From positions 12,911,697-12,975,696 of the forward strand of contig NC_092695.1 of NCBI RefSeq assembly GCF_964275005.1: 64,000 nucleotides of DNA, given 5' to 3'. This document shows positions 1-64,000 of the stretch, one piece after another. Origin of the DNA: Diadema setosum (Eukaryota > Echinodermata > Echinoidea > Diadematoida > Diadematidae). Position 1 is the first letter of the stretch; each line of letters starts with the position of its first letter. Made by a program: the position numbers and the translations under genes. The notes under the pieces were generated by a model. The model was not told the DNA's origin. It made no database searches and was given only the letters and a program-made list of their open reading frames with translations.

Positions 1-89
1 ATAATTTGAGATCCTCTGATGTACTTGCAATTATCTGCATTAACACTCTTTGTATCAACCTGATCAAGATGGCTTGGATTTTGAAATTT

Positions 90-205
90 GCTATCAATGC
101 ATTGATTTTGATTTATAATACATTTCTTTCACCATATTTCATGGAATCTGATAAATCATACATACCCCAGCTCTCACATACACATAACTACAACACGAGA
201 AATTA
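90..205 (+). pseudogene. LINE reverse-transcriptase C-terminal remnant (possible)
   Basis: The reading frame ending at 205 finishes with SHTHNYNTRN, which resembles the HxYNTR signature near the C-terminus of CR1/Jockey-type LINE proteins. Only this tail is recognisable, and the upstream residues are weakly conserved. It lies in copy A intron 5. Confidence 0.35.
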
Positions 206-400
206 AATTAAGCTTAATTCCTACGATTACAATATGATTCACACAGTGTGACAGTATCAATTTATCAAATGGGTATTTCACAAAAATACTATGATACAAT
301 TGTTACGGATTACAAAATATCAGTTAATGTGTATCTAATCTGGCTACCAACATTGCATTCAGCAAATAAGTTCTTGGTATCTGAAGGGCTACAAATTATA

Positions 401-604
401 TACTGTAAGAGCTGAAATTTTTGCGGTGGCTTATTTTCGCGAATCACCTTTGAAGCGCGAAAATAACAACACGCGAAAATAACAACGCGGAAATAACTAA
501 GTTCAGTTAGACCCTCGCAACCGCGAAATTAACAACACACAAAAATGTCCTCAAGTAGCAATTCGCAAAAATATCTGTACGCAAAAATTTCAGCTCGTAC
601 AGTA
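401..604. mobile_element. MITE, about 204 bp, TACTGTA...TACAGTA ends
   Basis: Left end TACTGTAAGAGCTGAAATTT and right end AAATTTCAGCTCGTACAGTA are inverted repeats of about 24 bp. The interior is rich in CGCGAAAAT words. It resembles 27750-27999 in its ends. There is no coding capacity. Confidence 0.75.
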
Positions 605-985
605 AGGTGTGAATGCTTGATGTTCTTATATTAAGTGCATGACTGGCGATCATTTCTAAACATCTGATACTTGCTAATGGTGAACAATTTTCACAAGCAC
701 CATCAGAATCTGACATTCTCAGATTTGGTCGACTGTACAAAGCACTTGACAACTGAAAGAAAACAGACAAAAATCTCACAGTTTTCAATCCTACATGTAG
801 TAGTAAATGGGGGGGGGGGTGTGGTGAGTGGTCCAAACTTTATCAAAACTGTTCAGTTGCTAATTTGGATGTAAATTGAATGGCCTGCAGCAAAGGCTAT
901 CGCATCTACAAGCAGCACAATGATAATGACATTTCAAGAGTGGAGTAAAAAGGATCTTCTGGCCTGAAGTTTTTTCCCAACTTAC

Positions 986-3900
986 ATCTACATTGGTTAT
1001 TTCCTGCAGCTCCTTAAGGGCAGCATTCTTGTCCTTGACGAGGATGGTGGAGATACCCAGTCCCTTGGCCGCCTTGAGGTTTGACCCGATGTCATCAAGG
1101 AAAACCATCTGTCAGGAGAGTGTTAACACAAGTGACCAATGGTCATTTGGCTTGTGAATATCATGTTACAATGACATGGAAATCAAGATCTTCATGCTTC
1201 CTGGGCTAGAATATGCTTCACAGCAATTTATTTATTTTTTTTTTTTATGATGTATGGAATACTGTCCTTTTTCTTCACAAAACTATGGATACTTTGGTTA
1301 AAATCTGACTGACACAAGTTTGGTCCAGGTGGCACAGGGGATATTGACTATGAGGATAAAATATGATGGGAAAAATGTTGGTGAAAGCCGGAAATTGGCT
1401 GGATTTATCATTTCTTTTAATCTTTATTTCAGTGCTGTGGCTTGTTCTTTATAAGGTGAATAGGGCTTTTTATCACTCGCTCCATTTCCAGCCAGAAAGT
1501 TGATTGGGAGAATGGAGAAGAAAATGGAAATAGAAAGGGCCTCACTGCCGATATATTTGAGAATAAACAGACAGTATACCTGGGTGCGAGTCATTTGTAT
1601 GCAGGTTTGCATGTTTAGTTCACTGCAGATTTACAGGGGATTACTACTTGCTTCCAAAGCAACACTGTAGTCACCGAGTGGAATATGATGAAGTACTCAA
1701 TGGTCTCTACAATCTCTCCAAAATATAAAATGATTAACTTAAAAACAAGATGAACTCAGAGACACAGTGCACATGGAGTGTTGGAACAAAACTTCATGTT
1801 CATATTCTTGTTATACCACACATGTTATACCACACAATGTCATGCATGTCACACTTATTTAAATACCAAACTATTTTCTTATTTACATGTTCTTAATATA
1901 TAAAATTCTCAAACAATTACAATGCTTCGTAAGCCGATGGGTATGCAAGCCTGAGTGCTTTCTCTTCTGACAGGCATAGATGTCTGTAAACTGATTGTCA
2001 ATGAATACAGATTACCCAATCTCCCTCATCCCTACTTTGTGACCATGGCTTTCCTGGTAGACCGATGTGCTTTGCTGCACCTGAGCGGGGCTTGCTAATC
2101 CCTAACCATGTCAGGTTTGGATTTATTTTATACTCATTGTTGATGGGGGGGGGGGGGAACTTAGCAGGTTAAGCTACATTTGTATTTCCTCGGGCACATA
2201 ATTGATAATACTGACTTGTTTTGACTTATGTATCAATGATGCTTCAAATATTAAACATTGGCCATCAACAGACCTTCCTTTTTGTGAATAGTTTAATCAT
2301 GATGCAATTTACTACAGCAAATGACAACAAAGTCAATATGATGTATGATAAAATCTTTGTAAAGCTCTTAGAAACCTAAAGTGAAGTGCTACACTTTATG
2401 GCCTCCCAATTCTAGTCAATCTTTGAAGGCTTCATGATTAAATACTACTCATATGAACCATACCTCCTCTGCCTTGATCTCTAGCTTCCTAAGCGTTTCT
2501 CTGAAAATGCTTTCATGCGGCTTGCGCTGACCGAAGCGGCAGGACTCGATGAAGTGGTCAAAATGAAAACTTGACAGTGCTGCCATGACACCAGCTGACA
2601 CAGCGTTTTGTTCTCTGTCGTCAATGTAGTTGTTGGTCAGTGCTGCTGTTTTGAAGCCTACATTGGCAATGAGGATTCCCAACAAAAAAAATTAACAAAA
2701 AAAGATTAACAAAAAAACTTAACAAAAAATATGAATACAAAAAATGATTGGTTTAAATGAGCCTAAAAATTCACAAAAACTGTATTATCAATTATTCTTA
2801 GAGTGGATCTAAGCCCATTCATTCATTTTGTAGCATTGATTTATCTTGCAAAAATATTATATACATGTATATATTAGTTTCATTAAGACATATCAAGCCT
2901 TCATTCAACTCATTATGATCAATAAATGTTGAACATTTGTTTCCATGATGAATTCAAATTAATACAATGATATGTTAACTTCCAAAGTTATGTTTATTAT
3001 AGGATTAAGATCTATAAGTTCTCCTCCTACATGAGTTACTTGACAAAATGCTGCTACAGAACATGTAATTTGTTATCACCTTTAGCATGATGTCCATTGT
3101 GATTTAAACTGGTACAGTATTGCCAATTCTAAACTAGGACTTCCGCACATTCTAATTTGTACAGATATGTTGGCCTATGTAGCTGAACTAATTAGCACCA
3201 TAGTCCATTGTCACATGACTGCGGTAGAGGGAAGAATAAAAATATGATGAAGTATATGACGATCAGCTGTGTTTCATATGAACATATCCTATTGTTTTAA
3301 AAAAAAGAGAAATATATATATACATATATATATATACATATATCCAAGCAGTATCTTATCGTTCTCATGTTTCATTGAATATTTCTACGCTGATGTTGAC
3401 TATGAGGCGAGATATTTACCATGTTGCCGCAGCACTGCAACAGCATTGATGATCTCTGGGACCAGTTTGACCGACATGAAGGCATCAAACATGGTCCTGG
3501 TGTTGAAGTCCGGTGGTAAGGTCACGCCTTCCTCCTTGGCCGCCTCCCTGCACTCCTTCTGAAAGTGCTCAGTGAACTGAGGAAACAAGCAAACCAATGC
3601 AAACACCAGCCACATTTATTACATATGAGCATTTCCCAATCACTAGTAAGCTATTAGCCACACTTGATCACATGACTGCACACAATTTGCAATGCTCTCC
3701 CACAGGCAGAACATTGGTATGTATGTTTTCCTATGGCAGAACATTTTATGTAAGCAAAGGAACATGGGAAGAAGAAGAGTGTAATGAAATAAGTGCACCC
3801 AACTGGGTACATACTGTGCATAATAGGGACACTAAAGCTGTGCATAGCTGGGCATAGCTAGCTGGCGTGTGATCTTGCTGCTGATGCTTCTAAGTGGCTA

Positions 3901-6900
3901 CCACAGAAAATTCAAGATGTTCCAAAAGTGGTCACAACAGAAATTTGAAGGTAAAGGTTTGTGTCTAACCCATCTCTACGTAATATGATGGTTTCGTTGT
4001 CAAGAATAGTGTTAGTTCATTATAAAATGATCTTGAAGGCAAATGTTATCACCGGAATACTAGTAGTAAAAATTAGACCACATACTTGCATTCCTGCCAC
4101 TACCGATTTCCCCATAATTCAGATGACATGCATCGCATTTGTGCTAAGTGAGGCAATATTGTTTACTTCATCAATATCACTTTACTCATGAAATTCTTGA
4201 AATGATGGGCATGCACATAGCAGATAATCCTAAAAATCAACTTTACCTATTACTACAAAGATGCCACAAGCAGGGTCTTTCAGTTAAAACACATCACTGC
4301 TAATTGCTGAATTGTTGAGCTGTTTTTGCTGTTTATGTGAGGGGATGGTGTAATGTAGATTCTCATTGCAATTTAAATATTGAAAATGAGAAACTTGTCT
4401 ACCATTTTAGAGGAACATGAGTGAAACAAACCTGTCTGGCTGTCAGCTCACCCCGCTCCATCTTACAGAAAGTATTATCTGGCATTCCCCTGATCAGCAC
4501 CCCCTCCAGGAACGATCTGGAAGAAACAATACAAGATATTTTCAGCTAAATACATTTGATATCTTCCAGCCTTTCTGCAACAGAGGGATCATCGTGTAAG
4601 ACTGTGAATAAAAAATGAAACATAAAGGGGGAAAGGATAGATCCTGAGGGATAAGAAAGCTGAGAAAGTAGATGAAAAGGAAGTGAGAGTAGGACATATA
4701 GCTGTATGTATGTGGACAAGAAAGGATAGATGAGGTAGGTAGAAAGGCAGCTAGCAGAAGACACAAGGCTAGATGGCAAAGATAATACAAGCTATAGGGC
4801 TTGAAGGAGGGATAAGAAAGTTGAGTAGAGCTAACAGTGAAAAGGAGGTGAAAGATCAGAGAGCAAGACAGGGGATTAAAGGTCCAGTTTACCTTTGGGA
4901 GCAGTGATTTAAAAAATGTTCAAGATATGCCATTTGATGCATATGTGTATAGGTCTGTTGTATCACAAAATATCCTACTATATAAGATTTTTGCAATAAA
5001 GCCTAAGATATAAGAAGATATCTGTGTTTTTCTCAATAAACCATAACTGTAAATGGTTTAGTCTGGAAACATTTTTATTACAACTATTGTTCACAATTTG
5101 TGTATTTAACTACACGTAACATCGATTATACGGATTCAAATTTTTACAGTGGTTGACTCACATTTTAGAACTATTTTAAGGCACTAATGCTGGGTTTTTG
5201 TTTCATCTGCAAATGGAGAGGAGGGGGAAAACACAGAAGGCAGAGAACTATCAAAGAAGAAGGGCAAGAAACAGGAATCAACGTGTACCACATCTGAGCT
5301 TCACAATGGTATAACTACATGTAATACATGCCCGATTTTCTGTCTGTGAGTTTCCAATATTCATGACATTAGATATTAATTCATTTTAATCTGTTCCTTA
5401 AGATATAAGATCACATATTTGACCATCATTTATTAAGATTAGTAGAGCATCATGGGAATTTTACAGAAGTGAAGATCTAGGGAAACATGAAATGGATGGT
5501 GTCCAGTAACTCTGCCATTCTTGCTGTACATTGAATAAGACTCCCATGACTTTGTAGCATGACCTCAGTCAGCAATGACCTTCACAGTGTTTGCTCTTCA
5601 GCTTTCATATGGTCAGTAGGAGAGGGAAAAAAAAGAACCACTTCAAACTCTCATATTTACCTTTACCTCCTGCCAATATTGGTAGAAGGTAACACTAGGT
5701 TTTGTTTGGAATGCCTTGCAAAGGTTAGACCAGCAGGTCAGCAAACAAAATATAGAATGGAGGCTCTTTTAACAATATGTAGGTCACAGGTCAATAATTC
5801 TTAGAATTTTGTTAGGCCCTGCAGTAAATTTGTATGATGGAAGCAAATCCTGAAAATATGACCCGGTTTCCTTTTCTATATTAGATCTTTGCCTTTGCAA
5901 GGACATTGCATAATCTTAATGTACCAGGGTGGTCCACAACTTGAAATTTGATCATGTTGTCATCTCTGAATGTGAAAATTCATACTGTGGAAATACTAGA
6001 AATCGTACACGTGCACAGAGCAAACATCACAAGAATGTAGCACATAATATTTTGTGACTTATTTCTCGTTCTGATCTGTGGTTTCGCGCTGTGCGCGCAG
6101 AGATGAAACTACTGATCAGAGGTTTAAAACTACTGATCAGCGGTTTCGAGCTCTGCGTGCAGAGTCAAAAACTACTGATCAGGGGTTTTGAGCTGAGCGT
6201 GCAGAGTTAAAAACTACTGATCAGCGGTTTTGAGCTGTGCATGCAGAATTAAAACTACTGATCAGAGGTTTTGCTTTGCTCATGCAGAGTTAGAAACCTC
6301 TGATCAGTAGTTTTTACTTTGCACGAGCAAAGAAAAACCTCTGATCAGTGGTTTAGAACCACTGATCAGTGGTTTCCCCGACTTTTGCAACACATGGTCT
6401 TCCATAGACCAGCGGTTTTGAGCTGTGCGTGCAGAGTTCAAACTACTGATCAGAGGTTTCGAGCTGTGCGTGCAGAGTTAAAACTACTGATCAGCGGTTT
6501 TGAGCTGTGCGTGCAGAGTTAGAACTACTGATCAGAGGTTTTGCTTTGCTCGTGCAGAGTTAGAAACCTCTGATCAGTAGTTTTTACTTTGCACGAGCAA
6601 AGAAAAACCTCTGATCAGTGGTTTAAAAGTTCTGATCAGTGGTTTAAAACCACTGATCAGTGGTTTCCCCAACTTTTGCAACACATGGTCTTCCACAAGT
6701 TCTATTATACTAGTAAGCAACATCAAAGTCTGTGCTCTCGCAAACTGAGGATCAGCATCTATTTATCTATTTATTTATTATTACTAGGTCTAGATGGTCT
6801 ACTATTTATTCAGCCAAATGGAAATGACAATAACATTAACATATACATTCACATGGAAATCACAAAGCTGATGACTGATGTATATTAGATTAATAGATAT

Positions 6901-7389
6901 TCTAACACATAAAAGTTTACCGGTACTGCGGTAGCGGTACACAGTTGGCGTAGATCTATGTATAACACAAAGTATGAGCAGGGAAGCAATACATGGTTAT
7001 GGGCTAGGGCTCACAAAAGTAGTTCTTGTTAGTGTAGCCCTTATAGTATAGGCATGTGAGCAAGTATTGCCGATACCGTGCAGATCAATCCACAACCTGC
7101 GTGCTTTGGTAACTTACACAAGTCAAGTGTCTGGTGTCACTTACCCGGGAAGCCCGATTGATTCTCCGTACTGCTTGATAGCATTCTGAGGTGGCTCGAA
7201 TACGACGCCTCCTAAATCAAACACGACTGCCTTCTTGGAGTTCTTGGCCATTTCTGTCGAAAATGAACGCCCTGGGAAAGAAGCACAGATCCTTCCTCCG
7301 TTTAACTGAGTTATGACAGAATATTTGCTCACTCCAAGCCGTAAATGCGATGTTCTTGTGACAAAAGTCCGTAGGATTCTCGTTGTCAT
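986..7389 (-). CDS. EPHX2: EPHX2-like bifunctional epoxide hydrolase, copy A, exons 1-5 (3' part outside window)
   Basis: Five minus-strand exons read in order: 7389-7145, 4516-4432, 3576-3420, 2657-2464 and 1108-986. All have AG/GT borders and open, phase-compatible joins. Together they encode the N-terminal HAD phosphatase domain of soluble epoxide hydrolase, which in vertebrates dephosphorylates lipid phosphates. Visible motifs are FDLGGVVF (nucleophile Asp present, second Asp of DxD replaced by Gly), ALTNNYIDD (Thr-Asn), GQRKP (Lys) and VFLDDIGSNLK (paired Asp). Lengths of exons 2-5 (85, 157, 194, 123 nt) equal those of copy B exactly. The exon 1 reading frame starts at 7389, 46 codons before the Met that aligns with copy B. 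The extension MTTRILRTFVTRTSHLRLGV and what follows is rich in Arg, Ser and Thr and nearly free of acidic residues, like a mitochondrial presequence. Exon 6 onward (the epoxide hydrolase half) is not found before position 1 and should lie to the left. Family assignment is certain; start choice and targeting are inference. Confidence 0.9.
1109..2463 (-). other. Copy A intron 4
   Basis: 1.35-kb intron, including a G run near 2143-2157. I see no gene or clear mobile element in it. It is about nine times shorter than the equivalent copy B intron. Confidence 0.7.
2678..2745. repeat. Short A-rich tandem repeat (ATTAACAAAAAA-like)
   Basis: Four to five imperfect units of about 12-16 bp (TTAACAAAAAAA) lie just upstream of copy A exon 4 in intron 3. 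Confidence 0.7.
4517..7144 (-). other. Copy A intron 1
   Basis: 2.6-kb intron. It holds the palindromic minisatellite at 6085-6675. The stretch around 5540-5800 matches, in reverse orientation, copy B intron 1 around 30300-30680; shared words include TGACTTTGTAGCATGACCTC. The stretch around 4600-4860 resembles copy B intron 1 just upstream of exon 2 (about 32150-32450), again inverted. About 4877-5210 begins TTAAAGGTCCAGTTTACC, which looks like the end of another dispersed repeat, but I found no matching second end. Confidence 0.7.
6085..6675. repeat. Minisatellite built on a 20-bp perfect palindrome
   Basis: About 15 copies of a TGATCA-centred motif of the form AAACYWCTGATCAGWGGTTT; one version, AAACCACTGATCAGTGGTTT, is its own reverse complement. 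Copies are about 41-46 bp apart in most of the array, separated by GAGCTGTGCGTGCAGAGTT-like spacers, and about 21 bp apart at the ends of the two blocks. A higher-order duplication of about 270 bp is visible: 6256-6400 is repeated at 6526-6690, including the tail TTTGCAACACATGGTCTTCC. Confidence 0.9.
7252..7389 (-). other. Putative mitochondrial targeting presequence of copy A
   Basis: Codons 1-46 of copy A, before the internal Met at 7251-7249 that begins MAKNSKKAVVF. Arg/Lys and hydroxylated residues dominate, and the only acidic residue is the Glu just before the internal Met. The stretch RSFSTEM aligns with the codons just upstream of the copy B start (SSFSTAM), so it is ancestral sequence under translation or recently so. 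An internal start would instead give a cytosolic protein, and dual targeting by leaky scanning is possible. Confidence 0.5.
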
Positions 7390-7859
7390 TGTTCGGCATT
7401 TATTAATAGCGACAAGGAAGCCTGCCTGCAGCTAGCTCACGTGTGTTTCTCAGGCTTCCAGGCGCAGGCTCGCTCTAATGTTTACAGTGGGTCGGTCCTC
7501 GGGCAGTGTTCGAAGAGGTGGGTGTGTCCTTCCAATTCCGCTCCGAGTATTGGGGTTTGTACCCCAGGTTCGTTAACAAAGGGTTTGCTCTTTGTCTACA
7601 GAGCAGAGAGAAGGGAAAACTCTTGAGCGCCGGGTTTACTCAGGTGCACAAAATGCCAGCAAACTGGCAAAGTGTATGATAGACAGATTTGTTTCAGAAA
7701 GAAACCCTAGATGAGTTAAACCAGGGAGGTGAGACAATCATCCCTGGTTACACACGTGAGCAGGCCGTGGTACGACGAGATAACTATGGAACGCCTTTTG
7801 TGTACGTTTGTGTCTCTTATGTGTGTTGGTGTACATTCTACACAGTCAAGGCTTTAAAT

Positions 7860-8490
7860 CTAATTTGAATGAATGAATTTGTTACGAAATTTCAGTGATA
7901 CATATTCATATTTTTGATAAATCACAATGATATATTTTATATACACCTTGGTAAGGATGCTAACAAATAGCATATGCTAATCGAGGTTAGCCCCACAAGG
8001 TTACAAGAATCAATATCAAGCGCTAATAATTACTGAAAATATACATCTCTCATATCTTTTAAGATAATAAAGCATATATATACAATATTTACAATAAGAA
8101 TAACAGTAATAGCCATGACAAAAAATAATGATAATAATAAAGAATATCAAATGAGTTTGAAATAAATAAAATGAAAAATAATGACCTTCATTAACTTTTC
8201 CGAAATTAAATTTCAAGTTGGTATTCCACTAGCTCAATGAAGTACCGTTGTAGGCCTAATGTCCGTCCAAAACTTATGCAATTGAAAATATTTCTTAATT
8301 CTTTTGGCAAATTATTCCATATAAGGTCCCGAATATGGAACTGATTGTTTCCCTAGATTGATGTTACTCATTGAAACACTCACATTAGATTTCACTTTGT
8401 TTCTTGCTTGATAAGTGTGTTCTAGTGCTGAGAAATAACTAGATACACATAAGGAACTTGAGGCAGATATGGTATGTCACGCTTATCTAG
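7860..8490 (-). pseudogene. LINE 3' fragment, minus strand
   Basis: On the minus strand about 8485-8225 reads as a broken C-terminal LINE protein: one frame gives HTYQARNK and another gives FHIRDLIWNNLPKELRN, the usual W-N-x-L-P motif before the LINE stop. At least one frameshift separates the two stretches. The 3' side ends in an ATTC-rich short repeat near 7868, as LINE tails do. Confidence 0.55.
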
Positions 8491-8610
8491 TCCAAATATA
8501 AGTTAGTCTGAGTAAAATCTTAAAAGTTCAACGGTTAAAATTTGACTGAAATCGAATGAAAAATAAGGAAGTTATGACATTTTGAAGTTTTGCTAATTTC
8601 TGCAAAATAG

Positions 8611-8880
8611 TACTCTCTAAAAAATCGAGTGAAAATATTCACTCTTGAAAGAGTGAATACAAAAAAGAGTGAATTTTGAGTGAAAATGTTCATTTTCACT
8701 CATTTTGGAGTGACCTCAAGGATCACTCGAAGATTCTGGAGTGATCCCTGAGGTCACTAGAAAACGAGTGAAAATGAACATTTTCACTCAAAATTCACCC
8801 CAATTTAACTCGAAATTCACTCTTTTCTGATATTCACTCCTTCAAGAGTGAACATTTTCACTCGATCTTTTTTAGAGATT
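8611..8880. mobile_element. Palindromic MITE, about 270 bp
   Basis: Nearly the whole element is an inverted repeat. CTCTAAAAAATCGAGTGAAA on the left is mirrored by a CACTCGATCTTTTTTAGAGA right end, and the arms repeat GAGTGAAAATGTTCATTTTC. It abuts the LINE that starts near 8883. Confidence 0.85.
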
Positions 8881-8882
8881 AC

Positions 8883-10350
8883 TTGTACAGTACTTGTACA
8901 TATAGAAAAACCAAAGATGTAGATATAGATACATTAAAGGCTGATCTCTCAAAACAGAACTGGGTGGAAGTTGAAGAAGATTGTATTGCTAAATGTGCTG
9001 GAAAATTTGAAAAATTATTATTTGAAGTTGTTGATAAGCATATGCCCGTAAAAACTAAGAGAGTTCGGAAAACTCAATCACCGTGGTTAAATGAAACAAT
9101 TTTTTAATTAATGAAGGAAAGAGATTCATTAGAAAGGAAAGCTATAAAAACTAAAGATGAGAGTACTGGAAAGAATATCGTAAATCAAAAAAATAAAGTA
9201 ACATCTTTCATTATGAAGTCTAAACGCAAATATTTTATTGAACAATTAACTAAAGATCAAAGTCATAATAATTCATGGAAAACATTATCATCAGTATTAC
9301 CCAAGAAATGTTCTTCCTCTCAGCCTTCACCAAGTCAGTGTCAAAGCATGGCAAACAAATTTAATCACCATTTTGCCAATGTTGCAACCAGTTTGATTTT
9401 TGAATCAGCTGATACTGTAATAGAACCTGTAGACAGATTATGCTGCCACATGCGAACCATGTGTGCAATATCCATTAACGTTTCTACTGTAAGTGAAAGT
9501 GAAGTTTTAAAGGAAATACAGCAATTAGAAAATAAGAAGTCAGTCAGATTAGATGGAATATCAGTCAAGAACCTAAAAATGTCTAAGGATGCAATTGTTC
9601 GACCAATAACTTTTTTGATTAATAAATCTATAACCCAGGGAAAAGTCCCAAATAAATGGAAGATAGCAAAAATCATTCCACTACATAAAAAGGGTGATAG
9701 ATTGATTCCAAGCAATTACAGACCAATTTCTATTTTTTCGTGTTTATCAAAAAATTCTTGAAAAGATTATACAAAAACAATTACTTCCACATTTAAGTAG
9801 AAATGATATACTTAAAACGGAACAATCCGGATTTTGGCCAAAACATTCAACCTCCACGGCACTGAATAACCGATGAATGGTTGAAGTCCTTGGATAACGA
9901 TTTATACACTGGTGCACTCTTTGTAGATTTGCAAAAGGCTTTTGATATGATCAACCCTAAATGCCTGCTGCATAAACTTTTCACAACAGGTATTAACGGT
10001 CCCACCCTTAAATGGTTTGAAAATTATTTATCTGACAGAAAAATAGTAACTAGTTTAGGTAATTGTACCTCCGAAGAAATGGATATTAAGCTCGGTGTGC
10101 CACAGGGATCGATATTGGGTCCATTGTTGTTTATTATATTTATCAACGACTTACCTTCCATATTTAATTCATATATAATGTGCATTTATATGCGGATGAC
10201 ACCGTTGTTTATTTTTCTCATAAAGACCCACAAAAAGTACAAATAATTTCGAATAAGGAATTATTTGTTTCAGACAGCTGGATGTGTAAGAACAAATTGA
10301 AAATTAATTATGATAAAACTGTGAGTATGTTAATTGGTAATAGATGTACA
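8883..10350 (+). pseudogene. LINE (Jockey/CR1-type) with reverse transcriptase, broken
   Basis: Successive frames encode the linker after the endonuclease (TQSPWLNETIF), then an RT domain: IIPLHKKGDR, SNYRPISI, GALFVDLQKAFDMINPK, GVPQGSILGPLLF and the catalytic YADDT near 10190. The 5' endonuclease part is missing, and there is a stop at 9106-9108 plus frame changes near 9760-9880 and 10180, so it is dead. The C-terminal half after the thumb is absent; sequence decays into the ATTCCGAAGG repeats after 10360. Confidence 0.88.
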
Positions 10351-10363
10351 GAAATGGTTACAG

Positions 10364-10450
10364 CTCGTTATTCCGAAGGTTCGTTATTCCGAAGGCTCTT
10401 CAGTCCGAAGATTCATTATTCCGAAGGTTCGTTTTTCCGAATTTCATTTT
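10364..10450. repeat. Tandem CGTTATTCCGAAGGTT units
   Basis: About five imperfect units of roughly 16 bp (ATTCCGAAGGTTCG) directly after the LINE fragment. Confidence 0.75.
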
Positions 10451-10689
10451 CGGATAGCCCATAATCTGCTGCACTTTTCTGGTGCCGCTGGTCTTATGGG
10501 GACCAGTTATAAAGAGGAATGGAAAAGAAAGAAAAAAGAGTAGAAGATTACATATAATATAAATAAAAAATTAATCTCATGAAATATTCATTTAGAATGC
10601 AATATTATACAAATTCTCAAGGCAAAATACGCTTTCTTGAAAAGTGTAGATACATTTCTTGTGTATCAGAATATATATATATATATATC

Positions 10690-10790
10690 TTTTTATTGTG
10701 CAGGGCCCCTTGGTAGAGCAGTTTGTTAACTGAAAGGGCTACCCTGTTGAAATAAAACGGAAATAAAATAAATAAATAAATTAAACCGTT
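10690..10790 (+). repeat. Retroposon-like 3' tail
   Basis: GGGCTACCCTGTTGAAATAA followed by AAATAAATAAATAAA. This resembles the 3' end of a LINE or SINE, but no body is recognisable upstream. Confidence 0.4.
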
Positions 10791-11439
10791 CTTGTTAAGA
10801 GTCAATGTCAATGTACAAATGTACATTCATAGATTGTGCTCTGAAATGAAAAAAAAAAAAATCACAAAAATGAAAAAAAAAATGAAAAAATGAAAAAATC
10901 TAATCACAAAAATGGTTACGTCAATACCAAAAGGGCCAGTCAACTACGAGCCATGGGATGCAGTCATGCATGGCACAACTCTCCTATAAAGGTGGCCCTT
11001 GCAAGTTTACCTACATGACCTGTATCAAAATCAGCATATCAAACATCTATCACATAATTGTGATGTCAAAATGAAATATTATAATGGGAACTTGATTACA
11101 CTATAAAATTACTGAATAACCACTTGCTGTCACGTTAGTAATAGAGAGGGTCATACATTCACCTCAGAGATTCATTTTTTTTGCTGTCTTTTGATGTGTT
11201 TTTTTAATGACCTGCGTCTTATTGTGCTGTAGCACCTCTGTTTCTTTGTGCTAAAGTGCCAGTAATATTGAACGCTTTCAACAGAGGGCAGAAGTGCTTT
11301 CACCTTTGACCTCTACAAGGGGGGGGGGGGGGCCTTCGACTCTCCTTGTGTCACATCTCTCCCGCATTTCCTCTTACATCGGACTCGAGCAGCTTCGATC
11401 CTGGATATTGTTATGGTATGAGACTGGTAGAAAATAGAA

Positions 11440-11665
11440 GGGGTTTTCCCTTCAAGACTTCAAGTCCTACAAACGTGTTTGTTACCCTGAATCCCGGCGA
11501 AGAAAACCGCAATATTTTAGAGCCATTGCCCTGACGAGATATCTATAAACAATGAAATGTGTGTAGAAACCCTCACTTTCGAAGGTAGAGAACATTGACC
11601 GATCACAATCATGTATGTACATCGGTACCTGTGCTTCATTTGTGACTGTTTAAGCCAACTTTTCA
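11440..11665 (+). repeat. Partial duplicate of the BRICHOS gene's upstream region (block B')
   Basis: Aligns well with 14200-14400. Shared words include CAATAT(T/C)TTAGAGCCATTG, CCCTGACGAGATATC and TCGGTACCTGTGCTTCA. It also carries a kappaB-like GGGGTTTTCC at 11440, matching GGGGCTTTCC in the other copy. Confidence 0.85.
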
Positions 11666-11759
11666 TTGGATTTTTCTATCATTTCTACCAAAAGGTGATG
11701 CGTTTTCGTTCAACGGATCCTTAAAGGGGGTAGGAAGAGGTAATGTGCTATAGATATAC

Positions 11760-11801
11760 GAAGGTATAATAATAATATTAATACTGATATCAATAAACGT
11801 G

Positions 11802-11862
<61 letters not shown>

Positions 11863-12001
11863 TAACAATAATAATAATAACAATGAATTATGGATAAATA
11901 AGTAATGTGAGTCGAGAGCTAGGGGAAAGCACAGGACTGGATTCGAACTCGGGTCCTCCGATTGAAAGTCAGGAGTCTTATCCACTATACCACGGTGCCC
12001 C
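11760..12001 (-). mobile_element. tRNA-derived SINE with (TTA)n tail
   Basis: On the minus strand, from 12001: GGGGCACCG, then an A box (TGGTATAGTGG) and a B box (AGTTCGAATCC), then about 40 bp of non-tRNA body, ending in a long (TTA)n run at about 11790-11880. The tRNA-like cloverleaf is imperfect (mismatches in the T stem and anticodon stem), so it is a SINE head and not a working tRNA gene. The sequence between the boxes is Glu-like, with CTTTCAA in the anticodon position. Confidence 0.7.
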
Positions 12002-12487
12002 ACAAGAAGGTCTTCATCATTACAATAAGTATCTAGGCTTTTTGTAAATCAACTTTAGATTTACCCATAATGATAGCATCATCAGCATATTATGATAATG
12101 TTATTAGATTATAATAAGTGACTGTGTCCTCAGTCCGCAGTAATTTATAGGGTTGTTTCGATATCACCTTTAAACGATTACATCTTTAGATTTAAGCATT
12201 TTATTATAGCAAATAAAAGAGGTGATTGTCACCTTGTAAGAGGTGAAACATCTGACCACAGCGTGACATAACACATGATTTAGCATTCTTGTATAAGATT
12301 GATAATAACATTCAAAATTTTGCCATCAATTCCATGAGCGATGATACATTTTCATAGTTTAATCCTATTGATCGAATCAAAAGCCTTTTATACCACCGTC
12401 AATGAAAGCACAAAAAAAGTCGTTGCTTTTTTTTTTTTCCTTTCGGCGTAGGAAAATATCAATAGTTGACTGTCTGATATACCGTAC

Positions 12488-12522
12488 CATTGACTCCGAC
12501 GGGCCTACTTTTGCATTCCCTG

Positions 12523-12553
<31 letters not shown>

Positions 12554-12626
12554 TATAGATAGTTGTTGTTGTTTTTTTTTTTTCCAAGCAAGTTAGAAGT
12601 AGGCCCGTCGGAGTCAAGGAATGCGG
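12488..12626. repeat. Inverted repeat hairpin with 20-bp arms
   Basis: TTGACTCCGACGGGCCTACT at the left returns as AGTAGGCCCGTCGGAGTCAA at the right. Between them are a polyA run, (AT)n and a polyT run. It sits directly before the LINE 3' end at 12627. Confidence 0.8.
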
Positions 12627-12966
12627 TCAGGCCAAGACCCAACCCGGCTGTCTGTCCCTAGGACTCTCACTCGGACAGGAGACAGATCCTTCTCAGCAGC
12701 TGCCCCACGCCTATGGAATCAGCTCCCTCAAAGTATCAGGGAATCACCATCTCTGTCAGTTTTCCAGAAGTCGTTGAAGACTTTCCTTTTCAATAACTGA
12801 TTGATTCATTATGTACCTTGTTTTCTTTCTCTCCTTGTTTGTTGTATTTTTTTCCTATCTTTCTTTTCTCCTACCTCCCGAGTGAAAGATGGATTTGTGA
12901 AGCGCTGTGATACATTTGTACTATTTGTAAGAGCGCTATAGAAATACTAATATTGTATTGTATTGT
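12627..12966 (+). pseudogene. L2/CR1-type LINE 3' end
   Basis: Encodes GDRSFSAAAPRLWNQLPQSI and then a tail ending FQKSLKTFLFNN and a stop at about 12797, the characteristic C-terminus of L2/CR1 LINEs. It is followed by a short 3' UTR (GCGCTATAGAAATACTAATA) and TATTG repeats. The rest of the element is absent (5' truncation). Confidence 0.85.
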
Positions 12967-13144
12967 AGAAAAAGAGAAACGGAGATAATTCTGTAAAGTC
13001 ATTTAAATTAGTCTTTGCATGACATAATCTCCACAGTACAATGCTTATTAATCTCAACACAGAATTACATCTGATATTCTTGAATAAGGCATTTTGCAGT
13101 ATTTTCAAGTCAATAGATATTTGAATTACTTTGTTATGTGACAT

Positions 13145-13330
13145 TTGAGTTACCTATGACCGACGTGATACTTTCATTGACCTGAGATGACGAAAGAATT
13201 TCTATTGTGTGAATATTTGACTATAGGCTATGGACTTCTCATGTACATTGTACCTATAATGATCAATTGAAAGTGAACATTTGATTTCCCTAATGAAATT
13301 TGAATTACTATTATACTTGCTTCGATATAG
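13145..13330 (+). repeat. Partial duplicate of the BRICHOS gene's upstream region (block A')
   Basis: Aligns with 14000-14190. Shared pattern: GAGTTACCTATGA, GACCTGAGATGACG(A/C)AAGAAT, TTGTGTGAATATTTGA, TGATTTCCCTA. Together with 11440-11665 it is the remnant of a second copy of the roughly 400-bp upstream block. Confidence 0.75.
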
Positions 13331-14199
13331 CATTTGACTTATAAACCTATAATACATGTTCTAATGTGTTCACAACACCATACATCAAATGCCAGACTGC
13401 GGTGGAAAGAACTATGCAATTCATTGAAATCTTTCCATAAATGCACACCTACAAAAAAAAAAAAAAAAAATGTAAATCTTATGATACGGCTTCCATCGTA
13501 TATTTCATAGTTTATAAGAATAGACAAAAAAAATATCCGGCTTGGGGTTATTCACTTACTTTGTCGGAAAAAACCCAACAACCAACAACAACAACAAACC
13601 CAACACACAGGAAATCACTCTACTTGAGAATGATTCTTAACTCTTTTGCATCATCCTACGGGGGAAAAAAAAAAGTATTTTGTTACAGTTTTGTTGCAGT
13701 TCATAAGTTCTTACCTGTCATTTTACTGCAAAATTCTTTTTCAAGTTTCAGTTTTCTAAATAATGTATCATCACTCGTTCGTATTCCCTGATACAAAAAC
13801 AAACAAACAGAGTTCTTCATAAAAAGTAAACAAAGATGAGTGAGACTTATTCGTTTCTAGAAAGCCATGAAAAATCATCTCTGAATGATAATGTCATTGT
13901 CTTCGCCTGATATGCTTATCAGGATCTTATATTCTTGAGTTAAGATATCTTTGCTGTGTTTTGGAATCAACTAATAACTAATAAATTACTTATGTGATAT
14001 CTGAATTACCTATGATTGAAATGTGCTCACTGAGCTGAGATGACGCAAGAATTCCCATTGTATGGATATTTGATTTGGCTACGGACATCTTATTCACCTT
14101 GTAGAATTTTGGTTTTGCTGAGTGGACATCAGGTCTTGATTTCCCTATTGACATTTGAATTACCTAATGTGACACTTGCTCTGATATTGCGGATATTAA

Positions 14200-14209
14200 G
14201 GGGCTTTCC
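14200..14209 (+). promoter_or_regulatory. kappaB-like site GGGGCTTTCC
   Basis: Fits the NF-kappaB consensus GGGRNNYYCC and lies about 535 bp upstream of the predicted start of transcription of the BRICHOS gene. The duplicated block at 11440 keeps a matching site. A single ten-base match can occur by chance. Confidence 0.35.
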
Positions 14210-14530
14210 CTTCAAGTCCTACGAACTGTTTGTTACCCTGAATCCTGGTGAAGAAAACCTCAATATCTTAGAGCCATTGCCCTGACGAGATATCAATAAA
14301 CAACGAAGAGGATTTAAAAACCCTCACTTTCAAAGGTAGAGAACATTGACCTATCGCATCATGTGCGTCATCGGTACCTGTGCTTCACTGTTGTTAAAGC
14401 CAAATGACTACGATTATTAGGCAATTTCAGGAAGTAAGCCTAACAGGTAAAGGGGATTCGCGTTTTTGTTGTTCTTTCCTTGGTCACCATAAAGCAGAAA
14501 TGCACGAGTACAAATTGAACTTGGATGGGC

Positions 14531-14700
14531 GGTCCTTTGATTTGGTTCCAACCAATCAGAGAGTGAGGATTTTGAGCGAAATTAGAGATCATATTGAACC
14601 AAAGCCAGATTTAGATGAGCGCTCCGTTGATTTGGCTCCAGCCAATCAGAGCATGAGGATTTTGAGTGAAAGTTGAGATCTTACTAAAGCCACGCCCAAG
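14531..14700 (+). promoter_or_regulatory. Two tandem promoter units, each with a CCAAT box
   Basis: Two copies of a roughly 90-bp unit, GATTTGGYTCCARCCAATCA and onward, each carrying CCAATCAGA (14552-14560 and 14642-14650), followed by GAGGATTTTGAG. CCACGCCC (KLF/Sp-like) follows the second unit at about 14691. They sit 60-180 bp upstream of the TATA box at 14709. Confidence 0.65.
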
Positions 14701-14708
14701 CGTTTCGT

Positions 14709-14716
14709 TATAAATC
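14709..14716 (+). promoter_or_regulatory. TATA box (TATAAATC) of the BRICHOS gene
   Basis: TATAAATC lies about 28 bp before TCATCAG, a good initiator match at about 14738. That leaves a 5' UTR of about 80 nt before the ATG at 14819. Confidence 0.65.
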
Positions 14717-14818
14717 GTGTGAACTTGAAGTGTCGTTTCATCAGGCAACTGAACGGTGAGCAACCAACTCCTTCAACACTGTCGACCTTGAAACTTCTTT
14801 CAACTATACGATTTCACC

Positions 14819-17800
14819 ATGGAGAAATCAGGATCACAGGTGAGCTTTCTAGACTGATAATATCACAAAAATGATTTTACAGCATAATTCGCACTTTTAT
14901 GTGTGTGTGTGTGTGTTTTGTTTTAAAAAATTAAATTACTCAACTTGTGGACCCCAGTTGGATGCAGAACGATTTATCAAGCTATTACACAAACTTTTCC
15001 GTATAAACAATGCATAGTGCAGTGCGGTCTCATTGCAATCTTTCAAGAAATATACAATTCCCCTAAAACAAACAGCACTATAGAATGTTCAATTCCTCGC
15101 AACTGTTCCAGAAAGTCAGCAATGAAGTACCAGATTTATATACAGTGGTATCCTCGGCAATGAACATAATATTATTGTCATGATATCATGATCAACGTTG
15201 ATATTCATTTATCTAAGATCTTCGCACAGTTAAAATGATGGTACAGTTAAGTGAGACCCACCATTTATTAGGATTGCTTTGCTTTTGCATTTCTAAGCCA
15301 TTTCAAAAACAATTTTTATAGAGTAAACTTCGATTTCCTCTTAGAATTATAAGCTCTTTAACATTTCATCTCAAGTCGTTTCTCAATATCTCGTAAAAAG
15401 TTAAGAGCTGAATCACGTCACGTCACGTCAACAAATACTATACAATCACTTTGATATCTCCGGAGTTCATTTCTGTTTATTCAAACACCTCAAAACTAAC
15501 TATCGACATCTTCCATGTCTTCTCTGGCCTATTGTTAGTGCGACAACTCCTCGTCTCTGCCAGCGTACTCCGAGATGGGGGCAGATACGGCGTCACCAAG
15601 AGCCTCGCGATTCGCCTTCTGGAGGATCCCCTGTACCGCTGTTCTCATAACAGCTCTGCTTGTAGCCGGTGCCATCACAATCGCTGCAGTGGTTCACCAG
15701 GGGAGTGCTCAGTGTCAGGAACCAGCCAAAAGTGGTCGCCTAAATGGGGCACGCGATCAAGTCCTCGATCATGATGCAGTGAGTGCAAAGAAACTTCACA
15801 TACTTTATATAGATTCCATGATGATAATGTTAGATATTATGGTCATGGTGAAAATGGTGATCATGATTTTTCAAAAATTTCGTAGCATTAATTTAACTTT
15901 AAAATTATTTTATGTTTGCATGAATAGGCCTTAATAGAATTTGAAAACTTCCACTCTGCATGCAGGTAATCATATTAAATCATCGATGGCATGAAAGTTC
16001 TACAATGCAGATTACATATCCATACAAACGCTTTCACGGAGACTAAGAAAGCTTAAAAGACAAAATAGATATAATAGTGTGACTATTACGACTATTTTTC
16101 TCCGAAATGAAGAGAATATCTACTCAGAAATTAACCCCAAAATTAATCAATTATGAACTTCATTTTTATCTGATCAAACCGTATCACTTGGTTGATTTTC
16201 ATGCTGTGGTAAGAGGATCGTTATACAGAAACAGTTATAATATTGTGATGTAGGCTGACTTCTTAATAATTCATACGCTGAAATTGTGCCTCTCAGTCCT
16301 CTGTGTAACATTGTATCTGTTCATGCGTTTCACATGAGACTGACTTTTGACAGGTATTGGCTGAACCTCTTAATAATAATCATGCCCAAACACAAGTCAC
16401 TACGTCATAATACGACTCATCCGAAGAGTTAGTTAAGGCCGTTTAAACTGATCACGTGATTTGCAGGTTAGGCACTTGGAGCTGAGGGGCGGAAACGGGG
16501 AGTCTGCCTCCGAAACCGTGACCTACAACAGCGTCCTCAACACTGTTCTCATCAACGCTCCTGGTAACTTCAGCGATGGCTCGCCAGCGACGATCGCGAT
16601 CGACTTCGATCGGGTGAGCTTGATTTCAGGTTGCTTCCTCTAGAGTTACATTATTTTTCTTGATGTGCAATAACAACATGATGAAGTACATATTACATAA
16701 TACAGAGCGTGTCAAAAAAAAAGAAGAAGAAGAAGGTAATCTAAATTTGGAGGGCTACCGTTTCATAATAATTGTCAGCTATGGAGAGTGCAATGTTGGT
16801 TGTAAGGAATGAAGAACTCTTCCTCTTTCCATTGATACCTAATTATGTTGATAAAGTTTAATTCATGTATGACTGAGAACATGAACTTGAAAGACAGCAA
16901 TGCCCCTGTGCACTTTCAAGCACCTCCACGCACATTCACCACCATCACACATCAGAGTTTAGTTTCCCCTGCTATCTTCGCAGCAGAATTTGTATTGTTA
17001 CGAATTTTAATACGTTCCTACCTTTTCCTCGGGCCGGCCATCTTTTCAAGCAATGCTTACAATGGCGGCCCTCTGCATTATCGCTTCTTAAATGTAATAT
17101 TGTTATTGTAATCCCTGCTGCATAGACATGCATACTGTAATATTATATCATTAATTTCCTTTTATATCGTTGTTTATGCAAGTCAAACGACTCTGTTTCA
17201 AATATACTTTGTATGTTTCCCATGTTCATGATTATGTAATTTATGTATATATTGATTTGCAGAAAATAAAGTATCTATCAAACAAACAAACAAACAAAAT
17301 CGCATTTTTTCCAAGTTTGAGTGTTATCGTGAAGGAACAATTAATGTCCCACTGAAGTGATAGGATCTGTCAATGACGTTTAACAATCTGGCGCACAGTC
17401 TAAGGTGAAATAGTCGAACAGTTTTCTGTTTAAAAACAAACAAACGATTTTTGCACATTATCCGCAATCACGGGGGGGGGGGGAGGAAGGGTGCAAAATG
17501 ATTGTTTTTCCCCAACATTTTCTATGAGTGGGAGGGCAAGGGGCATCGACATCCCCTAATAACTAAGTAATTCACCATGTTGTAGGAAATGGCTATAAGT
17601 TCGTCCTTTGGTTTTGGGTCTTTTAGTTGTTTGTTGTTGTTTTTTTTATTTTGTTGTTGACGCATCCCTCATGGAGTTCCTTTGTACTTTTCAACCATAT
17701 CATTATTGCTTCTATGAATCCCTCTGGCAGAATGTGGTGTTTATGAATATCCATGATCAGAACACGTGCGTGGCTTTCGCCCTTGAAGACAAACTGGCAC

Positions 17801-18613
17801 AGATGGCAGAGAACTTCACCAGGAACAAGGAGCATAATCAGGTATTATTGAAAAGTTTATGTATGCTATTGTGTATGTCCATGTGTTTGCATGTTTACAT
17901 ACATTTTTACATTACATATTTACATACATTGTATTATATATATATATATATATATAATTATATATATGCATACATATATTATATATGTATATATATATTG
18001 CATAATATACAATATAATATAAAATGTTAGCGTGCTTGTTAGTGTGTGTGTGTAAAGTAATTCAACTGAAGATGCTCATCACGTGGTTACGTGAAGTGGG
18101 GTTATGACTACTCACAGTTTTGAAACTCAATCAGTGTTTGACGTATAGGTTGAAAAAGGAGATCCAACTTGACCTTCTGTTTTATAGTAGGAGAATCTGT
18201 CATATTCCAAGTACCTTTTGATCCGTTGGCCCCTCAAAACAAGCGCTGTCTCCATTGTACATGCCTGCTTCTATTTCCATGAACCGCTTAGTTGGTGTCG
18301 ATTTCAGTTTATAGAGCCGATTTAACGGACTACTTTGATTTTTCCCCCTTGCATTGACCATTTTGTTCAGGTCATCGACTTGGTCTCGGACAAGATGGAG
18401 ACGGAGAATTACCGTGTCTCAGGAACAATCCCGGAGGGCTACGTCCAGGCCGCAAACGGGCCTATCATCCGAGGGATGTGCAGCGGTCGAACGTCTCAGT
18501 GGCTGGAGGTGGAGACCGATGGCGCGATGCCAGGAAGGCAGAGACGCGACCGCACTTACGTCTGCGTAAAAGTGCTTGGCATCAAATATTGCTACTGGCG
18601 GTGGTACGGATAA
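14819..18613 (+). CDS. BRICHOS-domain type II membrane proprotein with C-terminal hairpin peptide (arenicin-like precursor)
   Basis: Five phase-0 exons: 14819-14839, 15575-15778, 16467-16613, 17731-17841 and 18371-18613, giving 241 codons. Residues 1-24 are short and cytosolic, and 25-47 (IPCTAVLITALLVAGAITIA and on) form one membrane segment. After a linker comes a BRICHOS domain of about 80-200, with AIDF Asp121, Cys137 and Cys198. The Asp-to-Cys gap (16) and Cys-to-Cys gap (61) match chondromodulin/tenomodulin BRICHOS. Two N-glycosylation sequons (NFS, NFT) are lumenal. RQRR at 217-220 is a furin-type site, followed by residues 221-241 containing YVCVKVLGIKYCYWRWYG. In annelids, BRICHOS precursors release beta-hairpin antimicrobial peptides (arenicin, alvinellacin, nicomicin, capitellacin) from exactly this position. 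Net charge of the released peptide is about +3, and its terminal Gly could be an amidation donor. Exon 2 could alternatively supply the start Met (15575). Family confident; antimicrobial role inferred. Confidence 0.85.
15240..15412. mobile_element. Half copy of the 390-bp inverted-repeat family
   Basis: Resembles the right half of 19351-19740: ACCATTTATTAGGATTGCTT, GATTTCCTCTTAGAATT, CTCTTTAACATTTCAT. It lies in intron 1 of the BRICHOS gene. Confidence 0.5.
17936..18026. repeat. (TA)n-rich microsatellite
   Basis: Alternating TA with scattered C/G in intron 4 of the BRICHOS gene. Confidence 0.85.
18551..18610 (+). other. Predicted mature cationic beta-hairpin peptide
   Basis: Follows the RQRR site. 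Cys226 and Cys235 flank eight residues, VKVLGIKY, that pair symmetrically (V-Y, K-K, V-I) around a Leu-Gly two-residue turn, so one disulfide would staple a hairpin. An aromatic, basic tail YWRWYG follows. This is sequence reasoning only. Confidence 0.65.
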
Positions 18614-18666
18614 GACGGTCTCATTCGCTCGTATTACTCTGCTGTCTCAAATTGTAAAGTCTGTTA

Positions 18667-18672
18667 ATTAAA
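18667..18672 (+). terminator. Polyadenylation signal ATTAAA
   Basis: ATTAAA 54 bases after the BRICHOS stop codon, followed by a GT-rich stretch. It implies a very short 3' UTR. Confidence 0.6.
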
Positions 18673-19350
18673 GTTCATGATTGTGTGCCCCTTTTGGCAA
18701 CCCTGAAAATCAGTTTACCTTCATAAGCTGGTATATTGTATAGAGGTAATTAAGAACTTTCCTCAGAATGATAAAACTGGAAATTTCTCTATGATGGAGG
18801 GGAAAAAATAGATTTCCATCGAAATTATTTGGACCCCGAAAAATTCAAAAATCCTTGGTTCGAAAGGAAAGCGTATTTTTGAGTGATATGTGGTTATTTT
18901 TCATTTGTTTCCCAAATGACTCCGAAGTGAATGATCGTAAGATTTCATTAAAGATGTTATAGGAGACATGTTAAGTATTCTCTAAAACATGTAGACATTC
19001 ATGCCGTTTGGAAAATGGATGCACGACTCTTTAGTGAGAATGAAATTCACCGGAAACTGAAGATTTAGAAAGATCTGATTTGTCGATTTATCCTGATAGA
19101 CCCTTCTTTGTTTATTTGCTTTTTGTTTCCATAAACACAGAGAGAGGATGTACACGATCGAAATACTACAAATCTTACTGAGTTGTATAGTGTATACCAC
19201 TACTACTTCTATATCTATATGAATGATACTATATAATATTACATATAGACTTTGTACGATGTTCCTCTAGGAAAAGGCTTTGTTATCAGTACTCGTAGAT
19301 ACTAATACATAAAGTATACGGCAATTGTTATTGCACTTTCACGTTTCGCT

Positions 19351-19740
19351 TTTAAAGGGGTCGTATAGTTTTGGTTGAGACCTAATTTCAGATTTCTAAC
19401 ATTTTTTGGTGAGATGATGAGAAACCTCTTATGAAATATGAAAGAGCATGTAATTCCATGAGGAATTCAACGTTTATATGATGAAAATTGGTTTTGAAAT
19501 GGCTGAGATATCCAAAACAGAGTGATTCTGATAAGTGTGGGACCAACACTTTATTACGATAGCTTTGTTTTACTTTGTTTTTGGATGTTTCAGACATTCT
19601 AAACCCGATTTTCATCAAATAATCTTTGAATTCCTCTTAAAATGGGATGCTCTATACTATTTCATATGTGTTTTCTTGGTATCTCACAAAAGCTAAAAGC
19701 CCAATTCTCATCTCCACCAATACTGTACCATCCCTTTAAA
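19351..19740. mobile_element. Inverted-repeat MITE, 390-bp family, copy 1
   Basis: Left end TTAAAGGGGTCGTATAGTTT and right end AATACTGTACCATCCCTTTA are inverted repeats, and the arms continue inward almost to the centre. Related copies lie at 58153-58530 (very similar) and 37692-38078 (diverged). Confidence 0.85.
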
Positions 19741-20550
19741 ATGGCAAAACTACGATTGGTAAGATAGGACTGGTATAGTAAAAGTGGTTTATGATGTCAG
19801 TTGTATAACCTTTGCTCTGTTCATTTGCCAATGCTTTCGATGTTAACTCTGTACCAAAATCGGCAGAAGATGTACAAATGAGACAATTGATTTCGATATA
19901 AATCCCTGAACTAAGATAGTTGTGTCTGTTGGTAGTGCTATTAAGTGTAGATTTGTGTGCAGGCACATTGTTGAAATCCAATGTTTGAAGTTTTCGTCAA
20001 ATAGTACTTAAAGGTTTCATATAAGTTCCAGATATAACAGCTAAGTAAAATAAATTGGTCGGTAGCTTGTGCTACAGAATCACTTTATTGGAAGCCATAT
20101 TCATAAACACGATTTACCAACACTGTCCAACATTTCAATCGAATCCTTTACTATAGAGTGGCAAAGTAGGTAAGTTAGTGCTGAGTTTAGCTTGTTATGT
20201 TCCTCTGTTTCTGCTGAAATTAACCGGAGTATTGATTAATGCGCCACGTGGCACTGATTACCACGAAATAATTTAAAAGAAAGTATTTTGAGAATGTAGT
20301 GTCCCGAATAAATACACAATGACTCGATCTAAAGTGCCGCATTTGTGTCGTATACAGTATTGTATCCGTAATACTTATTCGTAACATCTTGCACATGACG
20401 AGCCGTCGACGGGATTTCAGAACGAATTCGTTTTCTTGAAAGGATCGTATTACAGCAAGTACAATACCCATACAACTCATCTGGCAACCAGTGCGGACAT
20501 TAATATTCTCGACAGAGGACAGCGACCCCTCGATTTTCGACGATACAGGT

Positions 20551-20646
20551 TTACGGGGGGGGGGGGGGGGGTCCAGGAATTCCGTGTAAAGGGAGGGCGC
20601 AAAAACAACAACAACAACAACAACAACAACCCAAACCCCCCCCCCC

Positions 20647-20674
<28 letters not shown>
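20551..20674. repeat. Cluster of homopolymer and (AAC)n runs
   Basis: A G run, then (AAC)n at about 20602-20632, a C run and a run of about 28 A. Long frames across this stretch are low-complexity artefacts. Confidence 0.9.
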
Positions 20675-20679
<5 letters not shown>

Positions 20680-22254
20680 TGCCACTTCCGTACGCCGCTC
20701 CCGGATCCGATACAACCCGATACAATGGATGAAGTAAAAGTCACATTCAATGACTACTTGGACGTAACCGTTGCACTCTTGCCTATCTATAAGTATACGT
20801 GCATACGAAATCAAATGCTTAGTTGCGAAAATCGCTTGCTTAAAAATGAAAGTGCTTAAAAGCGAGCCCATCATGCATCGCACTTATTTGAATGCACAAA
20901 CTTAGAATTCCATGCCCAAACACGAAATTGAATGCTCACAACCGAATTTGAACTTATAACCACTAACAATTTGGGTGCCTAAAACGAATTTGAAAGCATT
21001 AGACATGAAATCGTTTGACCAAAGTCACTTCACCGCTTCAAACATACGAATGTGAACGCATATAAAATAAATATAAATAACATTCTTACGAAAATTGCCC
21101 TGGAAAACCTAAAGTAAAGTCAGACAAAATAGAGAGAAAAGTTAATGCAATTTCGATGTTTCATGTTTTGTTACTAAAGAGTAACAGTAACTGTAAGTTC
21201 TATAATGATCACGTATCCAAACGATCTGAGACGAGTTGAGAATTAAATCATTTTTGAACCTGTAAATTGCACTTTGGAGAAGCGACATTTTTGGACCCAT
21301 GAATATATCACACGCGATGAACATAATGATTGATAAGAGAAACTAAACATTAACTTATTTAAACTCAAAGTAGGTTTGCTACATTTGATTTGATTTGATT
21401 TGATGAGTGATTTTCTGCCTTTTTCCAAATCACACATAACAAAGAATACACATATTTTAGAAATTAACGTTACACGACATTTAAGCAAGCATATACTGTC
21501 TTGCAAATTAATTCAAGGTACATATACACACACACACACTATGAACATGACAGTATTCGATGTATAAGACGTGTAGCATATCATTCACAAAAAAAAAAGT
21601 TCGGAGGCGAATCGTTAAATCAACACTTGTAGAGTATGTAAATAATAATTGATTATTCATTCGGAGTATATCACGTCGTTTCATTAAACGAATTTTAGAA
21701 AAAAAGAATATAACAGGGGGGATTTGAATAAATTGATTTTTAAAATTCAATACTTTTTTTTTTTTTGGTTATTATAATAACAGAAAAGCAGGAGACCGCG
21801 ATCATAAGCAGCAGCTTGACATGGATCGAGGCCTCGGGGTAAAATTCGAGACTTAAAATCGAGTTACATATCTGTATAACGGACGTGTCTACAAAAATAG
21901 AATCAATAGTCAAATCCAAAATATTGTAATAATTTATGAAATCAAAAGTAAAGGGGGAATTCAAAATAGTTTTCATTTATTTGTTATCAATAGGCATATT
22001 TACCATAATACTGTGCTGAGGTGAGTGCTGTGCTGAGCTGTGCATGCGATGAAATACAATTTTGTTAATTTAATGTTTGGGTATATATACCTGATTAAAT
22101 TGATTTTGGTTTATTCTTTGTGTCACATGTATGTCTTCTACATACTTCTGTATACAATATCAACAATTTTGATGCGCAGCAAAGTACTAAAACTAATACT
22201 ATATCAATATAAACTGTTTGTGAGTGAACGTAAAAAAAAAAAACCCAAAACTTC

Positions 22255-25145
22255 TTAACACTCATACATCATTATATTTCGATAAAAGATATTTTTTTCA
22301 TAAGTGCCTTAAAAGAATGTAATTTGGTGGTTGTCTTAATTTGCTCGGGGAGATTATTCCAAACGTCAGGTCCATGATGTCTAATTGACTTGTGAGCTAT
22401 CATTAACTTGGGATTGTGGAGGTGATAATCTTTAGAATGTCGAGTTGGGTAAACGTGGACGCTGGAGTTCACAGTGAATAGGTTGTGGAACGAGGAAGGG
22501 AGGGTGTTGGATTTGTATTTGTACATGAATATTGCACTTTGTAATGTATGAATATCATGGATTTTCAAAGTTTTCAATTTAAAAAATAATGGTTCAGAAT
22601 TTGCAAGATAATGTGAGTTGGTACAAATGCGGAGTGCTCTTTTTTGGAGAAGATGAACTGATTGAATTTTTGTCTTGTTAGAATTTGCCCATACCATATT
22701 GCAGTATGTGATGTATGGTAAAATCAGTGCATTATATAAAATAAAAAGAGACTTTTCTATCAAAAAATCTTTCAGTTTGAACAATATACCTATTTTTCTT
22801 GATACAATATTACTTATATCATTTACATGTTCATTCCAGGTAAGATTAGCGTCAATAATTACACCAAGAAATTTAGTAGACTTTTTTCTACAAGGGGTAA
22901 CCCATCAATATATAAATTACATTCAATATCAGAAGAATGAACATTTTTGAAATGTATAAAATTAGTTTTATCAATATCTAAAGATAATTTATTGCATTTG
23001 AACCAGGAAGAAACTTTACCTAATTCAAGATTAAATGTGTGAATAAGTATCTGTGGATCTTTATGTGAATAAAATATATTTGTATCATCTGCAAACAAAA
23101 TGTAAGTTAATATTGGTGAAACATTAATTACATCATTAACATAAATAAGAAATAACAGAGGGCCTAAGATAGACCCTTGTGGTACTCCACAATTGATTTT
23201 TAACCTCCTGGAGGAACATGAATCAAATTCAACATATTGCTCACGGTTAGATAAATAATCGGTGAACCATAGAAGAGGTATTCCTCGAACTCCATAATGT
23301 TTTAATTTGCGGATAAGAATTTTGTGATCAATAGTATCAAATGCCTTACTCAGGTCCATAAAAACTCCAACAATATGTTCCTTATTAATAAAAGCTTCAA
23401 TTATCTTATCACAAAGTTGAGTAATAGCGTAATCTGTAGAATGGTTTTTCCTAAATCCGAATTGATTCGGAATAAGAATTTCATTTTTATTTAAAAAAGA
23501 AAATAGTCTTTTATAAACAATTTTCTCTATAATTTTTGATATGCTTGGGAGAAGGGATATTGGGCGGTAGTTTTTTAGTTGTGTGTGATCGTCTTTTTTA
23601 TGGATGGGAACAGTGGCGTATCTAGGGAAAACGGCGCCCGGGGCAAGCACGAAAATTGCGCCCCTAATTTATGAAAAAGTGTTCAACCCCTACCCCATCC
23701 GGGTAGGGACTTTAAACCAAGTCCACATGATGCTTTTTCAAGCACTTAAAAGGGATCTTTTGAGGGTGATTTAAATGTAATGAATTTTGCTAGATTTTGG
23801 CGAGCGAGCGCAGCGAGCGAGCCAAAAATTTTTGTATTTCAGCTTACAAAACATGGGATTCTTGTCATTTTTTGCTTACGAAATCTTACAATTCTAATCA
23901 AGATTATATGACGGCCTTATATAGATAACGATTTATACCAAAACACTGAGGACTTGAAAAAATACTCTAAATTAGTGCGCGCGAGTGAGCTGAAATTTGT
24001 ATGATATATGTCCTCGTCATCATCACGTGTTGTTCTTATCTTTTTTATATAAATTTTGGCGAGCGAGCGCAGCGAGCGAGCCGAAAATTTTTGTATTTCA
24101 GCTTACAAAACATGGAATTCTTGTTATTTTTTGCTTATTAAATCTCACAATTATAGTGACGACCTTATAGATAAAGATTTATACCAACAAACTGAGGACT
24201 TGAAAAAATACTCTAAATTAGTACGAGCGAGTGAGCCGAAATTTGTATATTTCTGCGTCATCATTACGGTTTTTTTTTCTTATCTTTTTTGATTTTTTTT
24301 TTTTGCGCCCCCCTCCCCCGTATGTTCGAAACCGTTGGCGTCCTCTTTTGATCCAATCGGCGATCGCTTCAGAACGAATGAAATTGCAGTCGCTGCTCCA
24401 TGTAACATTTTCCTGCTGAATATAAAATGACATGAGTGAACACAATAGACATTATCATTTTGTCCGCGTCATCGTCACGTTTTGTTCTTATCTTCTTCTT
24501 TTTTTTATACAAATTTTGGCGAGCGAGCGCAGCGAGCGAGCCGAAAATTTGTGTATTTCAGCTTACAAATTATGAAACTCTTGTCATTTTTTGCTTATTA
24601 AATCTTACAATTCTAATCAAGATATAGTGACGGCCTTATAGATAACGATTTATACCAACAATCTGAGGACTTGAAAAAAAAAAATACTCTAAATTAGTAC
24701 GAGCGAGTGAGTCGAAATTTGTATATTTCCGCGTCATCATTACGTTTTGTTATTATCTTGCTTGATTTGGTTTTTTGCCCCCCCCCCCCCCCATTCTCCC
24801 TCCCCCCTCCGGGCGATTTTTTTCTTCTTCTTCTTTTTCTTCTTCTTCGTTTTTTTCTTTTCTTTTCTTTTCTTCTTCGTTTTTTTTCCCCGTTTTTTTT
24901 GCGCCCCCAACAATGTTAACTATTTCATGGTATGAAGTTGGTGAGAAAAAAAGAGAAATATCAAATGATTCAGAAAAATACTGCATAAAATCAATATCGG
25001 TTTCATTTATGGAAGATGCTAAATTTGATCCTATATTAATAAAATAATCATTAAAAGAATAAACAATATCAATTGGGTCCGTAATTTCATATCCATTTTC
25101 AAATACATGAATACATGTATTACATGACATTGTGTGCCGAATTGT
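22255..25145 (-). pseudogene. LINE (CR1/Jockey-type), minus strand, interrupted
   Basis: Reading the minus strand: 25130 to about 24910 gives the pre-RT region (FNDYFINIGSNLASSI...SYHEIVNIVG). After an unrelated 1.3-kb block, 23630-22860 gives the RT with VPIHKKDDHTQLKNYRPISL, GVFMDLSKAFDTIDH, CGVPQGSILGPLLF and catalytic FADDT. Then 22784-22272, in another frame, gives the C-terminal part ending DVWNNLPEQI and a stop. About 70 residues expected between the first two pieces are missing, so the insertion came with a deletion. At least one frameshift near 22860 adds to the damage. The RT frame itself is long and fairly fresh. Confidence 0.88.
23611..24909. mobile_element. 1.3-kb repeat inserted in the LINE, with about 250-bp internal tandem units
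   Basis: Starts CAGTGGCGTATCTAGGGAAA and ends TTTTTTGCGCCCCCAAC. Inside are three copies of a unit of about 250 bp at roughly 23795-24045, 24050-24290 and 24510-24775, each with GCGAGCGAGCGCAGCGAGCG and a matching ACTTGAAAAAATACTCTAAA. No protein is encoded. The CAGTGGCG start suggests a non-autonomous DNA transposon end, but I see no matching inverted copy. Confidence 0.65.
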
Positions 25146-25539
25146 ATACCTCTATAAATTTGGTAATTCTGTTAGAATCGCAGCGATTGAATTTATTATA
25201 AAATCTGGTATAAAAAGATAAATAACAACATTGTTGTTGTCCCGATATGAATAAAATGCTGAATGTGACGTCATCACTTTTAATTTGCATATAGTGATTA
25301 TGACTATTATTTTTACTGCCCCGTGAAAACTTTTCAGTTGGTGTGACTAAGCTCTAGAATTTTTACTCATCAAAGCGAGATTGAGCATTTTGTGGTCCCA
25401 GAACAACTTTCCACGTTGACACGCATGCTCGATTTATGATTAGTCTATATTTTGTTAAAATCATTTTGAAGAAGTGGAGTATACGTCAGACGAATATGCC
25501 AACAAACCAAACAAAGACTCCGATGTGTAAGTGGTCCTA

Positions 25540-25675
25540 TATTTAGTTGGTTTATTTGTGTTTCTGTTTCTTATTTAGTTTTTATATTGGCTACATTTCT
25601 TATGTTATTGTTTGGTCAATAAATATTCATTTCATTTCATATCATATTGTCATGTCATGTCATTTCATTTCATTT
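25540..25675 (+). repeat. LINE-like 3' tail with (TTTCA)n
   Basis: GTTTGGTCAATAAATATTCA then TTTCATTTCATATCAT. The end of a retroposon is likely but no body is recognised. Confidence 0.4.
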
Positions 25676-26648
25676 CAAAATCATGTCTTCTTTGGTGGAT
25701 ATGTTTAATATCAGAATCTTATAGTTTCGTGGTATTTCAAAACAGTATAAGATTACTCATGGTTGCGCTTTGATTTAACAACTGTAGTTTGAAAAAGTCT
25801 CGAGATTCAAGTGATTCTCAAAGAAGGAAAATGTGATCATTAAAAAAAAAAAAAACTTTAATGGATTGATATTTCAAGAAACCTTTCCCTCGGGGTATAC
25901 ATCTTTTGTCTGGTATATTCTTTCACATGATCCAAATTTTATCTCTCCGAGATAAATGCCCTAGTTTTTATACTCCAATATCATTCCTATGTAACGTGAT
26001 ACAAAAAGTTACATTATTGAAAATCAGCTCACAAGCGATATACAATCATAGCAAGAGAGAGAAAAATATTAAATGGCACATATGCCAATTATTCGTTTAT
26101 ATCCTTGGCCTGGAACTTTGTAACTAATTCTTCAATATTCACCCACAATGTTTCACACTTTAGTGCTTGCATGATCTAAAGCATTTTTCCACGCCCCCCC
26201 CCCCCCCCGCCCCTAAAGGACAGACCGATTTGACGTAGAGGGGAAACATGAAGATATATGGGACACATAATGGCGGTGTAGCAAGAAAGACTAATACTGA
26301 ATGCTTGTGTAAGAATTTATGGATAGTCCAGGGAAAGTCTTCATAGCTAGGCTACTATCAACAATGCCTAGAAGACACCCTCTTCGTATGCACATTCGAG
26401 CACTGTGAACCAGTAATGCAAATGCCATGTAAACATACTAGGAGGGGTAGACCCCGGAAGAGCATGGAAACCCTGGACGCTTATTATTTGCTAGCCTGCA
26501 CCTGCACGCTGGCCATAAGCTACTACAATGTACTTAGTACTCTAATCCGTCATAGTAAACTTTAACAACCACGGTTTGACGAGTCCTGATATCACAATTT
26601 AGCCGACGAGTCTGTATTTCTTGGCAGGAGAGTTCATTTTCAACGGCA

Positions 26649-29600
26649 ATGGCCCAAAATTCGAAGAAAGCAGTCATATTTGGCTTGGGAAGTGTCGTAT
26701 TCGAGCCAGTTCAGGATGCTCTCAGACAGTACGGAGAATCGATTGGGCTCCCCGGGTAAGTGACATGACCAAAAGCATGGATTTGGAGGTTGGTTGTGGT
26801 GGATCCATGATAGGATCAGCAGCATATAGCTCACAATAGATTCTGACTTTAGCTTGTTTACATCACGCAGTTCGATTCGAAGGCACACTTATTGCCTCAG
26901 CTGTAACACAGAAATCATCAAGGTTGCCATTTCAAGGCCTTGCTATGCCCATAATGATTCAGTCCGAGTTTGTAAGAGAGAGGAAAAAATTATGTTATTT
27001 CTAGTAATGTACCAGTATTAATGTTGATTGCCTTGGGCTAATATGTGATATTGGTATCTGCCACCAAAATAAGGGAAACATATCTCAACTTTTCAAGTAT
27101 TCTAAATTTCTTGCCTTATATGATGTGAAAATTATCATTGTGGTTTTTGTCACCACTACATTCACTGCCATTCATTTTAATATTTACAGTGCATGCACAT
27201 TTAATTGTGTGGTGACATTTTTCAGATTCATGTCACAGACTATAAAAACCCTGGGGTGCTCCTTCACACACTTATAATGCTTCACATTCGGGCTGGTTGC
27301 AGTTAAACATAGACATACTTTTACAGGATGGAGAAATACAATATAAATGTATGCACCTGTACCCAGAATTAGAGGTGACATATTATTTCATGTATTGGGT
27401 AGAAGATCTTATGAAATATTTTCACTCTATTTTTTTTTCTCATTTCCAATGTGGTTTTGTATGCATGTGTGTGTATGTGTGTAACATAATGTGGGATGGT
27501 TGCCCAACCACACACACAGCACTGCATGATTTCATAATACCCAATGATGCATTGAACTACAATATACTAATCCTACCCATTTCTATGTTTGGGCAGTGGA
27601 CCAACACAAAATCAAAAAAGTTTTTGATGGATTGCTCGTCTGAAAACAGCTTTGCAAGTTATTTTAGCCAAATATCTAGGCACACAAAAGTTCAAAGCGA
27701 AATTTCATCCTGATATTATGTTACTATGTAAGAATAAAAATTAGGGAAGTACTGTATACGTCAAATATTTAGCGAGGTTTTTACTTCTGCGAAATTTGCG
27801 AGTCGGGTGCTATTCGCGAAATTAAAGACATGCAAAAATGACGACTCTGATCCTGATATGAACATGACGCACGTGCGTATACATTTCTCTGCACATGTTC
27901 AGTACATTACTCCACGATCGCGAATTTAACCACTCGCAAAATCATCGGGAAGTCTCAATTCGCAAAAATTTACTCGCTAAATATATGGTGTATACAGTAG
28001 ATCAGTCAATTGTGGAGCAACTCTCCATTTGATTTAAATGCACATAGAAATTCACCAGAACTTATAAGTGACTATGGAGATATACAGAACTTATTAGTGA
28101 CTATGAAGATATGCAAAACATGTTGCCCTTATCTTATATTAAATATACCAAGAACAGGTTTGGAGAAACATTTTTCCAGAGCAAAAAGTGAAATTTACAA
28201 ATTTCTGTATACAAACCAAATGGAGAGCTGCTGAACAAATTTGTTTGTGACACAGAGTTTGCTTTGCTTTCTATACTTTAAAGGACAAGTTCACCTTCTT
28301 AACATAAGGATTGAGAGAATGTAGCAATATTAGTAGAACACATCACTGAAAGTTTGAGGAAAATTGTACAATCCGTTCAAAAGTTATGAATTTTTGAAGT
28401 TTTTGTGCAGTCACCGCTGAATGAGAAGACTAACTGCAGTGTATGATGTCACATGCGTACAACAATATGAGGAAGATATAAAGAGAATTTCACAAAATTT
28501 CATCTTTTGAAAAAAGTACACATTGTTACTGACATATGTTATGGGTAATATTATTCCCATTGCCTTTAGAAAGAGGCAAGTCAAGTGCTCTTTTATTATG
28601 CGAAAAAAGTGAAAATATGTTGAATTTTCTTTACATTTTCTTTGTACTGTTGTACTCATATGACATCATGAGCTTTAGTAGTCTCCTCATCCAGCGGTTC
28701 CAACACAAAAATTTTAAAAATTCATAACTTTTGCATCAATTGTCCAATTTTCCTCAAACTTTCACTGATGTGTTCTACTAATATTGCTGCATTCTCTCAA
28801 TCCTTATGTTTATGAAGGTGAACTTGTCTTTTAAAGGTGCTTAACTTTCTGTAGCGGAGTGTCTGTTCTTCCCTGAATTTTCCCAGATTTTACTTCCCTG
28901 ATTTCTCAATTTGATACAAAGCAGAATAATGTTAGGAAGGAATTTCCCTGTAATTGCTTTGAGATGGTGATTGGTTCTGTGTAGAGTGTGTTGAAAATTG
29001 ATAACTGAGTGATACGGTACATTTCAATTGGGGCAAAAAAATTGCAGTCATTGCTGTCATGAAGTGCCTTTCAAAAGATATTATACTTAGAATAGCATTA
29101 TTGTTAGAGAAAGAGACAGAAATGCTCTCTCTCAGAGAGCCCAACATCCAGTGCCTACTCTACAGCAACAATCTGTCTGCTTTTCTAGAGATGGTCAAGA
29201 CACCATCATACATACACATTTCTTTCATTTACCCCAAACCACATCCTAGCTCTTCCTTACTTATCAATGTTTACCACAGCAAGACAACAAACACTGCGTC
29301 TTTCTCTTTCAGGGCCAGAACAAGTCATTGACACATACCTGCAAAAACAAACGGCTTTGACCAATCATGATTATGTCATATGATGTGTTGGACTTTAGAA
29401 GAGAGGAGAATAATCAAGTCCATGAGTGAAAGAGTTTTTCCTTAATTAAATTGCTTGCCCTGTTGATCAGACCACTGTCAACTGTAATCAATGTGTGAAC
29501 TTGTTACAATAAAGTTGTTTTGTAACATGTCATCACTGAACTGTCAGCATGATAGAGTATTCTTGTATGGAGCAATTCGAGAAAGGGTCCCTGTTGGCTA

Positions 29601-32600
29601 TAGCACCACCCAACTTTGAACAGTAGGCCTGTATCTCAGTAATAGAACCACTATAGTGACTTATCTATGACAAACTGAGCAACAGTGGACCAACATAATT
29701 GGCCAACTTAGGAGGAAATCCTTGTTAATGATGTCCATGATTGCAGTATTGGCCTTTGGTATTAAAAAAACAAACAAACAAACAAACAGTGAAATGAAAT
29801 AAAGTGAACAAACAACACATTTAAGTCTGTCATGAACACATAACGTCTGTCATTTCATATGCTGTGTGTAATGTGACAATCACACAATCAAGTGTTAAGC
29901 TGATTTAGATGAATAAGTCTCGTATCATGTGGAGAATGGAGACATCTTGGTAAATATTTGTGATGTAGAGTTTGTTTACAAAAGTGTACTCAGACAATTA
30001 TCAAATAATCCAAATGAATATGAAATGTACTGCAGAAGGAAATCTGTGATATGAGCAGAGCATTGTGTAAACAAAGCCTGTGTGGTATCAAAGGTAAGCA
30101 AACTTTGATCTTGACTTTCAGGCTGTGAATTTAACCTGAAGAGAAAGATGCCTTGAAAAAAATAAAACATTGAGATCTGAATTCCAAACATTGCTCTACC
30201 TTTACTTTTAACTAGTCTACAAATGCAGCGTATCCAAGTTTTTTTTTCTGTAATTTAGATCTCCATATCTGGGATTATTAATTCTAGGACCAGTCCAATT
30301 CTATGAGTGCACTGTCTCTTTCTCTGGTACTCAGTACTCTGTTAGAACTGTATTTTTTTATATGAACTTCACAAACTAAACTCTTGTGCTGTGAATGCAA
30401 ATATACTTGTACAGAGTTGAATAAATACTCCAAACATTTGTATTCCAGTTGAACATTAACCCGAGAGGGAAATTTGTATAGAATTGATTGCCATATATTG
30501 TTATAATGATCAGGCGATGGAGTGTGACTCATCATAATTGGCAGACTGGCTTGAGTGTGACTCAGCAAAATTGGTAGGAGGTTAAAAAAAATCGAGTTTG
30601 AATTGTGTCTTTTCTTCTGTTGATCAGGGGAGAGCTGAAGGTCATTGCTGGCTGAGGTCATGCTACAAAGTCATGGTGTAGTCTTAGTCAAACATGACGG
30701 CAAGAATGTCAGAGTTTCTGGACATAATCCTTTTGATATCCTTCTATCTTCACCTCTGGAAAATTTCAATGTTGCTCTACTAATTTTGATAAATGATGGC
30801 CAATATGTAACCTGATCAATGAACAGATTCAATCCATGCCATTAATGTAACAAACTTGTTGAAAGAAAATGAGACATTAAAACATATATATATATATATG
30901 TAAATCGTCGCTGGGGTGACAAGACCTCGTATCTCAAATTGTCAATTTTTTTTTTTTTTAGCTTAATGGTCAAATAATGGGTCAAGTGATGTCCTGGCCA
31001 AATCCCAACTGTCTTACTCCAAAAATGAAGCCACCATGACATGTCAAAGAGAAGGCTTTCCCATTCACTAGTGCTTTGGCCGCCATGTTTTTTCGCTCTC
31101 CTGAACATTTGACATTTTTGAGATACGAGGTTTTGTCACCCCAGCGACTATTTATATATATATATATATTACACTCAACCAAAAAAATAAGTTCTCCCCT
31201 AGCATTTTTGGATATATCTCAAAAAGTATTTTACCGATTTTCACAATTCAAACGGGAATGGATAGGGAATTTTAATACTCATAACATGAATGGCATATCA
31301 TTGCCAACAGATATCAATATTAGTGTGAAAAATGCATTTTATGTCAAAATGCATGGGGAAAAAAAGGTTGCACTTTAGTCATTTGCATTGACTTTTACAC
31401 AAATAATCAAACAATCAGATTTTTTACCTCTCCAGTTTCCTGAAACTTTGCTCTAAGTTTCCTTGAAATGGCATTGGGCGAAACCCCTAGTCTCCTGGCC
31501 ACCTCCTTAACTGGAACCCCAGCTTCATAGAAAGCTGTAGCTCTCCCTCTTTCAAAAATTTGCTGCGCGGCATGATGCAAAATGGTCATAAGCACATTAA
31601 TGTGATCAACCCGAATTGGAATTAAAGAGCACATGGCTTCGACCAACATTTTCATATTGAAAAGGCCTATTGTTTAAAAAGTATGCATAACATCTATTTA
31701 ATAGGGAAGCACATCGTACCTGAAGAAATTCATGAGAATTACATATTACAATTTAAAAAGGTCATTTGCTAACTTGCATAGGAAATGTACACAATATGCT
31801 TCATATAACCTTAAGTGCAGCTTTTTTCCCCATGCATTTTGACATAAAATGCATTTTTTTCACACCAATAATGATATCTGGTGGCAATGATATGCCATTC
31901 ATGTTATGAGTAATATAATTCCCTATCCATTCCCATTTGAATTGTGAAAATCGGTAAAATACTTTTTGAGATATATCCAAAAATGCTAGGGGGGAACTTA
32001 CTTTTTTGGTTGAGTGTATATATATATATATATATATATATCCAATAATGAAGTGCAGTTGTGATACTCTGTGATTCCTGTTTTTGCCCTTATTTTCCAG
32101 TTTTCATCCTTTTCTAATATGATATGTCCATTCTCCCTACTTCCTCTCTCTTAGTTCCCTCTCTTGCCTTCTTCTACCTCCTCTCTGTTAACTGTACTTT
32201 CCCCTTCTCTCCCTCCTTCCAGCCCTTATATTACTTCTATTCTCTTTACCGTCTAGTCTTGTGTCTTCTCCTGGCAGCCTTCTACCTCCCTCATCTATCC
32301 TTCCACCTCCCAATTCCTACTCCCATTCCCCCTCCTCATCCTCCCTTTGGCTCCTATCTCTGTCACATCCCTATCCATTCCCACCTCCACCTCATCAACT
32401 GTACTGTTTTCTTTTCTTTTCTTCCTTTGGCTATAATCGCTGTCTAATTCCTAAAGTTTCATTCTGCTGTCCTGCTTCACCCCAACCGCCTCCTCCACAG
32501 TACTCTCTCTCTCTCCCTTTTCCTCTTCTGTTATTTCTTCTTTCTTCTTCTTCTTCTTCTTCTTCTTCTCCTTCTTCTTCTTCTGGTCAAATTTTCTATT

Positions 32601-35600
32601 TCAACTGAAAGAATGATCCACACGCATGGAGAAAAGACTACAAAATATCTCAAATGTAACAGCTGAGAGATGTTTGCACTGTTTCTTCAATCCAGATCAT
32701 TCCTGGAGAAGGTAATCATCGGGGGAATGCCGGACAATAGTTTCTGTAAGATGGAGCGGGGTGAGCTGACAACCAGACAGGTTTGTTTCACTCATGTTCC
32801 TCTAGATGGTGTCCAGAAAACTTTCTTGTTTTTGTAAATGCAATAAGGATACACAATACATACTCCCTTCATGTGAAATGACAAATTGTGCAACTCAACA
32901 AATCAACAATTATTAGCAGTGACTGTCTTTAAATCGACAGACCCTGATTCTGATATCTTTATTGGTAGATGAAGTTGGTGTTTGTGATTATCTATTGTGT
33001 GCACCATTTCAGGAAATCCAGGAGCCAACACTGATGTTCACATAATGATTAATAACATTGCCTCACATAACACTATGCAAAGTATGGAGTATCATTTTAA
33101 AGTGGAATATTGCAAACATTGCGACTTGATAAGGGATGTTACTTATTTCTCATTCAAACAAAATGGGTCGTGACGAAAAATTGAACCTGACATGAAATTG
33201 TTAACCAGTCCTTTTTCATATAATATGCTTGCAAATATATGACAATTTTAGTAGTAGCATTGAATTGGTTTGCTTGTTTCCTCATGCAGTTTACTGAGCA
33301 CTTTGAGAAGGAGTGTAGGGAGGCAGCTAAGAAAGAGGGTGTGACCTTACCACCAGACTTCAACACCAGGACCATGTTTGACGCCTTCATGGATTTCAAG
33401 CTGGTCCCAGAAATCATCAATGCTGTAGCAGTGCTGAGGCAACATGGTAAAAATCTCACCTCGTAGTCAACATCAGCATAGAAAAATTTCATGAAACAAA
33501 GAGATCAAGAAGATACTGCTTGGATGTTTTGTTACAAGAAGATATGCATACATCAAGTAGAGCTGGTCCTCATCAACAGTTTTGCATTCTCACTTCCTGA
33601 TGGTTATCTCTAGCCTGGTGAGCATAGTATACACCAATATACACCAAGAATTGTTTTGTGGATAGAAAGGGATTGTATCATGAGAAATCTCCATGTGAGT
33701 GCATGAAAATCTATTAACATTTTTGAGGTAGATTCATTTGACTCTAATTCAGTCCATTTACAATCACAATGGAAGTCATGCCAAATGAGATGATGAATAA
33801 CTTGCTCTGTAGCAATATTTAATCAAGGAACCCGTGAAGGAAGAGATAGTAATGATAGATCTTGATTTTGTGATAGACATGATGCTGTGTTATTATTTTG
33901 CTAATACAAATTCATCAAGGAAGCAAATGTATGTGTACAAATTTTTGAATGATACATCATTATGAATAGAATGACAACTTTTAATGTTAAAATGAATCTT
34001 GATATGCAACTTTACTGCTGGGTGGATTGAGGCTACCAAAAAATGAAAAAAATCATAACAAGAATGAATCCAAATAAATATTTGATTGATGATCAATTTT
34101 TTTTTGTAAAATTTGAAACTCTTACTACAATGAATTGTTTGATGTTGGGAATCCTCATTACCAATGTAGGCTTCAAAACAGCAGCACTGACCAATGACTA
34201 CATCGACGACAGAGAACAAAACACTGTGTCAGCTGGTATCTTGACAGCACTGTCAAGTTTTCATTTTGACCACTTCATCGAGTCCTGCCGCTTCGGTCAG
34301 CGCAAGCCGGATGAAAGCATTTTCAAAGAAGCAGTGAACAAGCTTCGGGTCATGGAAGAAGCAGTAAGCTTGATATAGTCATTGAAGCCTTCAAAGATAT
34401 ACTGAAGTAGGACTGGCTTTGATACGGTGCAGCACTCGATCACCAGAACTTTACAAAGATGTCGTCATACACTATTGATGAAGTCATTTTGCAAGATATT
34501 GCATCATAGATAAGATGTTCATTAGCAAGTTTTGTTCTCTGTTCACCTCAGGTGTGGAACATAATTATGATACAGGGCACTTATTATGCGCCAATTTCAC
34601 ATGACTAATGTGCTCAAGGTGCAGTAGGATAAGTGAATTATGGAATACAGTTTCTCATTACACACACATGTACATGGAAGTAAATGAAACAATTATAATG
34701 AAAAAATAAGAAATCACATAATAGTAGGCCAGCCAAGACGATTTTTTTTACTTTGGACGGCAAAATTTGTTAATGCTAAGTTTTCCAGCTGAAAGTCTTG
34801 CAAAAATACTAAAGTTTAGCGTACGGCCGGATGTCAAGCGCGTTTTTGCCGAAAAATGCCTTTTTTAGCACAAAATTTCAACGAATGTCAAAAATCACGA
34901 TTTTTATTTTTTTACCGAAATAAGTAATGGTTGATAAGTACCTTTCAAACTAGAAATGTGTTATCTTCCATTTCAAGTTTAAAACCTGACTAATATGCAT
35001 TTGAATGTAGAATTTTTACACGCACATATATGGCGCAATGAAACATAAAAACTTGATTTACTCAAAATTGTACTTTGTAAAATCTACCAATATTTCAAAG
35101 TTTTTTTAAACTACCTAAATCAATCTATTCAAAAGTTTTTAGTTTTCCGAAATATAATATATATTCTGATATCTTATGCAGCATAGAAATTACAAGATAA
35201 GGCGAAAGATAACTCGTTTTATGTTATCCTAAATGGGACGATGTATTTTTACCGGACGCGCATTTTGAATGAAAAATCGAATGTATAGCGTAAGCCCATA
35301 TATATATATTGTACATGGTATAGTGCGTGTAGGCATGTATCTTACATAATTGGCGAAGTCAATGGACAGGTTGGATAGCTGACTGCAAAACCCTTTGTGG
35401 CACCTTGATATGACTGAAATGTGCTTCTTCCCCCCCCCCCCCCTCAAAAAAAAAAATCATAATAATAAAATCAGTAGTGTTGTTACCATGGCAACTGATC
35501 ATCATTAGGTCATTCCCTGAAAATGTCAAATATTCATAATTGTTAAAACGTACGAAAGTGTTGAAACATTTTGTGTGTGTGTGAAAAATGTATCAATCTA

Positions 35601-38600
35601 ACTAATCTATGTTTAACAATGAAACCTAAGAGTTATATATAACTTGTTTACTATGTTCGGAAATGGTCGTCATGGAAACCGTGATAACAAATCACGTGTT
35701 ACTGGGAAAAATTACGATACCAAATCTCCCATCCTGCATACTCACCCCTTCCCCCGAGAATGCTTTGGAATTCATAATGCTATATACATGTAGTTTGCAT
35801 TCTCAGGCCCTGAAACGGAGCCCTGCAAGGGATAGGCACGAAATCACTTTTACTTTTGTAATATTCTAAGGTGAGGTGTTTGCATTTTATTTTGATTTAT
35901 TCTCCCGCAGAAGACTTATACTAAATGTTTCTTTTATGATGGTTGATTGTTTACATGAACGTTGTTTGGAACGCACACTTAGTCGGCGACATAAGAATGT
36001 TATTATGTATCCCGGATTTGTGTGAAAAAGTAAGGCAAATATCACCCTCCAAAGAGCAAACAAGAAGAAAAAAGGAAGTAGAAGTGAAATGCGTACAATG
36101 TAATAACAGCCTCATTTCCCCTTCCCATCATTAAGTCGGTTATATCATCGAGTCTATAATTGCAGATTATATTAATTCTTGGCCAAGTTCTATGTCATTG
36201 GAGCAGACATGTAACAACTTGTTTGTTTGCAATTCGATTTTTTTTTCTATATTATCACAAATTTGTGAAAAAAAAAATCATTTCAGTTATCACCAACACT
36301 CTAAATTCCCAGTCAACCAACAAAACGTACTACACAATGTGCACACGCCCGCAACCACCGTCTCAAACAGCGTTCACGAATGAAATACAGTAAACAGTAA
36401 ACGAGGCAATTTCTCTTTTTTAAAGCAATGATTTGCCATTAGCGTACATTTACTAGAATAGCAGCACTTGACATCTATGTTGCTGGTTACCAAAATGCTG
36501 ATTAGAATACCATACACATTAAGAACATGCTTGAATCCTGCAAAATATATATAATTATTTCTCTTCAACAATATTTCGTTTTGAAAGGTAAAGAACCTCA
36601 GTCTCCATTTGTGGACATCTAAAAACAAACAAAAAAATCCATCTGAAAGCAATCTTCTTAAATGATTAAAAGCATTAGAAAAGAATGAGTCCTCAGTGAA
36701 AATGTCTTTCGTGAACAAATCTCTGTCACATACATCCAAACAGTTTGAAAAACAATACAAATTGCGCTGACTATTTTAACTGCATTGATAGACTCATTTT
36801 TTTTTTAAATGTGACATATACTATAATGTGTCCAGCATCACAAACGTTACACCAGTTAGAAAAACAAAATGTTCTCTTTAAACAATATTTCAATATCTCT
36901 ATCTCTTTAACAATTTGTGGTTACATATCCTAGCTAATTATGACTGTACGCTGTTGCATTGAACTTTCGTCAATGTACAACTAAATTAGAATGGTGACTG
37001 CCAAATTTTTAAAAATCTACTTTTAGTCTGATATTATTTTTGTGTTCTGCAGACCAGTGTGATAAGATATCTGTACTGAATACTCGTCTCTCAGTGAAGA
37101 AAAAAAATCACCTCTCCAAAATGCATGGGTAATGTTTCCCTCTAATACTTTCCCATATTCCAAGTACCAGAATACATTGCTGGGGCCTTGAATAGCTAAC
37201 ATATATTACAGTATTACCAACATCATGACAATTATGGCACATGTGAAAGAAACCTGGCAAAACATACATCTTGACCAGCACATTTTCTTTTCACTACTTC
37301 TTGTACTTGGCATTTGGATTGAAGCATTTTACTTATGTTCGTTCCTTTAAGCTACATACTATTCTTTTATATCTTAAACTAGAAAAGAAAAAACATGCTC
37401 TATGCTATTTCCCTTCAGATTCACCAACTGTTACTTTGTGAAATTTTCTCTTTTTAAGCACTTCAACGTGCAGTTTTCTTTTTTTTCTAACATGTCACAT
37501 ATTTTCCTCCATCTGATGAAGAAAGGCAAAGTTCACTTCCCTTTTGTTCCCCCCCCCCATAAAAACACAAACAAAAGACATTCCAATCTGACAGAATTAA
37601 AATGTTGGCATTTGGGCTTCAAAGGAAATAACAGGATCAATTTCCATAAACTACTACGTAGTATGCGGCTTGTAACTCTGAGTCTCAAAGGCATGGTATA
37701 AAGTAGAATAGTTTTGGTTGAGATGGAGATTCAGACTTTAACTTTTTGCAAGCAAATAAAAACAACTTATGAAATATGAAAGAGCATCAAATTCTTTGAG
37801 TAATTTGAGGTTTGTTCGATTAAAGTTCTTGGTTTTGAAACGGCCAAGAATTTTTTTTTTTATTAAGTGACACAGAATGATAATAATTAGAAGTGGGTGC
37901 CACCTTTATTAGGACCCCTATGTTTTTGTACATCTCAGCCTTTTCAAAACCAATTTTTAACAAATAAATTTGGAATTCCTCTTGGTATTGTTTACTCTTT
38001 AATATTTCATAACAGGGTTCTCATTATTTTACAAAATCTCCATCTCAACCAAAAGTAGACCATCCCTCATCCCTTTAATGCTGCCATCAAAATTGGAAGT
38101 AGATCTATATCAAATCATATTGTAAATGCTCTTTGCCAAGTAGTGTTGTGCACATTTTGATATCAGGCCTTGTTTTACTTCATCACTTAGGAAAAACAAA
38201 AGAAAAAAAAAGAAGCATTTAATCTGGATTTTTTCTAATATATACACATGTCTTTTATATATTCAACTTCTATAATAGTCCTGAAAGCACATTGTGATTA
38301 TATTTGAGAAGTTTAGATGGATGCATTCCACATGTAAGTTAAGGTTCTGATGACATCCTTCATACGGAATCTGGGTGCGGACCGGATAGCCTGGCAGGGT
38401 TGTTTCTGGAGAGAGACAGAGAGAGAGAGAGAGAGAAAGAATGGTGTATCTGTCTTTACTTGATGAGGAAAGTGACGTAGGCATTTTCATCTTTGGTGAA
38501 GACACAGTGACATATATGCTAATAAAGACATACGGTTACTTGATTTCCTCTATATGTAGTGTTTCCTTGAAACTGTAAAGTATATTATTTTATACAGTAG

Positions 38601-41600
38601 ATCCTAATTGTAGCAATTTAACCGTGAGTACACGATGAAATATAAAATGTAGGAAACTTTCATGATCCAAATATCCAATTCTTTCCATTAAGCTTTTTAT
38701 TCCATTCAGAAGAATTTCAAGGTAGTGCTTGCCTGACACTGCAACTGAATACATTCAACACTTTCGTGCATATAATGTCCCCGTGACCTTTCACATCAAT
38801 ACCCTCATAACTAATCAAAGTCAAATTGCTTAGAGGTTATGGTAACTTTGCCATCCGAAGGTAAATATGTCATGGTAGCAATGCTCTACAGTCAATAAAA
38901 ATCAGGGTTTCCCTGTAATTTACAATCAGCAGCAGCAACAATAACTAAAATGCTACTTGTACAAGGCTCAGCAGGTAATCATCTCTTCTGTATAAAACCA
39001 AAGTTGAAGATGATCTGCCGAGTAAATGTTAAGTTATTGCAACATGAGAATAGGACAGATGTGCGTGTGAATTGATGACTGCAACAACATAAAAACTCCT
39101 GCAACCATCTTTGACAGAGGCTAAAAAAAAAAAAAAAAAATCAGCGTTAATTCATGTAAATCTTGGTTGTTGGAGTGATTGACTACATGCATATGCAGTA
39201 CTGCATTCATTTAGCAAAACATGCGTTAATTTTCTACCCAATGAACGATCGACAGTCAAGAATTTGGTCAAGATGTCAAAGGCTTGACAAAATATTCCAA
39301 CATATTTGGGGTTTACATTTTACATGTATTATTGCTTACCTTCCATATTTCCTTTCCAAATAGAGTACAAGATGCACAGATTAGAAGTTGGTAGTCAGGA
39401 CATTTGTCTCTTTCTTTTTCTCTCTTGTCCGTAGTTGGCTGTGGTTTGCAGGGTCCATTTTGTCCACTTTGTGCTAATTCTGGTCGAAAATACAATTAAC
39501 AAAAACTTAAATAAGTTATCATTTTTATGAGTGAAACAGGATAATCATACTGCAACAACAAAAAAAAACACATTCATCATGAATTAGAATTAATCATCAC
39601 GATCTCATGAATCCCTTAGTATGAGATTTTGGATCTTCAGGTCACTGTCAACATTAATTTGTCTTACATGTAATACATTAATCATGTCATTGTTATCATC
39701 TTTGATGCTCTAAAGCCATATCTTACTGAAAATGAATTATGTAGGATGGAAGTCATCTTGACACCTGTAACTCCTGTACACAAATATTTGATTGTATCAT
39801 GCTCTCATTTGTATGTGGATTAGGATATGATTTCCTTGCATAAATCGGTTTGTATTCATGAGATGATATTCCTAATTTCAAATCGTTTACACTTACTTGT
39901 GAGCTGGAAAGGGCATTCACATCGCAGTCAAGACATCTTTCTATCTCCCCCTCACTCTAGTGGATGTGATCTCAAACTCAGCATGTCCATTTGCTGCTGA
40001 CACCTTGATAAAAATAAAGAACAATACATCACAGCATATCACCCTTACGTCGTACTTAACGCAACATAATAACAATGGAAAGTTAATTGATTTGTGACTA
40101 CAGACGTATTTTCATCTGTGCACACATTAAACACTTGTGCCAATTGACATGGTTGAGAAATATTTCATTACATATACAATGTACTATCTTACTTGATTAC
40201 ATTTACGTTTGACTTTTATATGATCTCATCTTCAGTAGATAGAATACCGTTCTTTCATATGATCCTCTACAATAGAACATGCAATGAATTTACAAGAAAA
40301 CAAGAATACACATTTGATCATAGATTTGCTCCCCTTCTTATATAAATGGAGATACACGTGTGTAAGATTATTTTGATCTCTTTGTTTGCAAAGTACTTGT
40401 ACACTGCATTGTAATGCAACTGTCAAAGTGAAAACATGCATGTTACAATTTATTCAAATGGAATAGGAATATTTGACACTCAATGTATTTAGATTTGGCA
40501 TTATTTTCAGCTTGGCACTGAAGTGATACATTTGGTAATCAAACACTTAGTAAGTTAGTATTTAAAAGATATTTCAAATTAGACCGCTATTTAAGACATT
40601 TACCGTTTCTTACCTTCCATGGTTGTTCTGCACTTTGTTGGAGGTAGAAAGAGCTCAGTCTTTACAATTAGATTTGGGCAAGTCAGGATAGGCCTATGTC
40701 TCTCTCTTTGGTGAAGTTTGAAGACAAGACTCAGTCTGTCCACTTGTTGGTACATCTAGCTGAAAACAGAAATCAACATGACTCAAATAATTTTTTCATC
40801 TTTAAAGCAGAGCATTATAAGCTAACAGTGAAGAAAAAATAAAATCAATTTTAAATTTGATTGTTTTGAAAAGGCATCTTGACATTGACATAATTTTCTT
40901 TGTTCCCCATGCAAATCAATTATAACTAAAAATATATCTCTTTTATTATGATGATTTTTTTTTAGCTTTTTAAAAAGTTAAAAAAGAAGAAGGAAGATAT
41001 TTAGGTTTCAGTGAGTCGGTATAAATGATCCATTAAAAATGTAATATTTACATTTTTTTCAAATGAACCTTTATTCTCTGAGACAATAACATAAGAACTT
41101 GGTACTTATGAGTAACGTCATTTCTAAATAGTTCCTCTTTGACTAGATCTATTTGTAAACTAGAAGAGTACATGTAAATGATTCACAGATTAGGAGAGGT
41201 TGGCAGTCAGGACTGAACACTTTCTCTCTCTCTCTCTCTCTCTCTCTTTCGGGCATATTCGAATGGCAAGATCACTTGGTTGTAGACTCGCTTTTATATA
41301 AAACACCTAGGCCTAAATCCTAGATTTTTTTTTTCTGAACCCACAGGTCTACAAATACCAGAAAGAGAGGAATCAACCTTAGTCCTCTGCTCTAGAGACT
41401 AATAATAATATTAGCCTAGCTAATTCACGTTAGAGCTAATGTTAGGATCTTCTAATGTTAGATCTAACATGAACTTTTTGATCAAAGTTAGCCTACATAT
41501 ATAGTATAATTATTATGCATAGATTTTAGAACCTCTAGATGTCTAAACTAATAGGTCTAGCTAGGCCTAGTAAGCTGGGTCTTTACAACAAAACTGCCTA

Positions 41601-44600
41601 GATATGAGTAGTAGGTCACTAGAAACCTAGAAAAGTTTTAACGTTATGTAGAATCAGTGGCCCAGATCTTGACTAAGGTTAGACCTAGATCCTAATTCCA
41701 CGCAGACGCCAGCTATTTATGCTTCAGACCCCGGCCCTAGATTTTATATTGTAGGTCTAGCAAATTAGTATATTAGACTCTAAACGTTAGTAGATCTACA
41801 TCTACACCTTCTGATCTGTAGACTACAGCCCCTTGCCATGGACCTGGCTCTAGCCCTACAAATACATATCAACCAGCTCAGTAACGTAGTGGGCCTGTAC
41901 TGTCCACGTTTAATACAACTGCTAATGTGCTAACGTTAGGTGTTAAGTTCATCGTGATTATACTATCATAGGGCCTAACCCGATTGAATTGTTTTGGCAT
42001 AATAACAGGCGTAGCCGCACATTCTAACACTGCAACACTAACGTTAGAGTAACACTACCCCTACTACTAGCTAAAATGTCTAACACTAACGTTAGCATTA
42101 ACAGTTAGAGAGAGTGTAACCGTTAGATAGATTGCATGTGATGAGGCCATAGATTACAAACCTACATCGAACGAACAAGACACCTAAATCTAGACGTAGA
42201 CCTAATGTTTGTTAGGCCTCTTTTCGCACCGTGTCAAGACGTGCTTTACGGAATAATCGGTGTTCCACTAACAAGCACCGCCGGCACGGTCGGGTGGCGG
42301 CCCGGGGGTTGGTAGGCATGCCCGCGCCCACGGGATCGGTGCGAAATACAGTAATTAAAGACATCGGCCTAACGTAGTACTAGTGCTTGAACCTTGATAT
42401 TAACCAAGTCTCAGATCAAAGTTGTATATCTAACTGTTAGATCAAAACAGATTTTTAAGTTCCGTTATGCAGTGCAATAAAGAACTATGTATTTATTTAC
42501 TAAGTTACTTACATTCGAAGGAAATAGTCCCTTTTCCAGTCACCACGTTTCCAACTCAACGACCGAAACATGCAGCTCTCGCGCGAGAGATTTTACCTGT
42601 AGCTAGCTAGCTAGCTCGTAGGGGTAGACATACGCACACGTATTAAGTATTCGCGCGCACACAAGCTGCGCGGGGCTCCTGGAAAATGCTCGAAAATGCA
42701 TTTTCTGAGTTCCTGCAAGTTCAGAGTTTTGATTAAAAGTAAAGATTTCTTCAAGAAAACTAGAAATAATATTGACACATTCAATTAAAGAAGCACTTGT
42801 AGTTTTATAAAACATTAAATTACTTTTGGAAGATCATCTAATTAGCTTGGAAAAGCAAACTTTGCTATACAAATGATGCACAGGATAGAGTGCATTAGTG
42901 TAGGCGTAGTGCACTCGAGGGTATTTACAATTGTGAAACATGCACGAGGCGAAGCCGAGTGCATGTTGCACTACATTGTAAATACCCGAGAGTGAGCTAC
43001 GCCTACACTAACGCCACGAAATAATCCTGTGCATCATTTGTTTTATAAAATGGGTCGAAAATTCGAAAACTAACATCGTTTTTCAGCGTTTTTCACGTAC
43101 CTTTGTGGGTCAAGACGTCCGAAGATGTTCGTCCCAAACTTTTACGCACGTCGCACTCGCGGAAGTCCCGCACATACAGTATAAGTATAATGGGGGGTTG
43201 GGTTTCCGGACACCCGCATGAAAACTTACTTATTTTACATAGAATATGCACCCTTTACCTTAAAGACTTGATATAGACTCCTCATATAGGCCTACTAGAC
43301 AACATACTCTGAAAACGGCGTGAGAATTAACCTGCTAAATCGTTGGATTTGCTCTTCAAAGTGACTCCATGTACGCGTCCGGTCCCATAACGCTTGGTCT
43401 ACTGTACTGTACAAAGTGTACGTATATGTATAGTATAGTACAGTATACGTACGTACGCCACATATGTTATGCACAAGGGAAGACAGGCCGGCCGGCCGGC
43501 AGCCCGAACTAGAAGTTGTTTACAGGATTGACAGCGCGTACGCGTATGCATGCAATTCATCAAAGGAGCCGCCGCGCGCACAGACGATCGGCAATCTACC
43601 ATAGGATTACAGGCAGTGCAATAGTACTGAAGTAAAGGAAGGAGGTGTGTCTCATTTCAGAGCTTCCTATTGGCTACATTCTTGAACCCATTTTATAAAG
43701 AACGTTAATTAATCTGTGAATATGATTTCGAGAAAACAACACCCAAACATTTGAGAGCCCCATATATGGCTGTACAAAATGACTTTTTAGATTGCTAAGA
43801 AAACACATTTAAATTGCAATTTCATTAAAAGGGACAATTGAAACTCATGATCATTCAAATATCAATTGAATGCAAGCAAAAAATAAAAATCGTGATTTTT
43901 GACATGCTTCTGAATTTTGTGCTAAAAATGACATTTTTCGGCAAAAACGCGCGTGACATCCGGCCGTACGCTATTCCTTAGTATTTTTGCAAGACTTTCA
44001 GTATGAGAACGGAGCATTAACAAAAAATGCCGTCGAATACTTATCTAGAGCCTTTTTTGAGGTTTGGCTGGTCTACTATAATGTATAATTCTACTGGAAA
44101 GCAGGTAATAAACAAATGAGTCTTGAGGGCACCTTTAAAGCAGTCAATATTTCAAATGTAACGGATAGCTTGAGGCAATTGATTCCACAAGAAATGTCTA
44201 GCATGTGCAAATGACCGATCCCCTCCCTCCCCCCCCCCCCATGATTTCTTCGTTTTTGGAACAACAAGCAATCTACAATCAGATGATCTTAAACATCTGG
44301 AAGGATTATAAAGTGTCAGCAAATTAACATTGTACTCTGGGGCAGATCTGTGTATGCAATGAAAAACAAACAGTAAAATTTAAATACAATGCAAGATTCA
44401 ACGAGATTCAATAATTGTCCCCGCCGAACGAGTTCAAGCAGGGGACTATGAAACGGGCTCCGTACGTGTGTGTGTCTGTGCGTCCGTCCGTCCGTGCGTC
44501 CGTCCGTGCGTGCGTGCGTCCGTGTGTGCGTCCGTGTGTGATCAAAATGTTAAATTTGCTACTTCTCTGTCATTTATGAGCCAATTTTGATTCTGTTTGC

Positions 44601-47600
44601 TTTATATGATAGCACTACATGGGAGCTTTGAAACTTCTACACAGAATTTCAGTTGTGACCTTTGACCTTGACCTTTGACCTATATTGTACATTTTGCTAC
44701 AAAATGCCACTCCTTCGCCATTTCTAACCCGATTTCGATTCCGTTTGCTTTATGTGATGGCACTAGGTGAGGGCTTCAAAACTTCTACACAGAATTTTGA
44801 CCTTTGACTTCTTTTACCTTTGACCTTGATTTTTGACCTATATTGTACATTTTGCTACAAAATACTACTCCTTCGCCATTTCTAACCCGAGTTCGATTCT
44901 GTTTGCTTTATGTGATGGCACTAAGTGAGGGCTTCAAAATTTCTACACAGAATTTTGACCTTTGACTTCTTTGACCTTTGACCTTGATTTTTGACCTATA
45001 TTGTACATTTTGCTACAAAATGCTACTCCTTCGCCATTTCTAACCCGATTTCGATTCTGTTTGCTTTATGTGATGGCACTAGGTGAGGGCTTCAAAACTT
45101 CTACACAGAATTTTGACCTTTGCCTTCTTTGACCTTTGACCTAGATTTTTGACCTATATTGTACATTTTGCTACAAAATGCTACTCCTTCGCCATTTCTA
45201 ACCCGATTTCGATTCTGTTTGCTTTATGTGATGGCACTAGGTGAGGGCTTCAAAACTTCTACACAGAATTTCAGTTGTGACCTTTGACCTTGACCTTTGA
45301 CCTATATTGTACATTTTGCTTCAAAATGCTACTCCTTCGCCATTTCTAACTCGATTTCGATTCCGTTTGCTTTATGTGATGGCACTAGGTGAGGGCTTCA
45401 AAACTTTACACAGAATTTTGACCTTTGCCTTCTTTGACCTTTGACCTTGATTTTTGACCTGTATTGTACATTGGCTACAAAATGCTACTCCTTCGCCATT
45501 TCTAACCCGATTTCGATTACGTTTGCTTTATGTGATGGCACTAGGTGAGGGCTTCAAAACTTTTACACAGAATTTTGACCTTTGTCTTCTTTGACCTTTG
45601 ACCTTGATTTTTTACCTATATTGCACATTTTGCTACAAAATGCTACTTCCGGCGAGGACATATATTACGCACCGCGTAATTTCTACTTTTCCTTGTTGAA
45701 ATGTAAATCAAAATCTCAAATGGGGAGACTGCAGCTGGTGCAAAGCACCTGCTGTGCCAGATTATTTGTGGTTGCGCCAAATATTCATGTATTAGGCCTT
45801 CTCCTCTCTTAAGAGACTTGCACTTGCTCCCCATACAAAAAAACAACAACATAAAAACAAAAAAAAAAAGATCTCAACACATTCAAATTTTTTTGTATTA
45901 TTCATGAAGCTTTTTTTGTTGATCTCAGTAAGACTATCATTACAGAACTAAATTTGAAATCCCAGAAACATGCCCCAAATCCCCAAAGCTCACCAGACAC
46001 CCTTTCATCGGAAATCCCTTTTTGTCTGCAAAATAAAGATATTGTGAAGACATTGAGCATTTGCATGTGCAGTCCAAAATTTGTGGAACAACTTAACTGT
46101 TAGAATTAAGAAAATAAATATTCTTGAGCATTTCTAAATATAAGCTCTAAACGCATTTTATTGGTCTAAGTAATTGTATTACTCTAAGCATGTCAGGAAC
46201 TCTTGCATTATGATATATGTGGATAATTTTTGCACTTTATAGATTCATGATTGCAATTATATGCAAAGTCTTTCTATTCTCAAAAACTTTTTTTTTTCTT
46301 TCCATTTTCTTCATTTTCATCAATACCTTTGTTGTTGGCAATATAAAGGGGAATGAGAAATCCCATTTCTCGTATATCAAACAAGCCACAGCATTGAGAT
46401 GTAGGCAAAGCTATGATGAAGCCTCTTCATAGTTAAAGACTAATGATCACCACGTCTTCTGCCAACTTGACCCAAATCGTATTGAAATAGCAAGTGTCAA
46501 ATTTCATCCACAGTATTCATAGTTTTGTTTGGAAGATGAACAGCTTTCTTGCATTATTTTTATCGTGTTGTAAGGCATCTTCCATTCTGGGTAGCATAAA
46601 GATCTAGACTTCCATGTCAATGTTACATGATATTCACAAGTCAAATGATTGTAGTCACACACAATGGCACCTCTCCTGACAGATAGTTCTTATTGATGGC
46701 ACTAACGCAAATGTGAAGACAGCCAAGGGACTGGGTATGTCCACCATCCTCGTTAAGGACAAGAATGCTGCCCTCAAGGAGCTGCAGGAAATAACCAATG
46801 TAGATGTGAGTTGGGAAATGTACAAACCTCAGGGCCACTAAAGTATTTTCTTTAGTCTTGATTATTTTATAGTTGCAAATAGCCTCAGGTGCACACTCTT
46901 CAAATTGTATCTCAATTAGCAGCTGAACAGCTTCAATAGAATATGGATATGTGTACACTTTTACAGAAGATAGAAAGATGTGATTTTGTCCATTATTTCC
47001 ATTAAATTGTAAAATGCCTTTGTGCAGTTGCCTATTAAATCTGAAAATTACGCTTGTACAGGTGTACACTATATATAAACATGAAATGGATGTTTAGAAA
47101 TATGTGCTAGTTTTGCAATGTAACAATTAAGTCAAGCAGTTAGAATTTACACAGTTTGTAGCTCATAAGGGTATATTTTAGAAACATAAAACACATTTGT
47201 TGAATACAATGTCAGTAGCCTGGTCAAATGCACATTACTACATAATCTGTCAATTTATTCATTAAGGTGTTACTTATGTTGTCTTGATTGTGATTGTGAA
47301 ATCATAGGAAAATTAATTTATTTTGTTGTGATTAAGTCACATATATCCATATGCTGGAGATAATGACTTAATTAGATATTAATGATTTATTTTATATTGG
47401 ATTTTGTGGAGTAAAATTAATAAATTGTATGGCATTGATGGCAACCATATTGACTATCTAACACAAAAAAGGTAAATGTCTGTCAGAAAACTATTACACA
47501 CACATAAGAAGATCTAGAAATATTATGGCTATATGACTGAGGTACTTCTTTGATGACCCAGTCTCCATTTCTGCCCCTCCCAGGTTTTCCAGGAGGCAAA

Positions 47601-48970
47601 GCCCGTTAAGGTCCATCCAGACAAAGTGCCTCACTCCTTTGCAGTCACAAGGGTAAGTCTAACTTCTTGCTTTCTCTGAGATCCATTCTAAATGTCTGAC
47701 TGAAGCTTGACTAAAGATGATATCACTAGGATTAAATATTGTTTCCTCATGGCATGGAATCAGTTCAGATGGAGGCATTCCAGCCACAACAAAAGATGCA
47801 AAAGTCGTTGACGGCTGAGCCGAGAAAATCGATTTTGAAGTCAAATCATCAAAATCTCTCAAAACCATCGGATTTCCGTTTTGGGCATAATTTTGTAATC
47901 TTATGAATCGTCTATCATCTGCCGAAATTTTGAAGCTAAATGATCAAAGAAAAAGCAAAATCGTAGTGTTTCTCTGGGCTATGATATTCCAACTTTCAAC
48001 GGAACAGAAACCTGTCCGAAGAAATGGATTTAGAGCTGCATGTAGACTCCACCCCTAGCAATAAGGGAGTGATATTATTGGTCAGTGCATGGCGTTCTGG
48101 TTACTGATTGGTCGTGCAATGACCACTGGCGCTAAGCTTGAATAAACATCGTGGAGGTTGCTGGGAGCATACCTTCTATTGTCAAGAGGTAAAAATTGTC
48201 TTGCCTCCCCATGATTATGATTGCATCGGATGGAAAAATTTGAAGGCTGTTCTCTCGAAACGCTGATTTCCTAAACCACTAGACATGCTCTAATATAATC
48301 ATTGATATCTCCACAACCGAGTACTTTTAGGAGTCGTGTTATATATGAAATTTAAGTGGAAGAGGAAGGGAATAATGTCATGTCATTTTCAAAAAATTGA
48401 CCTCCTCAACTTTTGGATACTTTTGTTGTGGCAGGTCACAAATGATATCATTAGCATTAATATTTTTTCCTTATGGCATGTAATCTATTCAGATTGAGAC
48501 AGTCCAGCTTCTAACTCTTTTCTAATCATTAAAAGTGTTAATGTTTCCTTTGCTTCTTCCAGAGTGGTGTCAAGTTCCACTATGTGGACATGGGAACCGG
48601 TCCCCCTGTCATTCTGTGTCATGGATTCCCAGAATCTTGGTACGAGTGGAAGACCCAGGTCAGTGGTGAAGATTCCTCTCTGGATTGGGGTTTATTGTCA
48701 AGGATGTCAATCATTGTCAAACACCTTTGATGGGCTTTCTCAAAAAATGACAAATCATTTGTTTGTGATCATAATTTGTTGTCAGAAAAGTAAACTTTTT
48801 TACCATCTTAGAGTAGTGTCCTCAAGTATGAGAGATCCTTTTTTGGTAATCATCATTGATTTTCATGGTTAACCCGAGTTCAGATATGTCTGTTTTGGAT
48901 TTTATTAGGAGCATCCTTCGCATTTCTTTAATGATCATCCAGATTAAACTCTCGTAGATACACATGTAAC

Positions 48971-49006
<36 letters not shown>

Positions 49007-52000
49007 GGTAATCTTGCAATGACATCATTGCTTTTCTTACTATGATTTTGATATCTTTGTCTTTAGTTACTTTGCTTCTGATTTTAGTTTTTCTCCTCGT
49101 TGTCATTTCCTCTGTAGATCCCGGCCATAGTTCAAGCAGGTTTTCGGGTCATTGTCCCAGACATGAAGGGATATGGGCAGAGCAGCAACCCACCAGGTGA
49201 GAGGATCACCTACTCTCCTCCGTCTTCTCTTCCTCCTTCGTCTCGTTCTCTTTTTCATTTGTTTCTCCCACCCCTCCTCCACCACCTCTTCCTCTTTTCC
49301 CTCCTATTCCTCTCTTCTCCCTCTCTCTTTTCCTCCTTCTGCTTCTACTTCTTCCTTTTCTTCTTCATCCTATTTCTTCTTCTCTCTCTTCTCTTGATGC
49401 TACTTTTTCTCTTCTTCTACTCCTTCCACCTGAATTCTCCTGCCTCCTTTCCTTGTTTTCTTCTTCTTCACTTTTACCCTTCCATTTTTCTCCTTTCTTG
49501 TGGATAATGCTACATGGTTACTGATACAGTCTCTTAAACTACTTTGTATGTACATCTCTAGTGATATTGGGGTGTCTGTGTATTTGCTGATATGTCTGTG
49601 TTTATCAACACTTAAAAAGCTCAGCACCTTTCTCCTGGTGAGAATTGAGATAAGATCTAGCCACTGACCCGGGAGGTGTTTCACAAAGCTGTTCTTAAAG
49701 TTAAGAAGGACTTAAGTGCGACTGGTGATCGGTTCTTGTGTGCTGCACTTATCAGAATTTCAATAATTCAGCACAAGAACCGATCACCAGTCGCACTCAA
49801 GTCCTTCTTAACTTTAAGAACAGCTTTGTGAAACACACCCCCGGCGCATATGCAAATTATTGAACATTATTTGCATACATACGTATGCTTTCACACACTC
49901 ATACCCCTTTGCATAGGAAACAGATGTGAGACACCAGTGTTTTACTGAGATCTTAATTCTTCTCACTATGATGTTTGTGTTTTATTTCTGCAGAGATTGA
50001 AGAATACAGCATGGAGAGAATGTGTAAGGTCAGTTTACTTCTGATTTCATTGTTTTTATTCACCACAGAACATTAATTTGCTTATGACAATAAAATATGA
50101 AGTTGTAGTGTCCTGTTATGCGTAATGTTAGTCAGAGCGCAAAGACTTACATATCTACAAACCTATTAGAATAACTGCGGATTTAAGTTTTATTTGTTTT
50201 CATTACAGGATGTAATAATTGCTCTTTGGTGATGCAAGTCAACAACAATGAAAATGATGCAGCAGAAAGGGGCAGAATCAACTGATATGCTACAAAGTGG
50301 AACAATTCAATTATGTTCCTTTCAATTACTTTAAGTGTGAAGGAAGCAGCTTAAAAATTGCTGCCATCTTGCTGTCATATTGAAAAAAAGGATAATACGG
50401 AGCTTGGCACTCATATTACCCAAGTAGTTTGGATAAACCCCAGAAGAGAACTCTGATTTTCTCTCAAGATAAAAAAACCTCACTATAATTGTATATCTCT
50501 TTATCAGAGATGTAAGTGTTACCGTATGAATATTTCATATTGGTGATGTGTGAGTGAAATTTGTGAATTCAGTGATAGATGCAACTTGAAGTCTTTTTTA
50601 TGTTGATTGTTCTGAACCTCTCTGGCACTTGTTCATTTCAGGATATGGCTGAGTTCATGGATGCTTTGGTGAGTTATCACTTAGTGCAAACATCTAAATG
50701 TTCCAGTGCTGTGCTATTGCAACTGATTGACAAATTCTGTAGCGCTGTCATTTCAATAATTGACACCAATGTCTGTTGACAGAAATCTGTAGGAAAAAAG
50801 AAAACAATTTTACCTAAAGTTCTCATTTTGTCTCTCATGAATAAATGACACACACAGCACAAATTAATTTTCCATTTTTTTCAGTGTTAACAACACGTAT
50901 CATTGTAGACATTATTGTATTTTCATCCTGTTTTTTATTTTGCAAATTTCACATTCCTGTCGTATGTAATTACCTCCGCCAAGGAAGGAGGAGGTTAGTG
51001 ATCATGGGGGTTGGTTTGTCTGTTTGCAAAATAACTCAAAAAGTTGTGAACAGGTTAAAATGAAACTTGCATGAAAAGTCGATATTGGCACAGGGAACAC
51101 CTCATTCAATTTTGGTAGTGATCTGGGAATTTTTATTGATTTTTGAAGGATTTTTCATCTTTTGGCATATAAGGTCAACAAAGTTGGGGTTCAAGCTGCG
51201 CGTACTGGAGGTTTACATACGCGCACTAAATTGCATGCTGTGCTCGAGCAAGGTGCCATGCAATGACATAAATAAAAGTCTTCTATTTTGGGAAATTGCA
51301 TGCATGTAATAAGGGTACCGGATGAAAATGAGTTGCTGGCTTAGCGGAGGTCTGTGCTCGATCTCCAATTTGCTTTTCTTGTTTTGTCATGAAATGATTG
51401 TACTGGGTTAACTTTCATTTTTATTCTGTGGATATGACTCGATATCAATGACTGACTATTGCTGCTGTCTTGTTTCAGTGCCTACCACAAGCAACAATCA
51501 TCGGTCATGACTGGGGTGGAGTCTTCGTGTGGACCTTTGCCATGCACTATGCAGACAGGGTCAGGTAAGGTGAAGAAGAATAAAAAAAATGTTGATCAGC
51601 TAGTCTCTTTGTTTGGGATTTGATAGGACTTCATATATCTAAAATGGTTCTTCCTATCCATAGGCAAGTGTACCCACTGATGTGTGCGGGCAGTTGAACC
51701 CGTCGAGTCCCGAGTATACTCGGACAGGTGTCTATGGGAAGTGCATGTTTAAGCAAAATCAAACCGTCCTCAATGAGTTAAAGAGGAGCAGCAGTCTAGT
51801 GGATCATACCATACACTCTCCATGCGCAGGCCCCCCCCCCTTTATTTTTCGTTAAAAACAAAAGAAATAAAAAGAAAAAAATGAAATGAAACCCCGGAAG
51901 TGGCACTAGAAATATGCGTTGTGTTCCCCCCCCCCCCCCTTTACAGAATCCCTGGTTCCACCCCTGACGAAATCTGTGCTATAAAAAAGCAGCCTGTCTG

Positions 52001-55000
52001 GAATGCTACCCAGGGAGCAGACTAAGTGTTCTAAAGGTACTGGTTGGATTGTAATGACAAGTAGGGTGATATGTTGTAGACAAATGAGAGCTTTATGATT
52101 TGGTAGAAAGTGCTTAAGAAATAAATATGTATAGAAGTCTTCTCACATTCATTGCAACATCTCATTCGCTTGCAGCCATGTAGCTGGGATCTGTACCCCA
52201 TTGATGCCGCCTGATGATAAAGTCAATCCACTGGATAAAATGAAGGAGGATCCAGGTGTCTTTGACTATCAGCTCTACTACCAAGAACCTGTAAGTCCTT
52301 GATAAAGTTGGGAAATAATATATACAGTTAAATTCCTGGTGTAGGCCTAAAGGCACTGCGCAATAAACATCATTTATTACCATTACTGTACATATAGAGC
52401 AATATGTTATAAAGCCATTAATGTGTATTTTTTGTGTGTAATGTGAAATCAGTGTGTGTTGTATTACTTTATGCATGGTCCCATTCACCAGTCACTGAAG
52501 TCACACTCTGTATTAAGTCTTTGACTCAAATCGAGCCTTACTTTTGTAGATACAAGACATGGTGTGTATGACTTTAGATGTGGATCTTAGGTTCTACTTC
52601 TTTGAATGCTGATCAAATGCTGCATATCTCATTTGTGACAGGGAGTAGCGGAGGCCGAGTTGGAGGCAAACCTTGAGAAAATGGTCAAGACATTCTTCCG
52701 CCGTGCTCATGAGGTGAGAATTAGTGTACAGGTGCAGAGACTCCAACCCCAAGCACCTTCTGATCTGGAGATTCTCCTGCCTGAAACCCCTAGCAAACGG
52801 GAGACTCCATCTTGATGTGCACGAAGCGCGAAGTTCCTTTCGGGCGGGGTCCAGCTCGTAAGGTTCTAGATGCTCTCTCTCTAGATGCTATCTAAGGCTT
52901 ATATTTCAACATACGATGGCACTAAGTAAGAAATCATTTCAAGCGGGAGACACAGAGCCAGGGTGGGAGAAATTGAATTTCAAGTGGGAGAGCGGGAGAT
53001 TTTGCAAAAATGGGCTTTCGGCAGGAGATCTCCCGTCGAAAGCAGGAGAGTTGGAGTCTCTGCAGGTGTATTCAGTGAATTTTTTTTTTCTTGTAGATGA
53101 TGGCAAATTCAGTTTGTTTTCATGTAATTATTCTTTTTTTTTTCTGTTTGTGATTGTGATGATTTCATTCTAATGTCCCTTGTAGTAGAACTTGAATTAT
53201 GAGAGCAGATTTGCCTTTATGTAGCAAAGTTGAACTTTTTCTGAAAGATAAAACCAGCATGAGAAGTACTGGAGAGAAGACAGAGCTACTACATGCTTCA
53301 TGTTCTGTAAAATGATGCAGAAATGTGGCTGAGTGGTTGTATTGCATTATGCATGACAGGCTGCACTCCTTATGAGTCTTGAAACAGTTGCATGGCTAGT
53401 AATCCATGTCCCCAATTTGAAGCATTGTAAGATCCTTGGCAACTGCATGATGTTCACCATTTTCGTGATTTCTAAAAATTCTATTTATAGTCTTCCAATG
53501 CTGTAGTATGTATTACATATCATCACTGTTATGTTTTACACAGCTTGGTGATACTGGTTTCACCATGGTGGACATTAGAAAGAGAGGTATGCAGGTTTCA
53601 TTTATAGTGCTTGTCTTTCCTCTGCGTTGTTTCACTTGTCACTAAAGTGCTTTGAAGACTGAAACTTGTCACCTTTGCTGTCACTTTAATACCAACATGC
53701 ACACCAAATTTGTTAGAAAGTATACACTGTATATCCACATTGCTATATGATATGAATGTCTGAAGTATATATAGATGAATGCTATGTGCAGTGGTTAAAT
53801 TTCTAGATTATGAAAAGTAAAATATGAACCATTTTATTTAATGTTTGTATTTGTATTCTCAATATTTGCTTTTATTGTCGTGTGATCTGTTTAATTATCT
53901 TAAAATCTTTGGTATGTAAAAATTGTTACCTGATGTGGTTATAATGAAAATGCAGATCTTGGCATACAATATGCTAAAAAGCATAATTAATCTCATATCA
54001 GCATCCATGTTGTTTTAGTCATTTCTTTGCCAATCTTCCCACAACAATTTTAATTTTTCCAAGAAATTAATACTCTGTCCTTTCATTGTTATTATTATCA
54101 GAGCTGAGATTGCATGATCTCGTTTGTGAAATATTTTTATTACCCAGAATTTTGACCTTGATGTATCGGCATCCATATTGTGTACATGTGTGTTGTGATG
54201 GGAGGTGCAGTTCACATAGAGCAGCCAACTTTGATTAATGTCATGTTCATATGAATTTGTAAAATTCACACAATAGTCATAATATCTTCCAAACTCTCCA
54301 AATGATACTGTAAACAGTGAATTCACATCTTCCCCTCTGTGGATGAAAATGGAAAAGCTCATGGCATCTTCAAGTATACTTCATGATGATATAGTGACAG
54401 AAACAAGTTTCTAAGCAGACCAAACACTTATCCAAATATCAAAATCAGAACTGACTGTTGGTGTCAAAATGTCACTTCCTGTCTACTTTAGGAGGATTGT
54501 TTGTTGGTGTGAGGGATGACATCACACTCAGCAGTATTCTCACCGAGGAGGATTTGGAGTACTATGTCAAGCAGATGAAGACTAGTGGAGTGAGGTATGA
54601 TTTCATAATGAGATTATTTCATAAGGTTTTCTCCCAGCTCTAACACTGGCTTTCAACTTAATTTTCCTCTGGTCTCTTAAAGTCGCATATGATTATAGTT
54701 TTTATTGTGGGTGTGGCACTTTAAATCTTATCAGACAATTTTCCGCTCAAATCTCCGTATAATGGAAGATGACCCTAAGCCACCCTCCATTTTTAGTAAA
54801 GATGCAAACCATCTTTGGTGCACAAATTTCATCCGTACATGTTTATTGACATTAGACTAGTCAGTCCAAAATGAAAAAAAAAAAATGTATTATAGTAACA
54901 AAGACGTACCTGTGCTTTAATGCAAGCACATAATAAATTGACATTATGAAAAGATGAGTTGCAAAGATATATTTTGATATATTTTAATGAGTGAAAATTG

Positions 55001-58000
55001 TACCCTAAGGAGAACTTTGCAGTTCCTTGCAGTAGGGAAAAACAGATAAGTGAATATGTTGACAATAAGAGACAAATGATAACTGATTATCATCTTGTAT
55101 TATGTTTACATTTGTAAGAAATACAGAATGGAAATTGATATCTGTCATTAGTCAATCATTAAAACGTATAATGACACATAAGTATAAACTGTTGTGACAT
55201 TAATTCATGTCGTGACTTCCAGTTAGAGCAGTGGCATGATGGAATATAAAGAGTATGTGAATGTTGATCAAAACATTTGTATTACTATGTTGCTACAATT
55301 GTTGTGCTATGATTTTAGTGTAGTCAGTATTCAGCATTATGTTCTGTTTCTTATGGAATAATCAAACAATTTGCAGCTTCAGGAGATTACTCTTCTTGCA
55401 ATGGTCCCATGCTCTACTTTTCTTCTCTTTAAGAAATTCACCTGATTAGAATATGATCAAAGCTAAAAAGAGAGAAAGAATTATAAACTGTTCATTTCAT
55501 TTGCCAGAGGGATGCTAAACTGGTATCGCAACATTGAGGAGAACTGGAAGTTCAACCAGAGAGCTATGGGCAGGAAGGTAAGGCATTCTGGATTTGCAGA
55601 TAATCACCATTGATAGAGGGGGAAAAATATGAGGTATGGATATAAGAATGATACTTTGCAGTAGTATCCAGCTGTCTTGGTTGAATTGTGACAGCTGAAG
55701 TACTGAAGTAAAGTGACTTGGTAATTTTTGATATGATATACATTTATATCTCATACAATGATACAATGAAACATGTTTTAGTTTGGTTTGTGTTTTTAAA
55801 GTCCAATTTAGCATCTCTTTTGTCATTCTGTATAGGCTTAAATCTCTAAACTTGTTTTGTTCAAGAATCAAAAATTGTCATTAGCTCTTTGATCGCTTCC
55901 ATTGCTGGATGAAAATGTTGAAGCACAAGTTTGCTTGAATACACTAGATTCAGACCCCATGGTATAAAACTTACAAGACGGTACTCCTTTCACAGCAAAT
56001 TTTAGAGTCCGAGATAGTTATCCAGCTGTTGTCACAAAAGCTGACTCTTACCACTTTGGTTTTGGTAAGGGAGATTTTGGCACAAATGCAAGTAAGGTAC
56101 ACACTGAATATTAAGTTCATGTGTTTGTTCTTTTTTTATTTTAGTGCATTGTATGCATACAAAGGCAGGTGCACAAGATGGAACAAATTCAAATGTGTCA
56201 CAGCTATTGAAAACAAATTGTGCTACTCTGCACCACTGAAAGCATGTGTCCTTAAAATTTATTTATCAGTCTTAGGATTTCATGCACAGTGCATAATTGA
56301 TCAGAGTTAGATGTCATATCGTCTAAGAGTCATCCACAGATAAGTGTGTATTGGAAACTCTTTACCAACATTTGTTATTACCTGTCCCTGTTGCAGCTCT
56401 ACATGCCAGCCCTGATGGTGACTTGTGGATTAGACCCTGTTCTTTCACCAGAAATGAGTAAAGCAATGGAACCCTGGGTATGTTTTCACATTCACATTCA
56501 TTTTTCTCTTTTTTTTTTTTTCTTTTGGTCAAACATTGCAACTTTAAAGGGAACGCAAACCCAAAGAGCAATGTGGATTGAGTGAAAGCAGCAACATTAG
56601 TAGAACACATCAGTGAAAGTTTGAGGAAAATCGGACAGTTGATGTAAAAGTTATGAATTTTTAAAGTTTTGGTGTTGGAACTGCTGGATGAGGAGACTAC
56701 TAGAGGTTATGACGTATGAGTGGACAACTAGATAAAGAAAATATAAAGAAAATTCCACAAAAATTCATTTTTCATGAAAATAACAAATTCCATCAACTTG
56801 ATATTGACATATGTTAAGGGTAGCAATTATTTCCCTGCTATCTGAAAGCGGTTAGTCAAGTGCTCTTTCATAATGCTAGAAAAGTTAATTTTTGTTAAAT
56901 TTTCTTTATACTTTCTTTGTATTGTTGTCCACTTATATGTCATAACCTCTAGTAGTCTCCTCATCCAGCTGTTCCAACACCAAAACTTTAAAAATTCATA
57001 ACTTTTGCATCGATTGTCCGATTTTCATCGAACTTTCACTGATGTGTTCTACTAATGTTGCTGCTTTCACTTAATCCACATTGCTCTTTGGGTTTGCGTT
57101 CCCTTTAAAGGTAAAATAGGAGTCACAGTTCAGTTTGAATTTCCTGACAGCAGTAGATTGGTCCTATAGAGATGATTTTATCCAATTCATGGGAGTTTAC
57201 TCATTAGTATTTGTTAGCCCAAATATATATGTAGATTGAGGGAATGCAGTAAGCAGTATCAGGAGAACTCATCAGTGAAGTTTGAGGAAAATTGGACAAA
57301 CCGTTGAAAAGTTATGCATTTTAAAGTTTTGGTTCTGCCATTGCTGGATGATAAGACTACCCCCTGCTTTCTGAGAGAGTTAAGTCAAGGGTTCTTTCAT
57401 TATGCTAGAGAAATGAAAGTATCCTAACGAAATATAACTTTCCTCAAACTGTGCTGATGTATTCTACTAATTTTGCTGAATTCCCTATCAAAAATTCACG
57501 AATATATTTCAGTTCCAATCTCCTTGAAGTACTTCTTAAGTATACACAATCCAAAGACACACAATATTGATTACTTCACTGTAGGTAGTGTAAAGCATGA
57601 TTAGTTACCAGTGGTACTGATTTATTTAAATAGGGTATTTTGAAACATTATATCTCATGTTTGAATATTATGAGATGTAATATGCAGTAGACAGATGAGA
57701 TATGAATTTGGTTTCTCTGTCCATGAACACAATAATTTGTATGTATGAAGTATTGATACTTTACTTCAGAGGGAAGTAGGCATAGGAAGAGTGTAGTGTA
57801 TTATCGCTATGTCAGACAAGGTGTACATGTATCAACATATAGGCCTACCAGTTGTGACAAGGAATTGTTGGTGGTTTATCTTTGGCTTACATTTATGAGT
57901 GTCTTTGCAATACATTTCCCCCCGTATGATTGAAACTTTTAACCCCCTCCCCCAATCTCATTTCAGTTTTGGCCCAAGTCAGCTTATTGATACAGGTTGT

Positions 58001-61000
58001 CCATGACATGAGCAGTAAGCCTTACTGTTTGATTGACAGCTTTGGTGTATGTCCTCACGTCTATTATGCTTGCATATTCTGAAACTAAGTTATCCGCTCT
58101 TGAAAAATTACTTTATCACCACTGTGACACAAGTGTTTTGCTAATACTATACTTAAAGGGATCGTACAGTTTTGGTTGAGACCTAATTTCGGGTTTCTAA
58201 CATTTATGGGTGAGATAATTAGAAACCTCTTATAAATTATGAAAGATCATGTAACTCCATGAGGAATTCAGCATTTATTTGATGAAATAAATGGCTGAGA
58301 TATCCAAAACAGAGCGATTCTAATAAGTGTGGGACCCACACTTTATTACGATCGCTTTGTTTTACTTTGTTTTTGGATGTTTCAGTCATTCCAAACCCGA
58401 TTTTCATCTAATAAACTTTGAATTCCTCTTAAAATGGTATGCTCTGTACTACTTCATAAGTGTTTTCTTGGTATCTCGCAAAAAGTTAAAAGCCCAATTC
58501 TCATCCCCACCAATACTGTACCATCCCTTTCAACTTTCTTACTTGATCAATCATTGTCTGTAACTCATAGTTCCTCTTCAGTCTTTTATTGTCTTTTCTG
58601 ATGGATGAAAAGTTGAGAGTGATCCAATATCTCCAGGAAACACAAAACATTTACTTTGTGCTTTTTCTTCACCAGGTGGTCAATCTCTCTAGAGGCCACA
58701 TTGAAGGTAGTGGACACTGGGCGACTCTGGAGAAGTAAGTAAACCAAGTTGAGCCCAAGAGCACTCACCATGTTCAAGTGAACTATGCATGCTATAAAAC
58801 GTAGCCTGTGGACCCGCGCGGCCCGAACACAATTGGGCCATTCTCACATAAAGTGTTCAATTTCAGTCAGAGTAAAACCCAAAAATCAACCACGAAATAT
58901 TTGTTCAAAACTTGTCTTTATATAAACAACAACACTTGCTGGATAAGAAACAAAACACAGTAAATTCCCAAAGGAACGCATTTACAATGTAACAATGGCA
59001 CAAAGTGGGGCATACATTTCTTTATATAACTCTATGACAGATACGTTACCGATAGGACACACAGCATGGTATAAAACAGTTTTAGATCAATATATCGGAC
59101 TATTTGAAACCGAACTTCACCCAAGAATGGCGTCTGATCCTGTACAACAACACGAATTGCCTTTTTAAAGTAAGAATAAAGACAAACTCATTATATACTT
59201 TGTCTTCTTGCTGGATTGATAAGGAGTCCACGCAAAAATTTGTATATATTTCCTAACTTTTTTTTTTACTTGACTTCAGTTAGACATGCAAAGAACAAAA
59301 ATGCAAATATATTTGATTAAATTGGTTTCAACTACATGGATGGCCAACACGACCAAAAATGACCATCTTCCAAAAGGCTTTATTGTACACTTTTGGAATA
59401 ACAATCTCGCAAATGAACACATGTCCGTGGTAACGTATCTGTCTCTGCATCTTTTTCGTAACTCGTATTGATATTGATACCTCTTTTAATGAATGTGCTC
59501 TATCTGTTTTTGAATTTTGAGCTCAGAGCAGGAAGAGTAACACTTTCTCTCTCCAATTACTATCAAATTTGACTGTATATATCAAAATTCAAAGGTATTG
59601 TGAGTATCTGTATATCAGAACTGTACATTTATCCAATAATCTAATTGTTAATTTTCCGTAAATTCTAAACCATGTGTTGTGAAGAGCTCAAATTGTAAAG
59701 GCACACAAATAGATTTAAAACAATGTTACAATTATATTATTTTGCATAGTTACAAACTTTGGTAAATGACTGAATCACCAAAGGAAGTTTTTTGATAATC
59801 TTATCATGGTAACGTATCTGTTGCAATAGTAACTTGTCGGATATCGGTGTAAATCACATCAGAAAGACTTTTTCATGTTTTGTATTACTTACGCTCATTG
59901 TAAAAGAGTAATAAGACTGAATATGCGAATCAGTGAATTCACATGCTTCTTCATTAACATATCAGTTTCACGGTAAAAGTCATGGTAACGTATCTGACAA
60001 AAAAATAATTATCCATTTTCTGCCTAGCAAATAAATCATGTAACCTTCTCTGGCACCTGGCAGAATCGAAACATCATTGTAAGTGTATCTATTGTAATTC
60101 CTGTGTGTAATAAATGATAAAATGCAGTATTTATGTGGCTGTCGTAATTATTCATATCGAGGTGACACATTTTAGTAGCCTGTTCTGGCCACATATCATA
60201 GAAAATCCCTTTTTGATACGCATCCAATATTAACATTAGATCTGTCTCCATAAAAAGGATGCATGATAGTACACTGTATAATGCATATTCGTCGGCTACA
60301 TTTCAACAGTGCCCGGATGAAAATTCAATTGATATTCAAGCAGGCAATCGAAGTATTTTCAAGCAATGTCCTAACATACGCTTAAGATATGATTTTTATG
60401 ATAAAGTTATGTAATTAACACGTATTTACAATAGCATTTTACACGATTTGCCATAAATTAAAAGCATGTAAATATAACTCCACATCCATGATTACAGATG
60501 TTAGTCCATCAAGGTCGAAAAATTAATTTGAGTTTTAAGGAGACAATTTTCATATTACAACTTTAAATTTGCAACATAGAAGTCTTCATTTTACAGAAGA
60601 TTCCTTTAAAATGCGATATTTCAATGTTTTTTATGCAAAAATATTTCAAAGGTCATGCTGCTGGAAATGGTGCCAATTTGGATGAGAAAAAGTGAGATTT
60701 CAATTTTCAAATGGTTTTCAATTTATTTGAGCAAATCGGAAATGACTTTCATGTACTGTAGTACAGCACGTACTTGATGGGTTAAAGAAAATGTGAAATA
60801 ATGCCTTATTGTTACTTTGTACTGTAGCGCTCTTTCTCTTTGCCCTGTAATGACAGCACATCATATATCCTATATATATGATTATTATATATTGATTTAT
60901 TTATATATTCATTTATTGAGTTCTTATTTAAACAAGTTTATTAATTTGTTCATGACGTATGATATTCTCTCTATCACCATGCAGAAAACGGTTTTCTCTG

Positions 61001-63945
61001 TATAGTTGCAAATTTTGTAATTTCTGTCTATTAGATTATCAAATTGAATAAAATAATTTTGTTATGGACCTTTGTTTTACTTCTAAACAAACAATTAATT
61101 TAAGCAAAAATGAAAATATGATCATCATGATATATACGCCAATACCTGTACTTTCGAGTGTGAATCCTGTTTAATGCCCGTCTTTTAAATTGAGGTGAGC
61201 TTGACAAATCTGCTACAGGTTTACGATATCTCGCCTGGCTATATCTTTCATTTTGTAGGAAGGATGGGTCATTTAATTTCTTCCTTTTCCTGTACAGGCC
61301 TTTTGTATTTGTGCTTGTGTTTTCCCCATTTTCTGAAGAAGAAATGAAACCAAGAAAATGATTATAAAAATAATTATGTTCATCATAGTAGTGTAAAAAA
61401 GAATTCAACTAGTCATAACTAGCCGATGTAAGATGAATACTGCCTGCATTAAAGAATCTGGAATCAAAAACTTCATGAGATCTAATCTAAATATAAACAA
61501 TGAGACTAAACAGGTGACAAGTAAACATATACTGTACATGTAAGGTAAGAGAAAGAGCGCAAAGTGGTAAGTGAAATATCTGAAAATGCAGGGCTCTACT
61601 TTATTAAGGAAAAAATAAAGAAGATAAAATATGTAATACACGCACACACGTGCATGTATACATGTATGTATGTATGTATGTATGTATAATGAAGGACAGA
61701 GATGGGTGGATCAGTATTAAGTTCGGTGCGATGTCGACCAATAATAATGTATTATTAAAGATAGATAATATAGTAATAATAATAATAATACCAATAATAA
61801 TGATAATGATAATAGTAATGATAATCATAAGTATCATTATGCTTCATTTCAAAGCAGTTAGGGAAGAAATGATTCGTCTACCGGCACAATAACTTATTAA
61901 ATAAACCACCAGATCTTAACCGACAGATACGTTACCGCACCTGTCAGATACGTTACCAGCTTTATGTGGCACAACACACAATGTTAGATTCATGATCGAG
62001 TTACTGACAACTGAATAAATGTATAGCATAGGTGGTGCACTTGTACTAAATTAGCATTAAACATAAACTATTGATATAATAAACATGCCAAATGTACCGT
62101 TATTATCTAAAGATTATTTTGACAAACGCATTTACGAGATGTCTTCCGAAGAACGGTGAAAATTTACTGTAAATGCTCCGTCGAAACGACTACCGAGAGC
62201 TCCACACAGGGTAGCCATGAAAAAAGTGACTGCAGCACATGATAAACGAGACGCTCTCTTTGCAAAATTTGCGTAATCATGAGCGGAAAATTACGCTCAC
62301 AGAGCGCGCATATTTCAGTAACGTATCTGACGTAACGTATCTGACGTAACGTATCTGATCGCGCATTTTTTCAAAGCGCAATAACTGTTAAACATTTGCA
62401 AGGAATGGGTAATTATTTTTTGTGATGATGCATAATCTCAAAAGGTCTTAATCAATGTACAATTAAACAATATTACATCAAACACTTTTGTAGGGGGTCG
62501 TGATTTATAGGTAACGTATCTGTTGCGAAAAAAATGTGGAAAATGCGTTTTCGGAGATATTGGTCTGATTTTGAAAACCGAAATTTAGAAACAGAAAATC
62601 AAACTTAACTGTATTTGATAAAGTATATCCTTCTGATATTAAACATGTATTGTCGTATCTCACGTCTGCTATTTTCACTAATTTATCAATTAAAATATTT
62701 TGGTAACGTATCTGACATGAATTTTGGCGACACACCTTCAGTGAGCTCCGGAGGGAAATGACGTGGAAGATTTCAAATTTTGGCTTGTTTATGCATAAAT
62801 ATATCAGACGTTAATTATATTTACCAATATCATGTTGGGTTTAAGCTCATTTTGTATGATTTTTTAGCATAATACAAAAAGTACATGATTGCGGCGACAT
62901 TGGGTTTTGGGATACTTCTCCAACTTTACCAGTGGATATTTCAAAATTTACGCATGCGACAACAATATTTTTTTTTTTTACTTTTCTCCTCAAACCCTCA
63001 GGTGTTACATAGACAATTCTGGCAATTCAATCCAGGCCTTTAGCAATGGAAATAATCGTGGGAACGTTGGCGACACATATTTTCAGTTTTTGAACGCTTT
63101 AGCAGAGAATGGCCCAATTACGACGGGTTGATGAGATGAAAAAAAAAAAAAACATTTTTAGACTTTTTTTTTATTCTTTCTCTAGCTTAAAATGGATAAT
63201 TTTGGGTTTAAAACCATTCACAAATTTGTAGAAGATGAAATTTGTGGAAAAAAATTAATTTGAAAGAGAAAAAAAAAAAAAAAAAAAAAAAAACGCTACC
63301 CGAAATTTCCGTGATTTTCGGTTGGTCGCGAAGGGCAAACAAACCATTTTTTTTTTTTTTTTTGGGGGGGGGGGGGCCTTATCAAGAGATCTGTGGGCAA
63401 ATTTCATCATGCTGAGAAATTGTTTGCTATTTTTGAATAGTTTATCCTGACACCACTGGGAAATACTGAGTATAAAAATAAATTTTACTCATGTAAAGCA
63501 TTTAGTTTGAACACTTTTTCTTTATAGCTTCCCACACTGGAAACATTCTTGAACAGTTCCTGTAATTAAGGTGCATACATCATTTTTCCAGTGGTGACCT
63601 TGTTTATTTTCAATTCATTGAATACAGATATTTCTTACAAGATTTAGATTTGATTTTTTCCCTGATTCGAAAAAAATGATTTCTTGATTGAAAAAGATAC
63701 CCGAGTGGCCTCATTTGAGAGAGCTGATGCTGTAGAGCTTCATGTTAAGGAGGGAGATGGATTTTATCAACATTTTTCAGGTGAAAATGTCAGCCTTGCT
63801 CTTTCAAGACATCTATTCATTCTTGCTCATTTAAGAGATCCATCTGTTATTTCACAGGCCAAAAGAGCTGAACAAGATCCTTGTTGATTGGCTGCTCAAA
63901 GTGCATGGTGACGCCACTCGACCAATCATCGCTGCCAACCCATAA
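26649..63945 (+). CDS. EPHX2: EPHX2-like soluble epoxide hydrolase, copy B, complete, 19 exons
   Basis: Exons: 26649-26755, 32696-32780, 33290-33446, 34170-34363, 46683-46805, 47584-47652, 48563-48658, 49118-49196, 49994-50028, 50642-50668, 51479-51564, 52176-52290, 52642-52713, 53544-53586, 54492-54594, 55508-55577, 56397-56477, 58676-58734, 63858-63945. All have AG/GT borders and phases that join, giving 562 codons plus a stop (human EPHX2 is 555 aa). Residues 1-222 are the HAD phosphatase domain, but nucleophile Asp is Gly12 (IFGLGSVV) and the second Asp of the LDD motif is Gly187 (LIDGTN). Thr124-Asn125 and Lys162 remain. Residues 246-562 are the alpha/beta-hydrolase that hydrates lipid epoxides: HGFP 265-268, nucleophile Asp335 in GHDWGG, Tyr384 and Tyr470, Asp500, His528. 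The epoxide hydrolase should be active and the phosphatase dead. The C-terminus IIAANP is not a peroxisomal PTS1. The start is the first in-frame ATG after a TGA at 26577. Confidence 0.95.
27750..27999. mobile_element. MITE, 250 bp, TACTGTA...TACAGTA ends
   Basis: TACTGTATACGTCAAATATT on the left and AATATATGGTGTATACAGTA on the right are inverted repeats, continuing as TTAGCGAG/CTCGCTAA. The interior is rich in TTCGCGAAAT words. It shares end style with 401-604. Confidence 0.8.
28278..28836. mobile_element. Inverted-repeat MITE, 560-bp family, copy 1
   Basis: TTTAAAGGACAAGTTCACCT is mirrored by AGGTGAACTTGTCTTTTAAA. Arms of about 200 bp carry CATCACTGAAAGTTTGAGGA and its complement. The core includes TATGAC and TCTAGTAG-like words. 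Confidence 0.85.
30901..31153. mobile_element. MITE with 37-bp terminal inverted repeats flanked by (TA)n
   Basis: CGCTGGGGTGACAAGACCTC and GAGGTTTTGTCACCCCAGCG are inverted, continuing through GTATCTCAAA/TTTGAGATAC. It lies between TA repeats, consistent with TA-directed insertion. Confidence 0.85.
31172..32016. mobile_element. Tc1/mariner-type DNA transposon remnant, 845 bp
   Basis: Ends CACTCAACCAAAAAAATAAG and CTTACTTTTTTGGTTGAGTG sit in TA repeats. The inverted arms are about 210 bp. The middle keeps, on the minus strand (about 31655-31410), a helix-turn-helix stretch [20 protein letters not shown] followed by [11 protein letters not shown], typical of the N-terminal DNA-binding domain of Tc1-like transposases. 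The catalytic domain is gone. Confidence 0.8.
37692..38078. mobile_element. Inverted-repeat MITE, 390-bp family, diverged copy
   Basis: AGAATAGTTTTGGTTGAGAT on the left is mirrored by ATCTCAACCAAAAGTAGACC on the right. The inner words CTTATGAAATATGAAAGAGC and TTTAATATTTCATAACAGGG pair likewise. It is nested in the 9.36-kb element. Confidence 0.75.
39340..41275 (-). repeat. Four dispersed copies of an exon-like module
   Basis: Blocks at about 39344-39477, 39896-40000, 40618-40759 and 41150-41270 share, on the minus strand, GAGAGA(A)AG..., TGTCCTGACTGCCAA, TTCTAATCTGTG. The first three end at GTAAG donor-like sequences and the third follows a TCTGTTTTCAG acceptor. They may be non-coding exons of a transcript driven from the CpG-rich stretch near 42515-42600, where another GTAAG occurs. 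The frames are short and I do not recognise a protein. Confidence 0.35.
41380..42210. other. Stretch rich in AACGTTAG and CTAG words
   Basis: AACGTTAG, TTAGATCTAA and TAGGCCTAG-type words recur irregularly without a fixed period. There is no gene. Confidence 0.5.
42222..43640. other. CpG-rich island inside the 9.36-kb element
   Basis: CpG is frequent here (42225-42350, 42550-42680, 43000-43600) against an AT-rich, CpG-poor surround. TTTCGCACCG at 42222 and CGGTGCGAAA near 42340 form a 10-bp inverted pair. AACCCATTTTATAA near 43690 is inverted to TTATAAAATGGGT near 43042. The island is a candidate promoter or hypomethylated segment. Confidence 0.45.
42871..43039. repeat. 169-bp palindromic hairpin element
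   Basis: AAATGATGCACAGGAT at the left returns as ATCCTGTGCATCATTT at the right. The arms hold GTGTAGGCGTAGTGCACTCG and TACGCCTACACTAACGCC; the centre is ACGAGGCGAAGCCGAGTGCA. Confidence 0.85.
44440..45645 (+). repeat. Satellite, 7 units of about 155 bp, with DR1-type TGACCTTTGACCT motifs
   Basis: Units repeat CTACTCCTTCGCCATTTCTA, CCCGATTTCGATTCTGTTTG and CTTTATGTGATGGCACTAGG, then a TGACCT-rich stretch and TATATTGTACATTTTGCTAC. A leader with CGTCCGTCCGTCCGTGCGTC precedes the first unit. TGACCTTTGACCT occurs eight times without mismatch, the first at 44656. Confidence 0.9.
47716..48514. repeat. Direct intronic duplication flanking an inverted-repeat element
   Basis: 47716-47783 and 48446-48514 are about 80 per cent alike (GATATCACTAGGATTAAATA against GATATCATTAGCATTAATAT, both followed by TTTCCT(C/T)ATGGCATG). 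Between them lies the 650-bp element at 47783-48432. It is in copy B intron 6. Confidence 0.7.
47783..48432. mobile_element. 650-bp element with GCCACAACAAAAG terminal inverted repeats
   Basis: GCCACAACAAAAGATGCAAA at the left and TTTGGATACTTTTGTTGTGG at the right are inverted with one small gap. No coding capacity seen. Confidence 0.7.
49200..49450. repeat. Pyrimidine-rich (CTT/CCT) tract
   Basis: About 250 bp of nearly pure C and T starting four bases after the exon 8 donor of copy B. Long frames across it are artefacts. Confidence 0.85.
49673..49840. mobile_element. Near-perfect palindromic MITE, about 168 bp
   Basis: GTTCTTAAAGTTAAGAAGGA and GTGCGACTGGTGATCGGTTC on the left return almost unchanged as complements on the right, around a spacer of about 25 bp. 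Very few mismatches in arms of about 70 bp suggest a recent insertion. It is in copy B intron 8. Confidence 0.85.
50971..51351. mobile_element. MITE-like element with ACCTCCGC ends, about 380 bp
   Basis: ACCTCCGCCAAGGAAGGAGG on the left and GGCTTAGCGGAGGT on the right are inverted at the tips. It is in copy B intron 10. Confidence 0.55.
52732..53066. mobile_element. 335-bp element with TGCAGAGACTCCAAC inverted ends
   Basis: GTGCAGAGACTCCAACCCC on the left and GAGTTGGAGTCTCTGCAGG on the right are inverted. The interior has several GGGAGA words, including GGCAGGAGATCTCCCGTC. It starts 18 bases after copy B exon 13. Confidence 0.75.
56542..57110. mobile_element. Inverted-repeat MITE, 560-bp family, copy 2
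   Basis: CTTTAAAGGGAACGCAAACC is mirrored by GGTTTGCGTTCCCTTTAAAG. The inner arms carry CATCAGTGAAAGTTTGAGGA and AACTTTCACTGATGTGTTCT, shared with 28278-28836. It is in copy B intron 17. Confidence 0.88.
57230..57490. mobile_element. Truncated relative of the 560-bp MITE family
   Basis: CATCAGTGAAGTTTGAGGAA, then TTAAAGTTTTGGTTCTGCCA and CCTCAAACTGTGCTGATGTA, keep the family pattern, but the outer ends are lost. It lies 120 bp from copy 2. Confidence 0.6.
58153..58530. mobile_element. Inverted-repeat MITE, 390-bp family, copy 3
   Basis: TTAAAGGGATCGTACAGTTT is mirrored by CAATACTGTACCATCCCTTT. Long shared words with 19351-19740 include TTTGTTTTACTTTGTTTTTG. It is in copy B intron 17. Confidence 0.87.
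58822..63122. mobile_element. Probable 4.3-kb DNA element with GGTAACGTATCTG motifs
   Basis: In copy B intron 18. Left CAATTGGGCCATTCTCACAT and right AGAGAATGGCCCAATT are inverted and extend through TAAAG.GTTCAA. Inside, (G)GTAACGTATCTG occurs at 59040, 59429, 59808, 59984, 61924, 61945, 62318, 62332, 62346, 62510 and 62702, on both strands. No transposase frame is recognised. Confidence 0.6.
61665..61830. repeat. (ATGT)n and (AATAAT)n microsatellites
   Basis: GTATGTATGTATGTATGTAT near 61665 and AATAATAATAATAATA-type runs at 61770-61830, within copy B intron 18. Confidence 0.85.
63265..63376. repeat. PolyA, polyT and polyG runs
   Basis: An A run of about 26 near 63270, then a T run and a G run at 63343-63376 with 50 bp of unique sequence between. 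Confidence 0.85.
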
Positions 63946-64000
63946 GGAGTAGACATGTATTTGAAGCTGTAGAGGACGGTGGATGACTCATTTGAAGTCA

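Follow-up and report, generated by a model that had tools for sequence, protein, structure and literature searches.

A candidate arenicin-type BRICHOS precursor family in the sea urchin Diadema setosum

Do BRICHOS precursors that release beta-hairpin antimicrobial peptides occur outside annelids? The question is raised by a gene in a 64,000-nucleotide stretch of DNA (hereafter the window, meaning the whole stretch analysed), which the initial annotation had read as an arenicin-type precursor from a deuterostome invertebrate. The source is indeed a sea urchin, Diadema setosum, as the database protein match establishes; this algal and coral feeder (PMC11066563), now entering the Mediterranean, has a published genome of 0.91 Gb in 101 scaffolds (PMC13264686). 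That such precursors are established in polychaetes, as had been stated, agrees with a 2019 review in which the BRICHOS-AMP family is described as seemingly restricted to marine worms, the polychaetes (PMC6780910). In a coral proteomics study, two BRICHOS proteins have since been predicted to be antimicrobial (2026; PMC12960093), so an occurrence outside annelids would not be wholly without precedent. For sea urchins, no description of a BRICHOS antimicrobial peptide was noticed in the literature consulted.

Gene model and anatomy of the precursor

The gene comprises five exons, with AG/GT borders and all introns in phase 0, and the limits first proposed, from the ATG at 14819 to the end of the stop codon at 18613, are exact to the base. 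The spliced product has 253 residues rather than the 241 first given and is identical, at 100% identity and coverage, to P0001, an "uncharacterized protein [Diadema setosum]" in NCBI/UniRef. The five-exon gene is confirmed, with the following features.

14819..14839, + strand: exon 1, encoding MEKSGSQ, with the phase-0 donor GTGAGC; a seven-residue counterpart was found at 12 of the 13 loci searched, the window included
15539..15778, + strand: exon 2, the remainder of the N-terminal segment, the membrane segment and the stalk; within the protein identical to P0001
15626..15694, + strand: membrane segment, about residues 37-59, with Arg ahead of it (hydropathy and family conservation)
16467..16613, + strand: exon 3, start of the BRICHOS-type domain, last residues IAIDFDR (gene model and alignment)
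16602..16604, + strand: Asp133, taken as the BRICHOS Asp; kept by all 11 family proteins; final residue of model strand 126-133
17731..17841, + strand: exon 4, central BRICHOS-type domain (gene model and alignment)
17767..17769, + strand: conserved Cys149; in 11 of 11 family proteins, inside model strand 148-153
18371..18613, + strand: exon 5, which completes the BRICHOS-type domain and carries the cleavage site, the C-terminal peptide and the stop codon (gene model)
18479..18481, + strand: conserved Cys210; kept by all 11 family proteins, where model helix 203-210 ends
18536..18547, + strand: RQRR, putative furin-type cleavage site, residues 229-232 (sequence)
18548..18610, + strand: putative mature peptide DRTYVCVKVLGIKYCYWRWYG, residues 233-253 (sequence; predicted hairpin strands 234-241 and 244-251)
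18563..18565, + strand: peptide Cys238, aligning with an inner Cys of arenicin-3
18590..18592, + strand: peptide Cys247, C-x8-C with Cys238, aligning with an inner Cys of arenicin-3

The layout described superfamily-wide runs from a hydrophobic segment through BRICHOS and a furin site to a hairpin (PMC9714404), and the conserved BRICHOS residues are given as one Asp and two Cys (PMC10182729, PMC6265681). In the window protein, an N-terminal piece of about 36 residues, with an Arg close to the membrane that suggests a type II orientation, leads into a single hydropathy peak (Kyte-Doolittle maximum 2.67, residues 41-59); this segment is kept across the family alignment, as is Cys66 in the stalk, and provides the N-terminal hydrophobic segment of that layout, in keeping with the single membrane segment originally described. 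The BRICHOS-type domain spans about residues 87-222, and the Asp and two Cys previously picked out recur there as a triad of D133, C149 (+16) and C210 (+61; +60 in two members) in all 11 aligned family proteins. D135 is also invariant in the alignment, and we take D133 to be the BRICHOS Asp on the basis of BRICHOS spacing.

Behind the domain, the furin-type RQRR is present at residues 229-232 as had been read, and the short cationic Cys-stapled peptide likewise stands: the putative peptide has 21 residues and a net charge of +3 (counted from its letters), in line with an arenicin-type cationic tail, and Cys238 and Cys247 would join its two predicted strands. The order of furin-type site and Cys-paired beta-hairpin, judged from sequence and predicted strands, is thus that of the BRICHOS layout.

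Like the hairpin, the fold is a prediction, in which a central sheet with two flanking helices, an Asp at the end of strand 2 and a disulfide between helix 2 and strand 4 follow the BRICHOS pattern. The proposed search against the Pfam BRICHOS profile gave a divided answer: the window protein, taken by itself, has no match at E<=1, an outcome that had been named in advance as counting against the original reading, and two of the 11 family members match PF04089 over 86/91 positions with scores (16.7 and 18.2 bits) that fall short of the cut-off, 25. Anatomy of BRICHOS type and, on prediction, a BRICHOS fold are supported for the window precursor. A resemblance to ependymin and LolA was set aside, both having ranked below BRICHOS for the P0011 model. 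Sequence searches of the PDB returned only designed beta-trefoil proteins for the full window protein and three dipeptidyl-peptidase chains (E 1.3-1.4) for the P0010-P0012 subset; the family profile retrieved two trefoil-type designs together with arenicin-3 (E 0.58) and AA139 (E 1.7).

Family members, loci and divergence

Among 593 candidates drawn from 5.8 billion clustered proteins, ten relatives of the window protein were found at E<=1, all from D. setosum or D. antillarum and none from outside Diadema; one further D. setosum protein, P0012, came from a profile search limited to the 7,997 candidates with the most words in common. Six-frame searches of the genome (912.7 Mb, 102-contig assembly) gave 50 exon matches with P0001 and 37 with a distant family member, the latter adding no further locus. 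The family so defined has at least 15 loci: 12 on contig C15, in groups of seven, two and three at about 29.89-30.02, 30.43-30.47 and 35.91-35.97 Mb, one each on C3 and C4, and the window gene, which has no sibling among the matches on C11, where the window spans 12911697-12975696. All 12 sibling loci on C15 show recognisable exons 2-5, and the search for exon 1 at L041 covered only 238 bases upstream of exon 2. Gene models with AG/GT borders were obtained for 14 loci, L044 being read only in part; exon 2 is missing from that of L043 and contains a stop in L037, its borders in L031, L033 and L034 are approximate, and it was excluded from all difference counts.

The tails of these loci are varied. 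A C-x3-C-x8-C-x3-C pattern is found in L033, L035, L036-L039 and L041, L034 has five Cys, and L042 ends in an acidic tail of 30 residues. When cut at the first basic site, 10 of the 14 tails carry a charge of at least +2, two are neutral and two negative; a later cut in L040, L041 and L043 would leave about +1 (counted from letters). At the position of RQRR, siblings show KR, RR or, in the most arenicin-like members (L036-L038), RQER, and R-x-x-R is described as a less frequent convertase site (PMC6265681). Conservation of the C-terminal peptide in related species, on which the original reading was staked, was seen for one sibling and not for the window gene: the 22-residue tail of L038 matches the tail of P0006, a D. 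antillarum protein, letter for letter, whereas the five proteins retrieved from D. antillarum include none with the window tail.

In a midpoint-rooted tree of 20 BRICHOS sequences, in which 10 of 17 inner branches are drawn open, the genes on C3 and C4 sit together on a single long branch; by tree path, the sequences nearest to the window gene are D. antillarum P0004, L041, L039, L040 and L042. Between the window gene and five paralogs, dN/dS is 0.28-0.38 in the BRICHOS region and about 0.56 to 1.33 in the mature segment, where the share of differing nonsynonymous sites is 2.8 to 7.8 times that of BRICHOS (odds ratios 3.95-14.2; Fisher p 2.4e-4 to 1.8e-11, for pairs that are not independent). 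Together with the exons at sibling loci and the recurrence of exon 1, the low BRICHOS ratios argue for a real gene beyond chance. Synonymous differences in these five pairs are not significantly higher in the mature segment (p 0.07-0.57), and positive selection is not shown. As synonymous differences are also raised in the mature segment of six further pairs among all 15 (p<0.05), the tails may owe part of their divergence to greater age or to weaker homogenisation than in the chaperone, and not to faster change. Among themselves, L036-L038 differ by 0-1 nonsynonymous changes in the mature segment.

Likeness to arenicins and other known systems

Similarity of the tails to arenicin-3 was gauged for 12 proteins against 20,000 shuffles each. 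The window tail shares 8 of 19 residues, a score equalled or bettered by 203 of 20,000 shuffles with Cys fixed, and has no PDB match at E<=10; it is arenicin-like only weakly, as a weak member of the series. At the other end stand the tails of P0006, P0007 and P0008, with 15, 14 and 14 of 19 identities and none of 20,000 shuffles reaching them; the L036 tail equals that of P0008 (14/19) and the L037 and L038 tails that of P0006 (15/19), in which 11 of the 15 identities lie outside Cys. Between these, P0003 and P0004 have 11 and 10 identities (10 and 65 of 20,000 shuffles by score) and P0005 has three (321 of 20,000), and the tails of P0002, P0009, P0010, P0011 and P0012 do not rise above shuffles, 3,508 to 12,592 of 20,000 reaching their scores. 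The P0006 tail, selected as the closest of these to arenicins, matched 12 PDB sequences, with arenicin-3 the best (E 7.7e-6), followed by three arenicin-1/-2 sequences, a "BRICHOS domain-containing protein" (7ald) and the designed or chimeric AA139, NZ17074(N1), N2, N6, Ap9, G6 and SCP-A6, all seven of which we take to be derived from arenicin-type peptides.

Where the arenicin-3 frame has its outer Cys pair, the window tail reads Arg (CGC) and Trp (TGG), and the five siblings compared have TGT or TGC; the likeliest reading of these codons is a two-disulfide hairpin reduced to its inner bond by loss of the outer. Given the BRICHOS-type anatomy and predicted fold, together with paralogs that carry arenicin-3-like four-Cys tails, the occurrence of an arenicin-type BRICHOS precursor family outside annelids appears supported at the level of sequence. 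What was first claimed is partly supported: paralog tails reach 14-15 of 19, the window peptide 8 of 19.

Comparison with known systems places the family close to, and apart from, several of them. With the arenicins of Arenicola marina, it shares a C-terminal peptide in a BRICHOS proprotein and, in the P0006/L038 tail (15/19), a hairpin of about 21 residues with four Cys in C-x3-C-x8-C-x3-C order; preproarenicins, however, are described with an N-terminal signal sequence (PMC9410094) where the Diadema proteins have an internal membrane segment, and arenicin-3 has two Cys pairs where the window peptide has the inner pair only. Transmembrane precursors have been described in spoon worms (PMC9410094), and five from Heteromastus; echiuran BRI-21 (Bonellia, Urechis; PMC9410094) and HfBRI (Heteromastus), both annelid, resemble the Diadema proteins by description, rather than residue by residue, in their short N-terminus, TM helix, BRICHOS domain, basic site and C-terminal peptide, and Heteromastus likewise has several peptide structures in one species. 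In alvinellacin and capitellacin, too, the last exon of a BRICHOS proprotein gene encodes the peptide, although they have six exons, with the last alvinellacin intron in phase 1, against five and all phase 0 here; the alvinellacin propiece is about 33% identical to those of arenicin and capitellacin (PMC4002450). Alvinella too has a multigene family, partly tandem, in which the AMP is constrained and BRICHOS diversifying (PMC5431198), the reverse of the window pairs. Among echinoderms, strongylocins, centrocins, PpCrAMP and holothuroidins are host-defence peptides, as is proposed for Diadema, and the passages of PMC11767717 consulted list no BRICHOS family with the echinoderm AMPs.

Proposed working, rival readings and ancestry

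It is fairly probable, in our judgment, that the window gene encodes a type II BRICHOS proprotein whose chaperoned tail is released by a convertase as a cationic hairpin, a probable host-defence peptide, and that the gene is a dispersed one-disulfide member of a family of at least 15 loci, some with putative two-disulfide arenicin-3-like peptides. The gene model, family, triad, basic site, tail diversity and arenicin-3 likeness of paralogs in this account are read from the DNA and its translations; topology, chaperoning, cleavage, disulfide and antimicrobial action are proposed as follows. The product would insert as a type II membrane proprotein, and its lumenal BRICHOS domain would most likely chaperone the beta-prone tail while the Cys pair oxidises, by analogy with described BRICHOS chaperoning (PMC9714404, PMC10182729). 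A furin-like convertase, of the kind proposed to activate annelid BRICHOS precursors (PMC9410094), may then cut behind RQRR and free the 21-residue beta-hairpin, which probably acts on microbial membranes, as annelid BRICHOS peptides are described to damage membranes (PMC10745061, PMC9410094).

Two readings question the role or the health of this gene. It may be an ordinary Bri2/ITM2-like BRICHOS membrane protein, whose released hairpin is regulatory or otherwise not antimicrobial; Bri2 itself has a furin site. Bri2/ITM2B also has a membrane segment, BRICHOS and a C-terminal hairpin, its released peptide, Bri23, is reportedly without antimicrobial activity (PMC6780910), the order of parts is common to the superfamily (PMC9714404), and four of the 14 Diadema tails are neutral or negative when cut at the first basic site. 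On account of the RQER sites and the raised synonymous differences we place slightly less confidence in the host-defence reading; we place slightly more in this one, which we nevertheless consider rather unlikely, given that the Diadema family is larger and expanded, with varied tails, three of which in D. setosum share 14-15 of 19 arenicin-3 residues. Improbable as well is a relaxed, decaying duplicate, drifting after loss of its outer disulfide: its solitary place on C11, the mature-segment dN/dS against the five paralogs and the Arg and Trp at both outer Cys places would suit decay, but the reading frame is intact, as are the splice borders and the basic site, BRICHOS dN/dS stays at 0.28-0.38, and both outer Cys are gone together with the inner pair retained.

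The remaining readings concern origin. Although the closest solved peptide is a lugworm's, contamination is rejected and recent horizontal transfer from a worm is highly improbable: the 15 loci lie on four contigs, three of them 38-49 Mb, with shared phase-0 introns, proteins come from two Diadema species on contigs of different sizes, and the BRICHOS part has no annelid relatives detected among 593, 7,997 and 6 candidates. A quite conceivable origin, compatible with the host-defence reading, is an ancestral BRICHOS chaperone whose tail became arenicin-like by convergence on a short, constrained amphipathic hairpin. The likeness is limited to part of the family: with the same tails as L033 and L035, P0010 and P0011 have the Cys spacing but only 5 and 7 of 19 arenicin-3 identities. 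Annelid and echinoid propieces gave no mutual match in the protein searches (593, 7,997 and 6 candidates). Against convergence stand the 15 of 19 identities, which lie outside Cys in 11 cases and were unreached in 20,000 shuffles, and the spacing C-x3-C-x8-C-x3-C, which recurs in two distinct sets of tails within Diadema.

A more tentative proposal is that a cassette of BRICHOS and a C-x3-C-x8-C-x3-C hairpin predates the protostome-deuterostome split and was kept in Diadema, where it expanded to 15 loci with varied tails, the window gene then representing a shift from two disulfides to one within a single species. On shared ancestry of the Diadema and lugworm peptides the evidence points both ways: identity exceeds shuffles, yet the BRICHOS parts gave no mutual match in the protein searches and the exon count is unlike that of alvinellacin and capitellacin. 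Annelid precursors sought with the P0006 tail region gave three Diadema proteins only, among six candidates; the propiece searches, run from the Diadema side over candidate sets that were small or capped, likewise gave Diadema proteins only. With arenicin-3-like tails in Diadema, deep ancestry and convergence become directly testable against each other, and D. setosum gains a family of candidate immune peptides. The family also supplies as many as 15 natural pairs of chaperone and client, in which the handling of changing clients by a BRICHOS domain can be followed.

Family copies on contig C15

The family has copies on contig C15 of the D. setosum assembly (G000).

G000:C15:29885500-29895499, minus strand: L031, locus of the NCBI family protein P0012
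G000:C15:30012500-30022499: L037, family copy with a stop in exon 2

The last exon of a further C15 locus, L042, encodes a 30-residue acidic tail (net charge -4) with four Cys, and because this tail sits behind the usual cleavage site, the family may release non-cationic peptides as well. At L031, the NCBI model looks mispredicted, since P0012 terminates in an unrelated C-terminal stretch, whereas the last exon is open in the genome and ends GCHQVCLNIFFVINLCWTYCD. L037 is likely a pseudogene or null allele, given the in-frame TAG in exon 2, despite a last exon that is arenicin-like and retains an open reading frame.

Distant members on C3 and C4

G000:C4:26461294-26464896: distant family member
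G000:C3:29824044-29827390: distant family member

These members, whose differing tails are hydrophobic or Cys-rich, share a long branch in the tree of BRICHOS sequences; they are perhaps older genes of the family.

Surroundings of the window gene

34031-34375 (+): hydrolase-like fragment
49118-49507 (+): hydrolase-like fragment
7144-7431 (-): hydrolase-like fragment, identified by eye only, with no Pfam match
22862-23668 (-): LINE-type reverse-transcriptase ORF (RVT_1, E 2.8e-36)
9866-10246 (+): LINE-type reverse-transcriptase ORF, identified by eye only

Fragments of HAD-hydrolase type (Pfam E 0.0013) and alpha/beta-hydrolase type (E 0.00035), both below Pfam cut-offs, suggest that the BRICHOS gene has epoxide-hydrolase-like neighbours. 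The LINE-type ORFs flank the BRICHOS gene on both sides.
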